Assembly: GCA_900298995.1 (NCBI GenBank)
Contig: OMIC01000040.1
Location: forward strand, 124,001-188,000
Source of the DNA: Hyphomicrobiaceae bacterium
Lineage (GTDB): Bacteria; Pseudomonadota; Alphaproteobacteria; Rhizobiales; Aestuariivirgaceae
DNA length: 64,000 nucleotides
Direction of reading: 5' to 3'
The position numbers were made by a program, and so were the translations under genes. Below the pieces are notes generated by a model. That model searched no databases. It was not told the DNA's origin and saw nothing but the letters and a program-made list of their open reading frames with translations. Below are positions 1 to 64,000 of the stretch, in pieces. Positions within the stretch are counted from its first letter, which is position 1. Every line of letters starts with the position of its first letter.

Positions 1-577
1 TCTCCTGCGGACCCAGCGCGGCGGTGGGTTCATCCATGATCAGGATACGGGCATTGAAGTGGATGGCGCGTGCAATGGCCACCGACTGGCGCTGGCCGCC
101 GGAGAGCTCCTTCACCGGTTCCTTGAAGCGACGGAAATTCGGATTGAGGCGGCCCATCACCTTGCGGCATTCGGCTTCCATCGCGGCATCATCGAGGGTA
201 CCGAAGCGGGTGCGCAGTTCACGGCCCAGATAGAGATTGGCGGCGGCATCGACATTGTCCGCGAGCGCCAGGGTCTGGTAGATCGTCTCGATGCCAAGCG
301 CCTTGGCGTCACGCGGATTGTTGATCTCGACCTTTCCGCCATTGATGAAGATCTCGCCATGGTCACGCCTGTAGGCGCCAGACAGAATCTTGATGAGGGT
401 CGACTTGCCGGCGCCGTTGTGGCCGAGCAGGCCCACGACTTCGCCGGGATAGAGATCGATCGAGGCGTGATCGACGGCCTTGATGCCACCGAAGGCAATC
501 GAGATGTCCTTCATCTCGATGAGCGGCGGTCCGGCGCGCTCCACATGTGTGGGGTGCTTGTGCGATGGCTTTGACAT
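1..577 (-). CDS. xylG: Sugar ABC transporter ATP-binding protein (partial, C-terminus off the window)
   Basis: This is the ATP-hydrolysing subunit of a CUT2-type sugar importer acting at the inner membrane. The visible 192 residues hold a complete first ABC domain: Walker [10 protein letters not shown] at residues 52-60, signature LSGGQRQ at about 158-164, and Walker B LIMDEPT at about 179-185. The rest of the protein lies left of position 1, so it cannot be seen whether it is the usual 500-residue two-domain XylG or a short single-domain form. The ATG at 577 has a GGAGGG ribosome site 7-12 bases upstream. It lies 17 bases after the permease gene, in the order binding protein, permease, ATPase. 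The xylose assignment rests on the binding protein. Confidence 0.9.
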
Positions 578-593
578 GTGTTTTCCCTCCCGC

Positions 594-1946
594 TCACTTC
601 ACCCGGCGCCGGTAGACCTGATCGATCCACACCGCGAAGACCAGAACGCAGCCCACCACCATGTCCTTGGTGGCGGATTCAAAATTGAGAAGCGTCATGC
701 CCGACTGCAGCGACTGCATCACCAGCGCGCCCAGCATGGCGCCATAGATCGTGCCGAGACCGCCGGCCAGCGAGGTGCCGCCGATCACCGCCGCCGCGAT
801 GACATAGAGTTCGTCGAACTGGCCCAATGCGTTGGTCGCCGAATCAAGACGCGCCGACGAGATGGATGCGGAGACGGCCGCCAGCATGCCCATGAGCGCG
901 AAGACCAGCACGGTGATCTTGCGGGTGTTGATGCCCGCGAGTTCGGCGGCTTCCGGATTGCCGCCGATGGCGTAGATGTAGCGGCCGAAGCGGGTGCGGT
1001 TGGCAAGGAAGGTCATGGCGATGCCGATGCCGAGTGCGATCAGCACCGGGATCGAATAGCCAAAGGCGATGTTCATGCCCTCCGGCGGCACGGTCACGCC
1101 GGTCTGCTGCGCCCAGCGGTCGACGACACCCTTGGGCCAGTAATAGGCGTTCACCACCCAGGTGACGCCCAGCACGACGATGCAGCCCGCGACGGCCAGC
1201 ACATATTCCGCCCACATGGGCCGAAGCGCGAAATTGAAGCGCTTGCGCTGCTTGCGGCCGTTGTAGATCATCGCAACAATGGCCGCGCAGATGACAAGAC
1301 CGAGGATCCAGCTCGCGATTGCGCCGATCGAGCCCGGCGTTATGCCCGAAATGCCTCCACCGATGAGCTTGAAGTTCTTGTCCATGGGCGCCACGGTCTC
1401 GCCGCGGATCACCGACCAGGCGGCACCGCGCCACACGATGAGGCCGCCCAGCGTGACGATGAAGGATGGAATCCCGAAATAGGCAATGAGCGAGCCGTGG
1501 AAGGCTCCGATGGCCGCGCCGAGCGCGAGCCCCAGAGCCAGCGTGATGATCCAGATGGCCGGATGACCGACGCCGACCAGCGGTCCGAGCCAGTAGACCT
1601 GCATGGTGCCGATGCAGACAGCGGTGAAGCCGAGGATGGAACCGACCGAAAGATCGATGTGACGCATCACGATGATCAGCACCATGCCGGTGGTCATCAC
1701 GGCGATTGAGGAGGTCTGGACCAGCAGGATCCACAGGTTGCGCGGTGTCAGGAAGCTGCCGCCCAGGAGGCCCTCGCCACCGCGCACGAAGGCACTGGCG
1801 GCATCAAAGCCGATCCAGATCACGAGCAGCGCACCGATCATGCCAAGCATGCGGGAGTCGATCTCGGTGGCGCGGAGGAAACGGGTCACCGCACCTTCCT
1901 GAGCCATCGCGGGCGTCTGGGTATTGTCGGTTGCGGCCATGCTCAT
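594..1946 (-). CDS. xylH: Sugar ABC transporter permease, XylH type
   Basis: About 450 residues forming the membrane channel of the sugar importer. The sequence has many hydrophobic segments and the BPD_transp_2 hallmark around [13 protein letters not shown] near residue 95, typical of ribose/xylose permeases, plus a late segment with [11 protein letters not shown]. The length agrees with the long XylH subfamily rather than the 320-residue RbsC. Two ATGs lie close together, at 1946 and 1940; a GAGGGGGG tract gives better spacing for 1946. It is downstream of the binding-protein gene, separated by a terminator-like hairpin at 2003-2037, which would let the binding protein be made in excess. 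Confidence 0.92.
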
Positions 1947-2002
1947 GCCCCCCTCGGAACTGGTTCGATCTCCGGCGCGCCTGTGTCTGGTCACGTCCGG
2001 TT

Positions 2003-2037
2003 ACGAAAACCGCGCCACTCCCGGAAGAGTGGCGCGG
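2003..2037 (-). terminator. Terminator-like hairpin between binding protein and permease genes
   Basis: A perfect 11-base-pair stem (2010-2020 with 2027-2037, loop of 6) reads on the minus strand as a GC-rich hairpin followed by TTTT. A smaller 6-base-pair hairpin lies just upstream at 2055-2070. In sugar ABC operons such intergenic structures give partial termination or protect the mRNA of the binding-protein gene. Here it lies 37 bases past the xylF stop. It is probably leaky because the permease lacks another obvious promoter. Confidence 0.6.
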
Positions 2038-2073
2038 CGCTTATGTCAGATCAAGCCGTTGTGGAACGGCAGA

Positions 2074-3120
2074 TCAGTTGCAGGCGGGAACAGAGCCCGC
2101 GGCCACGCCGGCGCAGACTTCGTCCTTGCTCACCCAACCAGCCTCGATCACCTCGTTCAGCTTGTCCTTGGTGACGGGGTTCGGCGGGATCAGCACGGCG
2201 TTGACTTCAACGCCCTTGGCACCACCCGAGAACTTGCCGACACCCGGCAGTTCGGCAGCGGCCTTGCCATCAGCGATCATGTTGGCGAATTCGGCGGCGG
2301 CCTTGCCGAGCACGCGCGAGTCCTTCCACACCGAGACCAGCTGGGTGCCGAGCGCGACGCGGTTCAGAGCGGCCTTGTCGCCGTCCTGGCCGGTGACCGG
2401 CACGGAGCCCGCGAGACCCTGGGCTTCGAGAGCGGCGACAACACCGCCAGCCATGCCGTCGTTCTCGGAGATGACCGCGTCAACCTTGTTGTTCACGGAG
2501 GTCAGGCACTGCTCCATGTTCTTCTGGGCAGCGTCCGGCTTCCAGCCGTCGGTGAAGGTTTCGCAGACATTCTTGATCTTGCCGGCGTCCATGTTGGGCT
2601 TCAGCACTTCCATGATGCCCTGGAACAGGAAGGTGGCGTTCGGGTCGCCCTTGTCGCCCTTGATGAAGGCGAAATCGCCTTCCTGCTTGCCCTTCTCGAG
2701 CATGGTCTTGGCCATCAGACGGCCAACGCCCACGTTGTCGAAGGTGACGTAGAGCGCATCGGGATGTTCGACGAGCACGTCATAGGAGATCATCTTCACG
2801 CCGGCGTCCGCGGCGGCCTGGAAGGCCGGCAGAATGGCGTCCGAGTCGAAGGCGACGACCAGAATGACGTTGCAGCCCTGCGTGATCAGGCCTTCGATGT
2901 CAGCCTGCTGCTTGGCAGCCGAACCCTGGGCATCGGCCGAGAAAAACTTGTTGCCAGCGCCTTCAACCACGGCCTTGATGGCCGCTTCGTCGGTCTTCCA
3001 GCGCTCTTCCTGGAACGTCTTCCAGGAAACGCAGATGTTCTTGCCGGCGGCTTCCGCCGACAGGGTGGACAGGCCGAGCACGAGCGCCCCGGCTGCCATG
3101 GTCATAATCTTGCGATACAT
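2074..3120 (-). CDS. xylF: Periplasmic sugar-binding protein, XylF type
   Basis: This is the periplasmic receptor of the ABC importer, 348 residues. A signal peptide covers about residues 1-24 (MYRKIMTMAAGALVLGL, then a SAEAA cleavage region). The body matches the type I D-xylose-binding family: ERWKTD near the N-terminus, AYDVL-like SYDVL, a VTFDN motif, the KGDKGDPNA loop, DGW and SENDGMAGG. The ATG at 3120 is preceded by GGAGGA; an upstream extension to 3336 in the same frame would destroy the signal peptide and is rejected. It heads the operon that faces the ROK regulator gene, which suggests induction by xylose or a related pentose. Confidence 0.93.
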   Translation of the reverse strand: MYRKIMTMAAGALVLGLSTLSAEAAGKNICVSWKTFQEERWKTDEAAIKAVVEGAGNKFFSADAQGSAAKQQADIEGLITQGCNVILVVAFDSDAILPAFQAAADAGVKMISYDVLVEHPDALYVTFDNVGVGRLMAKTMLEKGKQEGDFAFIKGDKGDPNATFLFQGIMEVLKPNMDAGKIKNVCETFTDGWKPDAAQKNMEQCLTSVNNKVDAVISENDGMAGGVVAALEAQGLAGSVPVTGQDGDKAALNRVALGTQLVSVWKDSRVLGKAAAEFANMIADGKAAAELPGVGKFSGGAKGVEVNAVLIPPNPVTKDKLNEVIEAGWVSKDEVCAGVAAGSVPACN

Positions 3121-3335
3121 TAAGGGTCCTCCTCCAGGCGACCACGATTTCCATGAGACGCCTCCCTGAAGCGGCTTTTCGCCACCGCACGGAAATCCTG
3201 GGTCCTGGACGTTCAGTTGTTTTATTTCGGCGTCCAAAAAAATGTTGCGACAATCCGCAGTAGGAGTCAATGTGCAATTCATGTGAAAGCTGATTGTGCG
3301 ATGCACAATGTATGCTGCGTATGCGAAGTGGAACA
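3121..3335. promoter_or_regulatory. Divergent control region between xylF and the ROK regulator
   Basis: This 215-base region holds both outward promoters. The clearest element is the perfect inverted repeat ATTGTGC-GAT-GCACAAT at 3293-3309, a likely operator for the ROK protein encoded next to it. A TTGCGACAA palindrome at 3245-3253 and an A/T-rich stretch at 3218-3244 lie on the xylF side. A weak minus-strand promoter can be drawn from TTGTCG (3248-3253) and CGAAAT (3224-3229) with an 18-base spacer. The xylF leader is about 100 bases long with a purine-rich 3' end. Confidence 0.5.
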
Positions 3336-4595
3336 ATGCGGGAGAAGGCGAACAGCGATCTGGTACGGCGGCAGAACCGGCTTCTGCTGCTTGAGGCCTT
3401 GCGTCAGCACGGGCCGCTGGCGCGGGTTGAGCTTGGCCGCCACACCGGATTGTCGCCGGCGTCGATCACGTCGATCTCATCGCAGCTGATCGCCGAGGGC
3501 ATTCTGGAACAGGCTGGCGAGCCCCAGGTTCCGGCTGACACCAGCCACCGTCGCGGGCGTCCGCTGACACAGATCGACATCAATCCGACCTGCGCCCATG
3601 TCGTCGCCGTCAAGCTCTCGATCGACGGCATTGATCTGGCGCTGGCCGACGGACGTGGCACCATCCTGTCGCGGCGCGCGGCACGCACGGCGACCTATGA
3701 TGCCGACCCCAAGGGCTTCGGGCGGCTCGTCGCGGATGAGATCGCCGCCCTGCTCGCCAAGGCGCAGGTTTCACCCGGACGTGTGGCACGCATCGGCATC
3801 GCGGTGCAGGGGGTTGCCGACTCACAGTCCGGCACGGTGGTGTGGAGCCCTGCCTTCCGCATGCGCAACATCTCGGTGTCGGCGGCCATCGAGGACCGGC
3901 TCGGCATTGCCTGCACCCTCGCCAATGACGCCAACATGATCGCCGAAAGCCTGATCACAACCCAACGCAATACTTATGGCGACACCGCAGCGGTGATCTT
4001 CATCGGCTATGGCGTCGGCATGGGCCTCATCATCAATGGGCAGGTCTATCATGGGCCCAGTGGAGCTGCCGCTGAATTCGGCCACATGAACCACAAGCCG
4101 GATGGTCCCCTTTGCCGCTGCGGACGGCGCGGTTGCGTCGAAGCATATGCGGCAGACTACAGCCTGCGGCGCGGGGCGTCCGGCGAGGCTGCCACCCGCC
4201 CGCCCTCCGTCAACGCCATTCCGGAAGCGGAGATGCTGGCGCTGGAGACAGCGGCCGGGCACGGCGAGCGACTGGCGCGCGAGGCCTATGCCATGGCTGG
4301 CGAGGCCCTGGGTTTCGGCATGGCCCGCATCATGTCGATCCTCACCCCCTCCCGCATCGTCCTGACGGGGCCCGGTACACGGGCCATGCCGCTCATCGCG
4401 CCGCATATCGACCGCGCCCTGGCAGAGGGGGTGGTCGAGGAGTTGCACCGCACGACAAGGATTGAAGTGATCCCCACCGACACCGACATGATCGTCCGGG
4501 GTACGATCAATCAGGCACTGCGCACAGTCGATCGGGAAGTCTTCGCCAATGGCCCCTTCACGCCGCGTCGGCGGGAACTGGAACGCATTGCATGA
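3336..4595 (+). CDS. ROK-family transcriptional regulator (XylR/NagC type)
   Basis: A 419-residue DNA-binding repressor of the ROK family. Residues 10-60 form a winged helix-turn-helix (VELGRHTGLSPASITSISS). The rest is a glucokinase-like sugar-binding domain with a phosphate loop (GVGMGLI), the AEFGHM motif and the ROK zinc signature CRCGRRGCVEAY at about residues 259-270. Earlier in-frame starts (3294, 3312) would place the palindromic operator inside or against the gene, so 3336 is preferred. Its position facing xylF suggests that it controls the sugar importer. It overlaps the next gene by 4 bases, so it also heads the seven-gene plus-strand unit. Confidence 0.9.
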   Translation: MREKANSDLVRRQNRLLLLEALRQHGPLARVELGRHTGLSPASITSISSQLIAEGILEQAGEPQVPADTSHRRGRPLTQIDINPTCAHVVAVKLSIDGIDLALADGRGTILSRRAARTATYDADPKGFGRLVADEIAALLAKAQVSPGRVARIGIAVQGVADSQSGTVVWSPAFRMRNISVSAAIEDRLGIACTLANDANMIAESLITTQRNTYGDTAAVIFIGYGVGMGLIINGQVYHGPSGAAAEFGHMNHKPDGPLCRCGRRGCVEAYAADYSLRRGASGEAATRPPSVNAIPEAEMLALETAAGHGERLAREAYAMAGEALGFGMARIMSILTPSRIVLTGPGTRAMPLIAPHIDRALAEGVVEELHRTTRIEVIPTDTDMIVRGTINQALRTVDREVFANGPFTPRRRELERIA

Positions 4596-5911
4596 AACTC
4601 ACCCGCCGCCGCGCCCTTCAGTTCGGCGCCGCAATGGCGCTCATCGGATATCATGGAGGTCGCGCCCAGGCCCGCGACGCGGGTGACGGTCTCCGCCGCT
4701 GGTATCATCTCGTGCTACGGTTGGTGCGTCACACACCCACCTATTCGCCACCGGTGGCAAGTCGCGCCTTTGCCTATCTCGGCGTGGCTGCCTATCAGGC
4801 AGTGGCCTCAGGCTCGGCATCCTTGATTTCACTCGAAGGCCAGCTCAACGGCCTGACCGCACTGCCCAGACGCACCCCCGGGGAGAGCTACAGCGATGCG
4901 GTCATCCAGCACAGCGTGATGGCAACGGCGGTCAGAGCCTTTTTCGGCAACACCGGGCCTACGGGTCAGCGCGTGATGACCGCGACCGAGAAAAAGCTCA
5001 GGACCGATGCGCAAGCAGGCGTTGCCGAAGATGTCATCGCTCGGAGCATTGCCTATGGCGACGCGCTCACAGCCGCAATCATCGCCTGGTCGGAGACAGA
5101 TGGCGGTGCGGTGATCGCCAACATGGGGTTTCCGCTCGACTACAAGCTCACAGCGGGCAAAGCACGCTGGGTGCCAACCAGCGCCATTCGCCAGCAGCAG
5201 TTCCCACTGCTGCCGGACTGGGGCAGGAACCGCACTTTCGCGATGCCCGATGGCGCGACCTGCCCGTTGCCGCCACCGCCTGACTACAGCGAAGATCCGG
5301 ACTCCGATTTCTACCGCGAGGCACGCGAAGTCTATGACACCACGCGGAGCCTCACGGTCGACCAGGAAGCCATTGCACGCTTCTGGTCGGACGATCCAAT
5401 GCTGTCGCCGACGCCACCCGGTCACTGGATCCAGATCGCGCTCGAGCGTCTGGCTGCCGAGTCGGCGAGCCTCGACCGGACCGCCGAGGTGCTGATGGTA
5501 CTGGGCATCGCCATGGCTGATGCCTTCATCGGCTGCTGGAATGCCAAGTATCAATATGATCTGCTGCGGCCCGTCACCTATATCCGCCGGGTCATCGATC
5601 CCGCATGGGAGCCGCTGCTGATCACGCCGCCCTTTCCCGAATATCCGAGCGGACACAGCACACAGTCCGGCGCCGCTGCGGCGGTGCTGACCAAGCTCCT
5701 TGGCGCCAGGGTTTCCTTCACCGACACGACCCATGTCCGCGACGGGCTGGAGCCACGCCACTTCGCGAGCTTCGAAGCTGCAGCCCAGGAGGCAGGCATC
5801 TCGCGGCTCTATGGCGGCATCCATTTCCGCGCCGCCATCGAGAGGGGCCTCGATCAGGGACGCTGTATCGGGCAGCATGCGCTGGCCCTGCGCACCCGGA
5901 GCTCGACATGA
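4592..5911 (+). CDS. Vanadium-haloperoxidase-like PAP2 superfamily protein with Tat signal
   Basis: A 439-residue exported protein of the vanadium-dependent haloperoxidase / PAP2 phosphatase superfamily. The N-terminus has a twin-arginine-like signal (TRRRALQFGAAMALIG). All three metal/phosphate-binding motifs are intact: K-x6-RP (K about 318, RP about 325-326), PSGH at about 351-354, and SR-x5-H at about 404-411. Such proteins either oxidise halides with vanadate or hydrolyse phosphate esters; sequence alone does not decide. It overlaps the ROK gene by 4 bases (ATGA) and the following gene by 4 bases, implying coupled translation. The likely site of action is the periplasm. Confidence 0.88.
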   Translation: MKLTRRRALQFGAAMALIGYHGGRAQARDAGDGLRRWYHLVLRLVRHTPTYSPPVASRAFAYLGVAAYQAVASGSASLISLEGQLNGLTALPRRTPGESYSDAVIQHSVMATAVRAFFGNTGPTGQRVMTATEKKLRTDAQAGVAEDVIARSIAYGDALTAAIIAWSETDGGAVIANMGFPLDYKLTAGKARWVPTSAIRQQQFPLLPDWGRNRTFAMPDGATCPLPPPPDYSEDPDSDFYREAREVYDTTRSLTVDQEAIARFWSDDPMLSPTPPGHWIQIALERLAAESASLDRTAEVLMVLGIAMADAFIGCWNAKYQYDLLRPVTYIRRVIDPAWEPLLITPPFPEYPSGHSTQSGAAAAVLTKLLGARVSFTDTTHVRDGLEPRHFASFEAAAQEAGISRLYGGIHFRAAIERGLDQGRCIGQHALALRTRSST

Positions 5912-7512
5912 AGCGCGTTGTGCTGGCCGTGCTTGCAGGTCTCGTGGTCCTGCGCCCGGCAGCCGCGTCAGAAGAGATGATCGTTCCGCGCTTCAGCGAT
6001 GAAACGCAAGCCTCCGGCATCAACAGCGTCTATGCGGGCGAATGGCAATACATGGTGGGCGGCGGCGCCGCCGTCTTCGACTGCAACGCTGATGGGTTTC
6101 CGGACGTTTTGCTGGCGGGCGGGGAGAAGCCTGCGAACTTCTATGTCAACACCGCGCGGCAGGGCGGGCCCCTGACCTTCGCGCGACAGCCGAGTGGACT
6201 GGAATTCGATGCCGTGACCGGCGCCTACCCCCTCGACATCGACAGCGACGGCATCATGGATGTCGTGGTGCTGCGGGTTGGCGAGAACATCATCATGAAG
6301 GGCGAAGGCAACTGCCGCTTCAGCCGCAGCAACGAGGCCTGGGGGTTTGACGGCGGCGACGGCTGGTCCACCGCCTTCGCAGCGATCTGGGAGAAGGATG
6401 CTGCATGGCCGACGCTGGCCATCGGCAACTACATCGACCGTACGCAGGAACTCGAACCCTGGGGCTCCTGTACGCCCAACTGGCTACATCGACCCGCGCC
6501 GGGTGCGAAAGGGTTTGCGCCACCGCTGCCGCTGACGCCCAGCTATTGTCCACTCTCCATGCTGTTCACTGACTGGAGCAACAGCGGAACAGCTGATCTC
6601 CGCGTGTCGAATGATCGCGAATATTACGAGGGCGGGCAGGAACAGATGTGGCGCATGACCCCCGGCAAGCCGCCGCAACTCTATTCCAAAGCGGAAGGCT
6701 GGCGCTATCTTCGCATCTGGGGCATGGGCATCGCCGGATATGATCTCGATGCCGATGGCTACCAGGAATATGCCCTGACATCGATGGCCGACAACAAGTT
6801 GCAGACGCTGGCGAAGCCGCCCCAGCAGGGCACGCGTCCTGAACCAAGCTACAAGGATGTCGCCTGGGCCAAGGGCGCGACCGCACACCGGCCTTTCATG
6901 GGTGATGATCTGCGGCCCTCGACCGGCTGGCACACGGAGTTCCAGGACGTCAACAATGATGGCCGCGCAGACCTTTTCATCGCCAAGGGCAATGTCTCTG
7001 AAATGCCGGACTTCGCCATGAAGGATCCAAACAATCTTCTGGTGCAGGGAGTCGATGGCAAGTTCATCGAGATGGCGGGCGTGGCGGGCGTCGCCAGTCT
7101 GGCGCAGGCGCGCGGCGGCGCCGTCACAGACTTCAATCTCGATGGCCTTGTGGATCTTCTGGTGGTGAACCGCAACAGCACCGCGGAGATCTGGCGCAAC
7201 ACAACGCCTGGCGCCGGCAACTGGATTGCCGTGCAATTGAAACAGCCTGCTCCCAACACCGGGGGCGTGGGCGCCATGGTGGAGGTCAGGACGGCCGAGG
7301 GCGTGCAGCGCCGCGAGATCACGGTGGGTGGCGGCCATGCCTCGGGCCAGGCGGGATGGATCCATTTCGGCATCGGCGACGCCGTTCATGCCGACCTCCG
7401 CGTGCGCTGGCCGGGCGAGGATTGGGGCGAACCGATCACAGTCCCGGTGAACGGCTTTGCCATCGTCGACAAGATCGGACCCGCCGCTCATGCCTGGCGA
7501 CCGGCCCGCTGA
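5908..7512 (+). CDS. Secreted FG-GAP/VCBS repeat protein of the CRTAC1 (ASPIC/UnbV) type
   Basis: A 534-residue exported protein. A signal peptide covers about residues 1-22 (MKRVVLAVLAGLVVLRPAAA). Five calcium-loop motifs of the form DxDxDG or DxNxDG are visible: DCNADG near 57, DIDSDG near 110, DLDADG near 279, DVNNDG near 348 and DFNLDG near 408, as in FG-GAP beta-propellers. The C-terminal 80 residues (GNWIAVQLK onward) fit the ASPIC/UnbV domain seen in CRTAC1-like proteins. The start at 5908 is set by the signal peptide and the 4-base overlap with the haloperoxidase-like gene; the open frame extends further upstream but only as shadow. The ligand is unknown; it may bind carbohydrate or the partner enzyme. 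Confidence 0.88.
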   Translation: MKRVVLAVLAGLVVLRPAAASEEMIVPRFSDETQASGINSVYAGEWQYMVGGGAAVFDCNADGFPDVLLAGGEKPANFYVNTARQGGPLTFARQPSGLEFDAVTGAYPLDIDSDGIMDVVVLRVGENIIMKGEGNCRFSRSNEAWGFDGGDGWSTAFAAIWEKDAAWPTLAIGNYIDRTQELEPWGSCTPNWLHRPAPGAKGFAPPLPLTPSYCPLSMLFTDWSNSGTADLRVSNDREYYEGGQEQMWRMTPGKPPQLYSKAEGWRYLRIWGMGIAGYDLDADGYQEYALTSMADNKLQTLAKPPQQGTRPEPSYKDVAWAKGATAHRPFMGDDLRPSTGWHTEFQDVNNDGRADLFIAKGNVSEMPDFAMKDPNNLLVQGVDGKFIEMAGVAGVASLAQARGGAVTDFNLDGLVDLLVVNRNSTAEIWRNTTPGAGNWIAVQLKQPAPNTGGVGAMVEVRTAEGVQRREITVGGGHASGQAGWIHFGIGDAVHADLRVRWPGEDWGEPITVPVNGFAIVDKIGPAAHAWRPAR

Positions 7513-7566
7513 TCACGGGAAGCTGATTTCCATTTATCGCCAATCGCCTTATGAGCAGGAGCGGAC

Positions 7567-8775
7567 ATGGAGACAACCGGCATGACCTTCACGCTCACCC
7601 GTCGCGGCCTCATACAGCTACTCGCAGCCACCCCGCTCGCCGGGCGGGCGCGGGCCGGCGAGGTCTGGGATGGCATCGTGGCCGAAGCCCGCGGCCAGAC
7701 CGTCTATTTCAATGCCTGGGCGGGCTCGCCGCAGATCAATGCCTACATCGCCTGGGTTGGCGAGGCCCTGCAGAGGCGCCATGACATCAGGCTTGAGCAT
7801 GTGAAGCTTGCAGACACGGCAGAAGCGGTCCGGCGGGTGCGCGATGAGGTAACCGCCGGGCGGGCGGGCAGTGCCGATCTCCTCTGGATCAATGGTGAGA
7901 ACTTCCGCGTGATGAAGGCGGAGAAGCTGCTGTTCGGACCCTTCGCCGAGGACCTGCCGAACTTCGCGCTGGTGGATATCGCGGGCAAGCCCACCACCCG
8001 CATCGACTTTGCCGAGGCCACCGCAGGGCTCGAATCTCCCTGGGGCATGGCCCAGCTCACATTCTTCGCCGATGGCGCAAAGCTCCCGACGCCGCCCCTG
8101 TCGATGCCAGAACTGCTGGAGCTGGCGCGTAGCGCGCCAGGCCGCATCACCTACCCCGCACCGCCGGATTTTCACGGCACGACCTTCATCAAGCAGGCAC
8201 TCGCCGAGACCATGGCCGACCGCGCGCTGTTGCCCGTCCAGATCGACCGGCAGGCCTTCACCGAGGCCGCGAAACCGCTCTTCGAATTCCTCGATGCCCT
8301 GCATCCCGAGCTGTGGCGCCACGGCAAGCAGTTTCCGCAGACGCAGGCGCAGATGACCCAGATGCTGGCAGACGGTGAGTTGCTGGTGGGCCTCACCTTC
8401 AATCCCAACGAGCCCGCCAATCTGGTGGCAACCGGCACGCTGCCCTCCTCGACCATCGCCTGGCAGAATCGTGGTGGCACCATCGGCAACACGCATTTCG
8501 TGGCGATCCCGGTCAATTCCACTGCCAGGCAGGCGGCGCAGGTGACTGCCAATTTCCTGCTTTCGCCGGAAGCGCAGGCGCGCAAGGCCGACCTCGCCAT
8601 CTGGGGTGATCCTACGGTACTGGACATGGCGAAACTCACCCCCGAAGACCGGGCCCTCTTCACCTCCGCCGCAGCGCCCGGCTCCGTGACACAGCCCGCG
8701 CCCGCCATTCCGGAGCCACATGGCAGCTGGGTGCCGTTGATCGAGGCCGCATGGCTCGAACGCTACGGCGCCTGA
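7567..8775 (+). CDS. ynjB: ABC transporter substrate-binding protein, YnjB family
   Basis: A 402-residue extracytoplasmic binding protein. A signal with a twin-arginine look (TLTRRGLIQLLAATPLAG) spans residues 7-25. The mature part begins with the YnjB hallmark VYFNAWAGS and continues with DLLWINGENF and SPWGMAQ, features shared with E. coli YnjB and related thiamine/iron-type binding proteins. The ATG at 7567 has AGGAGCGG upstream. The substrate of YnjBCD is not known. It lies 54 bases after the CRTAC1-like gene and overlaps the permease gene by 25 bases, so the two are translated together. Confidence 0.9.
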   Translation: METTGMTFTLTRRGLIQLLAATPLAGRARAGEVWDGIVAEARGQTVYFNAWAGSPQINAYIAWVGEALQRRHDIRLEHVKLADTAEAVRRVRDEVTAGRAGSADLLWINGENFRVMKAEKLLFGPFAEDLPNFALVDIAGKPTTRIDFAEATAGLESPWGMAQLTFFADGAKLPTPPLSMPELLELARSAPGRITYPAPPDFHGTTFIKQALAETMADRALLPVQIDRQAFTEAAKPLFEFLDALHPELWRHGKQFPQTQAQMTQMLADGELLVGLTFNPNEPANLVATGTLPSSTIAWQNRGGTIGNTHFVAIPVNSTARQAAQVTANFLLSPEAQARKADLAIWGDPTVLDMAKLTPEDRALFTSAAAPGSVTQPAPAIPEPHGSWVPLIEAAWLERYGA

Positions 8776-10379
8776 CGCCCGCCCAGGGGGCGCTTCCCAT
8801 CCTCGTGCTGTGGGTCCTTCCGCTTGCAGCCTCCATGCTCATGCTGCTGCCCGCGATTGCCGAGCCGGATGCGTGGCGGCAGCTGCAATCCCATCCGCAA
8901 CTGTGGTCGGCGCTGGTGCTGTCGCTTGCAACCGGCGGCGGAGCGAGCGTGCTCGCACTGTTGATGAGCGTCCTCGTGCTGGCCGGTCTCGACCGCAGCC
9001 GTGCCCTGCCGCAGCTCCAGGCACTCGCTGCGGCGGGTCTTGCGCTGCCGCATCTTGCCTTTGCCATCGGCTTCGGATTTCTCATCATGCCGACCGGGCT
9101 GATCGCACGGCTCATCGAGGGCGGCGCCACGCCACCGCCATGGGTCACGGTCCAGGACTCCTGGGGCCTTTCACTGATGCTTGCCCTGGCGCTGAAGGAA
9201 CTGCCATTCCTTCTGATCGCCGCCCTCGCCGCACTGGCGCGGGGCGATGGCACAGGCCACCTGACACAGGAGCGCCGCGTGGCGGCAAGTCTCGGGCATG
9301 GTGCGGGCTCTGTGTGGCTGCGCGTGGTGCTGCCGCAGCTTCTGCCCAGCCTGCGCTGGCCACTGGTCATCGTCTTCGTCTATGGCGCGACGGTCGTGGA
9401 CATGGCGCTGGTACTCGGGCCCACGCAACCTCCGACCCTTGCGGTGGTGATCTGGCACGCGCTGAACCATGCCGATGCGGCGGTCAATGGCATGGGCCTC
9501 GCCATGACCCTGCTGCTGACATCCGTGCTGGCAGCGCTCGTGGCCACGACCCTGCTGCTCTTGCAGGTCACTCTTCCGAGGCTGCGGCACTGGCTCTGCG
9601 CCGGACCATCGCTCCTCGCCGCTCCCCGGGGCATGGCGGTTGTGACCGGCACGATGGCGGGACTTCTGATGCTGGCCGCGATCCTGCTGCTTGCCCTCCT
9701 GTCCGTGACGCCGCGCTGGCCCTATCCGGCGCTGATGCCGCCGGCTGTCACGTTCGCGGCCTGGACCACGCTGGGTTCATCGGCCGCGCCGCTGTGGCTG
9801 AGCCTGTTGCTCGCGGCGACGACCGCACTGGCGGCCCTCGGACTTGCGCTGCTTTGGTTCGAGACCCAGCCAGAAGGGCGCGACCGCTGGCTCATCGGAC
9901 TTGCCCTCGCCACGCTGGCGTTGCCGCAACTCGCCGTGGCCGGCGGCCAATACCGCCTGTTCCTCGGACTTGGCCTCACCGGCACGCTGCCGGGCCTGTT
10001 CCTGGCCCATCTGACGCCGGTGGCGGCCTATGTGCTCATCATACTGCAGGGGCCGTACCGCGCCTTCGACAGCCGCTACATGATGGTGGCCCGCAGCCTC
10101 TCGGTTCCAGCGTCCACCGCGTGGCTCCGGGTCAAGCTGTCCCTGCTCAGAGCGCCGGTGCTGACCGCCGCCGCGATCGGCTTTGCGGTGTCGATGGCGC
10201 AGTTCGTGCCGGCACAGCTTGTTGCGGCAGGACGCTACAGTACATTGCCCATGGAAGCGGTGACACTGTCCGCTGGCGGCAACCGGCCACTGACGGCGGC
10301 CTTTGCCCTGTGCCTTGCAGCACCTCCGCTTGCCGCCTTTCTCGCGGCCAGCCTGCTGGGGAGGCCGCGATGGCGCTGA
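8751..10379 (+). CDS. ynjC: ABC transporter permease, YnjC family
   Basis: A 542-residue inner-membrane permease made of two fused BPD_transp_1 halves, as in ThiP and FbpB. About 12 hydrophobic segments are visible, with the EAA-type cytoplasmic loops around RVAASLGHGAG in the first half and ARSLSVPAS in the second. Partner genes on both sides (binding protein before, ATPase after, overlapping by 10 bases) complete the YnjBCD importer. No other function is suggested by the sequence. Confidence 0.9.
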   Translation: MARTLRRLTPAQGALPILVLWVLPLAASMLMLLPAIAEPDAWRQLQSHPQLWSALVLSLATGGGASVLALLMSVLVLAGLDRSRALPQLQALAAAGLALPHLAFAIGFGFLIMPTGLIARLIEGGATPPPWVTVQDSWGLSLMLALALKELPFLLIAALAALARGDGTGHLTQERRVAASLGHGAGSVWLRVVLPQLLPSLRWPLVIVFVYGATVVDMALVLGPTQPPTLAVVIWHALNHADAAVNGMGLAMTLLLTSVLAALVATTLLLLQVTLPRLRHWLCAGPSLLAAPRGMAVVTGTMAGLLMLAAILLLALLSVTPRWPYPALMPPAVTFAAWTTLGSSAAPLWLSLLLAATTALAALGLALLWFETQPEGRDRWLIGLALATLALPQLAVAGGQYRLFLGLGLTGTLPGLFLAHLTPVAAYVLIILQGPYRAFDSRYMMVARSLSVPASTAWLRVKLSLLRAPVLTAAAIGFAVSMAQFVPAQLVAAGRYSTLPMEAVTLSAGGNRPLTAAFALCLAAPPLAAFLAASLLGRPRWR

Positions 10380-11014
10380 GCCTCGAAGAGGTGAGCATCC
10401 GCCTCGACGGACACACTCTCATCAAGCCCTTCACGATGAGGCTGGAGAAGGGCGTGATCGTGACCCTGATGGGCCCGAGCGGGTCGGGAAAGTCGACGCT
10501 GCTGTCCTTCATCGCGGGCGATCTCACCGCCCCCTTCACCGCCACGGGAGACGTGACACTCGATGGCCGCAACCTCGATGGCCTGCCGCCCGAGAAACGG
10601 CGCATCGGACGGCTGTTCCAGGACGATCTGCTGTTTCCGCACATGAGCGTGGCTGAAAACCTCCTGTTCGGCATGCCGCGCGGCGAGCAACAGGCACGCC
10701 ATGCCGCCATGACGGCGGCACTTGCCGAAGCCGGGCTTGCCGGTTTCGCAGAGCGGCCACCCCAAACCCTGTCGGGCGGCCAGCGCGCGCGTGTAGCGCT
10801 GCTGCGCTCGCTGCTGGCCAGTCCCGGCGCGATGCTTCTCGACGAACCCTTCAACAAGCTCGACGCGGACCTCCGCGCCGGCTTGCGCGACTTCGTGTTC
10901 CGTCATATCGCCGCGCGCGACATTCCCTGCCTGATGGTGACGCATGATCGCGCCGACGTGCCGCCGGGCGGGCGGCTTCTGCTGCTCGGGCGGGGCGAGG
11001 TCCGGGATGCTTGA
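10370..11014 (+). CDS. ynjD: ABC transporter ATP-binding protein, YnjD family
   Basis: A 214-residue ATPase driving the YnjBC transporter. Walker A is GPSGSGKST at residues 35-43, the Q-loop lies in RLFQDDLLFP, the signature is LSGGQRAR near 134-141, and Walker B is AMLLDEPF with the H-loop in MVTHDRAD. The frame stays open for 1560 bases upstream, but homology starts only at 10370, where the ATG lies inside the end of ynjC. It overlaps ynjF by 8 bases. Confidence 0.92.
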   Translation: MALSLEEVSIRLDGHTLIKPFTMRLEKGVIVTLMGPSGSGKSTLLSFIAGDLTAPFTATGDVTLDGRNLDGLPPEKRRIGRLFQDDLLFPHMSVAENLLFGMPRGEQQARHAAMTAALAEAGLAGFAERPPQTLSGGQRARVALLRSLLASPGAMLLDEPFNKLDADLRAGLRDFVFRHIAARDIPCLMVTHDRADVPPGGRLLLLGRGEVRDA

Positions 11015-11612
11015 CCGACTTGCCCTTCGGCTCGCCAAGCCCGTGGTCGACGCCGCAGCCGCAGGCCTGGCCGCGCGCGGCATCGGCGCCGACCAGGTGA
11101 CGCTCGCAGGCTTCGGCTTCGGCGTACTCGCCGCGCTGTCCGTGGCGCTGGGCTTTACGGGCCTTGGACTTCTGCTGCTCCTCCTGAACCGCGCGCTCGA
11201 CGGCGTCGATGGCGCGCTCGCCCGCGCGACAGGGCCCACCGAGCGGGGCGCCTTTCTTGACATCACGCTCGATTTTGTCTTCTACGCCGCCATTCCGCTG
11301 GCCTTTGCCATACAGGACCCCGGTGCCAATGCACTCGCCGCAGCCATTCTGCTCGCCGCCTTTCTCGCCACCGGCACGAGCTTCCTGGCATTTGCGGTGA
11401 TGGCGGAAAAGCGCGGTCTGAAGAGCACGGCCTTTCCTGCGAAGTCCTTCTACTATCTGGGCGGGCTCACAGAGGGGACAGAGACGATCCTCTGCTTTGC
11501 CGCCATGTGTGTGTGGCCTGCGCACTTCGCCGGCATCGCTCTCTTCTATGCCGGGCTCTGCGCCGTGACGGCGATGACGCGGCTCGTCGCGGGCTGGCGG
11601 CTCTTCGCCTGA
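11007..11612 (+). CDS. ynjF: CDP-alcohol phosphatidyltransferase, YnjF family
   Basis: A 201-residue membrane enzyme of the CDP-alcohol phosphatidyltransferase family, which joins a CDP-linked lipid or alcohol to another alcohol. The catalytic motif is LDGVDGALAR near residue 72 followed by ERGAFLDITLDF. The gap between AR and G is 7 residues where the family rule is 8. The later segment KSFYYLGGLTEGTETI is, as I recall it, also present in E. coli YnjF. About 6 membrane segments are visible. In E. coli ynjF also sits next to ynjBCD, so the functional link between transporter and transferase is conserved. Substrates are unknown. Confidence 0.9.
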   Translation: MLDRLALRLAKPVVDAAAAGLAARGIGADQVTLAGFGFGVLAALSVALGFTGLGLLLLLLNRALDGVDGALARATGPTERGAFLDITLDFVFYAAIPLAFAIQDPGANALAAAILLAAFLATGTSFLAFAVMAEKRGLKSTAFPAKSFYYLGGLTEGTETILCFAAMCVWPAHFAGIALFYAGLCAVTAMTRLVAGWRLFA

Positions 11613-11929
11613 AAAAATCCGTCGCGCGTGCAAAAAACGCTTGCACCGAATCGTGAAACGAAACATATAGCGCTCGCCCAAAGTCGCACGTGCCCCAAGG
11701 ATTTCCCCAAAGCAACGACGGTGCGGGCTTTTTGGTCTCTGCCGGCTCCTCCACAGGCCGGGGTTACTGAGAGGCACCACTATCCTTGCCCCATGTGCGA
11801 TTGGGACTCTCCCGATCAAGCCAAGGCGAACGTCAGCATGAGCCCGGCGTGTCCACGTCTCCATCGCGTGGCATGGCAGGAATCCGGCTGGCGCAGGCAA
11901 CGCATATTCCGATCCCGGGAGACACTCCA
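11613..11929 (+). promoter_or_regulatory. Promoter and long structured leader of the ornithine decarboxylase gene (candidate speF leader)
   Basis: This 317-base gene-free stretch starts with a clear promoter: TTGCAC at 11641-11646, 17-base spacer, CATATA at 11664-11669, predicting transcription from about 11676 and a leader of about 250 bases. The leader contains several hairpins: CCGGC/GCCGG at 11742-11746 and 11757-11761, an 8-base-pair stem at 11799-11806 with 11810-11817, and CCACG/CGTGG at 11853-11857 with 11867-11871. Alphaproteobacterial ornithine decarboxylase genes are known to carry a conserved RNA element named speF; position and length fit, but I could not check the consensus. Confidence 0.6.
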
Positions 11930-13066
11930 ATGGCAGCCACCGCCCGTATTCTCGATTTTCTCCGCGACCGACGCCCCGAAGGCCCCTGCCTCGTGGTCGA
12001 TCTCGATGTCGTGGCCCAGAACTACAGCGCCTTCACCCGCGCCATGCCCGATACCCGCATCTTCTACGCGGTGAAGGCAAATCCGGCGCCAGAGATCCTC
12101 AGGCTGCTGGCTGGCATGGGCTCATGCTTCGACACCGCCTCGGTGCCGGAGATCGAAATGGCGCTCGCCGCTGGCGCCACGCCCGAGCGCATCTCCTTCG
12201 GCAACACCATCAAGAAGGAGCGCGACATTGCCCGCGCCCATGCGCTGGGTGTTGCGCTGTTCGCGGTGGATTCCGCTGAAGAGGTTGAAAAGATCGCACG
12301 GGCCGCGCCCGGCGCGCGGGTGTTCTGCCGCATCCTGACGGATGGCGCGGGGGCCGAATGGCCACTGTCGCGCAAGTTTGGCTGCGAACCCACCATGGCA
12401 GTGGACGTGCTGATGCATGCCCATGCTCTGGGGCTCGAAGCCTATGGCATCTCCTTCCATGTCGGCTCGCAGCAGACGCGGCTGGAGGCCTGGGACACGG
12501 CGCTGGCCGAGTCCAAGGCGGTGTTCGACGCCATGCAGGCGCGCGGCATCACGCTGAAGATGGTCAATCTCGGCGGCGGCTTTCCTACCAGGTACCTCAA
12601 GGACGTGCCTGGCACGGGAAGCTATGCCAATGCCATCCATGACGCGCTGACCCGGCATTTCGGCAACGCGATCCCCGAGACGATCATCGAGCCGGGCCGC
12701 GGCATGGTGGGCAATGCTGGCGTGGTGAAGGCAGAGGTGGTGCTGATCTCCCGGAAACACGCCAATGACAACCAGCGCTGGGTCTATCTCGACATCGGCA
12801 AGTTCGGCGGCCTCGCCGAGACGATGGATGAGGCGATCCGCTACCCGATCGTGACGGCGAAGGACGCCGAGGCAAAGGCGCCCTGCGTGATTGCCGGGCC
12901 CACCTGCGACTCGGCCGACGTGCTCTACGAGAAGACGCCCTACGACCTGCCGGTGACACTCACCGTCGGCGATGAGGTGCTGATCGAGGCCACGGGCGCC
13001 TATACGACGACCTATGCTGCCGTCGCCTTCAACGGCTTTGCGCCGCTCAAGGCCTACGTCATCTGA
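11930..13066 (+). CDS. Ornithine decarboxylase, PLP-dependent fold III (group IV)
   Basis: A 378-residue PLP enzyme converting ornithine to putrescine (some family members also take lysine). It has the fold-III motifs: PLP lysine in YAVKANP near residue 48, HVGSQQ near 177, the phosphate loop GGGFPT near 215, EPGRGMVGNAG near 253, and the second-subunit cysteine in CDSAD near 325. This is the short eukaryote-like form, not the 700-residue SpeF/SpeC fold-I enzyme of enterics. The frame is open upstream to 11786, but the family start and the GGGAGA site fit 11930. Likely regulated through its long leader. Confidence 0.92.
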   Translation: MAATARILDFLRDRRPEGPCLVVDLDVVAQNYSAFTRAMPDTRIFYAVKANPAPEILRLLAGMGSCFDTASVPEIEMALAAGATPERISFGNTIKKERDIARAHALGVALFAVDSAEEVEKIARAAPGARVFCRILTDGAGAEWPLSRKFGCEPTMAVDVLMHAHALGLEAYGISFHVGSQQTRLEAWDTALAESKAVFDAMQARGITLKMVNLGGGFPTRYLKDVPGTGSYANAIHDALTRHFGNAIPETIIEPGRGMVGNAGVVKAEVVLISRKHANDNQRWVYLDIGKFGGLAETMDEAIRYPIVTAKDAEAKAPCVIAGPTCDSADVLYEKTPYDLPVTLTVGDEVLIEATGAYTTTYAAVAFNGFAPLKAYVI

Positions 13067-13075
13067 CACCTCCGT

Positions 13076-13100
13076 CGCCCCCGGCCTGAGGCCGGGGGAC
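13076..13100 (+). terminator. Strong hairpin after the ornithine decarboxylase gene
   Basis: A perfect 9-base-pair stem (13078-13086 with 13090-13098, loop TGA) starts 12 bases after the decarboxylase stop codon. No T-run follows, so it may be a mRNA-stabilising end or part of a dispersed palindromic repeat. A second perfect stem (13120-13126 with 13130-13136) follows before the acetyltransferase gene. Confidence 0.45.
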
Positions 13101-13157
13101 CAACATCACCCTTTGGTTTCCGGCGCCCTGCGCCGGGATGACAGGATGCGATTGGAC

Positions 13158-13682
13158 ATGATCACGATCCGGACCGAAACCACTGCTGATATCGCGCCGC
13201 GCGAGCGCCTGCTCGACCGCGCCTTCGGCAAGACACGCCGCCGCAAGACCTCCGAACGCCTGCGCGAGGGCCGGTTGCCGGCCGAAGGCCTCGCCTTCAC
13301 CGCGCTGGACAGCAAAGGGCGTCTCATCGGCACGCTGCGCCTGTGGAACGTGCTGGCGGGATCCGCCGGCCCCGCGCTGCTGCTCGGGCCTCTTGCCGTC
13401 GACTGCAAGCACCAGCGCAAGGGCGTCGGTGCGGCCCTGATGGGCCATGCGCTCGAAGAAGCCCGCTGGCGCGGCCATGCAGCCGTCATCCTGGTGGGTG
13501 ATGCGCCCTATTATGCGCGCTTCGGCTTTGCCGCCGGGGTCGTCGCGGATCTGCATCTGCCGGGCCCTGTCGAACGGGCGCGCTTCCTTGGCCTTGAACT
13601 GATGCCGGGCGCGCTCGATGGCGCCGAGGGCCTGGTCGCGGGTTGCGGACGGCGCGAGGGCGCAGCGCAGAAGGCGGCCTAA
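13158..13682 (+). CDS. GNAT-family N-acetyltransferase
   Basis: A 174-residue acetyltransferase, cytoplasmic. It opens with MITIRTE and carries the acetyl-CoA pyrophosphate loop QRKGVGAALM followed by the APYYARFGF motif typical of the YhbS-like GNAT subgroup. An ATG at 13146 in the same frame is an alternative start. It follows the ornithine decarboxylase by about 90 bases on the same strand, with two hairpins between. Acetylation of putrescine or another amine is a guess from the neighbour only. The 3' end overlaps the convergent kinase gene by 4 bases. Confidence 0.85.
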   Translation: MITIRTETTADIAPRERLLDRAFGKTRRRKTSERLREGRLPAEGLAFTALDSKGRLIGTLRLWNVLAGSAGPALLLGPLAVDCKHQRKGVGAALMGHALEEARWRGHAAVILVGDAPYYARFGFAAGVVADLHLPGPVERARFLGLELMPGALDGAEGLVAGCGRREGAAQKAA

Positions 13683-15100
13683 TCTGTCTTCCAGCCCCTG
13701 GCGCGGGTTATCGCACCGGCGAAGCGGCGCCGCGCCTCGGGTCCTTCGGTCCCCACCGGCCTCACCATGCTGCCAGGCGGCGGCAATGCGGGGAGCATTG
13801 CCACACTGAGCCCCCGCATCGCCATGCGGGCGGTGCCCAGCGCTGTGAGGTCGGTGGAGGACGGAACCGCGATGGTCCGCCCCGTGACATCCGCGAGAAA
13901 CTGCAGGAGATAGGGATTATTCGCCATGCCGCCGTCAACGGACAGCGTGTCGCTCAGCGGCAGCAGCTCCGCCATGGCGGCAACCACCTCGGCGGCCCGC
14001 AGGGCCACGCCTTCGATGAGGCTCTGCATGAGATCGGACCGGGTCGTGTCGAGACCAAGACCGATCCACAGACCCGCCGCAGAACGATCCCAGTGCGGAC
14101 AGGCAAGACCCGACAGAGCCGGGACGAAGGCGAGGCCGCGCAGGATCGCAGGATCCTTCTCGAAACGGCCAATCTCCTCATAGGACTGGAACAGGCCGAG
14201 GCCTTTGGCCCAGTTGATGGCGGAGGCGGCGTTGTAGACACCTCCCTCAAGCGCGAAGAAGGCCGGCTCAAGCAATTGCCGCCAGGCCACCGTTGGCAGG
14301 ATGCCAAAGCGGCTGCCGTTGATACGCGCCGGCCCTGCAACGGCAAGCGCGAAGGCGCCGGTACCGAAAGTGATCTTGACGTCACCGGGCGAGGCGCAGC
14401 CGTGACCGAAGAGCGCAGCCTGCTGATCGACAAGGCTTGCCGTCACGGGTACTCCTGCATGAACGCCGAATGATCCTGCAGAGGGCCGGATTTCTGGCAG
14501 GCACTCCATCGGCACGCCGAACATGCGGCACAGGTTTTCGTCCCACCCAAGCCTGTCAAGCGACATGAGGCTGGTCCGCGAGGCCGTCGTCACATCGGTG
14601 ACGAATTCTCCCGTCAGCCGCGCCAGCAGGAATGACTCGGACGTTCCCAGCCGGAGGCGCTTCTCGCGCAACAGTTCGGCCGCGTCCGGCACATGGTCGA
14701 TGAACCAACGAAGCTTCGACGCCGAGAAATAGGGGTCGAGCGGAAGGCCAGCGATGGCAAGGGTCTGTTCCTCCGCGCCGTCAGCCTTGAGGCGGGCAGT
14801 GACGTCGCGGGTGCGATCGTCCTGCCAGACGATAGCGTTGTGGATGGGCCGCCCGGTGCGGGAATCCCAGGCAACGACGGTCTCGCCCTGATTGTCGATG
14901 CCGATGGCGTCGGCCGGTCCGGCGGCGGCGATTGCCGCCGCGACGTGACCGAGAAGTTCCTCCGGATCGTGCTCAACCCAGCCCGGCTGCGGATAGATCT
15001 GGCGGTGGACGAAGCCCGTCACATCGGCAAAGCCGCCCTCGTCATCCAGCGTAAACGCCTTGGTGCCGGTTGTTCCCTGATCAATGGCGATGACCTTCAT
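13679..15100 (-). CDS. FGGY-family carbohydrate kinase, glycerol-kinase-like
   Basis: A 473-residue sugar/polyol kinase using ATP. It starts with the FGGY phosphate-1 motif AIDQGTTGTKAF and shares several GlpK blocks: NAIVWQDDRT, TDVTTASRTSLMS, DQQAALFGHG, ITFGTGAFAL and VDGGMANNPYL. Glycerol kinase is about 500 residues and has GITNQRET where this protein has GIDNQGET, so a different polyol is possible. The start ATG at 15100 overlaps the upstream flavoprotein stop by 4 bases. With the two flavoproteins it resembles the glycerol kinase / split glycerol-3-phosphate dehydrogenase sets of Thermotoga and Firmicutes. Confidence 0.88.
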   Translation of the reverse strand: MKVIAIDQGTTGTKAFTLDDEGGFADVTGFVHRQIYPQPGWVEHDPEELLGHVAAAIAAAGPADAIGIDNQGETVVAWDSRTGRPIHNAIVWQDDRTRDVTARLKADGAEEQTLAIAGLPLDPYFSASKLRWFIDHVPDAAELLREKRLRLGTSESFLLARLTGEFVTDVTTASRTSLMSLDRLGWDENLCRMFGVPMECLPEIRPSAGSFGVHAGVPVTASLVDQQAALFGHGCASPGDVKITFGTGAFALAVAGPARINGSRFGILPTVAWRQLLEPAFFALEGGVYNAASAINWAKGLGLFQSYEEIGRFEKDPAILRGLAFVPALSGLACPHWDRSAAGLWIGLGLDTTRSDLMQSLIEGVALRAAEVVAAMAELLPLSDTLSVDGGMANNPYLLQFLADVTGRTIAVPSSTDLTALGTARMAMRGLSVAMLPALPPPGSMVRPVGTEGPEARRRFAGAITRARGWKTD

Positions 15101-15996
15101 GCCTCGCCCCTCGCGATCCGTTCGGCAGCTTCCCGTCCCTCGCGCCAGCAGAGGCCGGATGTCTTGACCGCGCCGTGAACATTTCCCGCCAGCATCGCGT
15201 CGGGCCGGTTGGCAAGCAGCGATGCCTCGGGGACGAATTCACCTGACAGGATCACGCCGTCGCAGGAGATGCACTCGGTCCGGCCATCGCATTCCAACTC
15301 GACAGCGTCGACCTGGTCACGGCCTGAAATCGCCACGAGGCGCGTGCGTGTACGCACCCGGACACCGAACAGGAGACCCGCCGCCAGCCCGCCAGGCCAT
15401 GGCGCCGAGATTCGGTCCCGCGCCTCGATCATCATCACGGGCCGGATACCCATGTGGCGGCAGGTGAGCAGTGCCGAGAACGCCACCCATTCGCTTCCGA
15501 TGATGACCGGCCGGCTGAAGGGCTTGTGGTGGTGAAGATAGACATGGGCCTGAAGTGCGCCCGTTGTCATCACGCCGGTCGGCCGCGTGCCACCGACAAA
15601 GCGGGGCGCGCGAGGGGTCTCCCGCGTGCCGGTGGCGAGCAGGATGCGCGCTGCCGCGAGTTCGAAGACGCCGTCCGTGTTCTGAACCTTGAGCCTGTCC
15701 CCGTCGATGCCGAGAACCGTGTGTGCCGTGCGGACATCAAGCCCCTCGACGTCATGGCGGAGTCGCGCGGCGAATTGTGGACCGGTCCAGATCCGGCGAT
15801 GGCTCTGCCAGCCGAAGCCCAGATGTCCGCAGTGGCGGGGAATGCCGCCCGCCGAGGGCTCGCGCTCGAGAACACTCACTGAACCGATGCCGAGTTGCGA
15901 CAGGCGCAAGGCGGCGGACAGCCCCGCCGGACCACCGCCGACGATCACGACGTCACGGCGCTCCACGCTGCGCCTCCCTGAAGATGGCCTCGACAT
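15097..15996 (-). CDS. NAD(P)/FAD-dependent oxidoreductase (GlpB/HcnB-like small flavoprotein)
   Basis: A 299-residue flavoprotein with the FAD-binding VIVGGGPAGLSAAL near residues 17-30 and the family motif LLATGTRE near residue 140. The second nucleotide-binding region around VIIGSEWVAFSA lacks a standard GxGxxG. It ends early compared with 400-residue HcnB/OoxA-type proteins because it has no C-terminal BFD iron-sulfur domain; that domain is present in its neighbour. It overlaps the neighbour gene by 44 bases and the kinase by 4, so the three should be co-translated and probably form a complex. Electron acceptor and substrate are not known. Confidence 0.82.
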   Translation of the reverse strand: MSRPSSGRRSVERRDVVIVGGGPAGLSAALRLSQLGIGSVSVLEREPSAGGIPRHCGHLGFGWQSHRRIWTGPQFAARLRHDVEGLDVRTAHTVLGIDGDRLKVQNTDGVFELAAARILLATGTRETPRAPRFVGGTRPTGVMTTGALQAHVYLHHHKPFSRPVIIGSEWVAFSALLTCRHMGIRPVMMIEARDRISAPWPGGLAAGLLFGVRVRTRTRLVAISGRDQVDAVELECDGRTECISCDGVILSGEFVPEASLLANRPDAMLAGNVHGAVKTSGLCWREGREAAERIARGEA

Positions 15997-17308
15997 GCGC
16001 TGCGCAGTTGAAGCCCTGACAACGGCCCATCATGGCCCGGGTGCGGCGTTTGAGGCCATCCAGTCCGCCGGCGGCAAGCGGGCCCGCCAGGGCAGCATCG
16101 ATCTCCGCACGCGTCACCCACTCGCAGTGACAGACGATCTCGCCACCCTGCATGTAGGGCCTCGGCAAGCCTTCGGTCAGGTTGGGCACGGGCGTCCATA
16201 TTGGCGCAGGTGGTGAAGGCAGTTCGCCGAAATGGCGCGCATAGAGCCCTTCAACATGGCAGGCGATGCCAAGCGCCGCGGTGAGGCCGGTGGAGCGGAT
16301 GCCGGCAACCGTGATCCAGCGCTCAGGAACCACCGCCTCGATGACATAGTCCTTGAACTGGGTTGCCGGACGAAGACCGGCATAGACGGCGTTGACACCG
16401 ACGCCCTCGAGGGCGGGAAGCATCGCAAGGGCCCGCTCCCGAAGCCGGTTCAGCGTCTGCGTGTCGGTTGCCGCCACCTCGCGCTCATCGACATCCTCGG
16501 CTGTCGGACCAATCGCAAGATTTCCGAAGGCCGTACGGAACAGCACGACACCCTTGGTTCGTTCTGTCGGCACCGGCAGAATGATGGCTGACACGAGATG
16601 CGCGGCCGGCTTGTCGAAGACGACGAACTGCCCCCGGCGCGGATGGATCGTAAAAGGTGACGGGCGCAGGATGGTCTCGACACGATCACCAAAATTGCCT
16701 GCGGCATTGATGACAAGACGTGCGCGCACTGTTCCTGCAAGGCTGGAGAGGGTCCACAGGCCGGCCGCGAATTCACCGCCCGTGACTTCGGCACGACGCA
16801 GGATCTCTGCACCATGGGCCAGGGCCTGATGGGCATAGGCAAGGGGCGCCGACCATGGATCGATGATGTGCTCGCCCGGCACGAGAACAGCTCCCGTGGC
16901 GCCTGGCGAAAGGTTGGGCTCCATGCGGCCCAGCTCCGCAGGATTCACCGGACGGACATCCGCGACGCCATTGGCATGTGCCTGGTCGATGATGGCGCCG
17001 AGCCGGTCACGCTCGGCTTCCGACCAGGCGACAACCAGAGCCCCACTCCGCACCAGAGGCAGATTGAGCCTCTCGCGGATTGCCAGATACTCGGCATGGC
17101 CTGCCTGCATGCAGGCCAGCTCGAGACTGCCTGGCGGCGCATCAAAACCGGTATGAAGCAGGGCGCTGTTTCCCTTGGAGGCGCCGCTCAGAATGTCGTT
17201 CCCGCGCTCGAGGAGGACACAGTCGAGTCCCGCCATGGCAAAGCGGCGCAGGATGGCAAGCCCGACCACCCCACCCCCGGTCACAGCGACATCGAATGTC
17301 TTCGCCAT
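15953..17308 (-). CDS. FAD-dependent dehydrogenase with C-terminal [2Fe-2S] BFD domain (glycerol-3-phosphate dehydrogenase-like)
   Basis: A 451-residue DAO-fold flavoenzyme. The N-terminus has VTGGGVVGLAILRRF and then SGASKGNSALLHTGFDA, a block typical of GlpA and L-2-hydroxyglutarate-oxidase-like dehydrogenases of the Thermotoga type. The last 60 residues are a BFD-like [2Fe-2S] domain with cysteines at about 393, 395, 430 and 435 (CHC and CQGFNC). The ATG at 17308 is chosen over a GTG at 17326. Together with the small flavoprotein and the kinase downstream it suggests phosphorylation of a polyol and oxidation of the product, with electrons passed through the iron-sulfur domain. Confidence 0.87.
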   Translation of the reverse strand: MAKTFDVAVTGGGVVGLAILRRFAMAGLDCVLLERGNDILSGASKGNSALLHTGFDAPPGSLELACMQAGHAEYLAIRERLNLPLVRSGALVVAWSEAERDRLGAIIDQAHANGVADVRPVNPAELGRMEPNLSPGATGAVLVPGEHIIDPWSAPLAYAHQALAHGAEILRRAEVTGGEFAAGLWTLSSLAGTVRARLVINAAGNFGDRVETILRPSPFTIHPRRGQFVVFDKPAAHLVSAIILPVPTERTKGVVLFRTAFGNLAIGPTAEDVDEREVAATDTQTLNRLRERALAMLPALEGVGVNAVYAGLRPATQFKDYVIEAVVPERWITVAGIRSTGLTAALGIACHVEGLYARHFGELPSPPAPIWTPVPNLTEGLPRPYMQGGEIVCHCEWVTRAEIDAALAGPLAAGGLDGLKRRTRAMMGRCQGFNCAAHVEAIFREAQRGAP

Positions 17309-17334
17309 GGCATGACTCTCGCCCACAGGGCCTG

Positions 17335-17373
17335 CAAAAAAGAAAAGGGGGCGGCACAGGCAGCCGCCCCCCC
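17335..17373 (-). terminator. Rho-independent terminator after the APC permease gene
   Basis: On the minus strand a 9-base-pair GC stem (17347-17355 with 17363-17371) is followed by TTTTCTTTTT. It starts about 20 bases after the permease stop and ends about 27 bases before the flavoprotein start. It should end the permease transcript, so the flavoprotein-kinase operon either has its own promoter or is reached by read-through. Confidence 0.75.
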
Positions 17374-17390
17374 AGTCGAGTGTCGGGGGC

Positions 17391-18965
17391 TTATTGCCCG
17401 GCCGCAGCGTCGAGCGCCCGCTCCCGGGCGGCGATCTCGGCCTGGCGGCGCTTGATTTCGTCGCCGATCGGCGGACCCTTGAAACGCTTCCTCTCGGACA
17501 GGAACCAGCCGAGAGCCAGAGCCACCGCCAGGAAGATCAGCGGATTGGTGAGCTGGTTCAGCGGGAACACGAGATCCGGGAACAGCGGCAGAATGATCGG
17601 GTTGAAGGGAGGCTGGATACCCGCATAGGCGAGGATGACCACGCCCACGATGGTGATCATGGCAAAGGGCTTTGACCAGACACCCAGTCGGAAGGGTCCA
17701 TATTCCTTCCAGGTGTTGCCCTCCGCAAGCATGCCTGCCGCAACCGGCATGGCATAGGAGATGTAGAGGAACAAAGCACAGCCTGCCGCAAGCGCAAACA
17801 TGAAGGGCGCGTAGTAGCACGCACCCGCCGACAGCACCGCAGTCAGCCAGATTGCGTTCACCGGCGTGCGGTGCTTCGGGCTGATCGAGGCGAGGGCCTT
17901 CGAGGCGGGAAGTCCACCGTCACGCGCAAAGGCATAGATCATGCGCGAGGTCGAGGTCATTCCGGCCAGCGCGCAGATGTAGTTGGCCACCACGATGCCG
18001 ATCGCCAGAAGGTCACGGAGCACCGCCGGCATCGGCAGGTTGTTGAACAGGCTGAAGAAGGAGTTGTAGCCGTCCTTGGCGGCCACGGTCGTGTCCGGCA
18101 TGGCCAGCACGAAGGAGGACGCTAGGAAGAAGCCAAACAACAGCGACCAGAACACCGAATGCAGCATGCCCTTCGGCACCGTCGACCGGGCGTTGATGGT
18201 TTCCTCGGAGGTATGCGCCGAGGCATCGAAGCCGGTGATGGTATAGAGCGGGTAGAGCAGTCCGATCAGGAAGGCCACCAGCGCCGAGCGTGCATCCGGG
18301 ATCACCAGGCCCCCCGGTTCACCTGAGTTGTTCACGAAGGTGAACAGCCGGGAGAGATCGAAGGACGCGCCCCAGATCAGCATCGAGAGCGTGAGGACCA
18401 CGGCCACGACGAAGATCAGATAGCCGGAAAAGTCGGTCAGCATCGTGGTGACCTTGATGCCGAAATGGTTGAACAGCGCCTGTGTGATGGCGAACACGGT
18501 GATGAAGGCGCTTGCATGGAATGCGCCCCAGGCCGAGGTGTCGATGCCGAACACGCCGGTAATGACCAGGTCCTTCAGCAGCAGATAGACACCGAAGTTC
18601 ACCGAGGCGACCACGAAGATCAGGCCCACGAGGTTGATCCAGGCGCAAAGCCAGCCCCAACCGCGGCCACCGAGGATGGAGGCCCAGTGATAGAGGCCGC
18701 CGGCCGTGGGATAGGCCGAGGCGATCTGGCCGACCGAGGCCGCCACCACGAGCGCGAACAGGCCGCCGATGATCCAGCCGATCGAAACCGAGAAGCCGGC
18801 ACCCGCCGAGAAGGCAATCGGAAAGGCCGTGATACCACCGGCCAGAATGCAGATGATCGAGAAGGAAATTGCGAAATTCGAGAACCCGCTCATGCGCCGC
18901 GCCAGTTCCTGCGCGTAGCCCATGTTGTGGAGGACCTTTTCGTCCTCGGTCATGTGTTGAGCCAT
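17391..18965 (-). CDS. APC-family amino acid/amine permease
   Basis: A 524-residue inner-membrane transporter of the amino acid-polyamine-organocation superfamily with about 12 hydrophobic segments. The first helix region reads ISFSIICILAGGITAFPIAF, and the GFDASAHTSEET block near the middle is typical of the choline/GABA-type (AAT/ACT) subgroup of yeast and bacteria. The ATG at 18965 has GGGAGA upstream; longer in-frame starts add a non-homologous tail. It is divergent from the MttB-family gene, which suggests that it imports a methylated amine or amino acid, but this is inference from position. Confidence 0.88.
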   Translation of the reverse strand: MAQHMTEDEKVLHNMGYAQELARRMSGFSNFAISFSIICILAGGITAFPIAFSAGAGFSVSIGWIIGGLFALVVAASVGQIASAYPTAGGLYHWASILGGRGWGWLCAWINLVGLIFVVASVNFGVYLLLKDLVITGVFGIDTSAWGAFHASAFITVFAITQALFNHFGIKVTTMLTDFSGYLIFVVAVVLTLSMLIWGASFDLSRLFTFVNNSGEPGGLVIPDARSALVAFLIGLLYPLYTITGFDASAHTSEETINARSTVPKGMLHSVFWSLLFGFFLASSFVLAMPDTTVAAKDGYNSFFSLFNNLPMPAVLRDLLAIGIVVANYICALAGMTSTSRMIYAFARDGGLPASKALASISPKHRTPVNAIWLTAVLSAGACYYAPFMFALAAGCALFLYISYAMPVAAGMLAEGNTWKEYGPFRLGVWSKPFAMITIVGVVILAYAGIQPPFNPIILPLFPDLVFPLNQLTNPLIFLAVALALGWFLSERKRFKGPPIGDEIKRRQAEIAARERALDAAAGQ

Positions 18966-19193
18966 GATATGGCATCTCCCCCCACGCCCCGGGGAAACCG
19001 GGCGTGCTGTTGTGATTGATGCTTGCGGACGCACCGACTCAAGCGCCGGCGAACCCCCTCTCCCCGGATGCATAGTGAAACTGATTACAGTGTTCGTCAA
19101 TGACATCTCGGGATGGTCGGGGTGCGGGCGAATGAGCTTTCCTCATACCGGCGCTCACGCTAAGGTTTTGTCATACAGCGTCCGGAGTCGACA
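18966..19193. promoter_or_regulatory. Divergent promoter region between APC permease and MttB-family genes
   Basis: A good minus-strand promoter is visible: TTGACG (19095-19100) and CACTAT (19072-19077) with a 17-base spacer, driving the permease. Its leader of about 100 bases contains a GC hairpin at 18983-19006. The MttB gene has a CGGAG ribosome site but I see no convincing plus-strand promoter. Confidence 0.5.
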
Positions 19194-20747
19194 ATGACCG
19201 ATACGAGCACAACCCCCACAACTGCCGCCCCGGCGCGCCGAGGCGGCGGCCGCGAAGGCAGGCGCGCCCTGCGGGCAGCGCCCATGGCCTCCTTCCCCAC
19301 GCTGGTGCGGGAGATCCCGGTCTACAATCTGGTACCGGACGAGGCGGTGGAACTTATCCACACCGAGTCGCTCAAGATCCTCGAAGAGGTGGGCTGCGAA
19401 TTCCGTGATGACGAGGCGCTGGACATGTGGAAGCAGGCGGGCGCCGATGTCTCCGGGACCCGGGTCCGGATCGACCGCGCGCTGCTGATGGAGCTTGTCG
19501 GCAAGGTGCCGCCCGAGTTCACGCTGAATGCCCGCAACCCGGAGCGCACGGTCAGGGTGGGTGGCAAGAACACCGTCTTCGTGCCGATGTACGGCGCGCC
19601 CTATGTGCGCGACCTCGACAACACCCGCCGTTACGGCTCGCTTCAGGATCTCAACAACTTCCACAAGCTCGCCTACATGCTTCCTGCCCTCCATTCCTCC
19701 AGTTCGATCTGTTGCGAACCGATGGAGATACCGGTGCCGAAGCGGCATCTGCACATCATCCATTCGGCGCTGAAACACTCCGACAAGCCATTCATGGGCA
19801 TCGTCACTTCGAAGGAGCGCGCCGAGGATGTGATGAAGATGGCGGGCATCGTGTTCGGCGATGACTATGTGAAGGACAACACCGTCCTGGTCTCCATCAC
19901 CAACTGCAATTCCCCACTGGTCTGGGATGCGACCATGCTGGATGCCATGAAGGTCTATGCCAGGCACAACCAGCCGCTGATCCTGGCGCCCTTTGCGCTG
20001 TGCGGCGCCTCGACCTCTGCCTCGGCGATTGGCGCCGTGGCGCAGGTCAATGCCGAGGCGCTGGCAGGCGTTGCCTTCACCCAGCTCATCCGTCCCGGAT
20101 CGCCGCAGATCTACGGGCAGTTCATGGTCACCGTCGACATGAAGACGGGCGCCCCCATGGGCGGCACGCCGGAAGCCGCGCAGATGATGTTCGTGATGGG
20201 CCAGCTCGCCCGCAAGTACCGCCTCCCTTGGCGGACCTCGGGCTTCCATGTCGGCTCGAAACTCAACGACGCGCAGGCCGGCTATGAGGCCAACATGCTG
20301 ATGCATGCGGCGGTCTTGTCGGGGGCCAATTACATCTGGCACGTCGCGGGCTGGCTGGAAGCGGGGCTGAGCTGCGGCTATTCGAAATTCGTGACCGACG
20401 CCGAGCAGCTCGTCGGCTGGTACAAATATGCCGGCGGTCTCTCCTTTGCGGACTTCAGGGAAGCCATGGCCGCCGTGCGCGAAGTTGGGCCGGCCGGCCA
20501 CTTCCTCGGCACCCAGCACACGCTCGAACATTTCGAAAAGGCCTTCTTCATTCCCTCGCTCATGGATTTCAATTCCTTCGAGCAATGGGCGGCCGAAGGC
20601 GCGAAGGACCATGACACGCGCGGGCGCGACAAGGCGCGCGCCATGCTGCAGGCCTATGAGGAGCCGAAGCTCGACAACGGGATCGCCGAAGGCCTCGCGG
20701 ACTTCATCGCGATGCGCGAGGCGCAGTTGCCCAATGGCGTGACCTGA
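19194..20747 (+). CDS. MttB-superfamily (trimethylamine methyltransferase-like) protein without pyrrolysine
   Basis: A 517-residue protein of the MttB/MtgB superfamily, which in characterised members moves a methyl group from a quaternary or tertiary amine to a corrinoid protein. The frame is uninterrupted, so it has no in-frame amber pyrrolysine codon; it belongs with the non-Pyl members such as glycine-betaine and carnitine demethylases. Recognisable blocks are the N-terminal HTESLKILEEVG, the central LVWDATMLDAM and ITNCNSP, and GSPQIYGQF. The first 30 residues are basic and low-complexity. No corrinoid protein or RamA-like activator gene is seen nearby. The substrate is unknown. Confidence 0.87.
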   Translation: MTDTSTTPTTAAPARRGGGREGRRALRAAPMASFPTLVREIPVYNLVPDEAVELIHTESLKILEEVGCEFRDDEALDMWKQAGADVSGTRVRIDRALLMELVGKVPPEFTLNARNPERTVRVGGKNTVFVPMYGAPYVRDLDNTRRYGSLQDLNNFHKLAYMLPALHSSSSICCEPMEIPVPKRHLHIIHSALKHSDKPFMGIVTSKERAEDVMKMAGIVFGDDYVKDNTVLVSITNCNSPLVWDATMLDAMKVYARHNQPLILAPFALCGASTSASAIGAVAQVNAEALAGVAFTQLIRPGSPQIYGQFMVTVDMKTGAPMGGTPEAAQMMFVMGQLARKYRLPWRTSGFHVGSKLNDAQAGYEANMLMHAAVLSGANYIWHVAGWLEAGLSCGYSKFVTDAEQLVGWYKYAGGLSFADFREAMAAVREVGPAGHFLGTQHTLEHFEKAFFIPSLMDFNSFEQWAAEGAKDHDTRGRDKARAMLQAYEEPKLDNGIAEGLADFIAMREAQLPNGVT

Positions 20748-20753
20748 AAAAGA

Positions 20754-20781
20754 AGGGTGAACGGCTGTCGCCGTCCACCCT
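20754..20781 (+). terminator. Hairpin after the MttB-family gene
   Basis: A 12-base-pair stem with one mismatch (20754-20765 with 20770-20781, loop TGTC) starts 6 bases after the stop codon. There is no T-run, so termination efficiency is uncertain. The remaining 240 bases up to the convergent aminotransferase hold no gene that I can support. Confidence 0.45.
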
Positions 20782-21020
20782 GCTGGCCAATCCGCCAGAC
20801 GCAACGAGTGCTCTTCGCTTGAGAATGGGAGGACCCAAGAAAGACGTATGCGTTGCAGAAAGCTTCGCAAGAGCGATGCCAATTGCATCGCATATGGCTG
20901 CTAAGTCGCAACTATATGATTTCTCTATGCTTTCATTGGCAGCCACTGTCGACCGGCGGCTGCTTTGCGCGGCAGATGCCAAATGAGTGTGCACTGCAGC
21001 GCCCAGAAATCAGGCGGTCG

Positions 21021-22214
21021 TCAGGAGGGGCGCGACTGCTTCATCCAGCCCTGGAAGCGGGCGAGGGCCTCGCGAAGCGTTGCTGGATCCTTCAGATAAC
21101 ACAGGCGCAGATGCCCCTCCCCGCCCGGCCCGAAGGCGCTTCCGGGAGCAAAGCCCACCCGCGCCTCATCGATCATCCGGCGCACGGTGAGGGCCGAATC
21201 CGTCATGCCTTCGACGGCAAAGAAGAAATAGAACGCGCCCGTCGGCACTTCGAAGTGAAGGCCGGGGATTTCGCCCAGCATGGAGATCGCGAGGTCGCGG
21301 CCAGCACGGGCTTCCGCAACCTGCTGGGCGATGAAGGCGTCGCCTTCGTCGAGAGCAGCCACGCAGCCACGCTGCAGGAAGGCCGGCGTGCCTGAGGAAT
21401 TGACCTGGATGATGCGCTCGATCGCAGGACCCAGCGCACGCGGCGCCTGAAGCCAGCCGACCCGCCAGCCGGTCATCGCCCAGTTCTTGGAGAAGGTGTT
21501 GGCGAGCAGCAACTGCTCTTCGCTGTCGCAGACATCCAGAAGCGAGGGAGCACGGGCTTCGCTCCGTGCGCCATAATAGAAACGCGCATAGACCTCATCG
21601 CCGAGGATCCAGAGCCCGTGCTTGCGGCAGTAGTCGCGGATTGCGGTGAGGTCTTCGAGCCCTGCCGTCCAGCCTACCGGATTTGATGGCGAGTTGATTG
21701 CGATGGCGCGGGTGGCGGGGGTGACGGCGTCGAACAGCCTGTCGAGATCGAGGCTCCAGCGGCCATTGCGGAAGCCCATGGGCACTTCGACCGGCCGCGC
21801 ACCGGCAATGCGAAGCGTTGCCGCCAGATTGGGCCAGGCGGGTGTTGGCATGACGATCTCGGCGCCATTGCCGGCGATCATCTGGACGATGGTCTGGATC
21901 GCCTGCATGCCGCCCGAGGTGACGAAGAAGTTCTCCGCGTCGAACGGACGTCCGAAGTTGCGTTCATGATAGCGGGCCAGCGCACCCCGCAGTTCGGGGA
22001 TGCCACGCTGCCAGGTATAGAAGGTCTCGCCGCGCATCAACGCCTCGGCGGCTGGCCGCGCAAAGACTTCCGGCGTGGGCCGCGTGCCCTCGCCCGCCCA
22101 GAGCGGAATGATGCCTGGCACGGTGAAGCCATGCATCGCGGCCCGGATGATCCCGCTGTCAGGCTCGTTGCGCGCCTGGGGCGTGATAGCGGCGAGAATT
22201 CTGTCCTGTGTCAT
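21021..22214 (-). CDS. Class I/II pyridoxal-phosphate aminotransferase
   Basis: A 397-residue fold-I aminotransferase, cytoplasmic. Visible motifs are SGGMQAIQ, the asparagine-proline motif NSPSNPVGW, the DEVYARF aspartate/tyrosine motif, the PLP lysine in TFSKNWAMTGWRVGW (K about 242) and the C-terminal arginine region GHLRLCY. The substrate cannot be read from sequence. The gene is convergent with the MttB-family gene and 15 bases upstream of mscL's end on the same strand, so it is transcribed after mscL. Confidence 0.9.
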   Translation of the reverse strand: MTQDRILAAITPQARNEPDSGIIRAAMHGFTVPGIIPLWAGEGTRPTPEVFARPAAEALMRGETFYTWQRGIPELRGALARYHERNFGRPFDAENFFVTSGGMQAIQTIVQMIAGNGAEIVMPTPAWPNLAATLRIAGARPVEVPMGFRNGRWSLDLDRLFDAVTPATRAIAINSPSNPVGWTAGLEDLTAIRDYCRKHGLWILGDEVYARFYYGARSEARAPSLLDVCDSEEQLLLANTFSKNWAMTGWRVGWLQAPRALGPAIERIIQVNSSGTPAFLQRGCVAALDEGDAFIAQQVAEARAGRDLAISMLGEIPGLHFEVPTGAFYFFFAVEGMTDSALTVRRMIDEARVGFAPGSAFGPGGEGHLRLCYLKDPATLREALARFQGWMKQSRPS

Positions 22215-22229
22215 GTAACCCTTGCGGCG

Positions 22230-22649
22230 TCAGGCCTGGCCCTTCGACCTCAGCGCGTCGCGGATTTCCGTCAACAGTTCCTCGGTCTTGGTCGGACCCG
22301 CAGGGGGCGGTGCCGGCTCGGCCTTTTTCATCTGATTGGCGGCCTTCACAAGATGGAACAGCACGAAGGCGATGATCAGGAAGTTGATGATGACCGAGAG
22401 AAACGCGCCATAGGCCAAGACCGCGCCCTGCTTCTGCGCCTCTGCAAGGGTGGTGGCGGTGACTTCGGAGGAGAGTGGCAGGAAGTAATCATCGAAATTG
22501 AGCCCGCCGGTGAGCGCGCCGATCACCGGCATGATCAGATAGTTGACGATGCCGTCGACAATCCGGCCAAACGCGGCGCCGATCATCACGCCAATTGCCA
22601 GATCGAAGGCATTGCCCTTGAAGGCGAAGGACTTGAATTCATTCCACAT
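22230..22649 (-). CDS. mscL: Large-conductance mechanosensitive channel MscL
   Basis: A 139-residue inner-membrane channel that opens under osmotic downshock. The N-terminal block MWNEFKSFAFKGNAFDLAIG and the first transmembrane segment with GVMIGAAFGRIVDGIV match MscL closely; the second segment is VIINFLIIAFVLFHLVK. A cytoplasmic helix ends the protein. Length is normal. It is divergent from the proline iminopeptidase gene. Confidence 0.96.
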   Translation of the reverse strand: MWNEFKSFAFKGNAFDLAIGVMIGAAFGRIVDGIVNYLIMPVIGALTGGLNFDDYFLPLSSEVTATTLAEAQKQGAVLAYGAFLSVIINFLIIAFVLFHLVKAANQMKKAEPAPPPAGPTKTEELLTEIRDALRSKGQA

Positions 22650-22764
22650 GACCTTTCCCTTTCGCTATGAAGACATTCTGCTGGACGAGGCCTGGACCGA
22701 TTACCGCATTGGCTCCCGTCTGGCAAAAGCAAGTTGAATATGGCTGAGGACAGGCAACGGCATC

Positions 22765-23727
22765 ATGCAGCGGCGGACATTCTACCCGGAACAACAGCCC
22801 TTCAATCGCGGTCGCCTGCGCGTGTCCGCGCTTCATGAAATCTATTTCGAGGAATGCGGCAATCCCGCAGGAAAGCCCGTCGTGGTTCTGCATGGCGGTC
22901 CAGGCGGCGGAATATCGCCGTTTCTGCGCCAGATGCATGATCCCGAGGCCTACCGCATCGTGCTCTTCGATCAGCGCGGCTGCGGCAACTCGACACCTCA
23001 CGCCGAACTTGCCGAAAACACCACCTGGGACCTTGTCGAGGACATGGAGCGGCTGCGCCGCCATCTTGGAATCCTGCACTGGCAGGTTGTTGGCGGATCT
23101 TGGGGTTCAACCTTGGCTCTTGCCTACGCCGAAACGCATCCGGAGCAGGTCACCGAATTGATCATCCGCGGCATCTTCACGCTGCGCAAAAGCGAGATCC
23201 AATGGTTCTATCAGACGGGTGCGGACCAGATCTTTCCCGATGCCTGGGAGAGATTCATCGAGCCCATTCCTGAGACGGAACGCCACGATCTGCTCGCCGC
23301 CTATCATCGCCGTCTTACGGGCGAAGACGAGACCGAGCAGCGGCGCTGCGCCCGCGCCTGGAGCCAGTGGGAAGGTGCAACCCTGTCCCTGCTGCCCGAC
23401 GAGAAGCGTGTAACCGATTTCGGCGCTGATCGTTTCGCACTCGCTTTCGCGCGCATCGAATGTCACTATTTCATGAACAGGGGTTTCTTCGCCCGTGACG
23501 GCCAATTGCTGGAGGACGCGCACCGCCTGCGCCAGATTCCCGGCGTCATCATTCAGGGCCGTTATGATGTCGTCACGCCGGCTACCAGCGCTTGGGCGCT
23601 GCACAAGGCCTGGCCGCAGGCCAGCTTCACAATGGTGCCGGACGCCGGGCACACGGCCCTCGAGCCCGGGATTGCCGATGCCCTGGTCCGAGCGACCGAC
23701 CAGTTTAGATATGCAAAAAACGCATAG
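22765..23727 (+). CDS. pip: Proline iminopeptidase
   Basis: A 320-residue alpha/beta-hydrolase (peptidase family S33) that removes N-terminal proline from peptides. The oxyanion motif HGGPGGG is near residue 40, the nucleophile serine lies in GGSWGS (S about 112), the acid in GRYDVVTP near 267 and the histidine in DAGHTALEPG near 295. DQRGCGNS is also family-typical. Length is normal. A bulged hairpin at 23736-23756 follows the stop and may end the transcript. Confidence 0.95.
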   Translation: MQRRTFYPEQQPFNRGRLRVSALHEIYFEECGNPAGKPVVVLHGGPGGGISPFLRQMHDPEAYRIVLFDQRGCGNSTPHAELAENTTWDLVEDMERLRRHLGILHWQVVGGSWGSTLALAYAETHPEQVTELIIRGIFTLRKSEIQWFYQTGADQIFPDAWERFIEPIPETERHDLLAAYHRRLTGEDETEQRRCARAWSQWEGATLSLLPDEKRVTDFGADRFALAFARIECHYFMNRGFFARDGQLLEDAHRLRQIPGVIIQGRYDVVTPATSAWALHKAWPQASFTMVPDAGHTALEPGIADALVRATDQFRYAKNA

Positions 23728-23735
23728 CTGACACA

Positions 23736-23757
23736 GCAGCCGCCACAGGCGGCTTGC
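23736..23757 (+). terminator. Hairpin after pip
   Basis: A stem of 7 perfect pairs (23738-23744 with 23748-23754, loop ACA), extendable with one bulged base, lies 9 bases past the pip stop. It has no clear T-run, so it is a possible rather than certain terminator. Confidence 0.4.
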
Positions 23758-23827
23758 TGCAATCTGTTCACAATCTTCGCCGACATAGGGGTTCAGAAAA
23801 CAACACCCGCATCGAGTGAGGCCACCC

Positions 23828-23965
23828 ATGTTCCTGTTTTCCGCCATGCGCGATTTCGCCGACGGCATGACCCGCGGTTTCTCCCTGTTCCTGACCGAAC
23901 GCCACGACAGGACGGCCCGCGCTTTCGCACCGGCCCCCGCGCCTCGCGCGCCCCGCCGGGGCTGA
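23828..23965 (+). CDS. Hypothetical small protein (45 aa)
   Basis: A possible 45-residue protein starting MFLFSAMRDFADGMTRGF and ending in a proline/arginine/alanine-rich tail. A GTGAGG stretch precedes the ATG by 6 bases. The N-terminal half could form an amphipathic helix. I do not recognise a family. It sits alone in the 300-base gap between pip and rmuC, 65 bases before rmuC, on the same strand. Codon use is similar to neighbours, but a short open frame in GC-rich DNA can arise by chance. Confidence 0.4.
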   Translation: MFLFSAMRDFADGMTRGFSLFLTERHDRTARAFAPAPAPRAPRRG

Positions 23966-24030
23966 GCTTTCGCCGGAGCCGCTGAGGCCGGTTTTCCGGG
24001 GCGGCGCCGAATCAGGCTAGTCTCTGGCGC

Positions 24031-25188
24031 ATGAACCTCGACCGCATCCTGCTCGAGATCGGCGGTGCGCCGATCAGCCTCGCCGATCTGGTGAGCGTCG
24101 CCGGCATCTTCGCCCTGCTGCTGCTCATTGCCGCCGTGGTCCTGTCCTGGCGGGCTCAGGCGGCACGCCAGGAGGAGCTGACCGCCTCTGCACGCCGCAA
24201 TGCCGAACTGGAGTTTCGCATCGCCGAACTGTCCGGCGCGCTGAAGGGGCTCGCCGAGCAGACGCAGGGCAGCCAGATGCAGCTGGTCTCGACCCTCGAC
24301 AAGCGGCTGGACCAGGTATCCGAGCGACTTGGCCTCAATCTCATTGATCAGGCCGAGCGCACCGGCCAGTCGCTCAAGCAGTTGCATGAGCGGCTGGCGG
24401 TCATCGACGCGGCGCAACGCAACATCGCAGCACTCTCAGGCGAGATGCTGAGCCTCAAGGACATCCTCTCCAACAAGCAGGCACGCGGCGCCTATGGCCA
24501 GGCGCGCATGGAAGCCATCATCCGCGACGGACTGCCCACCGGCGCTTTCGCGTTCCAGGGCGTCCTGAGCAATGGCATGCGCCCCGACTGCCTCGTGACA
24601 CTGCCCGACTCGGCGGTGAAGCTGGTGATTGACGCCAAGTTTCCGCTCGAGGCCTTCAACGCGCTCAAGGCCGCGAGTGGCGAGACGAACCTGCGCAATG
24701 CCGAAACCCGGCTCCGTGCTGACGTGATGAAGCATGTGAAAGACATCTCGGAGAAATATCTGTTGCCCGGTGAGACGCATGAGACGGCCATCATGTTCGT
24801 GCCCTCCGAGTCCGTCTATGCCGAGCTCTATGAGAAGTTCGAGGATGTGATCCAGAAGGCGCACCGGGCCCGCGTCATCATCGCCTCGCCCAATGTGCTG
24901 ATGCTGCTGGTCCAGACGCTGCAGGCCATCTTCAAGGATGCGCGGCTGCGCGAACAGGCAGGCCTCATCAAGGTAGAGGTCGGTCGGCTGCTGGAAGATG
25001 TGGGCCGCCTGAAGGATCGGGTCGGCGACCTCCAGAAACATTTCAGCTCGGCTGCCGCCGATCTCGACAAGCTCAGCGTCTCGGCCGACAAGATCAACCG
25101 CCGCGGCCTGCGCATCGAAAGCCTCGATCTTGAGGAGCGGGAAGTCGCCGCAGAGGTTGTCCGGCCCAAACTGGTGGAACGGGACTGA
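24031..25188 (+). CDS. rmuC: DNA recombination protein RmuC
   Basis: A 385-residue protein of the RmuC family, thought to limit DNA inversions and act as a nuclease near the membrane. A hydrophobic anchor spans residues 17-41, followed by a long coiled coil (about 45-150) and a PD-(D/E)xK-like domain with PDCLVTLPD and VIDAKFPLEAF near residues 190-215. C-terminal coiled-coil follows. Length is somewhat short of E. coli RmuC (475) but usual for alphaproteobacteria. It is convergent with recR. Confidence 0.93.
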   Translation: MNLDRILLEIGGAPISLADLVSVAGIFALLLLIAAVVLSWRAQAARQEELTASARRNAELEFRIAELSGALKGLAEQTQGSQMQLVSTLDKRLDQVSERLGLNLIDQAERTGQSLKQLHERLAVIDAAQRNIAALSGEMLSLKDILSNKQARGAYGQARMEAIIRDGLPTGAFAFQGVLSNGMRPDCLVTLPDSAVKLVIDAKFPLEAFNALKAASGETNLRNAETRLRADVMKHVKDISEKYLLPGETHETAIMFVPSESVYAELYEKFEDVIQKAHRARVIIASPNVLMLLVQTLQAIFKDARLREQAGLIKVEVGRLLEDVGRLKDRVGDLQKHFSSAAADLDKLSVSADKINRRGLRIESLDLEEREVAAEVVRPKLVERD

Positions 25189-25191
25189 CGG

Positions 25192-25797
25192 TCAGAGCGG
25201 CCGCCGGGCCCGCATCGCCTGGGTGAGCGTACCCTCGTCCAGATAGTCGAGCTCGCCACCCACCGGCACGCCATGCGCGAGCCGCGAGGCGGCGATGCCA
25301 AGACCCTTCAGCTGCTCGGTGATGTAGTGCGCGGTGGTCTGGCCCTCGACGGTGGCGTTGAGTGCCAGCACCACCTCCTTCACCTCGCCCTGACCGGCCC
25401 GGGCGATGAGGGAGCCGATGGCGAGGTCTTCCGGCCTCACACCCTCGATGGCGGACAATGTTCCACCCAGCACATGATAGAGGCCGCTCCAGGCGGCGGC
25501 GCGCTCCAGCGCCCAGAGATCGCCCACCTCTTCAACGACACACAGGATCGTGCGGTCACGGCGCGGGTCGGCGCACAGGGTGCAGGGATCGACGGTATCG
25601 ACATTGCCGCATGCCGAACAGGACGTGACCTTGTCGCAGGCCTCGGCCATGGCAGATGCCAGCGGCGCCAGAAGACGCTCGCGGTTCTTGATGAGGAAGA
25701 GCGCCGCCCTCCGCGCCGACCGCGGGCCAAGCCCCGGAAGCTTGGCCAGGAGCTGGATCAGCCGGTCAATCTCGAGTCCGGTGGTGCGCCGCGCCAT
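25192..25797 (-). CDS. recR: Recombination protein RecR
   Basis: A 201-residue DNA-repair protein that works with RecF and RecO to load RecA. It has the N-terminal helix-hairpin-helix ([16 protein letters not shown]), a four-cysteine zinc finger at about residues 57-72, and a Toprim domain starting at [15 protein letters not shown], ending with the usual short C-terminal arm. It is the last gene of dnaX-ybaB-recR and its ATG overlaps the ybaB stop by 1 base. Confidence 0.96.
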
Positions 25798-26120
25798 CAG
25801 AAGGGCAGCTTGAAGCCTGGCGGCAGCGGCAGGCCACCGGTGAGCGATTTCATCTCCTCGGCCATCATCGACTCGGATTTCGCCCTCGCATCGCTGTGGG
25901 CGGCGACAATCAGGTCTTCGAGGATATCCTTCTCTTCAGGCCTGAGCAGCGACGGATCGAGTTCGAGCCCGGTCATCACACCTTTTCCGGTGAGCGTCAC
26001 CTTGACAAGGCCGCCACCCGACTGGCCGGTCACGCTGGTCTGTTCCAGTTTCGCCTGCATGTCGGCCATGCGGCTCTGCATGGCCTGAACCTGCTTCATC
26101 ATGTCACCGAGATTCTTCAT
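25797..26120 (-). CDS. ybaB: YbaB/EbfC-family nucleoid-associated protein
   Basis: A 107-residue DNA-binding protein of the YbaB/EbfC family. The N-terminal helix [18 protein letters not shown] and the glycine-rich beta section [13 protein letters not shown] are diagnostic. The ATG at 26120 is preferred over a GTG 9 bases earlier. The start lies inside the end of dnaX (17-base overlap) and the stop overlaps recR by 1 base, the common bacterial dnaX-ybaB-recR arrangement. Confidence 0.95.
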
Positions 26121-27816
26121 CGCTCTCACTCATGGACGGGGTGGGAAGAATTGACGGTTCGGGCTCGCGCACATCCACGATCTCCGCGCCGGGGAACCGT
26201 TTCAGCACCGCCTGAACATCCGGATGTTCGCGCGCCGTGACAAACAGGCTGTCGCGGCTTTCCTGGCGCTGGCGCGCGATGGGCTTGTCGCCACCGTCCT
26301 TGGCCACCATCACCATCCAGCGCAGGCCGGTGAAGGCCTCGAGCTTGCGGGCGATGTCATTGGCAAGACCGGGATGGGCGCCCGGCTCAAGCGCCAGCTC
26401 GAAACGGCCAGGCGCCACACGGATGGGGCGCACGAGGTTTTCGAGATCTGACTTCAGGCGGATGTCGCGCTTTTCGGCGGCGAGCGCCAGAAGATCCTTG
26501 AAACTCGAGAAGGCGCGTGTGTCCGGACGCTCGGGAGGCGCTGCCGAAGCCACCGGCTTGACCGCCAGTGCGCCCTGCGTCTCAGGCGGTGCGCCGGTCG
26601 CGCCGCGCAGCAATTCGCGCACACCCCCCGGCACGGGACGCTCGCCTGGCGTGGCCTGCTGGACGATCCTTGCCAGTTCCTCGCCGCCCGGGAGATCGGC
26701 GGCATGGGCGAGGCGGATCAGCACCATCTCGGCGGCCATCAACGGGTTGGCGTGAAGCTCGGTCTCACGGATCCCCTTGAGCAGCATCGACCAGGCGCGT
26801 GTCAGATGCTGCATGCTGCAGGTCTGGGCATGGTGGGCGCCGCGGGTCTTCTCGACCTCGGTGCGCGCCGTATCCGCAAGAGCGCCTTCGCGCACCACCT
26901 TGAGCCTGGTCACCCAGTGAACATAATCCGCAAGATCGGCAAGAATGGCGGCAGGATCACCGCCCGCCTGATACTGGCGTTCGATTTCCTCGATGGCAGA
27001 CTTCGTGGCGCCCGACATGACCGCCTCGAACAGGTCGATGATGCGCGAGCGGTCCATCAGCCCCAGCATGGTGCCGACATCCGCCGCCCTCACGCGGCCC
27101 TCGCCATAAACGATTGCCTGATCAAGCAGCGACAAGCCATCGCGCACGGAACCTTCGGCGGCGCGTGCGATCATCGCCAGCGCGTCGGGCTCGGCCTCAA
27201 CGCCCTCCTCGGCGGCAATCTTGTCATAATGCGAGGCCAGCAGCGCGGCATCGAGCCGCTTGAGGTCGAAGCGCTGGCAGCGCGACAGGATTGTTACCGG
27301 TACCTTGTTGATTTCGGTCGTGGCGAAAATGAACTTCACATGCGGCGGCGGCTCTTCCAGCGTCTTGAGCAGCGCATTGAAAGCGCTCTTCGAGAGCATG
27401 TGCACTTCGTCGATGATGTAGACCTTGTAGCGCGCCTGCACCGGCGCATAGCGCACGCTGTCGATGATCTCGCGCATGTTGTCGACGCCGGTGTTGGAGG
27501 CGGCGTCCATCTCGATCACGTCCATGTGGCGGGACTCGAGGATGGCCTCGCAATGCGGTCCGAAGGACGGCATGTCGACGGATGGCTTGTCGCCATAGTT
27601 GAGGGCACGGGCGATCAGACGGGCCGTGGTCGTCTTGCCGACACCGCGCACCCCGGTGAGCATGAAGCCCTGGGCGATGCGGCCGGCTGCAAAGGCATTG
27701 GTGAGGGTGCGCACCATCGCCTCCTGGCCGATCAGGTCAGGAAAGGTGCGGGGGCGGTACTTCCGGGCAAGAACGCGGTAGCCTGAGGCGTTCGCGCCGC
27801 TCTGCGTGTCGTCCAT
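26104..27816 (-). CDS. dnaX: DNA polymerase III subunit gamma/tau
   Basis: A 570-residue clamp-loader subunit. The AAA+ domain shows Walker A GVRGVGKTTTAR near residue 55, DEVHML, the TLEEPP/FATTE region and the SRCQRF sensor. The zinc-finger cysteines found in E. coli DnaX are mostly missing here; only one Cys remains in FGPHCEAI. My impression is that this reduction is common in alphaproteobacteria. The C-terminal third is alanine/proline-rich and then ends with a short conserved part. The SRP RNA gene lies about 30 bases upstream on the same strand. Confidence 0.95.
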   Translation of the reverse strand: MDDTQSGANASGYRVLARKYRPRTFPDLIGQEAMVRTLTNAFAAGRIAQGFMLTGVRGVGKTTTARLIARALNYGDKPSVDMPSFGPHCEAILESRHMDVIEMDAASNTGVDNMREIIDSVRYAPVQARYKVYIIDEVHMLSKSAFNALLKTLEEPPPHVKFIFATTEINKVPVTILSRCQRFDLKRLDAALLASHYDKIAAEEGVEAEPDALAMIARAAEGSVRDGLSLLDQAIVYGEGRVRAADVGTMLGLMDRSRIIDLFEAVMSGATKSAIEEIERQYQAGGDPAAILADLADYVHWVTRLKVVREGALADTARTEVEKTRGAHHAQTCSMQHLTRAWSMLLKGIRETELHANPLMAAEMVLIRLAHAADLPGGEELARIVQQATPGERPVPGGVRELLRGATGAPPETQGALAVKPVASAAPPERPDTRAFSSFKDLLALAAEKRDIRLKSDLENLVRPIRVAPGRFELALEPGAHPGLANDIARKLEAFTGLRWMVMVAKDGGDKPIARQRQESRDSLFVTAREHPDVQAVLKRFPGAEIVDVREPEPSILPTPSMSESDEESR

Positions 27817-27844
27817 GGGCGGGCTTCCGCGGGGTAACCTCGAA

Positions 27845-27946
27845 GGTGGGAGGCTGGACGGGCAACCCGTTCCATTCTCGTTAGGGCTGCTTCCTTCCGG
27901 ACCTGACCCGGTTGGCGAGCGGCACGTCCGCCGCCAACCTCCCGCT
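27845..27946 (-). ncRNA. ffs: Small bacterial signal recognition particle RNA (4.5S)
   Basis: The minus strand contains the highly conserved SRP core GGTCAGGTCCGGAAGGAAGC at 27889-27908, continuing into AGCC, which forms the Ffh-binding asymmetric loop and tetraloop. The outer arms pair: GGGAGG at 27938-27943 with CCTCCC at 27848-27853, giving a single hairpin of about 100 bases as in the short SRP RNA. Ends are estimated from pairing and promoter position. It guides inner-membrane and secreted proteins to FtsY. Confidence 0.95.
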
Positions 27947-27949
27947 GGC

Positions 27950-27978
27950 TATATGGGGGTTTGGGCTAGAAAAGGCAA
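27950..27978 (-). promoter_or_regulatory. Promoter of the SRP RNA gene
   Basis: On the minus strand TTGCCT (27973-27978) and CATATA (27950-27955) are separated by 17 bases, placing the start about 6 bases downstream at the predicted 5' end of the RNA. The strong match suits a stable RNA gene. The region may also supply read-through into dnaX. Confidence 0.6.
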
Positions 27979-28069
27979 GCGCAATGGCTTGCAAAGGAAG
28001 CCGGGCGGTTGCATCCTCAGCCTGTGTGAAGGTCCGATGGCGGATCTGCAAATCAAGGGGTTGCTCATC

Positions 28070-28318
28070 ATGGTCAGGACCTTGCTCGCCGGCCTTATGG
28101 TGTTTTTCGGGGCTCCAGCCGCAGCCATGGCGGCAGATGCAGGCAGCGCCCCCAAGCCCACCATGATCTATGCGATTGACAAGGTCTGCAGCGATGGCCG
28201 TTACGACTGCACCACGCGCATGGTCTATGCTCCCGGCCAGAAGGCCATGGTGGTTCGGCCCGGAAGCCACTGGTACCAGACGGCATCCCGCAACGGGGTG
28301 CAAGTCGGCAGACGCTAG
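28070..28318 (+). CDS. Hypothetical small secreted protein (82 aa)
   Basis: An 82-residue protein with a clear signal peptide (MVRTLLAGLMVFFGAPAAAMA, cleavage near residue 21-22). The mature part of about 60 residues has two cysteines (KVCSDGRYDCTT) that could form a disulfide. An AAGGGG site lies 8 bases before the ATG; a second ATG at 28037 is possible but would hide the signal peptide. I do not recognise a family. It sits between the SRP RNA promoter and def, on the same strand as def. Confidence 0.6.
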   Translation: MVRTLLAGLMVFFGAPAAAMAADAGSAPKPTMIYAIDKVCSDGRYDCTTRMVYAPGQKAMVVRPGSHWYQTASRNGVQVGRR

Positions 28319-28363
28319 ACGCGCAGCATTGACCGGCACCTACGCCCCCACTAAGTGACGGCC

Positions 28364-28882
28364 ATGCCGGTTGTGCCCATCATCACGCTTCCCGACGAAA
28401 AGACCCTTCGCCAGGTCTCGAGCCCCGTCGCGTCCATCGATGCGGGCGTCAGGAAGCTCTGGGACGACATGCTGGACACCATGTACCGCGCCCCGGGCAT
28501 CGGGCTGGCCGCCATCCAGATCGGGGTGCCGCGGCGGATGCTGGTCATCGACCTCGCCAAGGACGGCGAGGAGAAGAAGCCGCTGTTCGTCGCCAACCCC
28601 GAGGTGATCTGGGCCAGCGAAGCCCAGAATGACTATGAAGAGGGCTGCCTCTCGATCCCGGAGTTCTACGAGATGGTGACGCGGCCCGCCGAGATCCGGC
28701 TGCGCTACCTCGACCGTCAGGGCGAGGCCCAGGAAATGCATGCCACAGGCCTGATGGCCACCTGCCTGCAGCATGAGATCGACCATCTGAACGGCGTGCT
28801 GTTCATCGACCATATCTCGCGGCTCAAGCGTGAGCGGGTGATCAAGAAGTTCCAGAAGGCCCAGAAGCTCGGAAAGCTCTGA
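28364..28882 (+). CDS. def: Peptide deformylase
   Basis: A 172-residue metalloenzyme removing the formyl group from new protein N-termini. All three motifs are present: [18 protein letters not shown] (metal cysteine) and QHEIDHLNG (catalytic Glu and metal histidines). The ATG at 28364 is preferred to a GTG 9 bases upstream. fmt follows after 3 bases and truA after that, the typical def-fmt-truA cluster. Confidence 0.97.
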
Positions 28883-28885
28883 GCC

Positions 28886-29791
28886 ATGCGCCTTGTGTTC
28901 ATGGGCACGCCCGACTTCGCGGTCATGACGCTGAAGGCGCTGATCGACGCCGGCCACGACATTGCGTGCGTCTATTCCCAGCCGCCACGGCCAGCGGGCC
29001 GCGGCATGGCGGAACGGCCCGCATCGGTTCATGCCTGTGCGGCATCGCACGGGATCGAAGTGCGGACACCCCTGTCCTTCCGCGATCCGGGGGAACAGGC
29101 CCGCTTTGCCGACCTTGATGCCGATGCCGCCGTGGTCGTGGCTTACGGGCTGCTGCTGCCGAAGCCGGTGCTCGATGCGCCCCGGCGCGGCTGCTTCAAC
29201 GTCCATGCCTCACTGCTGCCGCGCTGGCGTGGCGCGGCACCCATCCAGCGCGCCATCATGGAGGGTGACCGCGAGACGGGCATCAGCATCATGCGCATGG
29301 AGGAAGGCCTCGACACCGGCCCGGTCTGCCGGAGAGCCACAATCGCCATAACGCCGGTCAGCACGGCACAGACCCTCCACGACGAACTGGCAGCCCTTGG
29401 CGCGCGCCTCATGGTGGAGGCCCTCGCCGATCCTGACCTCACCTGCCAGCCCCAGCCGGATCAGGGCGTGACCTATGCCAGGAAGATCGGCAAGGCGGAG
29501 GCCCGGATCTCGTTCTCCCGACCGGCCCTCGAGGTGCGCAATCATATCCATGGGCTTTCACCCTTTCCCGGCGCATGGTTTGAGCTCGCGGGCACGCGGG
29601 TCAAGGTTCTGCTGTGCGAGGTGGTCGAGGCGGGGGGACGGCCGGGCGTCTTCTGCGATGACCGTCTCACCATTGCGTGCGGCAGCGGCGCCATCCGGCT
29701 CATCAAACTCCAGCGCGAGGGCAAGGCCGCGATGACGGCAGACGACTTCCTGCGCGGATTTCCCATTGCAGCGGGAACGGAAGCCCGCTGA
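28886..29791 (+). CDS. fmt: Methionyl-tRNA formyltransferase
   Basis: A 301-residue enzyme that formylates initiator Met-tRNA with 10-formyl-tetrahydrofolate. It begins [13 protein letters not shown], has the catalytic block [18 protein letters not shown] (Asn, His and the basic loop) and the aspartate in LDTGPV. A C-terminal tRNA-binding domain follows. Length is normal. Its stop overlaps the truA start by 1 base (TGATG). Confidence 0.97.
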
Positions 29792-30543
29792 TGGCGCGCT
29801 ACCGGCTCACCATCGAATATGACGGCGGCCCCTTCACCGGATGGCAGTCACAGGCCGGCGGCAGATCGGTGCAGGATGTGCTCGAGCGCGCCGTGGCGGT
29901 GATCAACGGCGAGCCTGCAACCATCCATGGCGCAGGACGCACCGATGCGGGCGTTCATGCCCTCGCGCAGGTCGCGCATGTCGACCTCGCAAAGGACTGG
30001 GACGTGTTCAAGCTGCGCAATGCGCTCAACGGCAACATGCGCGGCCACCCGGTCAGCGTGCTTGAGGCAGAGGCCGTGTCTGCGGATTTCCATGCCCGCT
30101 TCTCGGCAACCCGCCGCTACTATCTCTACCGCATCCTGAACCGCCGCGCGCCGCCCGCGCTCGACCGCGGCAAGGTCTGGTGGCTTCCCGCTGATCTCGA
30201 TTCCAGCATGATGCACGAGGCAGCGCAGCATCTGGTCGGAAAGCACGATTTCACCACCTTCCGGGCCGCGCAGTGCCAGGCGCAGTCGCCGGTCAAGACA
30301 CTCGACCGGCTTGACGTCGCACGCTACGGCGAGCTGATCGAGATCCGCGCCGACGCCCGTTCCTTCCTGCACAATCAGGTTCGCTCGATGGTGGGGACGC
30401 TGCGGATGGTGGGGGAGGGCAAATGGCGGCCCGCCGATGTCAGGCGGGCGCTGGCCGCGAAGGACCGCGCCGCCTGCGGGCCGGTTGCACCGCCCGAGGG
30501 ACTCTACCTTCTGCGGGTGGGTTACAGCGACGCCGAGAAGTAG
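29791..30543 (+). CDS. truA: tRNA pseudouridine(38-40) synthase
   Basis: A 250-residue enzyme that makes pseudouridine in the tRNA anticodon stem-loop. The start [19 protein letters not shown] and the catalytic aspartate in [11 protein letters not shown] (D about 52) are clear. [13 protein letters not shown] in the C-terminal half is also conserved. The gene is convergent with dapE and overlaps its 3' end by 22 bases. Confidence 0.97.
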
Positions 30544-31694
30544 TCGGAAATGATGCGGCCGTAGGCGCTCTGCGTGGCGCGCAACTCGTCGATGCTGAGG
30601 CGTTCATCGGTCTGGTGGATGGTGGCATTGGTGGGGCCAAATTCCACAACCGGGCAGTAGTCCTTCACGAAGCGCGCATCCGACGTGCCGCCGCTGGTGG
30701 AGAGCCGGGGCACTTTGCCCGTCGCGGCCGTCACCGCACCCTGCACGAGCGCCACGAAGGGGCCAGGGGCAGTGATGAAGGCATCGGCACCCTCGGTCGC
30801 CGAGACCGACCATGCGCCACCCATCTCGGCGCGAACAGCCGCAATCTCGGTATCGACCCAGCTGCGCAACGAGGCGAAGCTGTGCTCCGTCGAGAAACGG
30901 ATGTTGAACTTCGCCACAGCTCGCGACGGAATCACATTGCCCGCCGGATTGCCAACGTCGAAACTCGTGACCGCCAGCGTCGAGGGGTCGAAATGTACAT
31001 TGCCGCCATCGAGCTTCGCAGCCGCAATGCGGTCGATGAAGCGCGCGAGCTTGGGGATCGGATTGTCCGCCTTGTGCGGATAGGCGGCGTGGCCCTGACG
31101 TCCTTCAACCGCAACGGCGAAGCTGAGCGAGCCCCGCCGCCCGATCTTGATCATGTCGCCCAGGCTGTCCATCGAGCTCGGTTCGCCGACGATGCAATGA
31201 TCCGGGATGTGGCCGTTGGCACGCATCCACTCCAGAACCTTCACCGTGCCGTTGATGGCAGGCCCCTCCTCGTCGCCGGTGATGAGGAACGAGATCGAGC
31301 CCGTGAAACTGCCCGCCCCTCGCAGATGATCGAGAGCTGCGGCCACAAAGGCGGCGACCGAGCCCTTCATGTCACAGGCGCCGCGGCCATAGATGAAACC
31401 ACTGGAAATCTCGGCAGCAAAGGGGGGATGCGTCCAGCCCTCCACCAGCCCCTCCGGCACGACGTCCGTATGGCCCGCGAAGCAGAGATGCGGGGCTCCG
31501 GTACCGAAACGCGCGAAGAGATTGTCGACCTCCGGCGTACCCTCCTCGCGGAAGGTGAGGCGGTGGCAGATGAAGCCCCGTGCCGACAGGAGCCCTTCCA
31601 GATAGCCGAGGGCTCCGCCCTCGGCCGGCGTGACGGATTTGCAGCGGATCAGATCCCGAAGGATCGGAATGGGATCGGTGGGTGCGTTTTTCAT
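30522..31694 (-). CDS. dapE: Succinyl-diaminopimelate desuccinylase
   Basis: A 390-residue zinc hydrolase of the M20 family in the succinylase branch of lysine/diaminopimelate synthesis. Visible motifs are [12 protein letters not shown] (metal His, catalytic Asp), GRGACDMKG (bridging Asp) and ITGDEEGPA (catalytic and metal Glu). The ATG at 31694 is chosen because the frame further upstream runs through a terminator. It follows a DUF805 gene and dapD on the same strand. The 3' end overlaps truA tail-to-tail. Confidence 0.95.
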
Positions 31695-31711
31695 GCCAGA
31701 CAGTCTAGCCG

Positions 31712-31745
31712 CAAAAGAAAAGCCCGGCCACTCCCGGCCGGGCCG
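31712..31745 (-). terminator. Rho-independent terminator after the DUF805 gene
   Basis: On the minus strand an 8-base-pair stem (31722-31729 with 31736-31743) is followed by TTTTCTTTT. It begins about 25 bases after the DUF805 stop and lies just upstream of dapE, so dapE probably has its own promoter or relies on read-through. Confidence 0.7.
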
Positions 31746-31767
31746 ATCAACGGGACGGCGGGCGCGG

Positions 31768-32121
31768 TCACGCCGACAACGGATCAGGGCCGAATCGGTT
31801 GGGGCCATCCGTACCCTTCAGGAAGCCGCATTCGATGAGCATCCACAGACTGCCTATCACAGGCACGAGAATGATGAGCGTCCACCAGCCGGACTTGTCA
31901 CGGTCATGCCAGCGCTTGGCATACAGCATGATCGACGGAAAGATCATGATCAGGCTGACGATACTGCTCACCAGCCCATAGCCCTGGTCACTGATGGTCC
32001 CGAGGAAGACGTCGACGAAAATCGAAACAAGAGTGATAACGGCAATCGCCACAACGCCCATCCAGTAGCTCAGGCGGCCGATGCGCCCCTCCGTGCTGGT
32101 GAACAGATACATCCAATCCAT
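31768..32121 (-). CDS. DUF805 family small membrane protein
   Basis: A 117-residue inner-membrane protein with the DUF805 pattern: an N-terminal WMYLFTSTEGRIGRLSYW followed by three to four hydrophobic segments and the KRWHDRDKSGWW motif near residue 75. The function of the family is unknown. The ATG at 32121 has GGGAGA upstream. It sits between dapD and dapE, but a terminator separates it from dapE. Confidence 0.88.
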   Translation of the reverse strand: MDWMYLFTSTEGRIGRLSYWMGVVAIAVITLVSIFVDVFLGTISDQGYGLVSSIVSLIMIFPSIMLYAKRWHDRDKSGWWTLIILVPVIGSLWMLIECGFLKGTDGPNRFGPDPLSA

Positions 32122-32204
32122 TGTCCGTCTCCCCAATCATCTGACATGCTGCTCCATGGCGGCACTCCAACCCGGGCCCCGGGGAACAGATACAAGATTT
32201 ATGA

Positions 32205-33041
32205 TCAATCCCTTAGGAGTTCATTAATCGAGGTCTTGGAGCGGGTCTTCTCGTCAACCCGCTTGACGATCACCGCGCAATAGAGCGACGGGGCGGGCGA
32301 TCCGTCCGCATAGGGCTTCTGCGGCAGGGAGCCCGACACGACGACAGAATAGGGCGGCACCTTGCCCATGTGTACCTTGCCGGTCTCGCGCTCGATGATC
32401 TTGGTCGACTGGCCGATGAACACACCCATCGAGATCACCGAGCCCTCACCCACCACCACACCTTCGACCACTTCGGAGCGCGCGCCGATGAAGCAATTGT
32501 CCTCGATGATTGTGGGGCCCGCCTGCATCGGTTCCAGAACGCCGCCGATCCCGACGCCGCCCGAGAGATGCACATTCTTGCCGATCTGGGCGCAGGACCC
32601 GACCGTGACCCAGGTATCGACCATGGTGCCGATATCGACATAGGCGCCCAGATTGACGAAGGACGGCATGAGGATGGCGCCCGGCGCCACATAGGCCGAC
32701 TTGCGCACCACGCAATTGGGCACGGCGCGGAACCCGGCAGCGCGGAAATCCTTCTCGGCCCAGCCTTCGAATTTCGATGGCACCTTGTCCCACCAGCTCG
32801 ATCCGCCCGGCCCGCTGGAAATCATCGACATGTCATTGAGACGGAAGGACAGCAGCACTGCCTTCTTGAGCCACTGGTTGACGTGCCAGTCGCCATCCCG
32901 CTTCTCGGCGACGCGTGCCTTGCCGCTGTCGAGCAGGTCCAGGGCCGCCACCACGGCATCCCGTACCGGACCCCTGGTGTCGAGATTGACCTTGTCCCTG
33001 GTCTCCCAGGCCTGTTCGATGGTGCTCTGAAGATCAGTCAT
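32205..33041 (-). CDS. dapD: 2,3,4,5-tetrahydropyridine-2,6-dicarboxylate N-succinyltransferase
   Basis: A 278-residue left-handed beta-helix enzyme using succinyl-CoA in diaminopimelate synthesis. The N-terminus ([13 protein letters not shown]) and the hexapeptide-repeat region from RVVPGA-like [17 protein letters not shown] to [10 protein letters not shown] and [11 protein letters not shown] are diagnostic. The ATG at 33041 matches the family start. The HAD-phosphatase gene upstream ends 54 bases before. Together with dapE it makes meso-diaminopimelate precursors. Confidence 0.96.
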
Positions 33042-33094
33042 GGCATGTCTCCGCGTGGCAATCCGCTGGCTTTCGCCCGAAATGGCGCAGCCGG

Positions 33095-33793
33095 TCAAGC
33101 CCGGCCTTTGAAATCCCGTGCAAGGTCCGTGAGAAAACCCGGAAGATCTCCCGTGACGTGGTGAATGTGGGTCTGGTCCTCGCCGCCTGAGGCCCGGTTG
33201 AGGTGCTGGGCGTCGCTGTTGTCGGGGCTCACCACCAGAACCGTGGTCATGCCCAGGGCATGCGGCACTTCCAGATTGCGGGCGATGTCCTCGAACATGG
33301 CAGAAGTTTCGGGCCGAATTCCCGTCTGACGGATGAAGGCGCGGTAGGGTTCGGCCCCGGGCTTGGGGATGAAGTCCGAATGCACGATGTCGAAGATGTC
33401 ACCGAAATGGTGGGTGATGCCGATCCGGTTCAGAACCTTCTCGGCATGGGCCACCGTGCCGTTGGTGAAGATCAGCTTGCGACCGGGCAGCGCGTGCAGC
33501 GCCGCATCAAGCTCGCGGTTGGGTGGCACTGGCGAATGGTCGATGTCATGCACGTAGTCCAGGAAGGCATCAGGCGCTATGCCATGTTCGGTCATCAGTC
33601 CACGCAGTGTCGTGCCGTATTTGTAGAACATGTCCTTCTGGCGGCGCTTGGCCTCGGCGTGATCGACGCCAAGCAGCCGCGACACGAAATCGCCCATCCG
33701 GACGTCGATCTGGTCGAACAGCCGGCAGGAGGCGGGGTAGAGCGTGTTGTCGAGATCGAAGACCCAGCTGTCGACGTGCGCGAAACCTCTCAT
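33095..33793 (-). CDS. HAD-superfamily pyrimidine 5'-nucleotidase-like phosphatase
   Basis: A 232-residue HAD hydrolase. Motif I is [10 protein letters not shown] (nucleophile Asp), motif II is IFTNGT, a lysine is in IPKPGAEPY, and motif IV is FEDIARNLE. The pattern fits the SDT1/YjjG-like pyrimidine 5'-nucleotidase subgroup, so it probably dephosphorylates nucleotide monophosphates; exact substrate is not certain. Its ATG overlaps the argB stop by 4 bases. Confidence 0.88.
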
Positions 33794-34680
33794 GCCCCGG
33801 CCCGCGAGATGCGCGTGCCCACGCCATGCGGCGTCAGGAGCTCGAGCAGTACCGAATGCGGCACGCGCCCATCGAGAATGATGACGCCCTCGACGCCGGA
33901 CTCCACCACGGCGGCGGCACTCTCGACCTTGGGTATCATGCCGCCGGTGATGGTACCGTTTGCGATGAGCCCGGGCAGGTCCTCGACCGCCAGTTCGCCA
34001 ATCAGGTTCTTGTCCTTGTCGAGCACGCCCGCGACGTCCGTCAGCAGCAGGAGCCGCTTGGCGCCCGTCGCCGTGGCAATGGCACCCGCCGCCGTGTCGG
34101 CGTTGACATTGAAGGTCTCGCCTTGCCAGCCCACGCCGATTGGGGCGATGACGGGAATGGCGTCGCTGCGCATGATGGTATGCAGGATATCCGTGTTGAC
34201 CCTGACAGGCTCCCCCACGAAGCCGAAGTCGACCTCCGTCACCTTGCCGGTTGCAGCGTCGGTGCTTTTCTTGGTGAGCTTCTCGGCGATCACCAGATTG
34301 CCGTCCTTGCCGGAAATGCCCACGGCGCGGCCGCCCGCCTGCTGGATGAACGCGACGATCGACTTGTTGATGGCGCCCGAGAGCACCATCTCGACCACCT
34401 CCATGGTGGCCTGATCGGTGACGCGCAGACCCTCGCGGAACTCGGGCTTGACCTCGAGCTTGTCGAGCATGCGGTTGATCTGCGGACCGCCACCATGCAC
34501 CACGATGGGGTTGAGCCCGCAGACCTTGAGCATGACGATGTCGCGCGCGAAGCGCTGGGCCAGGACCGGGTCGACCATGGCGTGGCCGCCGTATTTCACG
34601 ACGATGATCTCATCGTCGTAGCGCTGCAGGAAAGGCAGCGCCTCGGACAGGATTCTGGCTGTGGTGCTGAGGTCGTCCAT
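33790..34680 (-). CDS. argB: Acetylglutamate kinase
   Basis: A 296-residue amino-acid kinase for the second step of arginine synthesis. Blocks seen are [27 protein letters not shown] and the ATP-binding [16 protein letters not shown] plus [10 protein letters not shown]. Two ATGs are possible, at 34689 and 34680; the GGGG stretch is better spaced for 34680. The family is normally feedback-inhibited by arginine in alphaproteobacteria. It overlaps the HAD gene by 4 bases. Confidence 0.95.
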
Positions 34681-34735
34681 GGCAATCATCCCCGAAACAT
34701 CAGGACCAGCGCCATACAGGACAATTCAGCCGGTT

Positions 34736-35377
34736 TCAAAGGGTCTCGACGAGGCCTGCGATTTCAGCGCGCAGCTCGGGAATGCCCGCGCCCGTCTCGC
34801 TGGAGGTCGAATGGACACCCGGGAAGGCGGCCGGGTGCTTCGCCAGTGCCGACGTGACCTTGAGAGGGACCGCCGCCTGCTCCGCGGGCTTGATCTTGTC
34901 GATCTTCGTGAGCACCAACTGATAGGTGACGGCGCTCTCATCGAGCAGTTCGAACATCTCCTCGTCGGCCTTGAGAATGCCGTGGCGGGCATCGACCAGC
35001 ACGAAGGCACGGGTGAGACCGGGCCGGCCGCGCAGATAGGCCCTGAGCACCGACTGCCAGGCCTTGACCTCGGATTTGGGCGCCTTGGCGAAGCCATAGC
35101 CCGGCATGTCGACGAGCGTCAGCCTGCCGTTCACATCGAAGAAATTCAGTTCGCGCGTCCGGCCCGGCGTGTTGGAAGCACGCGCCAGGCCATTGACACC
35201 TGTGAGCGCGTTGATGAGCGAGGACTTGCCGGCGTTTGAACGTCCGGCAAAGGCGATCTCGACACCGTGGACCGGCGGCAGCTGCTCGAGCCGCGCCACG
35301 CCCAGCAGGAAGCGCGACGGGCCGCCAAACAGGCGGCGGCCCGCGTCGATCTGGTCCGGGGTGAAAGGCTCGCTCAC
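34736..35377 (-). CDS. yihA: Ribosome biogenesis GTP-binding protein YihA/YsxC (EngB)
   Basis: A 213-residue GTPase needed for 50S assembly. G1 is AGRSNAGKSSL, G2 the TPGRTRELN threonine region, G3 DMPGYGFA and G4 LTKIDKIK. It starts with a GTG at 35377 that overlaps the yidC stop codon (GTGA), so translation is probably coupled to yidC. Length is normal. Confidence 0.95.
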   Translation of the reverse strand: MSEPFTPDQIDAGRRLFGGPSRFLLGVARLEQLPPVHGVEIAFAGRSNAGKSSLINALTGVNGLARASNTPGRTRELNFFDVNGRLTLVDMPGYGFAKAPKSEVKAWQSVLRAYLRGRPGLTRAFVLVDARHGILKADEEMFELLDESAVTYQLVLTKIDKIKPAEQAAVPLKVTSALAKHPAAFPGVHSTSSETGAGIPELRAEIAGLVETL

Positions 35378-37164
35378 CCGGTGGTCTTTTTCTTCAGGAA
35401 GGGCAGGCTGTTGCGGATGTTGCCGAGGAAGTCGACCTCGACGCCATGCCGCTTCATGATCAGCGACTGCTGGGCGATCGAGAGCGTGTTGCTCCACGCC
35501 CAGTAGATGACGAGACCGACGGGGAAGCTTCCCAGCATGAAAGTGAAGATCACCGGCATCCAGTTGAACAGGCTGGCCTGCACAGGATCGGGCGGCGTCG
35601 GGTTCAACCGCATCTGCAACCACATGGTGATGCCCATGATGATGGGCCAGATACCGATCATCAACATGTGAGGTGGCGTCCAGGGAATGAGGCCGAACAG
35701 GTTGAAGAGGCTCGTCGGATCAGGCGCCGATAGATCGTGGATCCAGCCGAAGAACGGGGCATGGCGCAGCTCGATCGAGGTCAGGATGACCTTGTAGAGC
35801 GCGAAGAAGATCGGGATCTGGACGACGACCGGCAGACAGCCCGACAGCGGCGAGACCTTCTCGCGCTTGTAGAGCTCCATCATCGCCTGCTGCTGCTTCA
35901 TGCGGTCGTCGGGGTATTCCTTCTTAAGGCGCTCCATTTCGGGCTGGAGCTTCTTCATCTTGCTCATCGAGGCATAGGACTTGTTGGCGAGCGGGAAGAC
36001 TGCCGCCTTGACGAGTACGGTTGCGATCAGGATCGCGAGGCCGAAATTGCCGACGATGCCCTTGAGCCAGTCGAGCAGATAGAAGAAGGGCTTGGTCAGG
36101 AAATAGAACCAGCCCCAGTCGATCATGTAGTTGAAGCCCTTGATCTGGTGCAACTGCTCGATGGCATTGATGGTGCGCACCACCTTGGCGCCGGCAAACA
36201 GCCGGTCGGTGTGGGAAACGGTCGCGCCCTGCTCGACGACCAGCGCGTCTCGGGCGAGATAGTCGGTCTGATAGAGGTCGCGGCCATCAAGCTTCGTGTG
36301 CAGGAAGCTGGCCGTCACGGCAAGATTCTGGTCAGGGATGACGGCCGCTGCCCAGTATTTGTCGGTAAAGCCCAGCCAGCCGCCTGTCGTGTCTGCCTTT
36401 TCCGGTTCCTGCTGTTCGGCAACATCCTTGTAGTGGATCTCACGCAGGCCGCCATCGATCCAGCCCAGCATGCCCTCGAAGAACACCCAGTATCCGGACA
36501 CATGCGGCGTGTCCTGGCGCTGGATGCGGGCATAGGGAATGACCGCCACGGATGCGCCGGAATTGTTGGCGACGCTCTGCGTCACGGTGAACAGATACTC
36601 GTCGCTCACCTCGATCGTTCGGGTGAAGAGAAGACCCTCGCCATTGTCCCAGGTGAGGGTGACGGGATTGCCCTCGTTCAGCACCGCACCGGCAGGGGCA
36701 CTCCACACCGTTGACGGGCCCGGAAGCTTCGCCGTGGTGCCCGTCGCGGGAACCACGCCCTGTTCGGCGAACAGTGCGCCGGGCGTGCCACTGGGCGACA
36801 GGAACGTGATGGTGGGGCTCTTGGGATCAATCGTTTCGCGGTACCTGAGCAGGTGCAGATCATCGATCATCGCACCCCTGAGATTGATTGAACCCGAGAC
36901 GTAGTCAGTCTCGATCTTCACGCGTGGCGAGGCAGCGAGCGCATCCTCCCGCGAGACGGCCGCAGCCGGACTGTTCGCCGCAGGCACGCTTCCACCCTGG
37001 GCAGGCACGGTCTGGCTGGCGCCCTCCTGCTGGGTCTGGGCCTGCTGATCCACCGCGGGGGCGAGCTTCTTCTGCAGCGGGCTCGCATAGAAATACTGCC
37101 AGCCGAAAATGATCAGCATGGAGAGAACGATGGCAAGAATGAAATTCTTGTTGTCGTATTTCAT
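35374..37164 (-). CDS. yidC: Membrane protein insertase YidC
   Basis: A 596-residue inner-membrane insertase. The N-terminal anchor (FILAIVLSMLIIFGWQYFY) is followed by a Q/A/P-rich linker and the large periplasmic domain (about 80-350), then five transmembrane segments with KPFFYLLDWLKG and SYASMSKMKKLQPEM. The proteobacterial length and order rpmH-rnpA-yidC support the call. No yidD gene lies between rnpA and yidC; rnpA overlaps yidC by 4 bases. Confidence 0.97.
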   Translation of the reverse strand: MKYDNKNFILAIVLSMLIIFGWQYFYASPLQKKLAPAVDQQAQTQQEGASQTVPAQGGSVPAANSPAAAVSREDALAASPRVKIETDYVSGSINLRGAMIDDLHLLRYRETIDPKSPTITFLSPSGTPGALFAEQGVVPATGTTAKLPGPSTVWSAPAGAVLNEGNPVTLTWDNGEGLLFTRTIEVSDEYLFTVTQSVANNSGASVAVIPYARIQRQDTPHVSGYWVFFEGMLGWIDGGLREIHYKDVAEQQEPEKADTTGGWLGFTDKYWAAAVIPDQNLAVTASFLHTKLDGRDLYQTDYLARDALVVEQGATVSHTDRLFAGAKVVRTINAIEQLHQIKGFNYMIDWGWFYFLTKPFFYLLDWLKGIVGNFGLAILIATVLVKAAVFPLANKSYASMSKMKKLQPEMERLKKEYPDDRMKQQQAMMELYKREKVSPLSGCLPVVVQIPIFFALYKVILTSIELRHAPFFGWIHDLSAPDPTSLFNLFGLIPWTPPHMLMIGIWPIIMGITMWLQMRLNPTPPDPVQASLFNWMPVIFTFMLGSFPVGLVIYWAWSNTLSIAQQSLIMKRHGVEVDFLGNIRNSLPFLKKKTTG

Positions 37165-37517
37165 GGTGTTCCCCTGTCCCCTCGCGCGGGGGCGGTGCGG
37201 TGCAGTTTCTTCAAGGCGGCGGCGAGGTCGCTCTCCAGATCGGGAAACGACCGCCCGAAACTCTTGTCCCGGCCGATCAGGACGTAATCATGCCCGCGCC
37301 AGGCCTGGGATTCCAGCCGCAGCCGGGCCAGTTCGCGCAGGCGCCGCTTGACCCGGTTGCGGACAACCGCATTCCCGATCCGCTTGGTGGCGGTGAAGCC
37401 GACCCGCGCTGGCCCATCATCGCCGCGCGCGCGCATCTGCACCACCATTCCGGGCGTGGCGGCGTAACTCGCCCGGGCGGCGGCAACGAAATCCTGCCGT
37501 CGCTTCAGACGCTCCAT
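37161..37517 (-). CDS. rnpA: Ribonuclease P protein component
   Basis: A 118-residue basic protein that assists the RNase P RNA in tRNA 5' processing. It starts MERLKRRQDFVAAARA and has the RNR motif in GNAVVRNRVKRRLRE plus the downstream HDYVLIGRD. The ATG at 37517 is chosen; the open frame upstream overlaps rpmH and is not homologous. The rpmH stop is 19 bases before. Confidence 0.96.
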   Translation of the reverse strand: MERLKRRQDFVAAARASYAATPGMVVQMRARGDDGPARVGFTATKRIGNAVVRNRVKRRLRELARLRLESQAWRGHDYVLIGRDKSFGRSFPDLESDLAAALKKLHRTAPARGDRGTP

Positions 37518-37536
37518 GTCACGGGAAATCCGGCGC

Positions 37537-37671
37537 TCAGGCCGAAAGGCGCTTGCGGCCCTTGGCGCGACGGCGGGCGAGAACCTTGCGGCCACCCACC
37601 GTTGCCATGCGCGCGCGAAAACCGTGGCGGCGCTTGCGGACAAGCTTCGAGGGCTGGTAGGTGCGCTTCAC
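37537..37671 (-). CDS. rpmH: 50S ribosomal protein L34
   Basis: A 44-residue ribosomal protein, very basic: [17 protein letters not shown] at the N-terminus and [13 protein letters not shown] at the end. The start codon is GTG at 37671 (first residue read as Met), with GGAG 8 bases upstream; a second GTG at 37680 would add three residues. It is too short for a typical gene finder but the sequence is unmistakable. It heads rpmH-rnpA-yidC-yihA. Confidence 0.97.
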
Positions 37672-37909
37672 GTTCGTCACTCCGTTCCTGGCTTTTCAGC
37701 CAATTATTACAATCAGATAGCCTGCCTGTTTGGGCAACGCCCGAGGCCGCCGGGGCAGACTGGCTGAAATTTCGAGGGGGCTTATGCGGGAAAAGCGCCC
37801 GGAAGTCAACGCGCGGCGCACCCTACACCCGGAGTGAACTTTGCTCACGAAGCCGTGACGCCCCCTATCGCTGGCCGCAGCGATCGTTCAAGGAAGAGGC
37901 TGACCACCC

Positions 37910-38686
37910 ATGCCGGACGTTCACCCAGTTCCCGCCCCGCCAGTCCTGCGCCGCTGGCTCCCGATGCTTGCCCTGCTCATGCTGGCGGCGGCAGGCTATG
38001 CCCTGGGCCTGCACCGGTATCTGTCGCTCACCGCCCTGGCAGAGCACCGTGATCAACTCCATCATTGGGTAGCAGACCGGCCGGTGCTGGCTCTGGTCGT
38101 CTTCATGGTGATCTATGTGGCCGTGGTGGCCCTGTCACTTCCTGGCGCCAGCATCATGAGCATTGCGGGCGGCATGCTGTTCGGCTGGGGGCTGAGCGTG
38201 CCGGCAACGGTCATCGCGGCTGTCTGCGGCGCGAGCATCGTGTTCGCCATCGTCAAGACATCGCTGGGCGCGGCAATGGCCACCCGCGCCGGGCCTTTCA
38301 TGCAGCGCCTCGCGCGGGGCTTCGCCGAGAACGGCTTCAGCCTTCTGCTGTTCCTGCGGCTGACTCCGGTGTTTCCATTCTGGGCGGTCAATGCCGTGGC
38401 CGGACTGAGCCGCATGCCGTTCCGCACCTTCGTGTCGGCCACGGCACTGGGCATCATTCCAGGCTCCATCGCCTTCGCGCTGATCGGGGCGGGCCTCGAC
38501 CGCACCATCGACAGCGAACTCGCCGCCTATCACGCTTGCGTTGCGGCAAGCGGCGCCCAGTCCTGCAGCCTCTCGCTTGATGCCTCGGCCCTGATTTCGC
38601 CAGAACTGCTCTGGGGTTTCACCGGGCTTGGCCTTGTGGCCCTGTTGCCGCTGCTGCTGCGGCGCTGGAAAGGCAAGCCCGCATGA
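37910..38686 (+). CDS. TVP38/TMEM64 (DedA-like) membrane protein
   Basis: A 258-residue membrane protein of the TVP38/TMEM64 (VTT/DedA-related) group. Hydrophobic segments begin at about residue 18, and the family block around LPGASIMSIAGGMLFGW and FLRLTPVFPFWAVNAVAGLS is clear, matching the reentrant-loop consensus. The family is linked to lipid scrambling or metal handling; the precise role is unknown. Its stop overlaps the flavoprotein start by 4 bases, an association known in other bacteria where the two are sometimes fused. Confidence 0.9.
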   Translation: MPDVHPVPAPPVLRRWLPMLALLMLAAAGYALGLHRYLSLTALAEHRDQLHHWVADRPVLALVVFMVIYVAVVALSLPGASIMSIAGGMLFGWGLSVPATVIAAVCGASIVFAIVKTSLGAAMATRAGPFMQRLARGFAENGFSLLLFLRLTPVFPFWAVNAVAGLSRMPFRTFVSATALGIIPGSIAFALIGAGLDRTIDSELAAYHACVAASGAQSCSLSLDASALISPELLWGFTGLGLVALLPLLLRRWKGKPA

Positions 38687-40095
38687 AACCCGAAGCATAC
38701 GACATCGCCGTCATCGGTGGCGGGTCGGGCGGACTTTCGGTTGCCGCCGCCGCCGCGCAGTTCGGCCAGAGGGTGGTGCTGTTCGAGAGAGCCGCAATGG
38801 GTGGCGACTGCCTGAATGTCGGCTGTGTGCCTTCGAAGGCCCTGCTGGCGGCCGCGAAACAGGCCCATGCCATGCGCGGCGGGGCACGCTTCGGCATCAC
38901 GCCGGTCGAACCACAGGTCGACTTCGCGGCGGTGATGGGTCATGTGCGGTCGGTCATCGCAAGCATTGCGCCCCATGACAGCGTGGCGCGCTTCGAGTCG
39001 CTGGGTGTCAGGGTGGTTCAGGCCGAAGCCCGGTTCATCGACAGGCACACGCTGACAGCGGGCGGCAGCATGTACCCGGCGCGTCGCATGGTGAATGCCA
39101 CCGGTTCGCGCCCGGCCGTTCCGGATATTCCCGGGCTTGCCGAAGTTCCGTTCTTCACCAACGAGACGCTCTTCGCCAATGTCGTTCTGCCGGCGCATCT
39201 CCTGATCATCGGCGGCGGGCCGGTGGGGCTCGAGATGGCGCAGGCTCACCGGCGGCTCGGCGCCCGCGTCAGCGTCATCGAAGCAGGCCGGCCCCTGTCG
39301 CAGGATGATCCTGAGCTTGCGGGCGTCGTTCTCGACACGCTGGCGGCGGAAGGCGTCGAAATCCTCGCAGGCACCGGCGTGACACGGGCAAGCCGGGTGG
39401 AGAGCGGGATCGCCCTCGACCTCGCGGACGGACGCCGGGTGACCGGCTCGCATCTGCTGGTTGCCGCCGGACGGCGGCCTGCCATCGAAGCGCTGGAGCT
39501 TGCGGCGGCGGGGATCGCCTTCACGGCCCGGGGCATCACCGTCGGGCGCGGTCTCCGGACCAGCAATCCACGCGTCTATGCAATCGGCGATGCGGCCGGC
39601 GGACGCTTCACCCATGAGGCCGGCTATCAGGCGGGCATCGTCATCCGCAATGCGCTGTTCGGCCTGCCGGCCAGGGCCGGAGCGCTGATCCCGCATGTCA
39701 CCTATACCGACCCGGAACTTGCCCAGGCCGGGCTGACGGAGGCCGAGGCACGGGCCCGTCACGGCAAGACCGTCCGGGTCGTGCGCGCGCCCTTCAGCGC
39801 CAATGATCGCGCGCGCGCCGAAGGGCGCACGGAAGGCCTGGTCAAGATCGTGACCGGACGGCGCGGCCTCATCCTCGGCGCGGGGATCGCAGGCCCGCAG
39901 GCAGGCGACCTGATCCAGCCGTGGATCCTGGCGCTCGACCGCGGCCTCAGGATCGGAGCAATGGTGGCGCCTGTCCTGCCTTATCCGACCCGCGGCGAGG
40001 CGGGCCTCCGCGGAGCACTGGAATATTTTTCGTCCCTTGCATCCAATCCTCTGCTGCGAACCGTAGCAAGGCTGGTCAAACGCATGAGTCCATGA
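38683..40095 (+). CDS. Mercuric-reductase-like pyridine nucleotide-disulfide oxidoreductase
   Basis: A 470-residue FAD protein of the class I disulfide reductase family. FAD motif VIGGGSGGLSVAA, redox-active cysteines in GGDCLNVGCVPSK, NAD(P) motif IIGGGPVGLEMA, and second FAD motif VYAIGDAAGG are all present. At the C-terminus the usual catalytic His-Pro-Thr-x-x-Glu is replaced by LPYPTRGEA, so classical lipoamide or glutathione reduction is unlikely. No MerR-type regulator or mercury transporter is near. It lies between the TVP38 gene and a histidine kinase gene with 4-base overlaps on both sides. Confidence 0.88.
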   Translation: MKPEAYDIAVIGGGSGGLSVAAAAAQFGQRVVLFERAAMGGDCLNVGCVPSKALLAAAKQAHAMRGGARFGITPVEPQVDFAAVMGHVRSVIASIAPHDSVARFESLGVRVVQAEARFIDRHTLTAGGSMYPARRMVNATGSRPAVPDIPGLAEVPFFTNETLFANVVLPAHLLIIGGGPVGLEMAQAHRRLGARVSVIEAGRPLSQDDPELAGVVLDTLAAEGVEILAGTGVTRASRVESGIALDLADGRRVTGSHLLVAAGRRPAIEALELAAAGIAFTARGITVGRGLRTSNPRVYAIGDAAGGRFTHEAGYQAGIVIRNALFGLPARAGALIPHVTYTDPELAQAGLTEAEARARHGKTVRVVRAPFSANDRARAEGRTEGLVKIVTGRRGLILGAGIAGPQAGDLIQPWILALDRGLRIGAMVAPVLPYPTRGEAGLRGALEYFSSLASNPLLRTVARLVKRMSP

Positions 40096-41585
40096 CAGAC
40101 GCAGCACCGGCAGACTGGGAGAAAGGCCCCGGCCCCTTGCGGGGGATTTCGGGAAAGCTTCTCGCCATGACGGTGATCTTCGTCATGCTGGGCGAAGTGC
40201 TGATCTTCCTGCCCTCCATCGCCAATTTCCGTATCCAGTGGCTGAGGGGACGGGTTGCCCAGGCGGAGACCGCGGCTCTGGCTGCGGAGGCGGCGGGCGG
40301 GCGCATGCTGAGCCCCGGCCTGCGCCGCGAGATCCTCGACGGCGCCGGCGTTCTGGCGGTTTCGCTCGTCCGGCCCGACGGTCGGCAGCTGACCCTGGTT
40401 CGTGAGGAGGTGGCTCCGGTGACCTCCGCCAGCCATGACCTGCGCGACAGTCACTGGATGGCCGCCATTGTCGATGCCTTCGCGGTGATGCTGGACGGTG
40501 GCAACCGCGTGATCGCGGTACGCGATGCGCCGCCCAACATGCCAGGGGGTATGATCGAGGCGGTGCTCACCGAAGCGCCGCTCCGTCACGCGATGGTGCG
40601 CTTTGGCATCAACATCCTGATCCTGTCGGTGATCCTGTCGGCCATCGTTGCCGGGCTGATCTATGCGACGCTCAACATCATGCTGCTGCGGCCCGTCAAG
40701 CAGCTGACCAGCAACATGGTTTCCTTCCGTACCAATCCCGAAGACCGCTCGCGCATCATCGCGCCCTCGACGCGGCGGGATGAAATCGGCGTGGCGGCGC
40801 GCCAGCTGCATGCGATGCAGTCCGAGCTCGCCACCCTGCTGCAGCAGAAGACCCGCCTCGCGGCGCTCGGCCTTGCGGCCGCCAAGGTCAACCATGATCT
40901 GCGCAACATGCTCTCCTCTGCGCAGATGATCTCTGACCGGCTGGCCATGGCCGAGGATCCGACGGTGAAGCGCTTCGCGCCCAAGCTGATCGCCAGCCTC
41001 GACAGGGCGATCTCATTCCTGACCCAGACGCTGCGCTTCGGCCGCGCCGAGGAGCCGCCGCCGGTGCGCGAGATCTTCGAACTGAGGGGGCTGGCCGACG
41101 AAGTGATCGAATCCGAGGGGCTGCACGCCACGCCGCGCATCCAGCTCTGTAACGACGTGCCGGAGGATCTCAGGATCGACGCCGGGCGCGACCAGATCAT
41201 GCGCGTCCTGACCAATCTCCTGCGCAATGCCGTGGAGGCGCTGGATGGCTGGATCACAGAGGGCGGCAGCGCGCGCGAGGCTCGCGTCAGCCTGAGCGCG
41301 CGCCGCGAGGGCAGCGTGACGGTGATCATGGTCGCCGACAATGGACCAGGCATTCCGGCTCAGCTGCGGCCGCGACTGTTCGAAGCCTTTCAGAGCGCGG
41401 CAAAGCCCGGCGGGGCTGGTCTGGGGCTGGCGATCGCCGCCGAGTTGATCCGTGCCCATGGCGGTGTGATCCTGCTGCGCGACAGCGGCTCGGCCGGCAC
41501 GGTTTTCGAGATCCGGGTTCCCGACCGGGCCATCGCGCCGCACCGCGTGGAACGGATGATGCGCCAGACGCCCGGAAAAACCTGA
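40092..41585 (+). CDS. Orphan sensor histidine kinase
   Basis: A 497-residue membrane histidine kinase. Two transmembrane segments (about residues 18-40 and 175-200) flank a periplasmic sensor, followed by a HAMP-like linker, a phospho-acceptor helix with KVNHDLRNMLSS (H about 268) and a catalytic domain with NLLRNAVEAL, ADNGPGIP and GGAGLGLAIA. The sequence resembles NtrB/DctB-like HDxRN kinases (HWE no). No response regulator is adjacent; infC follows after a gap. The ATG overlaps the flavoprotein stop by 4 bases, which suggests a link to the flavoprotein/TVP38 pair. Confidence 0.88.
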   Translation: MTDAAPADWEKGPGPLRGISGKLLAMTVIFVMLGEVLIFLPSIANFRIQWLRGRVAQAETAALAAEAAGGRMLSPGLRREILDGAGVLAVSLVRPDGRQLTLVREEVAPVTSASHDLRDSHWMAAIVDAFAVMLDGGNRVIAVRDAPPNMPGGMIEAVLTEAPLRHAMVRFGINILILSVILSAIVAGLIYATLNIMLLRPVKQLTSNMVSFRTNPEDRSRIIAPSTRRDEIGVAARQLHAMQSELATLLQQKTRLAALGLAAAKVNHDLRNMLSSAQMISDRLAMAEDPTVKRFAPKLIASLDRAISFLTQTLRFGRAEEPPPVREIFELRGLADEVIESEGLHATPRIQLCNDVPEDLRIDAGRDQIMRVLTNLLRNAVEALDGWITEGGSAREARVSLSARREGSVTVIMVADNGPGIPAQLRPRLFEAFQSAAKPGGAGLGLAIAAELIRAHGGVILLRDSGSAGTVFEIRVPDRAIAPHRVERMMRQTPGKT

Positions 41586-41602
41586 GAATCCGCCGACGGC
41601 GC

Positions 41603-41632
41603 TTGACGCGGGCGGCCCTTTCAAGGTCTATA
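41603..41632 (+). promoter_or_regulatory. Promoter of infC
   Basis: TTGACG at 41603-41608 and TCTATA at 41627-41632 with an 18-base spacer, giving a leader of about 65 bases before infC. The position right after the histidine kinase stop separates the two transcription units. Confidence 0.55.
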
Positions 41633-41702
41633 GCGGGCGCAACCAAACCAGTGGGGCACGGCGCTTTGCGAGCCAGCCCCCATCACAGGAGCAGAAGCCC
41701 AC

Positions 41703-42260
41703 TTGAGCATTCCACCCAGGAGGCCATTAAGCCGCGGAGCCGCCCCCCCGCAAAAGGAAGAAGGACACAGGATCAACCACCGCATTGATGCGCGCGACGT
41801 GCGCCTCATCGATTCAGAAGGCCAGAATGTCGGCGTCGTGCCGATCCGTCAGGCGCTGATGATGGCGGAAGAGGTCAATCTCGATCTGGTCGAGATTTCG
41901 CCCGATGCCAAGCCGCCCGTCTGCAAGATCCTCGACTACGGGAAGTTCAAGTTCCAGGAACAGAAGAAGGCCGCCGAGGCCCGCAAGAAACAGAAGGTCA
42001 TCGAGATCAAGGAGATCAAGATGCGCCCAATGATCGATGACCACGACTATGACGTGAAGATGCGCGCCATCAAGCGCTTCTTCGAGGAAGGCGACAAGGT
42101 CAAGATCACGCTCCGGTTCCGCGGCCGCGAAATGGCGCATCAGGAACTGGGCCAGCAACTGCTCGACAGGGTCAAGAAGGACACGGGCGAGATCGCCAAG
42201 GTGGAATCCGAGCCGCGTTTCGAGGGCCGCCAGATCGTCATGGTGCTGGCCCCGCGCTGA
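41703..42260 (+). CDS. infC: Translation initiation factor IF-3 (non-ATG start)
   Basis: A protein of up to 185 residues that keeps ribosomal subunits apart and checks the start codon. The body is unmistakable: [46 protein letters not shown] and [15 protein letters not shown]. No ATG exists before the conserved region. Possible starts are TTG at 41703 or ATT at 41709; an AGGAGC site lies at about 41688-41693. IF-3 genes often use rare starts so that IF-3 represses its own synthesis. A strong terminator follows. Confidence 0.93.
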
Positions 42261-42288
42261 GGCAGCAAGGATTGGCTGGATCGGCCAG

Positions 42289-42315
42289 AAGGCGCCCCCC
42301 GCGGGGCGCCTTTTT
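42289..42315 (+). terminator. Rho-independent terminator after infC
   Basis: A perfect GC stem of at least 9 pairs (AAGGCGCCCC with GGGGCGCCTT, loop of 4) followed by TTTTT, 28 bases past the infC stop. It separates infC from the two-component system and from the rpmI-rplT genes that often follow infC. Confidence 0.9.
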
Positions 42316-42343
42316 CAATGATGGATGGGCCGCCAAAGATGTC

Positions 42344-42372
42344 TGGAACCATCCTGATTTTCCCGATAAGAT
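42344..42372 (+). promoter_or_regulatory. Promoter of the two-component operon
   Basis: TGGAAC at 42344-42349 and TAAGAT at 42367-42372 with a 17-base spacer, directly after the infC terminator and about 90 bases before the response-regulator start. Confidence 0.45.
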
Positions 42373-42464
42373 TGTGAAATGAACTCCGTCTGGTCATTTC
42401 CGCACCCTGGCAGCCCTGCGGCCGGCGCCGCCGGGCGCTGTCTGCATCGGCATGGGCACGAACG

Positions 42465-43133
42465 ATGCGCATCCTGATCGTCGAGGACGAGGAGCGGATA
42501 GCCCGCGACCTCGCCGAGGCCGTGACGGCGGCGGGCTATGTGGCCGAAATCGTGACCGACGGCGAGGAAGCCTGGTTCAAGGGCGGCACCGAGCCCTATT
42601 CGGCCATCATCCTCGACCTCGGTCTGCCCGGCCTCGACGGCCTCACCATTCTCAAGCGCTGGCGGCAGGAAGCCGTGCCGGTTCCGGTTCTGGTCCTGAC
42701 CGCGCGGGGGGCCTGGTCGGAGCGGGTGGACGGCATTGACGCGGGCGCCGACGACTATCTCGCCAAGCCGTTCCGGATCGAGGAGGTGATGGCACGGCTG
42801 CGCGCGCTGCTGCGCCGCGCCGCCGGACGCGGCGAACCGCAGATCACCATCGGCCCCGTCACGCTCGACCCGCGCACCCGCGAGGTGACGGTCAGCGGCC
42901 AGCCCGCCGCGCTCACACCACTGGAGTTCCGGCTTCTCAACTATCTCTTCCACCATCGCGGACGGGCCGTGTCGCAGATGGAACTGAGCGAGGCGCTCTA
43001 CTCCCACGACCATGAGCGCGAATCCAACGCCATCGAGGCCCTGGTCGGACGCGTGCGCCGCAAGCTCAAGTCCGACGTGATCGAGACCCGTCGCGGTTTC
43101 GGCTACATCGTGACCCCGCCGCAACCCAAATGA
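42465..43133 (+). CDS. OmpR/PhoP-family response regulator
   Basis: A 222-residue transcription regulator. The receiver domain has the acidic pair in IVEDEER, the phospho-acceptor D51 in ILDLGLPGLDG, the conserved Thr in VLTARG and Lys in DDYLAKPF. The C-terminal winged helix ends with ETRRGFGYIV, typical of OmpR/PhoB proteins. Best fit by feel is the PhoP/QseB group. It overlaps the sensor kinase gene by 4 bases. Confidence 0.93.
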   Translation: MRILIVEDEERIARDLAEAVTAAGYVAEIVTDGEEAWFKGGTEPYSAIILDLGLPGLDGLTILKRWRQEAVPVPVLVLTARGAWSERVDGIDAGADDYLAKPFRIEEVMARLRALLRRAAGRGEPQITIGPVTLDPRTREVTVSGQPAALTPLEFRLLNYLFHHRGRAVSQMELSEALYSHDHERESNAIEALVGRVRRKLKSDVIETRRGFGYIVTPPQPK

Positions 43134-44443
43134 AAACCGGCTCGCTGCGCGTTCGCCTCCTCGCTTCGGCGACGATCTGGATCATCATCACGCTGTTTCT
43201 CACCGGCTTTGCGCTGATGCGGCTGTTCGAAAGCCAGATGCGCGACCGCGTAGTGAGCGGCCTCGAGTTCGACCTCGCACAGCTCATCGGGCGTCTGGAT
43301 ATCAGGCCCGACGGCAGCCTCCGGATGCCGCAGGCCCTCTCGGATCCGCGCTACCTGCAGGCCGAGGGCCGGCGCTACTGGCAGATCGTGAACACCAGCC
43401 CGGTACCCGCCACGACCCAGGATCACACGGGCGCAACCGTGCTGCGCTCGCCATCCCTTCGGACCGTTGATCTCGAGAAGGTCCTGAAGCGGAGCGATCC
43501 GGAAGACCCCCTGATCTCCGTCCACCGCAACATCACGCTCTCGGGTGCGAAGCTCTCCGTCACGGTGGCGACGGGCGCCGAGGAGGTGACGCGCTCCGTT
43601 GCTGAACTGCGCACGCAGGTCCTGGTCGCGATGACGGTGATCGGCAGCACGCTGATCGCCAGCGCCTGGCTGCAGGTGGCGGTCGGTCTCAGTCCGCTGA
43701 AGCAGCTCCGCGCCCAGCTGGCCGACATCGGCCGCGGCCACGCCCAGCGCATGTCCGGCAATTATCCGGATGAGGTCGCCCCGCTGGTGACGGAATTCAA
43801 TCAGGTGCTCGACCAGCGCGACGCCTCGATGGAGCGGGCGCGGCGGCGGGCGGGCGACCTCGCACATGGCCTCAAGACACCGCTCACCGTGCTCTCCTCC
43901 ATCGCCCGCCAGCTCCGCAGGCAGGGGCAGGCGGCAGAGGCCGCCGACATCGATGAACAGGCCGAAGCCATGCTGCGGCATGTCGAGCAGGCGCTGGTGC
44001 GGGCGCGGCTTTCGAGCGGCAAGGGCCATGCCGCAAGCCCGCTGGCCGCAACCGCCACCAAGGTTGTCGCCGCCATCGGCCGGCTCCCGGGCGCGGAGGT
44101 GCTGCAGATCGAGATCGCCGTTCCCCCCGACGCCAGCGTGCCGGTCGAACAGGACGATCTCACCGAGCTTCTCGGCAATCTGCTGGACAATGCCCGCAAA
44201 TGGGCGCGGAGCAGGATCCGGGTGCGCTACGAGGCGCCGCTTCTGAGCGTCGAGGACGACGGGCCGGGCGTTGCCGAGGCGGACCTCCCGCACATCGCCG
44301 AGCGCGGGCGGCGGCTTGACGAGAGCACCCAGGGCTCGGGCCTTGGCCTGTCCATCGTCGCCGACATCGCCGACATCTATGGTTTCAATGTCAGCTATGG
44401 CCGCTCCGAACTCGGCGGACTGAGGGTCGAAGTCCGGCTCTGA
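43130..44443 (+). CDS. Sensor histidine kinase of the two-component pair (PhoQ-like)
   Basis: A 437-residue membrane kinase. TM1 spans about 13-33, a periplasmic domain of about 130 residues follows, TM2 is near 165-185, then HAMP. The phospho-acceptor helix is [14 protein letters not shown] (H246), and the ATPase domain has [18 protein letters not shown] and GSGLGLSIV. The 4-base overlap with the regulator gene shows a cognate pair. The HGLKTP H-box and gene order fit PhoQ-like sensors of magnesium or envelope state, but the signal is not known. Confidence 0.92.
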
Positions 44444-44484
44444 CTTGCTTTTCCGGGGCATTTTTGCTTTACCAGCCCTCGTTC

Positions 44485-44522
44485 AAGCCGCCTGGCCTGT
44501 AAAGGGCATGCCATGGCGGCTT
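44485..44522 (+). promoter_or_regulatory. Leader hairpin of rpmI-rplT
   Basis: A long hairpin with an outer stem of 8 base pairs (44485-44492 with 44515-44522) and an inner GGC/GCC pairing lies 27 bases before the rpmI start, followed by TTTC. In many bacteria L20 represses this operon by binding leader RNA. The hairpin is a candidate for such control. Confidence 0.4.
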
Positions 44523-44549
44523 TCTAACGCTTTGAAAGGAAAAGCTAAA

Positions 44550-44753
44550 ATGCCCAAGATGAAGACCAAGTCCTCTGCCAAGAAGCGGTTCAAGGTCACC
44601 GCCTCCGGCAAGATCAAGGCCGGTCAGGCCGGCAAGCGCCATGGCATGATCAAGCGCACCAACAAGCAGATCCGCAACCAGCGTGGCACGATGGTTCTGG
44701 CGCCGGGCGATGAACGCCTCGTCAAGATCCACATGCCCTATATTGCCAAGTAA
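44550..44753 (+). CDS. rpmI: 50S ribosomal protein L35
   Basis: A 67-residue basic ribosomal protein starting [17 protein letters not shown] and containing [10 protein letters not shown], as in all L35 proteins. The ribosome site AAGGAAAA lies 7 bases before the ATG. rplT follows after 16 bases. It is separated from infC here by the two-component operon, whereas infC-rpmI-rplT is the common order. Confidence 0.97.
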
Positions 44754-44769
44754 GCTGGAGGACTGATCC

Positions 44770-45126
44770 ATGCCACGTTCAAAGGGCGGCGTTGTCGCCC
44801 GCAAGTCTCACAAGAAGGTGATGAAGCAGGCGAAGGGCTATTTCTCCCGCCGCAAGAACATCTTCCGCGTCGCCGTGCAGGCCGTCGAGAAGGCCGAGCA
44901 GTATGCCTATCGCGACCGCCGCACCAAGAAGCGCAATTTCCGCGCCCTGTGGATCCAGCGCATCAACGCCGCCACGCGCGAGCTCGGCCTCACCTATGGC
45001 CGATTTATTCACGGCCTGGACAAGGCCGGGATCGAGGTGGACCGCAAGGTTCTCGCCGATCTCGCCGTGCATGATCAGGCCGCCTTCGCCGCTCTCGTCG
45101 AGAAGGCAAAGGCCGCGCAGGCCTGA
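44770..45126 (+). CDS. rplT: 50S ribosomal protein L20
   Basis: A 118-residue ribosomal protein binding 23S rRNA early in assembly. The long basic N-terminal helix ([16 protein letters not shown]) and [19 protein letters not shown] are diagnostic. A GGAG site lies close upstream. It probably regulates rpmI-rplT through the leader. Confidence 0.97.
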
Positions 45127-45229
45127 TACGCCGCGCTGATCGCACGTCGAATTCCGATTGCCTTGACCGGGCCACGTGCTGTTTCGACGGCACCTGTGCC
45201 CGGTCATTCCGTTTTCAGGGGAACATCGC

Positions 45230-46300
45230 ATGAGTCTGGCAGACCTCGAACACTCGATCCTCGCCGCGATCGAAACGGCAGCCGATGAGGCGGCGCTCGA
45301 AGCCGTGCGGGTTGCGGCGCTGGGCAAGAAGGGCTCGGTGTCCGAACGCATGAAGGCACTGGGCGCCATGAGCCCGGACGAGCGCCGCGAGGCGGGCGCG
45401 GCCCTCAATGTGCTGAAGGACAGGGTTGCCGATGCCCTGACCGCGCGCAAGGCAACACTCCAGGACGCCGCCCTCGAGGCGCGGCTTGCCTCCGAGAGGA
45501 TCGACGTGACGCTGCCGGTCCGCCCGCAGGCCTCGGGCACCGTGCATCCCGTGTCGCAGGTCTGGGAAGAGGTCGTGCAGATTTTCGGCGACCTTGGCTT
45601 TGCCGTCGCGGAGGGCCCGCACATCGAGGACGACTTCCACAATTTCGATGCGCTGAACATTCCGCCTGAGCATCCGGCGCGCCAGGAGCATGACACCTTC
45701 TTCTTCCACGAGAAGCCCGATGGCTCGCGCATGCTGCTCAGAACCCACACGAGCCCCGTGCAGATCCGCACCATGCTGGCCTCGAAGCCACCCATTCGCA
45801 TCATAGCGCCCGGCCGCACCTTCCGCTGCGACTCGGACATGACTCACACGCCGATGTTCAATCAGGTCGAGGGGCTGGTCATCGACGAGACGGCGACACT
45901 TGCCAATCTGAAGTGGATTCTCACCGAGTTCTGCAAGGCCTTCTTCGAAGTGGACGACGTGAAGATGCGTTTCCGCGCGTCGCATTTCCCCTTCACCGAG
46001 CCGTCGATGGAGGTCGACATCCAGTATTCGCGTGAGGGCGGGCAGCTCAAGATCGGCACCGGCGACAAGTGGCTGGAGATCCTGGGTTCCGGCATGGTGC
46101 ATCCGAATGTGATCCGGGCCGGCGGCATGGATCCCGCGCAGGTTCAGGGCTGGGCCTTCGGGGTCGGGCTCGACCGCATCGCCATGCTGAAATACGGCAT
46201 TCCGGATCTGCGCGCCTTCTTCGAGGCCGATCTGCGCTGGCTGCGCCACTATGGCTTCAGGGCGCTGCAGGTGCCGACACTGGCAGGAGGGCTGTCATGA
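45230..46300 (+). CDS. pheS: Phenylalanyl-tRNA synthetase alpha subunit
   Basis: A 356-residue class II synthetase subunit. N-terminal coiled coil (about 1-85), then the catalytic core with [51 protein letters not shown] and [14 protein letters not shown]. The ATG at 45230 has AGGGGAA upstream. The stop overlaps the pheT start by 4 bases, and the two subunits form an alpha2beta2 enzyme. Confidence 0.97.
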
Positions 46301-48690
46301 AATTCACGCTTTCCTGGCTCAAGGACTATCTCGAGACCAGCGCCACGCTCGACGAGATCTGCGAGGGCCTGATCGGCGTCGGCCTCGAAGTGGAAGAAGT
46401 CTCCGACATGACGGCGGCACTCGCTCCATTCAAGGTCGGCTATGTGCAGCTTGCCGAAAAGCACCCGAATGCCGACAAGCTGAGACGCTGCAAGGTTGAA
46501 ACCGACACCGGCATCATCAATGTGGTCTGTGGCGCGCCCAATGCCCGCACCGGCATCAAGGGCATCATCGCCCTGCCCGGCGCATACATTCCCGGCACCA
46601 GGATCACGCTCGAGAAGGGTGTGATCCGTGGCGAGGCTTCCGAAGGCATGCTGTGCTCGGAGCGCGAGCTGCTGATCTCGGACGAGCACAACGGCATCAT
46701 CGAAGTGGCCGAGAGCTGGCCCATCGGCACGCCCGCCGCCAAGGCGCTGGGCCTCGACGACCCGATGATCTACGTGAAGGTGACACCCAACCGTCCCGAT
46801 GCGCTGGGCGTCTATGGCATTGCCCGCGATCTGGCCGCCAAGGGCCTCGGCAAGCTGAAGCCGCTCGTTGCACCGAAGGTGGACGGACGCTTCGACTCGC
46901 CCGTCAAGGTGACGCTCGATTTCCCCGATGGCGACACCAGGCCCTGTCCGCTGTTCGTTGGCCGCCTTATCCGCGGCGTGAGGAACGGCCCGTCGCCCGA
47001 CTGGCTGCAGCGCCGTCTCAAGGCCATCGGACTGAGGCCGATCTCGACGCTGGTCGACATCACGAACTACATCACCTTCGCCTATGGCCGGCCGCTGCAC
47101 GTATTCGACGCCGACAAGGTGAAGGGCAACATCCGCGCCCGCGCAGCACAGGACGGCGAGACGATCGAGGCCCTCGACAACAAGACCTACACGCTGAGCG
47201 CCGGCATGACGGTGATTGCCGACGACGCAGGACCCGAGGCGATCGCCGGCATCATCGGCGGCAGCCCCTCAGGCTGCACGGATGAGACCGTGAACGTCTT
47301 TCTCGAATCGGCCTATTTCGACCCCCTCAAGACCGCCGCGACGGGCCGCAGGCTCGGCATCACCTCGGATGCGCGTTACCGTTTCGAGCGCGGGGTTGAT
47401 CCCGCCTTCACACCCGTGGGCGCCGAGATCGCCACCCGCATGATCCTCGATCTGTGCGGCGGCGAGGCCTCGCATGTGGTGACGGCGGGCACCGTTCCGG
47501 CCACGGCCCGGCAGGTTGAGCTGCGCAAGACCCGCGTGGCCTCGCTCGCCGGCGTCGATATTGCGATTGACAGCCAGACGCGCATTCTTGAGGATCTCGG
47601 CTTCGGCGTCACCGAGACGCATACGGCACTGACCTGTTCGGTACCCTCCTGGCGGCCCGACATCCACGGCGAGACCGATCTGGTGGAAGAGGTCTGCCGG
47701 ATCTACGGACTCGACAACATTCCGCCCCGGCCGATGGACCGCATCAGCGCCATCGCCCGGCCGGTGCTGAACCCTCTGCAGCGGCGCATGCTGGCGGCGC
47801 GGCGCATGCTGGCGGCGCGCGGCTTCAACGAGGCCATCACCTGGGCCTTCCTGCCCGAGGCGCAGGCCGTCCTGTTCGGCGGCGGTCAGCCGGAACTCAA
47901 GCTCGCCAATCCGATTTCATCGGAACTCTCCGACATGCGCCCCTCGCTGCTCCCCAATCTCGTTGCAGCGGCGGGCCGCAACATGGACCGCGGCTTCTCC
48001 GACATGATGCTCTCGGAAGTGGGCCATGCCTATGCCGGCGACCGTCCGCAGGACGAGACGCTGCGCGCTGCCGGCATCCGGCGCGGCGCCTTCACGGGCC
48101 GCAATGTGCATGGCGGTGCACGATCCGTCGATGCCTTCGACGCCAAGGCCGATGCGCTGGCCGTCCTCGAGGCGGCAGGCGCTCCGGTCGCGACGCTGCA
48201 GGTGGTGGCGGGCGGCCCCGCCTGGTTCCACCCTGGCCGCGCAGGTACCATCCAGATGGGGCCGCAGAACAAGCTCGGCTTCTTCGGCGAACTTCACCCG
48301 CGCGTGCTTCAGGCGATGGATGTGAAGGGCCCGCTGGTGGGTTTCGAGCTCATTCTCAATGCCATTCCCGGCGCAAAGACCAAGAGCGCCACACGCGCCG
48401 CGCTGGCCATGTCCGACCTGATGCCGCTCAGCCGCGATTTTGCCTTCGTGATCGATGCCGGTGTCGAGGCGGAGAAACTGGTCAAGGCGGCGCGCGGCGC
48501 CGACAAGGCGCTGATCAGCGACGTGACGGTCTTCGACCTCTACAGGCTCGAGGACGGACGTATCTCGCTGGCCATCGATGTGACGCTGCAGCCAAAGGAC
48601 AAGACCCTGACGGAGCCGGAGATCGAGGCGGTGTCCGCAAGGATCGTGGCCGCCGTCACCAAGGCGACCGGCGGCGTCCTGCGGAGCTAG
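46297..48690 (+). CDS. pheT: Phenylalanyl-tRNA synthetase beta subunit
   Basis: A 797-residue subunit. It begins [14 protein letters not shown], has the tRNA-binding OB domain at about 40-150 ([12 protein letters not shown]), the B3/B4 editing domain ([15 protein letters not shown], then [11 protein letters not shown]), the B5 domain, and a C-terminal anticodon-binding FDX-ACB domain from about 705 ([12 protein letters not shown]). Length is normal. Starts inside the pheS stop; pgi follows after 6 bases. Confidence 0.97.
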
Positions 48691-48696
48691 ACCCTC

Positions 48697-50304
48697 ATGG
48701 CCAGCACCCGCGATGCGATCGTTGCGGACCTGAAGGCGCACCGGAAATCCGGCGCGCCCTCTGACATGCGCCGAGCCTTTGCGCGCAATCCGAAGCGGTT
48801 CAGGGAGTTTGCGGCACGCTGCGATGATCTGCTGCTCGATTACTCCAAATGCGCGGTCAACGCGCGCACCATGGCGCTGCTGGCGAGGCTGGCCAGGGCG
48901 GCGGATGTCGAAGCGCGGCGCGACGCCATGTTCGCGGGCGCCGTCATCAACACCACCGAAATGCGCCCGGTTCTGCACACCGCGCTGCGCAACCGCTCCA
49001 ACAGGGCGATCGTCGTCAATGGCCGCGACGTGATGCCGGACGTCAACGCCGTGCTGGCCGCCATGGCAGGCTTCGCCCGTCATGTGCGCGCGTCGAAGAT
49101 CACCGATGTGGTGAACATCGGCATCGGCGGATCGGACCTCGGCCCCGCCATGGCCACACTCGCGCTGGCGCCCTGGCATGACGGGCCACGGCTGCATTTC
49201 GTCTCCAATGTCGACGGTGCGCATATCGCCGATACGCTCAGGACGCTGAAGCCCGAGACCACGCTGTTCCTGATTGCGTCGAAGACCTTCACCACCATCG
49301 AAACCATGACCAATGCCCGCACGGCGCGGCGGTGGATTGCGGAGACGCTGGGCGAGAAGAATGTCGGCCGGCATTTTGCCGCCATTTCCACCGCCATCGG
49401 CAAGGTCAGGAACTTCGGCATCTCCGAGGACCGCATCTTCGGCTTCTGGGACTGGGTCGGCGGGCGCTATTCGATCTGGTCGGCCATCGGCCTGCCACTG
49501 ATGATCGCCATCGGCCCCGAGAATTTCACCCGCTTTCTCGAGGGCGGACATGCCATGGACCGGCATTTCCGCGAGACCCCCCTGCTCCGCAATCTGCCGA
49601 TGCTCATGGGGCTGCTCGGCGTCTGGCACCGCAACATCTGCGGCTATGTGTCCCGCGCCGTCATTCCCTATGACCAGCGGCTGGCGCGGCTTCCGGCCTA
49701 TCTGCAGCAGCTTGACATGGAATCGAACGGCAAGCGCGTGCGGCTTGACGGCAGGGCGGCGGGCGTCACCGGCCCCATCGTCTGGGGCGAGCCCGGCACC
49801 AATGGCCAGCACGCCTTCTTCCAGCTTCTGCATCAGGGCAGCGACGTGATTCCCGTCGAATTCCTCATCGCTGCGGAGCCGCATGAGAAAGGCATGTCCG
49901 AACACCATGCGCTGCTCGTCGCCAACTGCCTCGCGCAATCGCAGGCGCTGATGCGCGGCCGCACGCGCGAGGAAGCCGAAGCCCAGCTTCTGGCCATGGG
50001 CAAGAGCCGCCACGAGGCCCGCACGCTCGCGCCGCACCGAACCTTTCCCGGCAACAGGCCCTCCATCACGCTGGCCTATCGCAGGCTTGATCCTGCAACG
50101 CTGGGCCGCCTCATTGCGCTCTATGAGCACCGCGTCTTCGTGGAAGCGGCGATCTGGAACATCAATGCCTTCGACCAGTGGGGTGTGGAACTGGGCAAGG
50201 AACTGGCCACCGCCCTGCAGCCGGTTGTGGAAGGAAAAGCCAGCGCGAGGGGACTTGATTCATCGACCGCGGGCCTTGCCGCCTATCTGCGCAAGTTCGG
50301 TTAG
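48697..50304 (+). CDS. pgi: Glucose-6-phosphate isomerase
   Basis: A 535-residue glycolytic/gluconeogenic enzyme. Motifs [51 protein letters not shown] and [12 protein letters not shown] are all seen. Length is that of the E. coli-type enzyme. It follows pheT by 6 bases and is convergent with an acyl-CoA dehydrogenase gene, overlapping by 4 bases. Confidence 0.97.
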
Positions 50305-52058
50305 AACATCACCTCATCGAGCGCCATGACCGGCGCGGCGCCGGCGGCGATCCTTGCCTGCAACGACTGCGTTTCGGGCAGTATGCGACTCATGAAGAAA
50401 CGCGCCGTGGCGAGCTTGGCGCGGTAGAAATCCTGATTGCTCCGGGGCAGCGACACGATCGCCGCCCGCGCCCAGAGATAGGCCAGCGCCGTCAGCGCGA
50501 AGAGCCGCATGTAGTCGACCGCGGCAGCGCCGGCCTCATCCGGATTCGTGGCAGCACGGGTGCGGAGCAGCCGCGTGACCTCCTCGAGCTGGGCGAAGGC
50601 GCCTGCAAGCGGTTCCGCAAATTCCGGCACGGGCCCGGTTGCCAGAAAGCCGCGCACCGGCGAGGCAAAACTCTCGAACAGGCCAAGCTGCAGCACCTTG
50701 CGGCCGAGAAGATCAGCAGCCTGTATGCCGTTGGTTCCTTCATAGATCTGCGTGATGCGCACATCGCGCACATGCTGCTCCTGGCCATTGGCGCGGATGA
50801 AGCCATGACCGCCCAGCACCTGCACGCCGAGGTTTGTCACTTCGGTCCCGCAATCGGTGAGGAAGGCCTTCACCACCGGCGTGAGCAGCGCCACCAGCGC
50901 GTCGGCCGATGCCCGGGCGGACGGCTCGGGATGACGCTCGGAGACATCCAGCGCCTGTGCGGCCCACAGCGCCAGCATGCGGCAGCCTTCTGTGAGGGCG
51001 CGCTGCGTCATGAGCATGCGCCGCACATCCGGATGCACGATGATGGGGTCGGCAGGCAGCGATGGATCGCGGGGTCCGCCAGGCGCGCGGCCCTGACGTC
51101 GCTCGCGCGCATAGGCCACGGCGGCCTGGTAGGATGCCTCGGACAGCGCCAGCCCATGAATGCCCACGGCAATGCGCTCGGCATTCATCATCGCGAACAT
51201 GGCCTTGAGACCCTGATGCGGCTCGCCCACCAGCCAGCCTGTGGCGCCGTCGAAGTTCATCACGCAGGTGGGGCAGCCGTGAATGCCCATCTTGTGTTCG
51301 ACCGCGCCGCAGGACACTGCGTTGCGCGCTCCCAGCGTTCCATCGGCCTCGACGAGAACCTTGGGCACGACAAACAGGCTGATACCCTTGCTGCCCTTCG
51401 GCGCATCGGCAAGCCTCGCCAGCACGAAGTAAATGATGTTGGACGTCAGATCGTGCTCGCCCGCCGATATGAAGATCTTGGTTCCGGTGAGCGAAAAACT
51501 GCCGTCCGGGCGCGGGCTGGCCAGGGTCTTCATCAGACCGAGATCGGTGCCGCAATGGGCTTCGGTCAGGCACATCGAGCCTGCCCATTCACCGCTTGCC
51601 AGCCTGTCGGCATAGAGAGCCTTCTGGTGCGCGCTGCCGTGCTGGCTCAGCAGCACATAGGCGCCGCGTGTCAGACCCGGAAACAGGCCGAAGGACAGGC
51701 AGGCACCATTCAGCATCTCCTCGAACAGCAGATTCACCATGTGCGGCATGCCCTGGCCGCCATGCGCGGGCGCTGCGGTGAGGGCAGGCCAGCCATCCTC
51801 GACGAGCCGCGCATAGGCCTCCCTGAAGCCTTTGGGGGTCGTGACCCGGCCGTCCTCGAAGCGAACTCCGTCCTCGTCCGCGGTCCGGTTGAGCGGATGC
51901 ACGACATCTGTAGCGAAGCGCGCGGCCTGTTGGAGGATCACCGCCACCACATCAGGCGTTGCGGCCTCGAAGCCGGGAAGCCGCGCGTGGGCCTCGAGAT
52001 CGAACAGTTCCTCGAGGCAGAAGCGGTGCTCGCGGAGCGGCGGGGCAAAGGCGGGCAT
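50301..52058 (-). CDS. Acyl-CoA dehydrogenase, long form (DmdC-like)
   Basis: A 585-residue flavoprotein, longer than the 380-residue classic enzyme because of a C-terminal extension after about residue 470, as in the DmdC/AcdC-type subgroup. Core motifs are [12 protein letters not shown] (FAD/substrate), [20 protein letters not shown] and the catalytic region [14 protein letters not shown]. It probably oxidises a medium- or long-chain or branched acyl-CoA. The ATG at 52058 lies 5 bases after the sdaA stop, so sdaA and this gene are co-transcribed. Confidence 0.9.
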
Positions 52059-52063
52059 GGCGC

Positions 52064-53452
52064 TCAGCACTCCACCACGTTGACGGCCAGCCCGCCGGTG
52101 GAGGTCTCCTTGTAGCGCTCGCTCATGTCGAGGCCGGTCTGGCGCATGGTTTCCACGCACGTGTCGAGCGGCACGAAATGGGTGCCATCGCCCCGGAGCG
52201 CCAGTGAGGCGGCGGTGACGGCCTTGACCGCGCCAAAGGCATTGCGCTCGATGCAGGGCACCTGCACCAGGCCGCCCACCGGGTCGCAGGTCATGCCGAG
52301 ATGATGTTCAAGTGCGATTTCGGCGGCATTCTCCACCTGTTCGTTGTTACCGCCGAGGGCCGCGCAGAGACCGGCCGCCGCCATGGCGGAAGCCGAGCCC
52401 ACCTCGCCCTGGCAGCCCACCTCGGCGCCTGAGATCGAGGCATTGTGCTTGATCAGCCCGCCGATTGCCGCTGCCGCCAGCAGGAAGGTGCGGATGCCCG
52501 CGTGATCCGCGCCGAGACAGTGATCGAGATAATAGCGGATGGTGGCGGGAATGACCCCCGCCGCGCCATTGGTGGGTGCAGTCACCACCCGGCCGCCCGC
52601 GGCATTCTCTTCGTTGACCGCCATGGCATAGACCGAAAGCCAGTCCATCAGCCGGTGCGGCTGGATGGCGTTGTTGCCTTGCTCCTGCTTCAGCTTGTCG
52701 TGGATTTCGGCGGCGCGGCGCTTGATCCGGAGACCCCCCGGCAGCGTGCCCGTGAGGGTGAGGCCCCGGTTCATGCAATCACGCATGGCGTTCCAGATGC
52801 GGTCGAGATTGGCGTCGAGTTCCTCCGGCGACTGACTCACCAGCTCATTGGCGCGTTTCATGGCGGCGATGGTGAGACCCGCGCGCTGGCCCATCTCGAG
52901 CATTTCGGCAGCGGTGCGGAAGGGATAGGGCACGGCAACCGCGGGCCTCTCGGCCTTACCGGCAGCAAGCGACTGGGTGCGCTCCTGCTCGGTCTGCACG
53001 AAACCGCCGCCGATCGAGAAATAGGTCTCGGACAACAGCGTGTTGTTGTCATCATCGAGTATCCTGAACACCATGCCATTGGCATGGCCCTTCAGGGCCG
53101 GACCGAAATCGAAAATGACATCGTGGGCCGGATTGAAGGCGAGATGATGATCCGGCGTCAGGACAAGGCTGCCGCGCTCGGCCATGTGCCGGAGCACATC
53201 CTCGACCCGGTCCGGATCCATGGTCTGGGGCTTCTCGCCCGCAAGGCCGAGGATCACCGCACGGTCCGTGCCATGGCCCTTGCCGGTAAAGGCCAGCGAG
53301 CCATGCAGAGTCACCGTCAGGCGTCCTGTGCTGGGCAGGGCCGCCGTGCGCGCCATGTCGAGAAACCGCGCCGCCGCCACCATCGGCCCCACGGTGTGGG
53401 AACTCGATGGGCCGATACCGATCTTGAAGACGTCAAACACGGAAAGAAACAT
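52064..53452 (-). CDS. sdaA: L-serine ammonia-lyase, iron-sulfur type, single chain
   Basis: A 462-residue enzyme turning L-serine into pyruvate and ammonia. It opens [20 protein letters not shown], and the iron-sulfur ligands are seen as cysteines in [19 protein letters not shown] and VPCIERNAF. The protein is the fused (type I) form of alpha and beta chains. An alternative start is 30 to 40 bases upstream, but the family begins at MFLSVFD. It leads into the acyl-CoA dehydrogenase gene. Confidence 0.96.
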
Positions 53453-53626
53453 GAAAAGCCCGTACCGATTGGTTTGGCTGAGCATATCCCAGCACGCCAC
53501 CTCTTGCCCAGCCGGTTCCACGCCGCCCGCGCATGGCCGGATGACGCTTTTCGGGTTCCTCCGGCTCCGGCGGCATGCTCTTATGCCCCTGAAAGGCTGA
53601 GGGTTTCGGAAAGGTGGTCGGTTGCG

Positions 53627-54493
53627 ATGCTTGCCGTGATGTTTGGCGTGTTCGCCGCCCTGTGCTGGTCGGTGCACGATCTGATCGCGCGCGGCATGGC
53701 GGCGCGCATCGGGGCTTTCCGCATGGCGGCGCTTGTCATGATTGCGGGTGGCATCCTGCTGTCGGTCTATGTCCTCTCCGACGGCCGTGTCTGGCAGTCC
53801 TCGCGTGAGGGGCTGATCGCGGGTCTGGTGCTGGGACTGGTCTATGGTCTGGCGGTGGGCGGCCTGTTCAAGGCCTTCAGTCTCGGACCGATCTCGCTGG
53901 TGGGACCGCTCACGGCAGGCTACCCGGTACTGGCGGTCCTGTGGGGCGTGACCAACGGACTTGAGCCCACGGCATTGCAATGGGCGGCGGTCGCGGCCAC
54001 GCTGATCGGCGCAGTCATCGTGGCCCGCTCAGGGACGGAGGATGGCGGCATCAACGCCGTGGAGCCGGGCAAGATGCCGGTGCTGCTGCTCTTCGCGCTG
54101 ATCGCGGTACTGGGCTATTCCGCCTCCATCATCCTCGGTCAGCGTGCGGCGGTGCTGGTGGGCGAGATCGAGGCCACCTGGCTGTCACGCGCCACTGCGC
54201 TCGTCACCATCTTTCCCTTCCTGCTGGGCGAGGGACGTCACGCCCCGCTCACCCGGCGGCAATGGACAGGCATTTTTGTGATGGGCGGGCTTGACGTTCT
54301 GGGTGTGATTGCGGTCAATGCGTCGGGCCATCTGCCGGGCAAGGAATTCGCCGGCATCGGCATTTCGGCCTATGGCGCGCTCGCCGTGATCCTTGCCACG
54401 ATCTTCCTCAAGGAGAAGGTTTCGGCGGGCCAATGGCTGGGTATCGCCCTGATCTTCTGCGGTGTTGCCGCCATGTCGGTCAGCAACGCCTGA
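53627..54493 (+). CDS. EamA/DMT-family transporter
   Basis: A 288-residue inner-membrane protein with about 10 hydrophobic segments and two EamA repeats, the second ending VILATIFLKEKVSAGQWLG, the typical EamA end motif. Such proteins export or import small metabolites. The frame is open for over 1000 bases upstream as shadow of sdaA; the ATG at 53627 has an AGGTGG site. It is divergent from sdaA and 21 bases before pgm. Confidence 0.9.
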   Translation: MLAVMFGVFAALCWSVHDLIARGMAARIGAFRMAALVMIAGGILLSVYVLSDGRVWQSSREGLIAGLVLGLVYGLAVGGLFKAFSLGPISLVGPLTAGYPVLAVLWGVTNGLEPTALQWAAVAATLIGAVIVARSGTEDGGINAVEPGKMPVLLLFALIAVLGYSASIILGQRAAVLVGEIEATWLSRATALVTIFPFLLGEGRHAPLTRRQWTGIFVMGGLDVLGVIAVNASGHLPGKEFAGIGISAYGALAVILATIFLKEKVSAGQWLGIALIFCGVAAMSVSNA

Positions 54494-56935
<2,442 letters not shown>

Positions 56936-58087
56936 TCAATAAGACCTCGGCAGGCCCAGCACATGCTCGGCCAGGTACGACAGGATCAGGTTGGTGGAAA
57001 TCGGCGCCACCTGATAGAGCCGCGTCTCGCGGAACTTGCGCTCGATATCGAAATCCTCCGCAAAGCCATAGCCGCCATGAGTCTGGATGGCGACATTGGC
57101 GGCCTCGAAGCTGGCATCTGCTGCGAGCATCTTGGCCATGTTGGCTTCGGCCCCGCAGGGTTCACCGGCTTCGAAGCGACGGATGGCGTCCTCCACCATC
57201 AGGCGGGCTGCGCGCATGCCGGCATAGACCCGCGCGATCGGGAACTGGACGCCCTGATTCTGGCCGATGGGGCGTCCGAAGACCACGCGGTCCCTGGCAT
57301 AGGCAGTCGATGCCTCGATGAACCAGCGGGCATCGCCCACGCATTCGGCAGCAATCAGGATGCGCTCGGCATTCATGCCCGAGAGAATGTAGCGGAACCC
57401 CTCGCCTTCCGCCCCGATCAGGTTTTCCGCCGGAACCGGCACATCATCGAAGCCGATGGTGGTGGTGGCATGGTTCATCATGGTGCGGATGGGATCGATG
57501 CTGAGGCCGTTGCCGCGGGCCTCGCGCATGTCGACGAGAAACAGCGAAAGCCCGTCGGTTCGGCGCGCACCTGCGTCCGGAAGCGCGGTCCGGGCAAGCA
57601 GGATCATGAGGTCGGAGTGGGCGGCCCGGCTCGTCCAGATCTTCCGTCCCCGGATGATATAGCGCCCGCCATCGCGGCGCGCGGTGGTGGTGATGGCGGC
57701 GGTGTCGGTGCCGCTGTCCGGTTCGGTGACGGCGAAGGCCTGAAGGCGCAGATCACCTGCGGCGATGGCCGGCAGATAACGGCGCTTCTGGGCGTCACTG
57801 CCATGGCGGAGAAGCGTTGCCATCACATACATCTGCGCATGACAGCCCGCGCCGTTGCAGCCTGCGGCCTGGATCTCCTCGAGAATGGCTGCCGCGGCGC
57901 CGAGCGGAAGGCCAGCGCCGCCATAGTCAGCCGGAATGAGGACGGCGAGAAAGCCTGCCCGTGTCAGTTCATCCACGAAGGCCGTGGGATAGGCACGCTC
58001 CCGGTCAAGCGCGCGCCAGTATTCGCCGGGGTAGCGCGCGCACAGCTTGCGCACGGCCTCGCGGATGTCGGCATGGGTTTCGGGCAT
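56936..58087 (-). CDS. Acyl-CoA dehydrogenase (classic length)
   Basis: A 383-residue FAD enzyme. Blocks are FAVTEPDSGTDTAAI (FAD/substrate), KIWTSRA, MNAERILIAAECVG and THGGYGFAEDFDIER with the C-terminal catalytic region. Genes for MaoC-like hydratases beside acyl-CoA dehydrogenases usually act in breakdown of branched or dicarboxylic acyl-CoAs. It lies upstream of the MaoC-like gene with no gap and 14 bases after the isomerase gene's stop. Confidence 0.92.
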   Translation of the reverse strand: MPETHADIREAVRKLCARYPGEYWRALDRERAYPTAFVDELTRAGFLAVLIPADYGGAGLPLGAAAAILEEIQAAGCNGAGCHAQMYVMATLLRHGSDAQKRRYLPAIAAGDLRLQAFAVTEPDSGTDTAAITTTARRDGGRYIIRGRKIWTSRAAHSDLMILLARTALPDAGARRTDGLSLFLVDMREARGNGLSIDPIRTMMNHATTTIGFDDVPVPAENLIGAEGEGFRYILSGMNAERILIAAECVGDARWFIEASTAYARDRVVFGRPIGQNQGVQFPIARVYAGMRAARLMVEDAIRRFEAGEPCGAEANMAKMLAADASFEAANVAIQTHGGYGFAEDFDIERKFRETRLYQVAPISTNLILSYLAEHVLGLPRSY

Positions 58088-58101
58088 GGGCGCGGCGGGG
58101 T

Positions 58102-58539
58102 TCAGCGCGCACCGTCGAGCCGGTTGATCGCCTCGACATTGGCGGCCGACGGCCCCTCGGGATCGAAAGCCGAGGCCAGCCAGGTATCGACGATGGCCTT
58201 GGCCAGTTCCGGGCCTATGACGCGTGCGCCCATGGTGATGATCTGGGCGTTGTTGGACTTGGCAGCACGCTCGGCGGAGTAGGTGTCATGGGTGAGCGCG
58301 GCGCGGATGCCGGGCACCTTGTTGGCGGCAATGCAGACGCCGATACCCGTGCCGCAGATCAGGATGCCGCGCTCGAAGGCGCCATCCTTCACCCGATGGG
58401 CAAGATGCGCGGCAAGATCGGCATAAAACCCGCTTTCACTGAGGTTCGAGACGTCATGCGCCGGCTTCGACCGGAGATGCGCCTCGATGACGTCGAGAAG
58501 CGGTTTTCCGGCGCTGTCGGCGCCAACGGCAATCTTCAT
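58102..58539 (-). CDS. rpiB: RpiB/LacAB-family sugar-phosphate isomerase
   Basis: A 145-residue isomerase of the RpiB family. It begins [12 protein letters not shown], has the catalytic loop [21 protein letters not shown] with the active cysteine, and ends with the normal helix. RpiB-type proteins act on ribose 5-phosphate, allose 6-phosphate or tetrose phosphates such as erythrulose 4-phosphate in Rhizobiales. Which sugar is used is not clear here. The gene is divergent from the MarR-type regulator. Confidence 0.9.
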
Positions 58540-58547
58540 CTGTCGTC

Positions 58548-58564
58548 TCCCGGAGTATCCGGGA
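58548..58564. promoter_or_regulatory. Inverted repeat in the rpiB-marR intergenic region
   Basis: TCCCGG-AGTAT-CCGGGA is a perfect 6-base inverted repeat 9 bases upstream of the rpiB start, in the 128-base divergent region. It may be a binding site of the MarR-type regulator or just a hairpin in the rpiB leader. Confidence 0.35.
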
Positions 58565-58667
58565 TTGTGCTTATCCGAGAACGCCACCCTCCTGCAACAC
58601 GGCCAAGGCCCAGGTGACCGGACCAGTTTCCGCTCGCGTGGAGGGCGTCTTTGTGAAACCATGAGGT

Positions 58668-59258
58668 ATGAGCGATGGCGAAGCAGAGACAGCCGAGGGC
58701 CGGATGATCGCCTGGCCGCTGGAGCGGCTGGCCCGCCTCATGCGGGCGCGCGAGCACCGGGATGGGATCAACCCCGCGCAACGGGAGGCGTTGCGCTATC
58801 TTGGCCGCGCCAACCGCTTCTCCAACGCGCCGGTAGCGCTCTCGCGCTATCTGGGCGCCACCAAGGGCACGATTTCCCAGACGGTGAAGGCGCTGGAGCG
58901 CAAGGGTTTCATCAGCAAGGCGGCGCGCAGCGGCAACAGCAAGTCCATCGCGCTGTGTCTGACGGCGAAGGGCATGGCGGCCCTTGAGCACGATCCCTGG
59001 GCAGCGCTTGCCGACGCCAGCAGCGTGCTGGGCGGCAAGACGCGACGGCGCATGCAGCGCGGGCTCGACGACATGCTCCGGGCCGAACTGGCGCGCGAGG
59101 GTCTGCCGAGTTTCGGCGTCTACGCCTCCTGCAGGTTCTTCCGCGAGAACGGCGGCCTGGCGCCGGGCGAGGGTCTGCATCGCTGCATGGTCTATGACGC
59201 CGACCTCACGGTTGCGGAGGCGGGTCAGATCTGCGCAGCCCATACACCGAAAGCCTAG
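58668..59258 (+). CDS. MarR-family transcriptional regulator with C-terminal cysteine motif
   Basis: A 196-residue regulator. Residues about 35-105 form the winged helix ([26 protein letters not shown]). After about residue 145 there is an extra tail with CRFF, HRCMVY and QICAAH, three cysteines plus histidines that could bind metal or sense oxidation. The rest resembles MarR proteins with a similar Cys-rich tail in alphaproteobacteria. The target is unknown; the divergent rpiB/acyl-CoA dehydrogenase/MaoC cluster is the natural candidate. Confidence 0.85.
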
Positions 59259-59266
59259 GCTCCGGC

Positions 59267-60874
59267 CTATTCGGCGGCGATCTGGAAGACCGGACTGGCG
59301 GCTCTGACCTCGGCGCCTGCCGTAGCCTCGAAACGTGCGAAATTCCGCACGAACATGTCGACAAGGCGGCGCGCCATCGCGTCATAGGCGGCGGGGTCGG
59401 CCCAGGTCCGGCGCGGATCGAGGATGCTGGCGTCAACACCCTCGACCTGTTTGGGAACGGCAAAGCCGAAATGCGGGTCCGTGCGCATCGGCACGCCATC
59501 GAGGCGGCCTTCCAGCGCCGCACGCAGGAGCGCGCGGGTCACGCGGATCGGCATGCGGTGGCCCTCGCCATAGGCTCCCCCCGTCCAGCCGGTGTTGAGA
59601 AGCCAGCAAGACACGCCGTGGCGGCGGATGAGATCGCGCAGCAGATTGCCATAGACTGCAGGCTCGCGCGGAATGAAGGGGGCGCCGAAGCAGGTGGAAA
59701 AGGTGGCGGCGGGTTCGGTGACGCCGCGTTCCGTGCCGGCCACCTTGGCGGTATAGCCCGAGAGAAAGTGATACATGGCCTGGGCGGGCGTGAGTCGTGC
59801 GATGGGCGGCAGGACACCGAAGGCATCCGCCGTCAGCATGACGATGGTTCCGGGCACGGCGGCGCGTCCGGTGCGGCTGGCGTTGGCGATGGCGGTGAGC
59901 GGATAGGCGGCCCGGGTATTCTCGGTCAGGGATCCGTCCGCGAAGTCGAGGCGCCGGGTGGCCGGGTCGATCGTCACATTCTCGAGAACCGTGCCCCACA
60001 TCTGCGTGGTGGCATGGATCTGCGGCTCTGCCTCCTTCGAGAGATGGATGACCTTTGCATAGCAGCCGCCCTCGAAGTTGAAGATACCGTCCTCTGACCA
60101 GCCATGCTCGTCATCGCCGATGAGCGTGCGGCCGGGATCGGCGGAGAGCGTGGTCTTGCCCGTGCCCGAAAGACCGAAGAACACCGCGCTGTCGCCATCC
60201 GGCCCGGCGTTTGCCGCGCAGTGCATGGGCATCACCCCCCTGGCGGGGAGCAGGTAGTTGAGAACGGTGAACACCGCCTTCTTCATCTCGCCGGCATAGT
60301 GTGTGCCGCCGATCAGCACGAGGCCGTTGCTGAGATCAAGGGCGATGACAGTGTCGCTCCGGGTGCCGTGGCGGGCGGGATCGGCGCGGAAGGACGGAAG
60401 ATTGAGGATCGTGAGACCGGGCGTGAAGGCGGTGAGATCAGGCGGCACGATCAGCAGATGCCGGATGAACAGCGCATGCCAGGCCTGTTCGGTGACAACC
60501 CGCACGGAGAGCCGGTGGGCCGGATCGGCGCCGGCGGCCAGATCCTGAACATGCAGGGACTTGAGCCGTGCATGCGCCATGAAATCCTTGCGCAGGGTCT
60601 CGAAGTGCTCGCGGCTCATGGCCTTGTTGTTGTCCCACCAGATGCTGTGTTCGGTGGTGGCGTCGCGCACCACGAACTTGTCATTGGGACTTCTCCCGGT
60701 GTGCTGGCCGGTGGTGACCGCCAGACCGCCGCCTTCGGCGACAAGCCCTTCGCCCTGGGCGGCCGCCTCCTGATAGAGCGCAGCAGCCGGGGCATTCCAC
60801 GAGATCCGTGATGCCCAGGTGAGCCCGAGCTCGGCCAGCTGGCTGCGGATGAGGGCGTCGGCGGCAATGTCCAT
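59267..60874 (-). CDS. pckA: Phosphoenolpyruvate carboxykinase (ATP)
   Basis: A 535-residue enzyme converting oxaloacetate to phosphoenolpyruvate for gluconeogenesis. Phosphate-binding motif [14 protein letters not shown], metal site [11 protein letters not shown] and the [10 protein letters not shown] motif are clear, with [13 protein letters not shown] near the start. The length is usual. It is transcribed from a promoter at 60961-60988. Next to chvI/chvG it fits the common Rhizobiales order, where ChvI controls pckA. Confidence 0.97.
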
Positions 60875-60957
60875 GGCAGGCTCCAGAACGGGGACAGCCC
60901 TGTTCTAGTGACCCACGCTGCGGCTCTGCAAGGAAAAAGATGATTGAAAGCTGTGTT

Positions 60958-60988
60958 TACATCATATTTTTGTGGTATCGTACATCAA
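60958..60988 (-). promoter_or_regulatory. pckA promoter with direct repeats
   Basis: On the minus strand TTGATG (60983-60988) and TATGAT (60961-60966) with a 16-base spacer. The plus strand has two TACATCA copies at 60958-60964 and 60981-60987, 23 bases apart (about two helical turns), overlapping both promoter boxes. The region is unusually A/T-rich for this genome. A response regulator such as ChvI could bind the repeats. Confidence 0.45.
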
Positions 60989-61004
60989 ATTCTGACGATA
61001 TGAA

Positions 61005-61715
61005 CTAATCCCTGCTGTCCGTCCCCAGCCGGGCAAGCAGCGCCCGCAGGGCTCCGCCGGACTGGACGGGGGGATCAAATGCGAGCCGGAGCGTGTCCGA
61101 CCCGCGCCTCAGATCGGCGCCGTCGGGGTCGATCGCCGCCATTTTCCAGCCTCCGGGCGTGGCGGCCAGCAGTTTTGCGGCATATCGCTGGATGGCGTCT
61201 TCGTGATCCGCATTCATGTGGGCAATGGCCTCTTCCTCCAGCGCTTCCATCGCATCGGCTGAGGGAAACATCTCATCGGCGGGTATCGTCTCGATGCGAC
61301 CAAACCCGGCCACCGCATGGGCGCGCGCCGGTTCCAGCCGCCAGAAGCCGAAATCGCCGAAGCCCGCATAGAGGTCCGCCGCCGGATGGCGGGCAAGATA
61401 GCGTCGCTGCACCGTCTCGGCCGGGACGCGCGAGAACTGACCCATGACCGTGACACGGGCACCCGTCAGCGCATCGCCGCCGGACGGGAGTTCGGCCACC
61501 ATCAGGCTGGCCCGCGGGCAGGCCAGGAGGTTGCGCGTGTGCCAGGCGAGGGTTGAGACGAGGATCACCGGCCAGCCGCGCACGTCGGTGGCCACATTGA
61601 CCAGCGAGGCATAGGGGCCGGCATCATCGGCATTGATGCTGGAGAGTGTGGCGGTCCGGGCCCGCCGCAGCAGACGGCGGGCATCCGCCGCACTGAAACT
61701 TCTTGCGCCGCTCAT
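61005..61715 (-). CDS. HugZ-family pyridoxamine 5'-phosphate oxidase-like protein
   Basis: A 236-residue protein with a split-barrel flavin/heme-binding fold ([18 protein letters not shown] and ASLMVAE) and a C-terminal DUF2470 domain containing [17 protein letters not shown]. HugZ-like proteins bind or degrade heme. The start at 61715 has a GAGG site. It lies between pckA and chvI, on the pckA strand and divergent from chvI, where pckA and chvI are usually adjacent. Confidence 0.88.
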
Positions 61716-61812
61716 CGTCACACCTCGCAATTGTGGCCGGAAGGCCCTATCATGCCCGCCACATTTTGTTCCAGTTCCGCCCCTAGGGCAAAGGCAAGGA
61801 TACAGTCGAAGG

Positions 61813-62523
61813 ATGAACAGGAAAATGCCGACGATCGCCCTGGTGGATGACGACCGCAACATTCTGACAAGCGTGGGCATGGCGCTCGAGAACGAGGGCT
61901 ACAGCGTGCAGAAGTACAATGACGGCGCGGCCGCTCTGCAGGGGCTGCAGGACAATCCCCCGGACATGGCCATCTTCGACATCAAGATGCCGCGCATGGA
62001 CGGCATGGAGCTGTTGCGGCGCATCCGCCAGAAATCCGATCTGCCGGTCATCTTCCTGACCTCCAAGGATGACGAGATCGACGAGCTCTTCGGGCTCAAG
62101 ATGGGCGCGGATGACTTCATCAAGAAGCCCTTCTCGCAACGCCTGCTGGTGGAGCGCGTCAAGGCGGTGATGCGCCGTGTGGCGAACCGCGACACGACCC
62201 AGGCACCGCAGGAAGCCGCCAAGGTCATCGAACGCGGCAAGCTCGCCATGGATCCCGATCGCCATTCCTGCACCTGGGACGGCAAGCCGGTGACGCTGAC
62301 GGTGACCGAGTTCCTCATCCTTCAGTCGCTCGCGCAGCGGCCTGGCATCGTCAAGAGCCGCGATGCCCTGATGGATGCCGCCTATGATGACCAGGTCTAT
62401 GTCGACGACCGCACCATCGACAGCCACATCAAGCGCCTGCGCAAGAAATTCAATGCCGTCGACGCCGATTTCGACGCCATCGAGACGCTCTATGGCGTCG
62501 GCTACCGGTTCAAGGAGCAATAA
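61813..62523 (+). CDS. chvI: Response regulator ChvI
   Basis: A 236-residue OmpR-family regulator. Receiver: acidic ALVDDDRN, phospho-acceptor D56 in [11 protein letters not shown], conserved Thr in [10 protein letters not shown] and Lys in DDFIKKPF. The DNA-binding half ends with [12 protein letters not shown]. The sequence matches ChvI/ExoS-partner regulators of Rhizobiales, which control acid response, envelope polysaccharide and pckA. A longer open frame upstream is shadow. chvG follows after 25 bases. Confidence 0.95.
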
Positions 62524-62548
62524 GCCCGGTGCGGGCCCCTGAGGCAGC

Positions 62549-64000
62549 ATGCACGACCAGCCGGTGATCTCCGCCGCCGACCGCGGCGACGCCGAGGACG
62601 GCGTCGAGACCGTGGCCGAGCGTCCGCTGTCACGCAAGACGGGCTGGTTCCGGCGTCTGGCCTCCCAGCGCCTGACGGCCCGCATCGTGCTGCTGAACCT
62701 GCTCGGTCTCATCATCCTGGTTGCAGGCATTCTCTATTTCAACCAGTTCCGGCAGGGCCTCATCGACGCGCGGGTTCAGAGCCTCACCACCCAGGCCCAG
62801 ATCATCGCCGCAGCGGTGTCGGGGTCCGCAACCGTCGACACCGGATCGATCGTCATCGATCCCGACTCGCTGGCCGATGCCAGCGACGAGGCGCTGGCCG
62901 AGGCCGGACAGTCGGCCGATCTCGATTTCCCGATCGATCCCGAGACCGCGGGGCCGGTGCTGAAGCGGCTGCTGGCCAACACCACCGTGCGCGCCCGTAT
63001 CATTGACAAGGACGGCAATCTCATCGTCGACAGCCGCTTCCTGTCGCCGCGCGGCGATGTGGTGCAGACCGATCTGCCGCCGCTTGACGCCGAAAGCGGC
63101 GGACCCGGGCTGCGCGCACTGTGGAACCGCGTGCTGGCGTCGGCTTTCAGCTATGATTACCCGCGACAGCTCGAATACGGGTTCGACAACGGCAAGGAGT
63201 TTCCGGAGGTGGCGGCGGCGCTCAACGGCGCCAAGGTCAGCCTGGTGCGCCTCAACGACCGGAGCCAGATCGTGGTTCTGGTCGCGGTGCCGATCCAGCG
63301 CTTCCGCGCCGTGCTGGGCGCGCTGGTGCTGTCGACGACCGGCGGCGAGATCGATGACGTGCTGCGCGCCGAGCGGCAGGTGGTGTTGATGACCTTCGGT
63401 TTCGTGGCGCTGGTGACGATCCTGCTGTCAATCCTCCTCGCCTCGACGATTGCGCTCCCGCTGCGCCGGCTCTCGGCCGCTGCCGAGCGGGTGCGCCGCG
63501 GCATCAACCGGCGTGTCGAGATTCCCGATTTCTCGGCGCGCGGCGATGAGATCGGCGATCTGTCGGGCGCGGTGCGCGACATGACCAATGCGCTCTACAG
63601 CCGCATCGCCGCCATCGAAGCCTTCGCGGCCGATGTGAGCCACGAGCTCAAGAACCCGCTGACCTCGCTGCGCAGCGCCGTGGAGACCCTGGCCTATGCG
63701 AAGAATGACGAGCAGCGCGAGCGTCTGGTCGATATCGTGAAGCATGACGTGAAGCGCCTTGACCGTCTGATCACCGACATCTCGGATGCCTCGCGGCTCG
63801 ATGCCGAACTGGCGCGCGGCGAGGCCCAGGCCTTCGACCTCTCGCAGCTTCTCGAAACGATCACCAGCTATTCCAATGACACCCGCAAGGATCATCAGGC
63901 CGAGGTGGAATTCGAGATGGCCAGGCCGCCTCAGGGCATGGACCGCGCCCAGGCCTATACGGTCATGGGGCATGATTCGCGGCTGGGCCAGGTGGTACGC
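62549..64000 (+). CDS. chvG: Sensor histidine kinase ChvG (partial, C-terminus off the window)
   Basis: 484 codons of a membrane histidine kinase, open to the right edge. TM1 spans about residues 46-65, a periplasmic sensor domain of about 210 residues follows, TM2 is near 275-300, HAMP to about 355, and the phospho-acceptor H365 lies in ADVSHELKNPLTSLR. The catalytic ATPase domain is cut off. The order chvI-chvG and the periplasmic domain size fit ChvG/ExoS, whose signal (periplasmic ExoR) is not encoded in view. Confidence 0.93.
   Translation, partial: MHDQPVISAADRGDAEDGVETVAERPLSRKTGWFRRLASQRLTARIVLLNLLGLIILVAGILYFNQFRQGLIDARVQSLTTQAQIIAAAVSGSATVDTGSIVIDPDSLADASDEALAEAGQSADLDFPIDPETAGPVLKRLLANTTVRARIIDKDGNLIVDSRFLSPRGDVVQTDLPPLDAESGGPGLRALWNRVLASAFSYDYPRQLEYGFDNGKEFPEVAAALNGAKVSLVRLNDRSQIVVLVAVPIQRFRAVLGALVLSTTGGEIDDVLRAERQVVLMTFGFVALVTILLSILLASTIALPLRRLSAAAERVRRGINRRVEIPDFSARGDEIGDLSGAVRDMTNALYSRIAAIEAFAADVSHELKNPLTSLRSAVETLAYAKNDEQRERLVDIVKHDVKRLDRLITDISDASRLDAELARGEAQAFDLSQLLETITSYSNDTRKDHQAEVEFEMARPPQGMDRAQAYTVMGHDSRLGQVVR

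Follow-up and report, generated by a model that had tools for sequence, protein, structure and literature searches.

Seven plus-strand genes in the window, that is, the whole 64,000-nucleotide stretch of DNA analyzed here, seem on balance to join three older modules: a ROK/xylFHG switch, a gene pair for a vanadium-haloperoxidase-like protein (VHPO) and a CRTAC1-like protein (CRTAC), and the YnjBCD-YnjF set, with a sugar-regulated, exported VHPO-CRTAC pair at the core. All seven genes (positions 3336 to 11612) were verified in the ORF listing and by translation, which matched exactly the layout given in the preliminary description, with overlaps of 4, 4, 25, 10, and 8 bases and one 54-base gap. 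The identities proposed there (ROK, PAP2/haloperoxidase-like, CRTAC1-like, YnjBCD, and YnjF) were likewise recovered from HMM families and from identities to Escherichia coli K-12. The order ROK-VHPO-CRTAC-YnjBCD-YnjF was kept in the window's genus and in a few allied metagenome-assembled genomes and is therefore not due to chance; Aestuariivirga litoralis (L044) shares it. YnjF is probably the last gene of the unit: before the next gene, a decarboxylase, come an ar45 sRNA and a speF leader. On the same grounds the decarboxylase was rejected as a member of the unit, though it follows in Aestuariivirga-like loci.

The VHPO gene (4592 to 5911, plus strand; PF01569, 38 bits) encodes a PAP2-fold protein predicted to be exported, and the CRTAC gene (5908 to 7512, plus strand) an FG-GAP/ASPIC protein with FG-GAP_3 (PF13517, 79 bits) and UnbV_ASPIC (PF07593, 43.2 bits) scores above the cut-off. 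CRTAC was located directly after VHPO on the same strand in all 80 named loci, which were the best 80 of 240 matches and are therefore biased toward close relatives, and the same was observed in loci from the genome search. Both proteins carry signal-like N-termini, and the enzyme-propeller pair suggested earlier was thus borne out by adjacency and N-termini alike. The distant PAP2 homologues L030 to L039 had no CRTAC in their flanks, and in Adhaeribacter a VHPO homologue occurred without CRTAC nearby. A search of the open-licence literature returned no paper describing the pair.

The closest match of VHPO was the vanadium iodoperoxidase of Zobellia galactanivorans (PDB 4cit, 243 bits over residues 49 to 429; also 4usz), homologous over nearly the full length, with 36% identity and TM-scores of 0.79/0.84 in the fold comparison. 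The vanadate-site residues of that enzyme (W, K, R, SGH, R, and H) and a nearby Phe are all kept in VHPO. Lys, Arg, Ser-Gly-His, Arg, and His at protein positions 319, 326, 353-355, 405, and 411, as well as Trp316 before the active-site Lys, were invariant in 88 sequences. Judged by sequence, this Trp and the full-length homology assign VHPO to the haloperoxidase rather than the phosphatase lineage. Unlike the Zobellia enzyme, VHPO has a CRTAC partner, a xylose-type regulator, and Met (Met270) at the position of Tyr263, where 87 of the 88 sequences carry Met and one carries Gly. To our knowledge, Tyr263 is not a family-defining residue of vanadium haloperoxidases, and the Met therefore argues only against the name iodoperoxidase in the strict sense. 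Haloperoxidase chemistry is predicted for VHPO solely from homology, and its fold matches in the PDB also took in phosphatases and a rearrangement enzyme. We know of no settled physiological role for the bacterial haloperoxidases of this branch.

The Mesorhizobium-type loci, in which pst-phoU-phoB directly precede VHPO-CRTAC and ROK and xylFHG follow on the other side, together with the PAP2 fold common to acid phosphatases, would suit a periplasmic phosphatase that splits phosphorylated sugars with CRTAC and supplies XylFHG with the sugar and Pst with the phosphate. This reading is unlikely, however: acid phosphatases matched VHPO only at an E value of 0.29 or worse, compared with the 243 bits of the iodoperoxidase match, the Trp before the active-site Lys does not vary, and neither the window nor most other groups showed pst genes close to the pair.

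The predicted structure of CRTAC (AlphaFold2, pLDDT 84.9) had its best PDB match in murine CRTAC1, cartilage acidic protein 1 (9etn), with an FG-GAP propeller and an ASPIC/UnbV region common to both, a profile match of 1.8e-19, and a TM-score of 0.69. The identity was 18%, and the bacterial protein differs in adjoining VHPO. In humans, CRTAC1 also occurs as a plasma protein whose function is unclear, and for the bacterial CRTAC1/ASPIC proteins we are aware of no settled physiological role. The second-best fold match was a sugar enzyme, aldos-2-ulose dehydratase (4a7y; E 1.6e-8, TM 0.53), which is longer and 13% identical. A profile search gave no sequence-level match between the two, and the resemblance is therefore at the level of the fold only. 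As a hint, this match allows the tentative and rather doubtful proposal that VHPO-CRTAC is an undescribed exported carbohydrate-processing system, in which CRTAC would be a sugar-acting propeller enzyme and its PAP2-fold partner would oxidize or rearrange sugar-derived substrates instead of performing classical halogenation. The product would pass to an importer, XylFHG or SusCD, and in certain genomes also to a COG1082-type isomerase and a Gfo/Idh oxidoreductase.

A sugar importer is a recurring partner of the VHPO-CRTAC pair, which the preliminary description had missed. In the window, the xylF-xylH-xylG importer lies directly upstream of ROK on the minus strand (2 to 3120). It comprises a xylG-like sugar ABC ATPase gene cut by the window start (2 to 544; a partial protein matching RbsA/XylG-type models), a xylH-like sugar ABC permease gene (594 to 1940), and a xylF-like sugar-binding protein gene (2074 to 3120; PF13407, 215.8 bits; TIGR02634, 323 bits, under the cut-off of 389.55). 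The divergent ROK gene (3336 to 4595, plus strand; PF00480, 146.6 bits) encodes a ROK domain and a winged HTH. A 23-bp candidate ROK operator, TTTATTTCGGCGTCCAAAAAAAT, lies between them (3221 to 3243) and is kept in the xylF-ROK gaps of relatives; a pattern search of four genomes returned it as the only exact copy. The palindrome TTGTGCGATGCACAA before ROK (3294 to 3308) is a putative second operator. A role for ROK as a xylose regulator is probable, since a TTTATTTCGGCGTCCAAAAAAAT-like site with 3 mismatches to the pattern precedes xylB-xylA in the sister genome G186. The site was found before xylB-xylA in this genome only, the same pattern search finding none there in G000 or G068. In regulator type, operator-like site, and importer, the arrangement is like the known xylose (ROK/xylFHG) regulons of Alphaproteobacteria.

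Across genomes, a sugar-binding protein gene was located within 10 kb of VHPO in 18 of 37, compared with the 2.8 expected given the PF13407 density of the individual genomes, a comparison that is uncorrected for relatedness. ROK-VHPO with a divergent xylF is one arrangement of several. The pair follows xylFHGBA in L108, L115, and L073 and xylFHG in L028 and L029, and xylF is divergent from VHPO in L027. Other loci have LysR-chvE-gguAB-gguC adjoining the pair (L091, L099, and L101; partly L047) or dgoK-dgoA-gluconolactonase followed by VHPO (L079 and L084). In G467, from another class of the phylum, lacI-xylB-xylA-xylF-xylH-xylG-CRTAC-VHPO all lie on one strand, and the orders SusC-SusD-ASPIC-VHPO and SusC-SusD-ASPIC-hypothetical-VHPO occur in Gemmatirosa and Hymenobacter, respectively. 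In some genomes, a COG1082-type isomerase and a Gfo/Idh oxidoreductase accompany the xylose genes.

In Rhizobium-type genomes, the promoter of the pair often contains a different site, AATCGATT, which was located upstream of 17 of 84 VHPO genes versus 4 of 1,415 other genes. It also precedes pgi, pckA, a fructokinase-like gene, mgsA-glk, and eno, and was not found in the first 25 kb of the window. PckR is a LacI-type regulator with a described central-carbon regulon in Alphaproteobacteria (PMC4052901), and the target genes of AATCGATT agree with that regulon, pckA, mgsA-glk, and pgi being the points of likeness; the name PckR is suggested by these target genes. GguR was dropped as the regulator, as the genes bearing AATCGATT included neither chvE nor the LysR gene next to it. 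No report was found with VHPO-CRTAC as a member of either the xylose or the PckR-type regulons.

It is rather improbable that the sugar linkage reflects shared chromosomal inheritance only, with a general oxidative, halide-detoxifying, or defense role for the pair. Such a role would agree with the pair's own promoter-like motif in 41 of 84 VHPO loci and with the roughly half of genomes in which a sugar importer is missing within 10 kb, as it is at many Rhizobium-type loci. Against it stand the differing gene orders and strands, the at least 8 changes needed for the xyl-linked state on the VHPO tree, the single-strand xylose operon in another class, the SusCD loci in two phyla, and the AATCGATT site.

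YnjBCDF is a local addition, attached only in Aestuariivirga-like genomes. The set consists of a substrate-binding protein, YnjB (7567 to 8775; PRK11622, 486.6 bits, cut-off 203; 48% identity to E. coli K-12), a permease, YnjC (8751 to 10379; 33%), an ATPase, YnjD (10370 to 11014; ABC_tran, 107.7 bits; 49%), and a CDP-alcohol phosphatidyltransferase, YnjF (11007 to 11612; CDP-OH_P_transf, 26.3 bits; 50%), all on the plus strand. The comparison drawn earlier with an E. coli ynjBCD-ynjF cluster stands as to orthology with the ynjABCDE/ynjF region (33 to 50% identity) and is corrected as to layout: in E. coli, ynjE separates ynjD from ynjF and ynjF runs on the opposite strand, neither of which is so in the window, and the region has no VHPO, CRTAC, or ROK. 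Among 249 genomes of the order, YnjB was present in 69, most of them without the VHPO-CRTAC pair, and the VHPO subfamily in 9; the two were adjacent in 5, all of one genus. In one member of the genus (G104), YnjB was located about 24 kb from VHPO; it was on another contig in G095 and was not found in G186 and G247. The preliminary description had counted rare adjacency in relatives against its proposal; adjacency was kept in the genus and its close allies and was rare outside them. One co-evolved pathway, in which YnjBCD would import the product of VHPO-CRTAC and YnjF would attach it to lipid, as had been proposed, is very improbable despite the tight overlaps and the order kept in the genus and a few allied metagenome-assembled genomes, as YnjB was linked in only 13 of 74 scorable VHPO loci and the 69 YnjB and 9 VHPO genomes gave only the 5 adjacent cases. 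A single co-evolved seven-gene system was rejected, the YnjBCDF linkage being confined to one or two lineages.

In the preferred reading of three joined modules, ROK and the divergent xylFHG would form a local xylose switch. Judging from the operator-like site, the 4-base overlaps between genes, and the divergent arrangement, ROK would leave the operator in the presence of xylose or a related sugar, and both xylFHG and a ROK-VHPO-CRTAC-Ynj transcript would be made. VHPO and CRTAC, with their signal-like N-termini, would be exported as a conserved two-gene module for carbohydrate utilization. By homology, VHPO would bind vanadate and use peroxide to oxidize a halide, iodide and bromide being the likeliest candidates, while the CRTAC propeller may bind or process an adjacent carbohydrate substrate and the resulting sugar may be taken up by the linked importer. 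YnjBCD-YnjF would be an independent transporter set attached in the Aestuariivirga lineage.

In Bacteroidota, Gemmatimonadota, and two classes of Pseudomonadota, the pair is tied to xylose-type and central-carbon operator sites and to sugar importers, which offers a testable growth condition (pentoses and plant or algal glycans) and a partner protein. If the carbohydrate-processing reading is true, it would give bacterial CRTAC1 proteins their first function, and if the sugar link is true, halogen or vanadate chemistry would be joined to carbohydrate uptake.

The plus-strand genes at window 3336-11612 were confirmed as seven, with the overlaps and the gap laid out in the preliminary description, and the names given there matched HMM families: a ROK-family regulator gene (ROK), a putatively exported vanadium-haloperoxidase-like enzyme of the PAP2 fold (VHPO), a CRTAC1-like FG-GAP/ASPIC protein (CRTAC), and the YnjBCD transporter with YnjF (YnjBCDF). 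The closest named relatives point to an Aestuariivirga-like alphaproteobacterium as the source of this DNA. The novel combination proposed for these genes held in part across genomes. CRTAC lay directly downstream of VHPO on the same strand in 80/80 loci (the best 80 of 240 VHPO relatives in named genomes), while among 249 genomes of the order YnjB adjoined VHPO in 5, all from one genus (69 of the 249 encode YnjB, and 9 a member of the VHPO subfamily).

No CRTAC was found near the distant PAP2 homologues L030-L039, and the pairing is therefore a property of this VHPO subfamily. A promoter-like motif of its own, present in many genomes (41/84 VHPO versus 15/1415 other genes), marks the pair as mostly free-standing; a 4-base overlap joins it to ROK in the window. 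A very large Ig-like domain protein containing a VHPO-like domain is encoded by a Rhizobium etli plasmid (L160, locus 4617-13352), and at L150 (G539:C1:51524-52747) the genome search placed one TGA within the aligned VHPO stretch, compared to an intact 446-aa frame from the gene caller.

By sequence, VHPO was closest to Zobellia iodoperoxidase, and its AlphaFold2 model (pLDDT 82.4) had 4usz/4cit as top match. The vanadate-site residues showed no variation across 88 sequences, and the position equivalent to Tyr263 of the Zobellia enzyme, a residue with an active-site role, was Met in 87 of them. The CRTAC model (pLDDT 84.9) matched murine CRTAC1 first and aldos-2-ulose dehydratase second, the latter at fold level only, which may reflect generic propeller similarity.

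YnjBCDF is a lineage-specific attachment to the pair, perhaps acquired once or twice; the YnjB-VHPO link required at least two changes on the VHPO tree of all scorable loci. It may be co-expressed with the pair, since both share a predicted transcript. The E. coli ynj set is orthologous, although its ynjF is on the other strand. Downstream of YnjF, an ar45 sRNA (window 11676-11732, plus) and a speF leader (11740-11890, plus), both above the Rfam gathering score, precede an Orn/DAP/Arg decarboxylase gene (approximately 11927-13066), probably a separately regulated ornithine decarboxylase. Further along are glycerol kinase-like, unassigned and glycerol-3-phosphate oxidase-like genes (13679-17308, minus; NCBIfam, below equivalog cut-offs), a trimethylamine:corrinoid methyltransferase-like protein (19194-20747, plus; 276.8 bits against an equivalog cut-off of 525) and a bacterial small SRP RNA (27846-27942, minus; Rfam).

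Immediately upstream of ROK, the preliminary description had omitted xylF, xylH and xylG (window 2-3120, minus). The 215-base gap between the divergent xylF and ROK holds a candidate ROK operator, TTTATTTCGGCGTCCAAAAAAAT (window 3221-3243), conserved exactly or nearly so across Aestuariivirga-type loci, with related inverted repeats in the equivalent gap of Mesorhizobium- and Rhodobacter-type loci. In each of four genomes searched, it is the sole exact copy. In the sister genome G186, a copy with three mismatches lies about 70 bases upstream of xylB-xylA (XylB match, 563 bits); none was detected close to xylBA in G000 or G068. The divergent xylFHG, the conserved gap site and the G186 site make ROK most likely a xylose regulator.

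A different site, AATCGATT, was upstream of 17/84 VHPO genes, related sequences and so not 17 independent events, versus 4/1415 other genes of the same loci, two of these four in loci whose VHPO also carries it. Its extended pattern occurred 4-10 times per genome in six genomes, and several of the sites with inspected flanks are located upstream of pgi, pckA, a fructokinase-like gene and mgsA-glk; in L062, AATCGATT precedes eno. These targets agree in kind with those of the PckR regulon of Rhizobiales (PMC4052901), and the target genes, rather than motif comparison, suggest PckR as a putative name for the regulator.

A sugar-binding protein gene was located within 10 kb of VHPO in 18/37 genomes (custom XylF/ChvE-type profile), compared to 2.8 expected from the PF13407 density of each genome separately, a comparison of two different detectors that ignores relatedness. 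The xyl-linked state required at least eight changes on the VHPO tree, a quick tree with many weak branches, and its arrangements vary in gene order and strand. Near the pair in other groups are chvE-gguAB-gguC, galactose-pathway genes, L-arabinonate dehydratase or a cluster with rhamnose mutarotase. In G467, from another class, a single-strand xylose operon ends in the pair in the order CRTAC-VHPO; SusC-SusD and an ASPIC protein precede VHPO in Gemmatirosa and, with one intervening gene, in Hymenobacter. Adhaeribacter, whose VHPO homologue lacks a nearby CRTAC, is a counter-example. Directly past CRTAC-VHPO in G467 are a COG1082-type isomerase and a Gfo/Idh oxidoreductase, into which the xylB-xylA operons of L161 (G467), L217 (G000:C2:130000-142000) and L219 run on; both gene types are also present in Halomonas xylose operons (PMC5507952). 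In eight loci (L048, L052, L086, L090, L092, L097, L103 and L104), VHPO-CRTAC is flanked upstream by pst-phoU-phoB in the same orientation and on its other side by ROK-xylFHG.

No description of the pair was found in the open-licence literature, an absence that is weak evidence. The enzymes are of known kinds, and what looks new is the pairing of VHPO with CRTAC and its sugar context.
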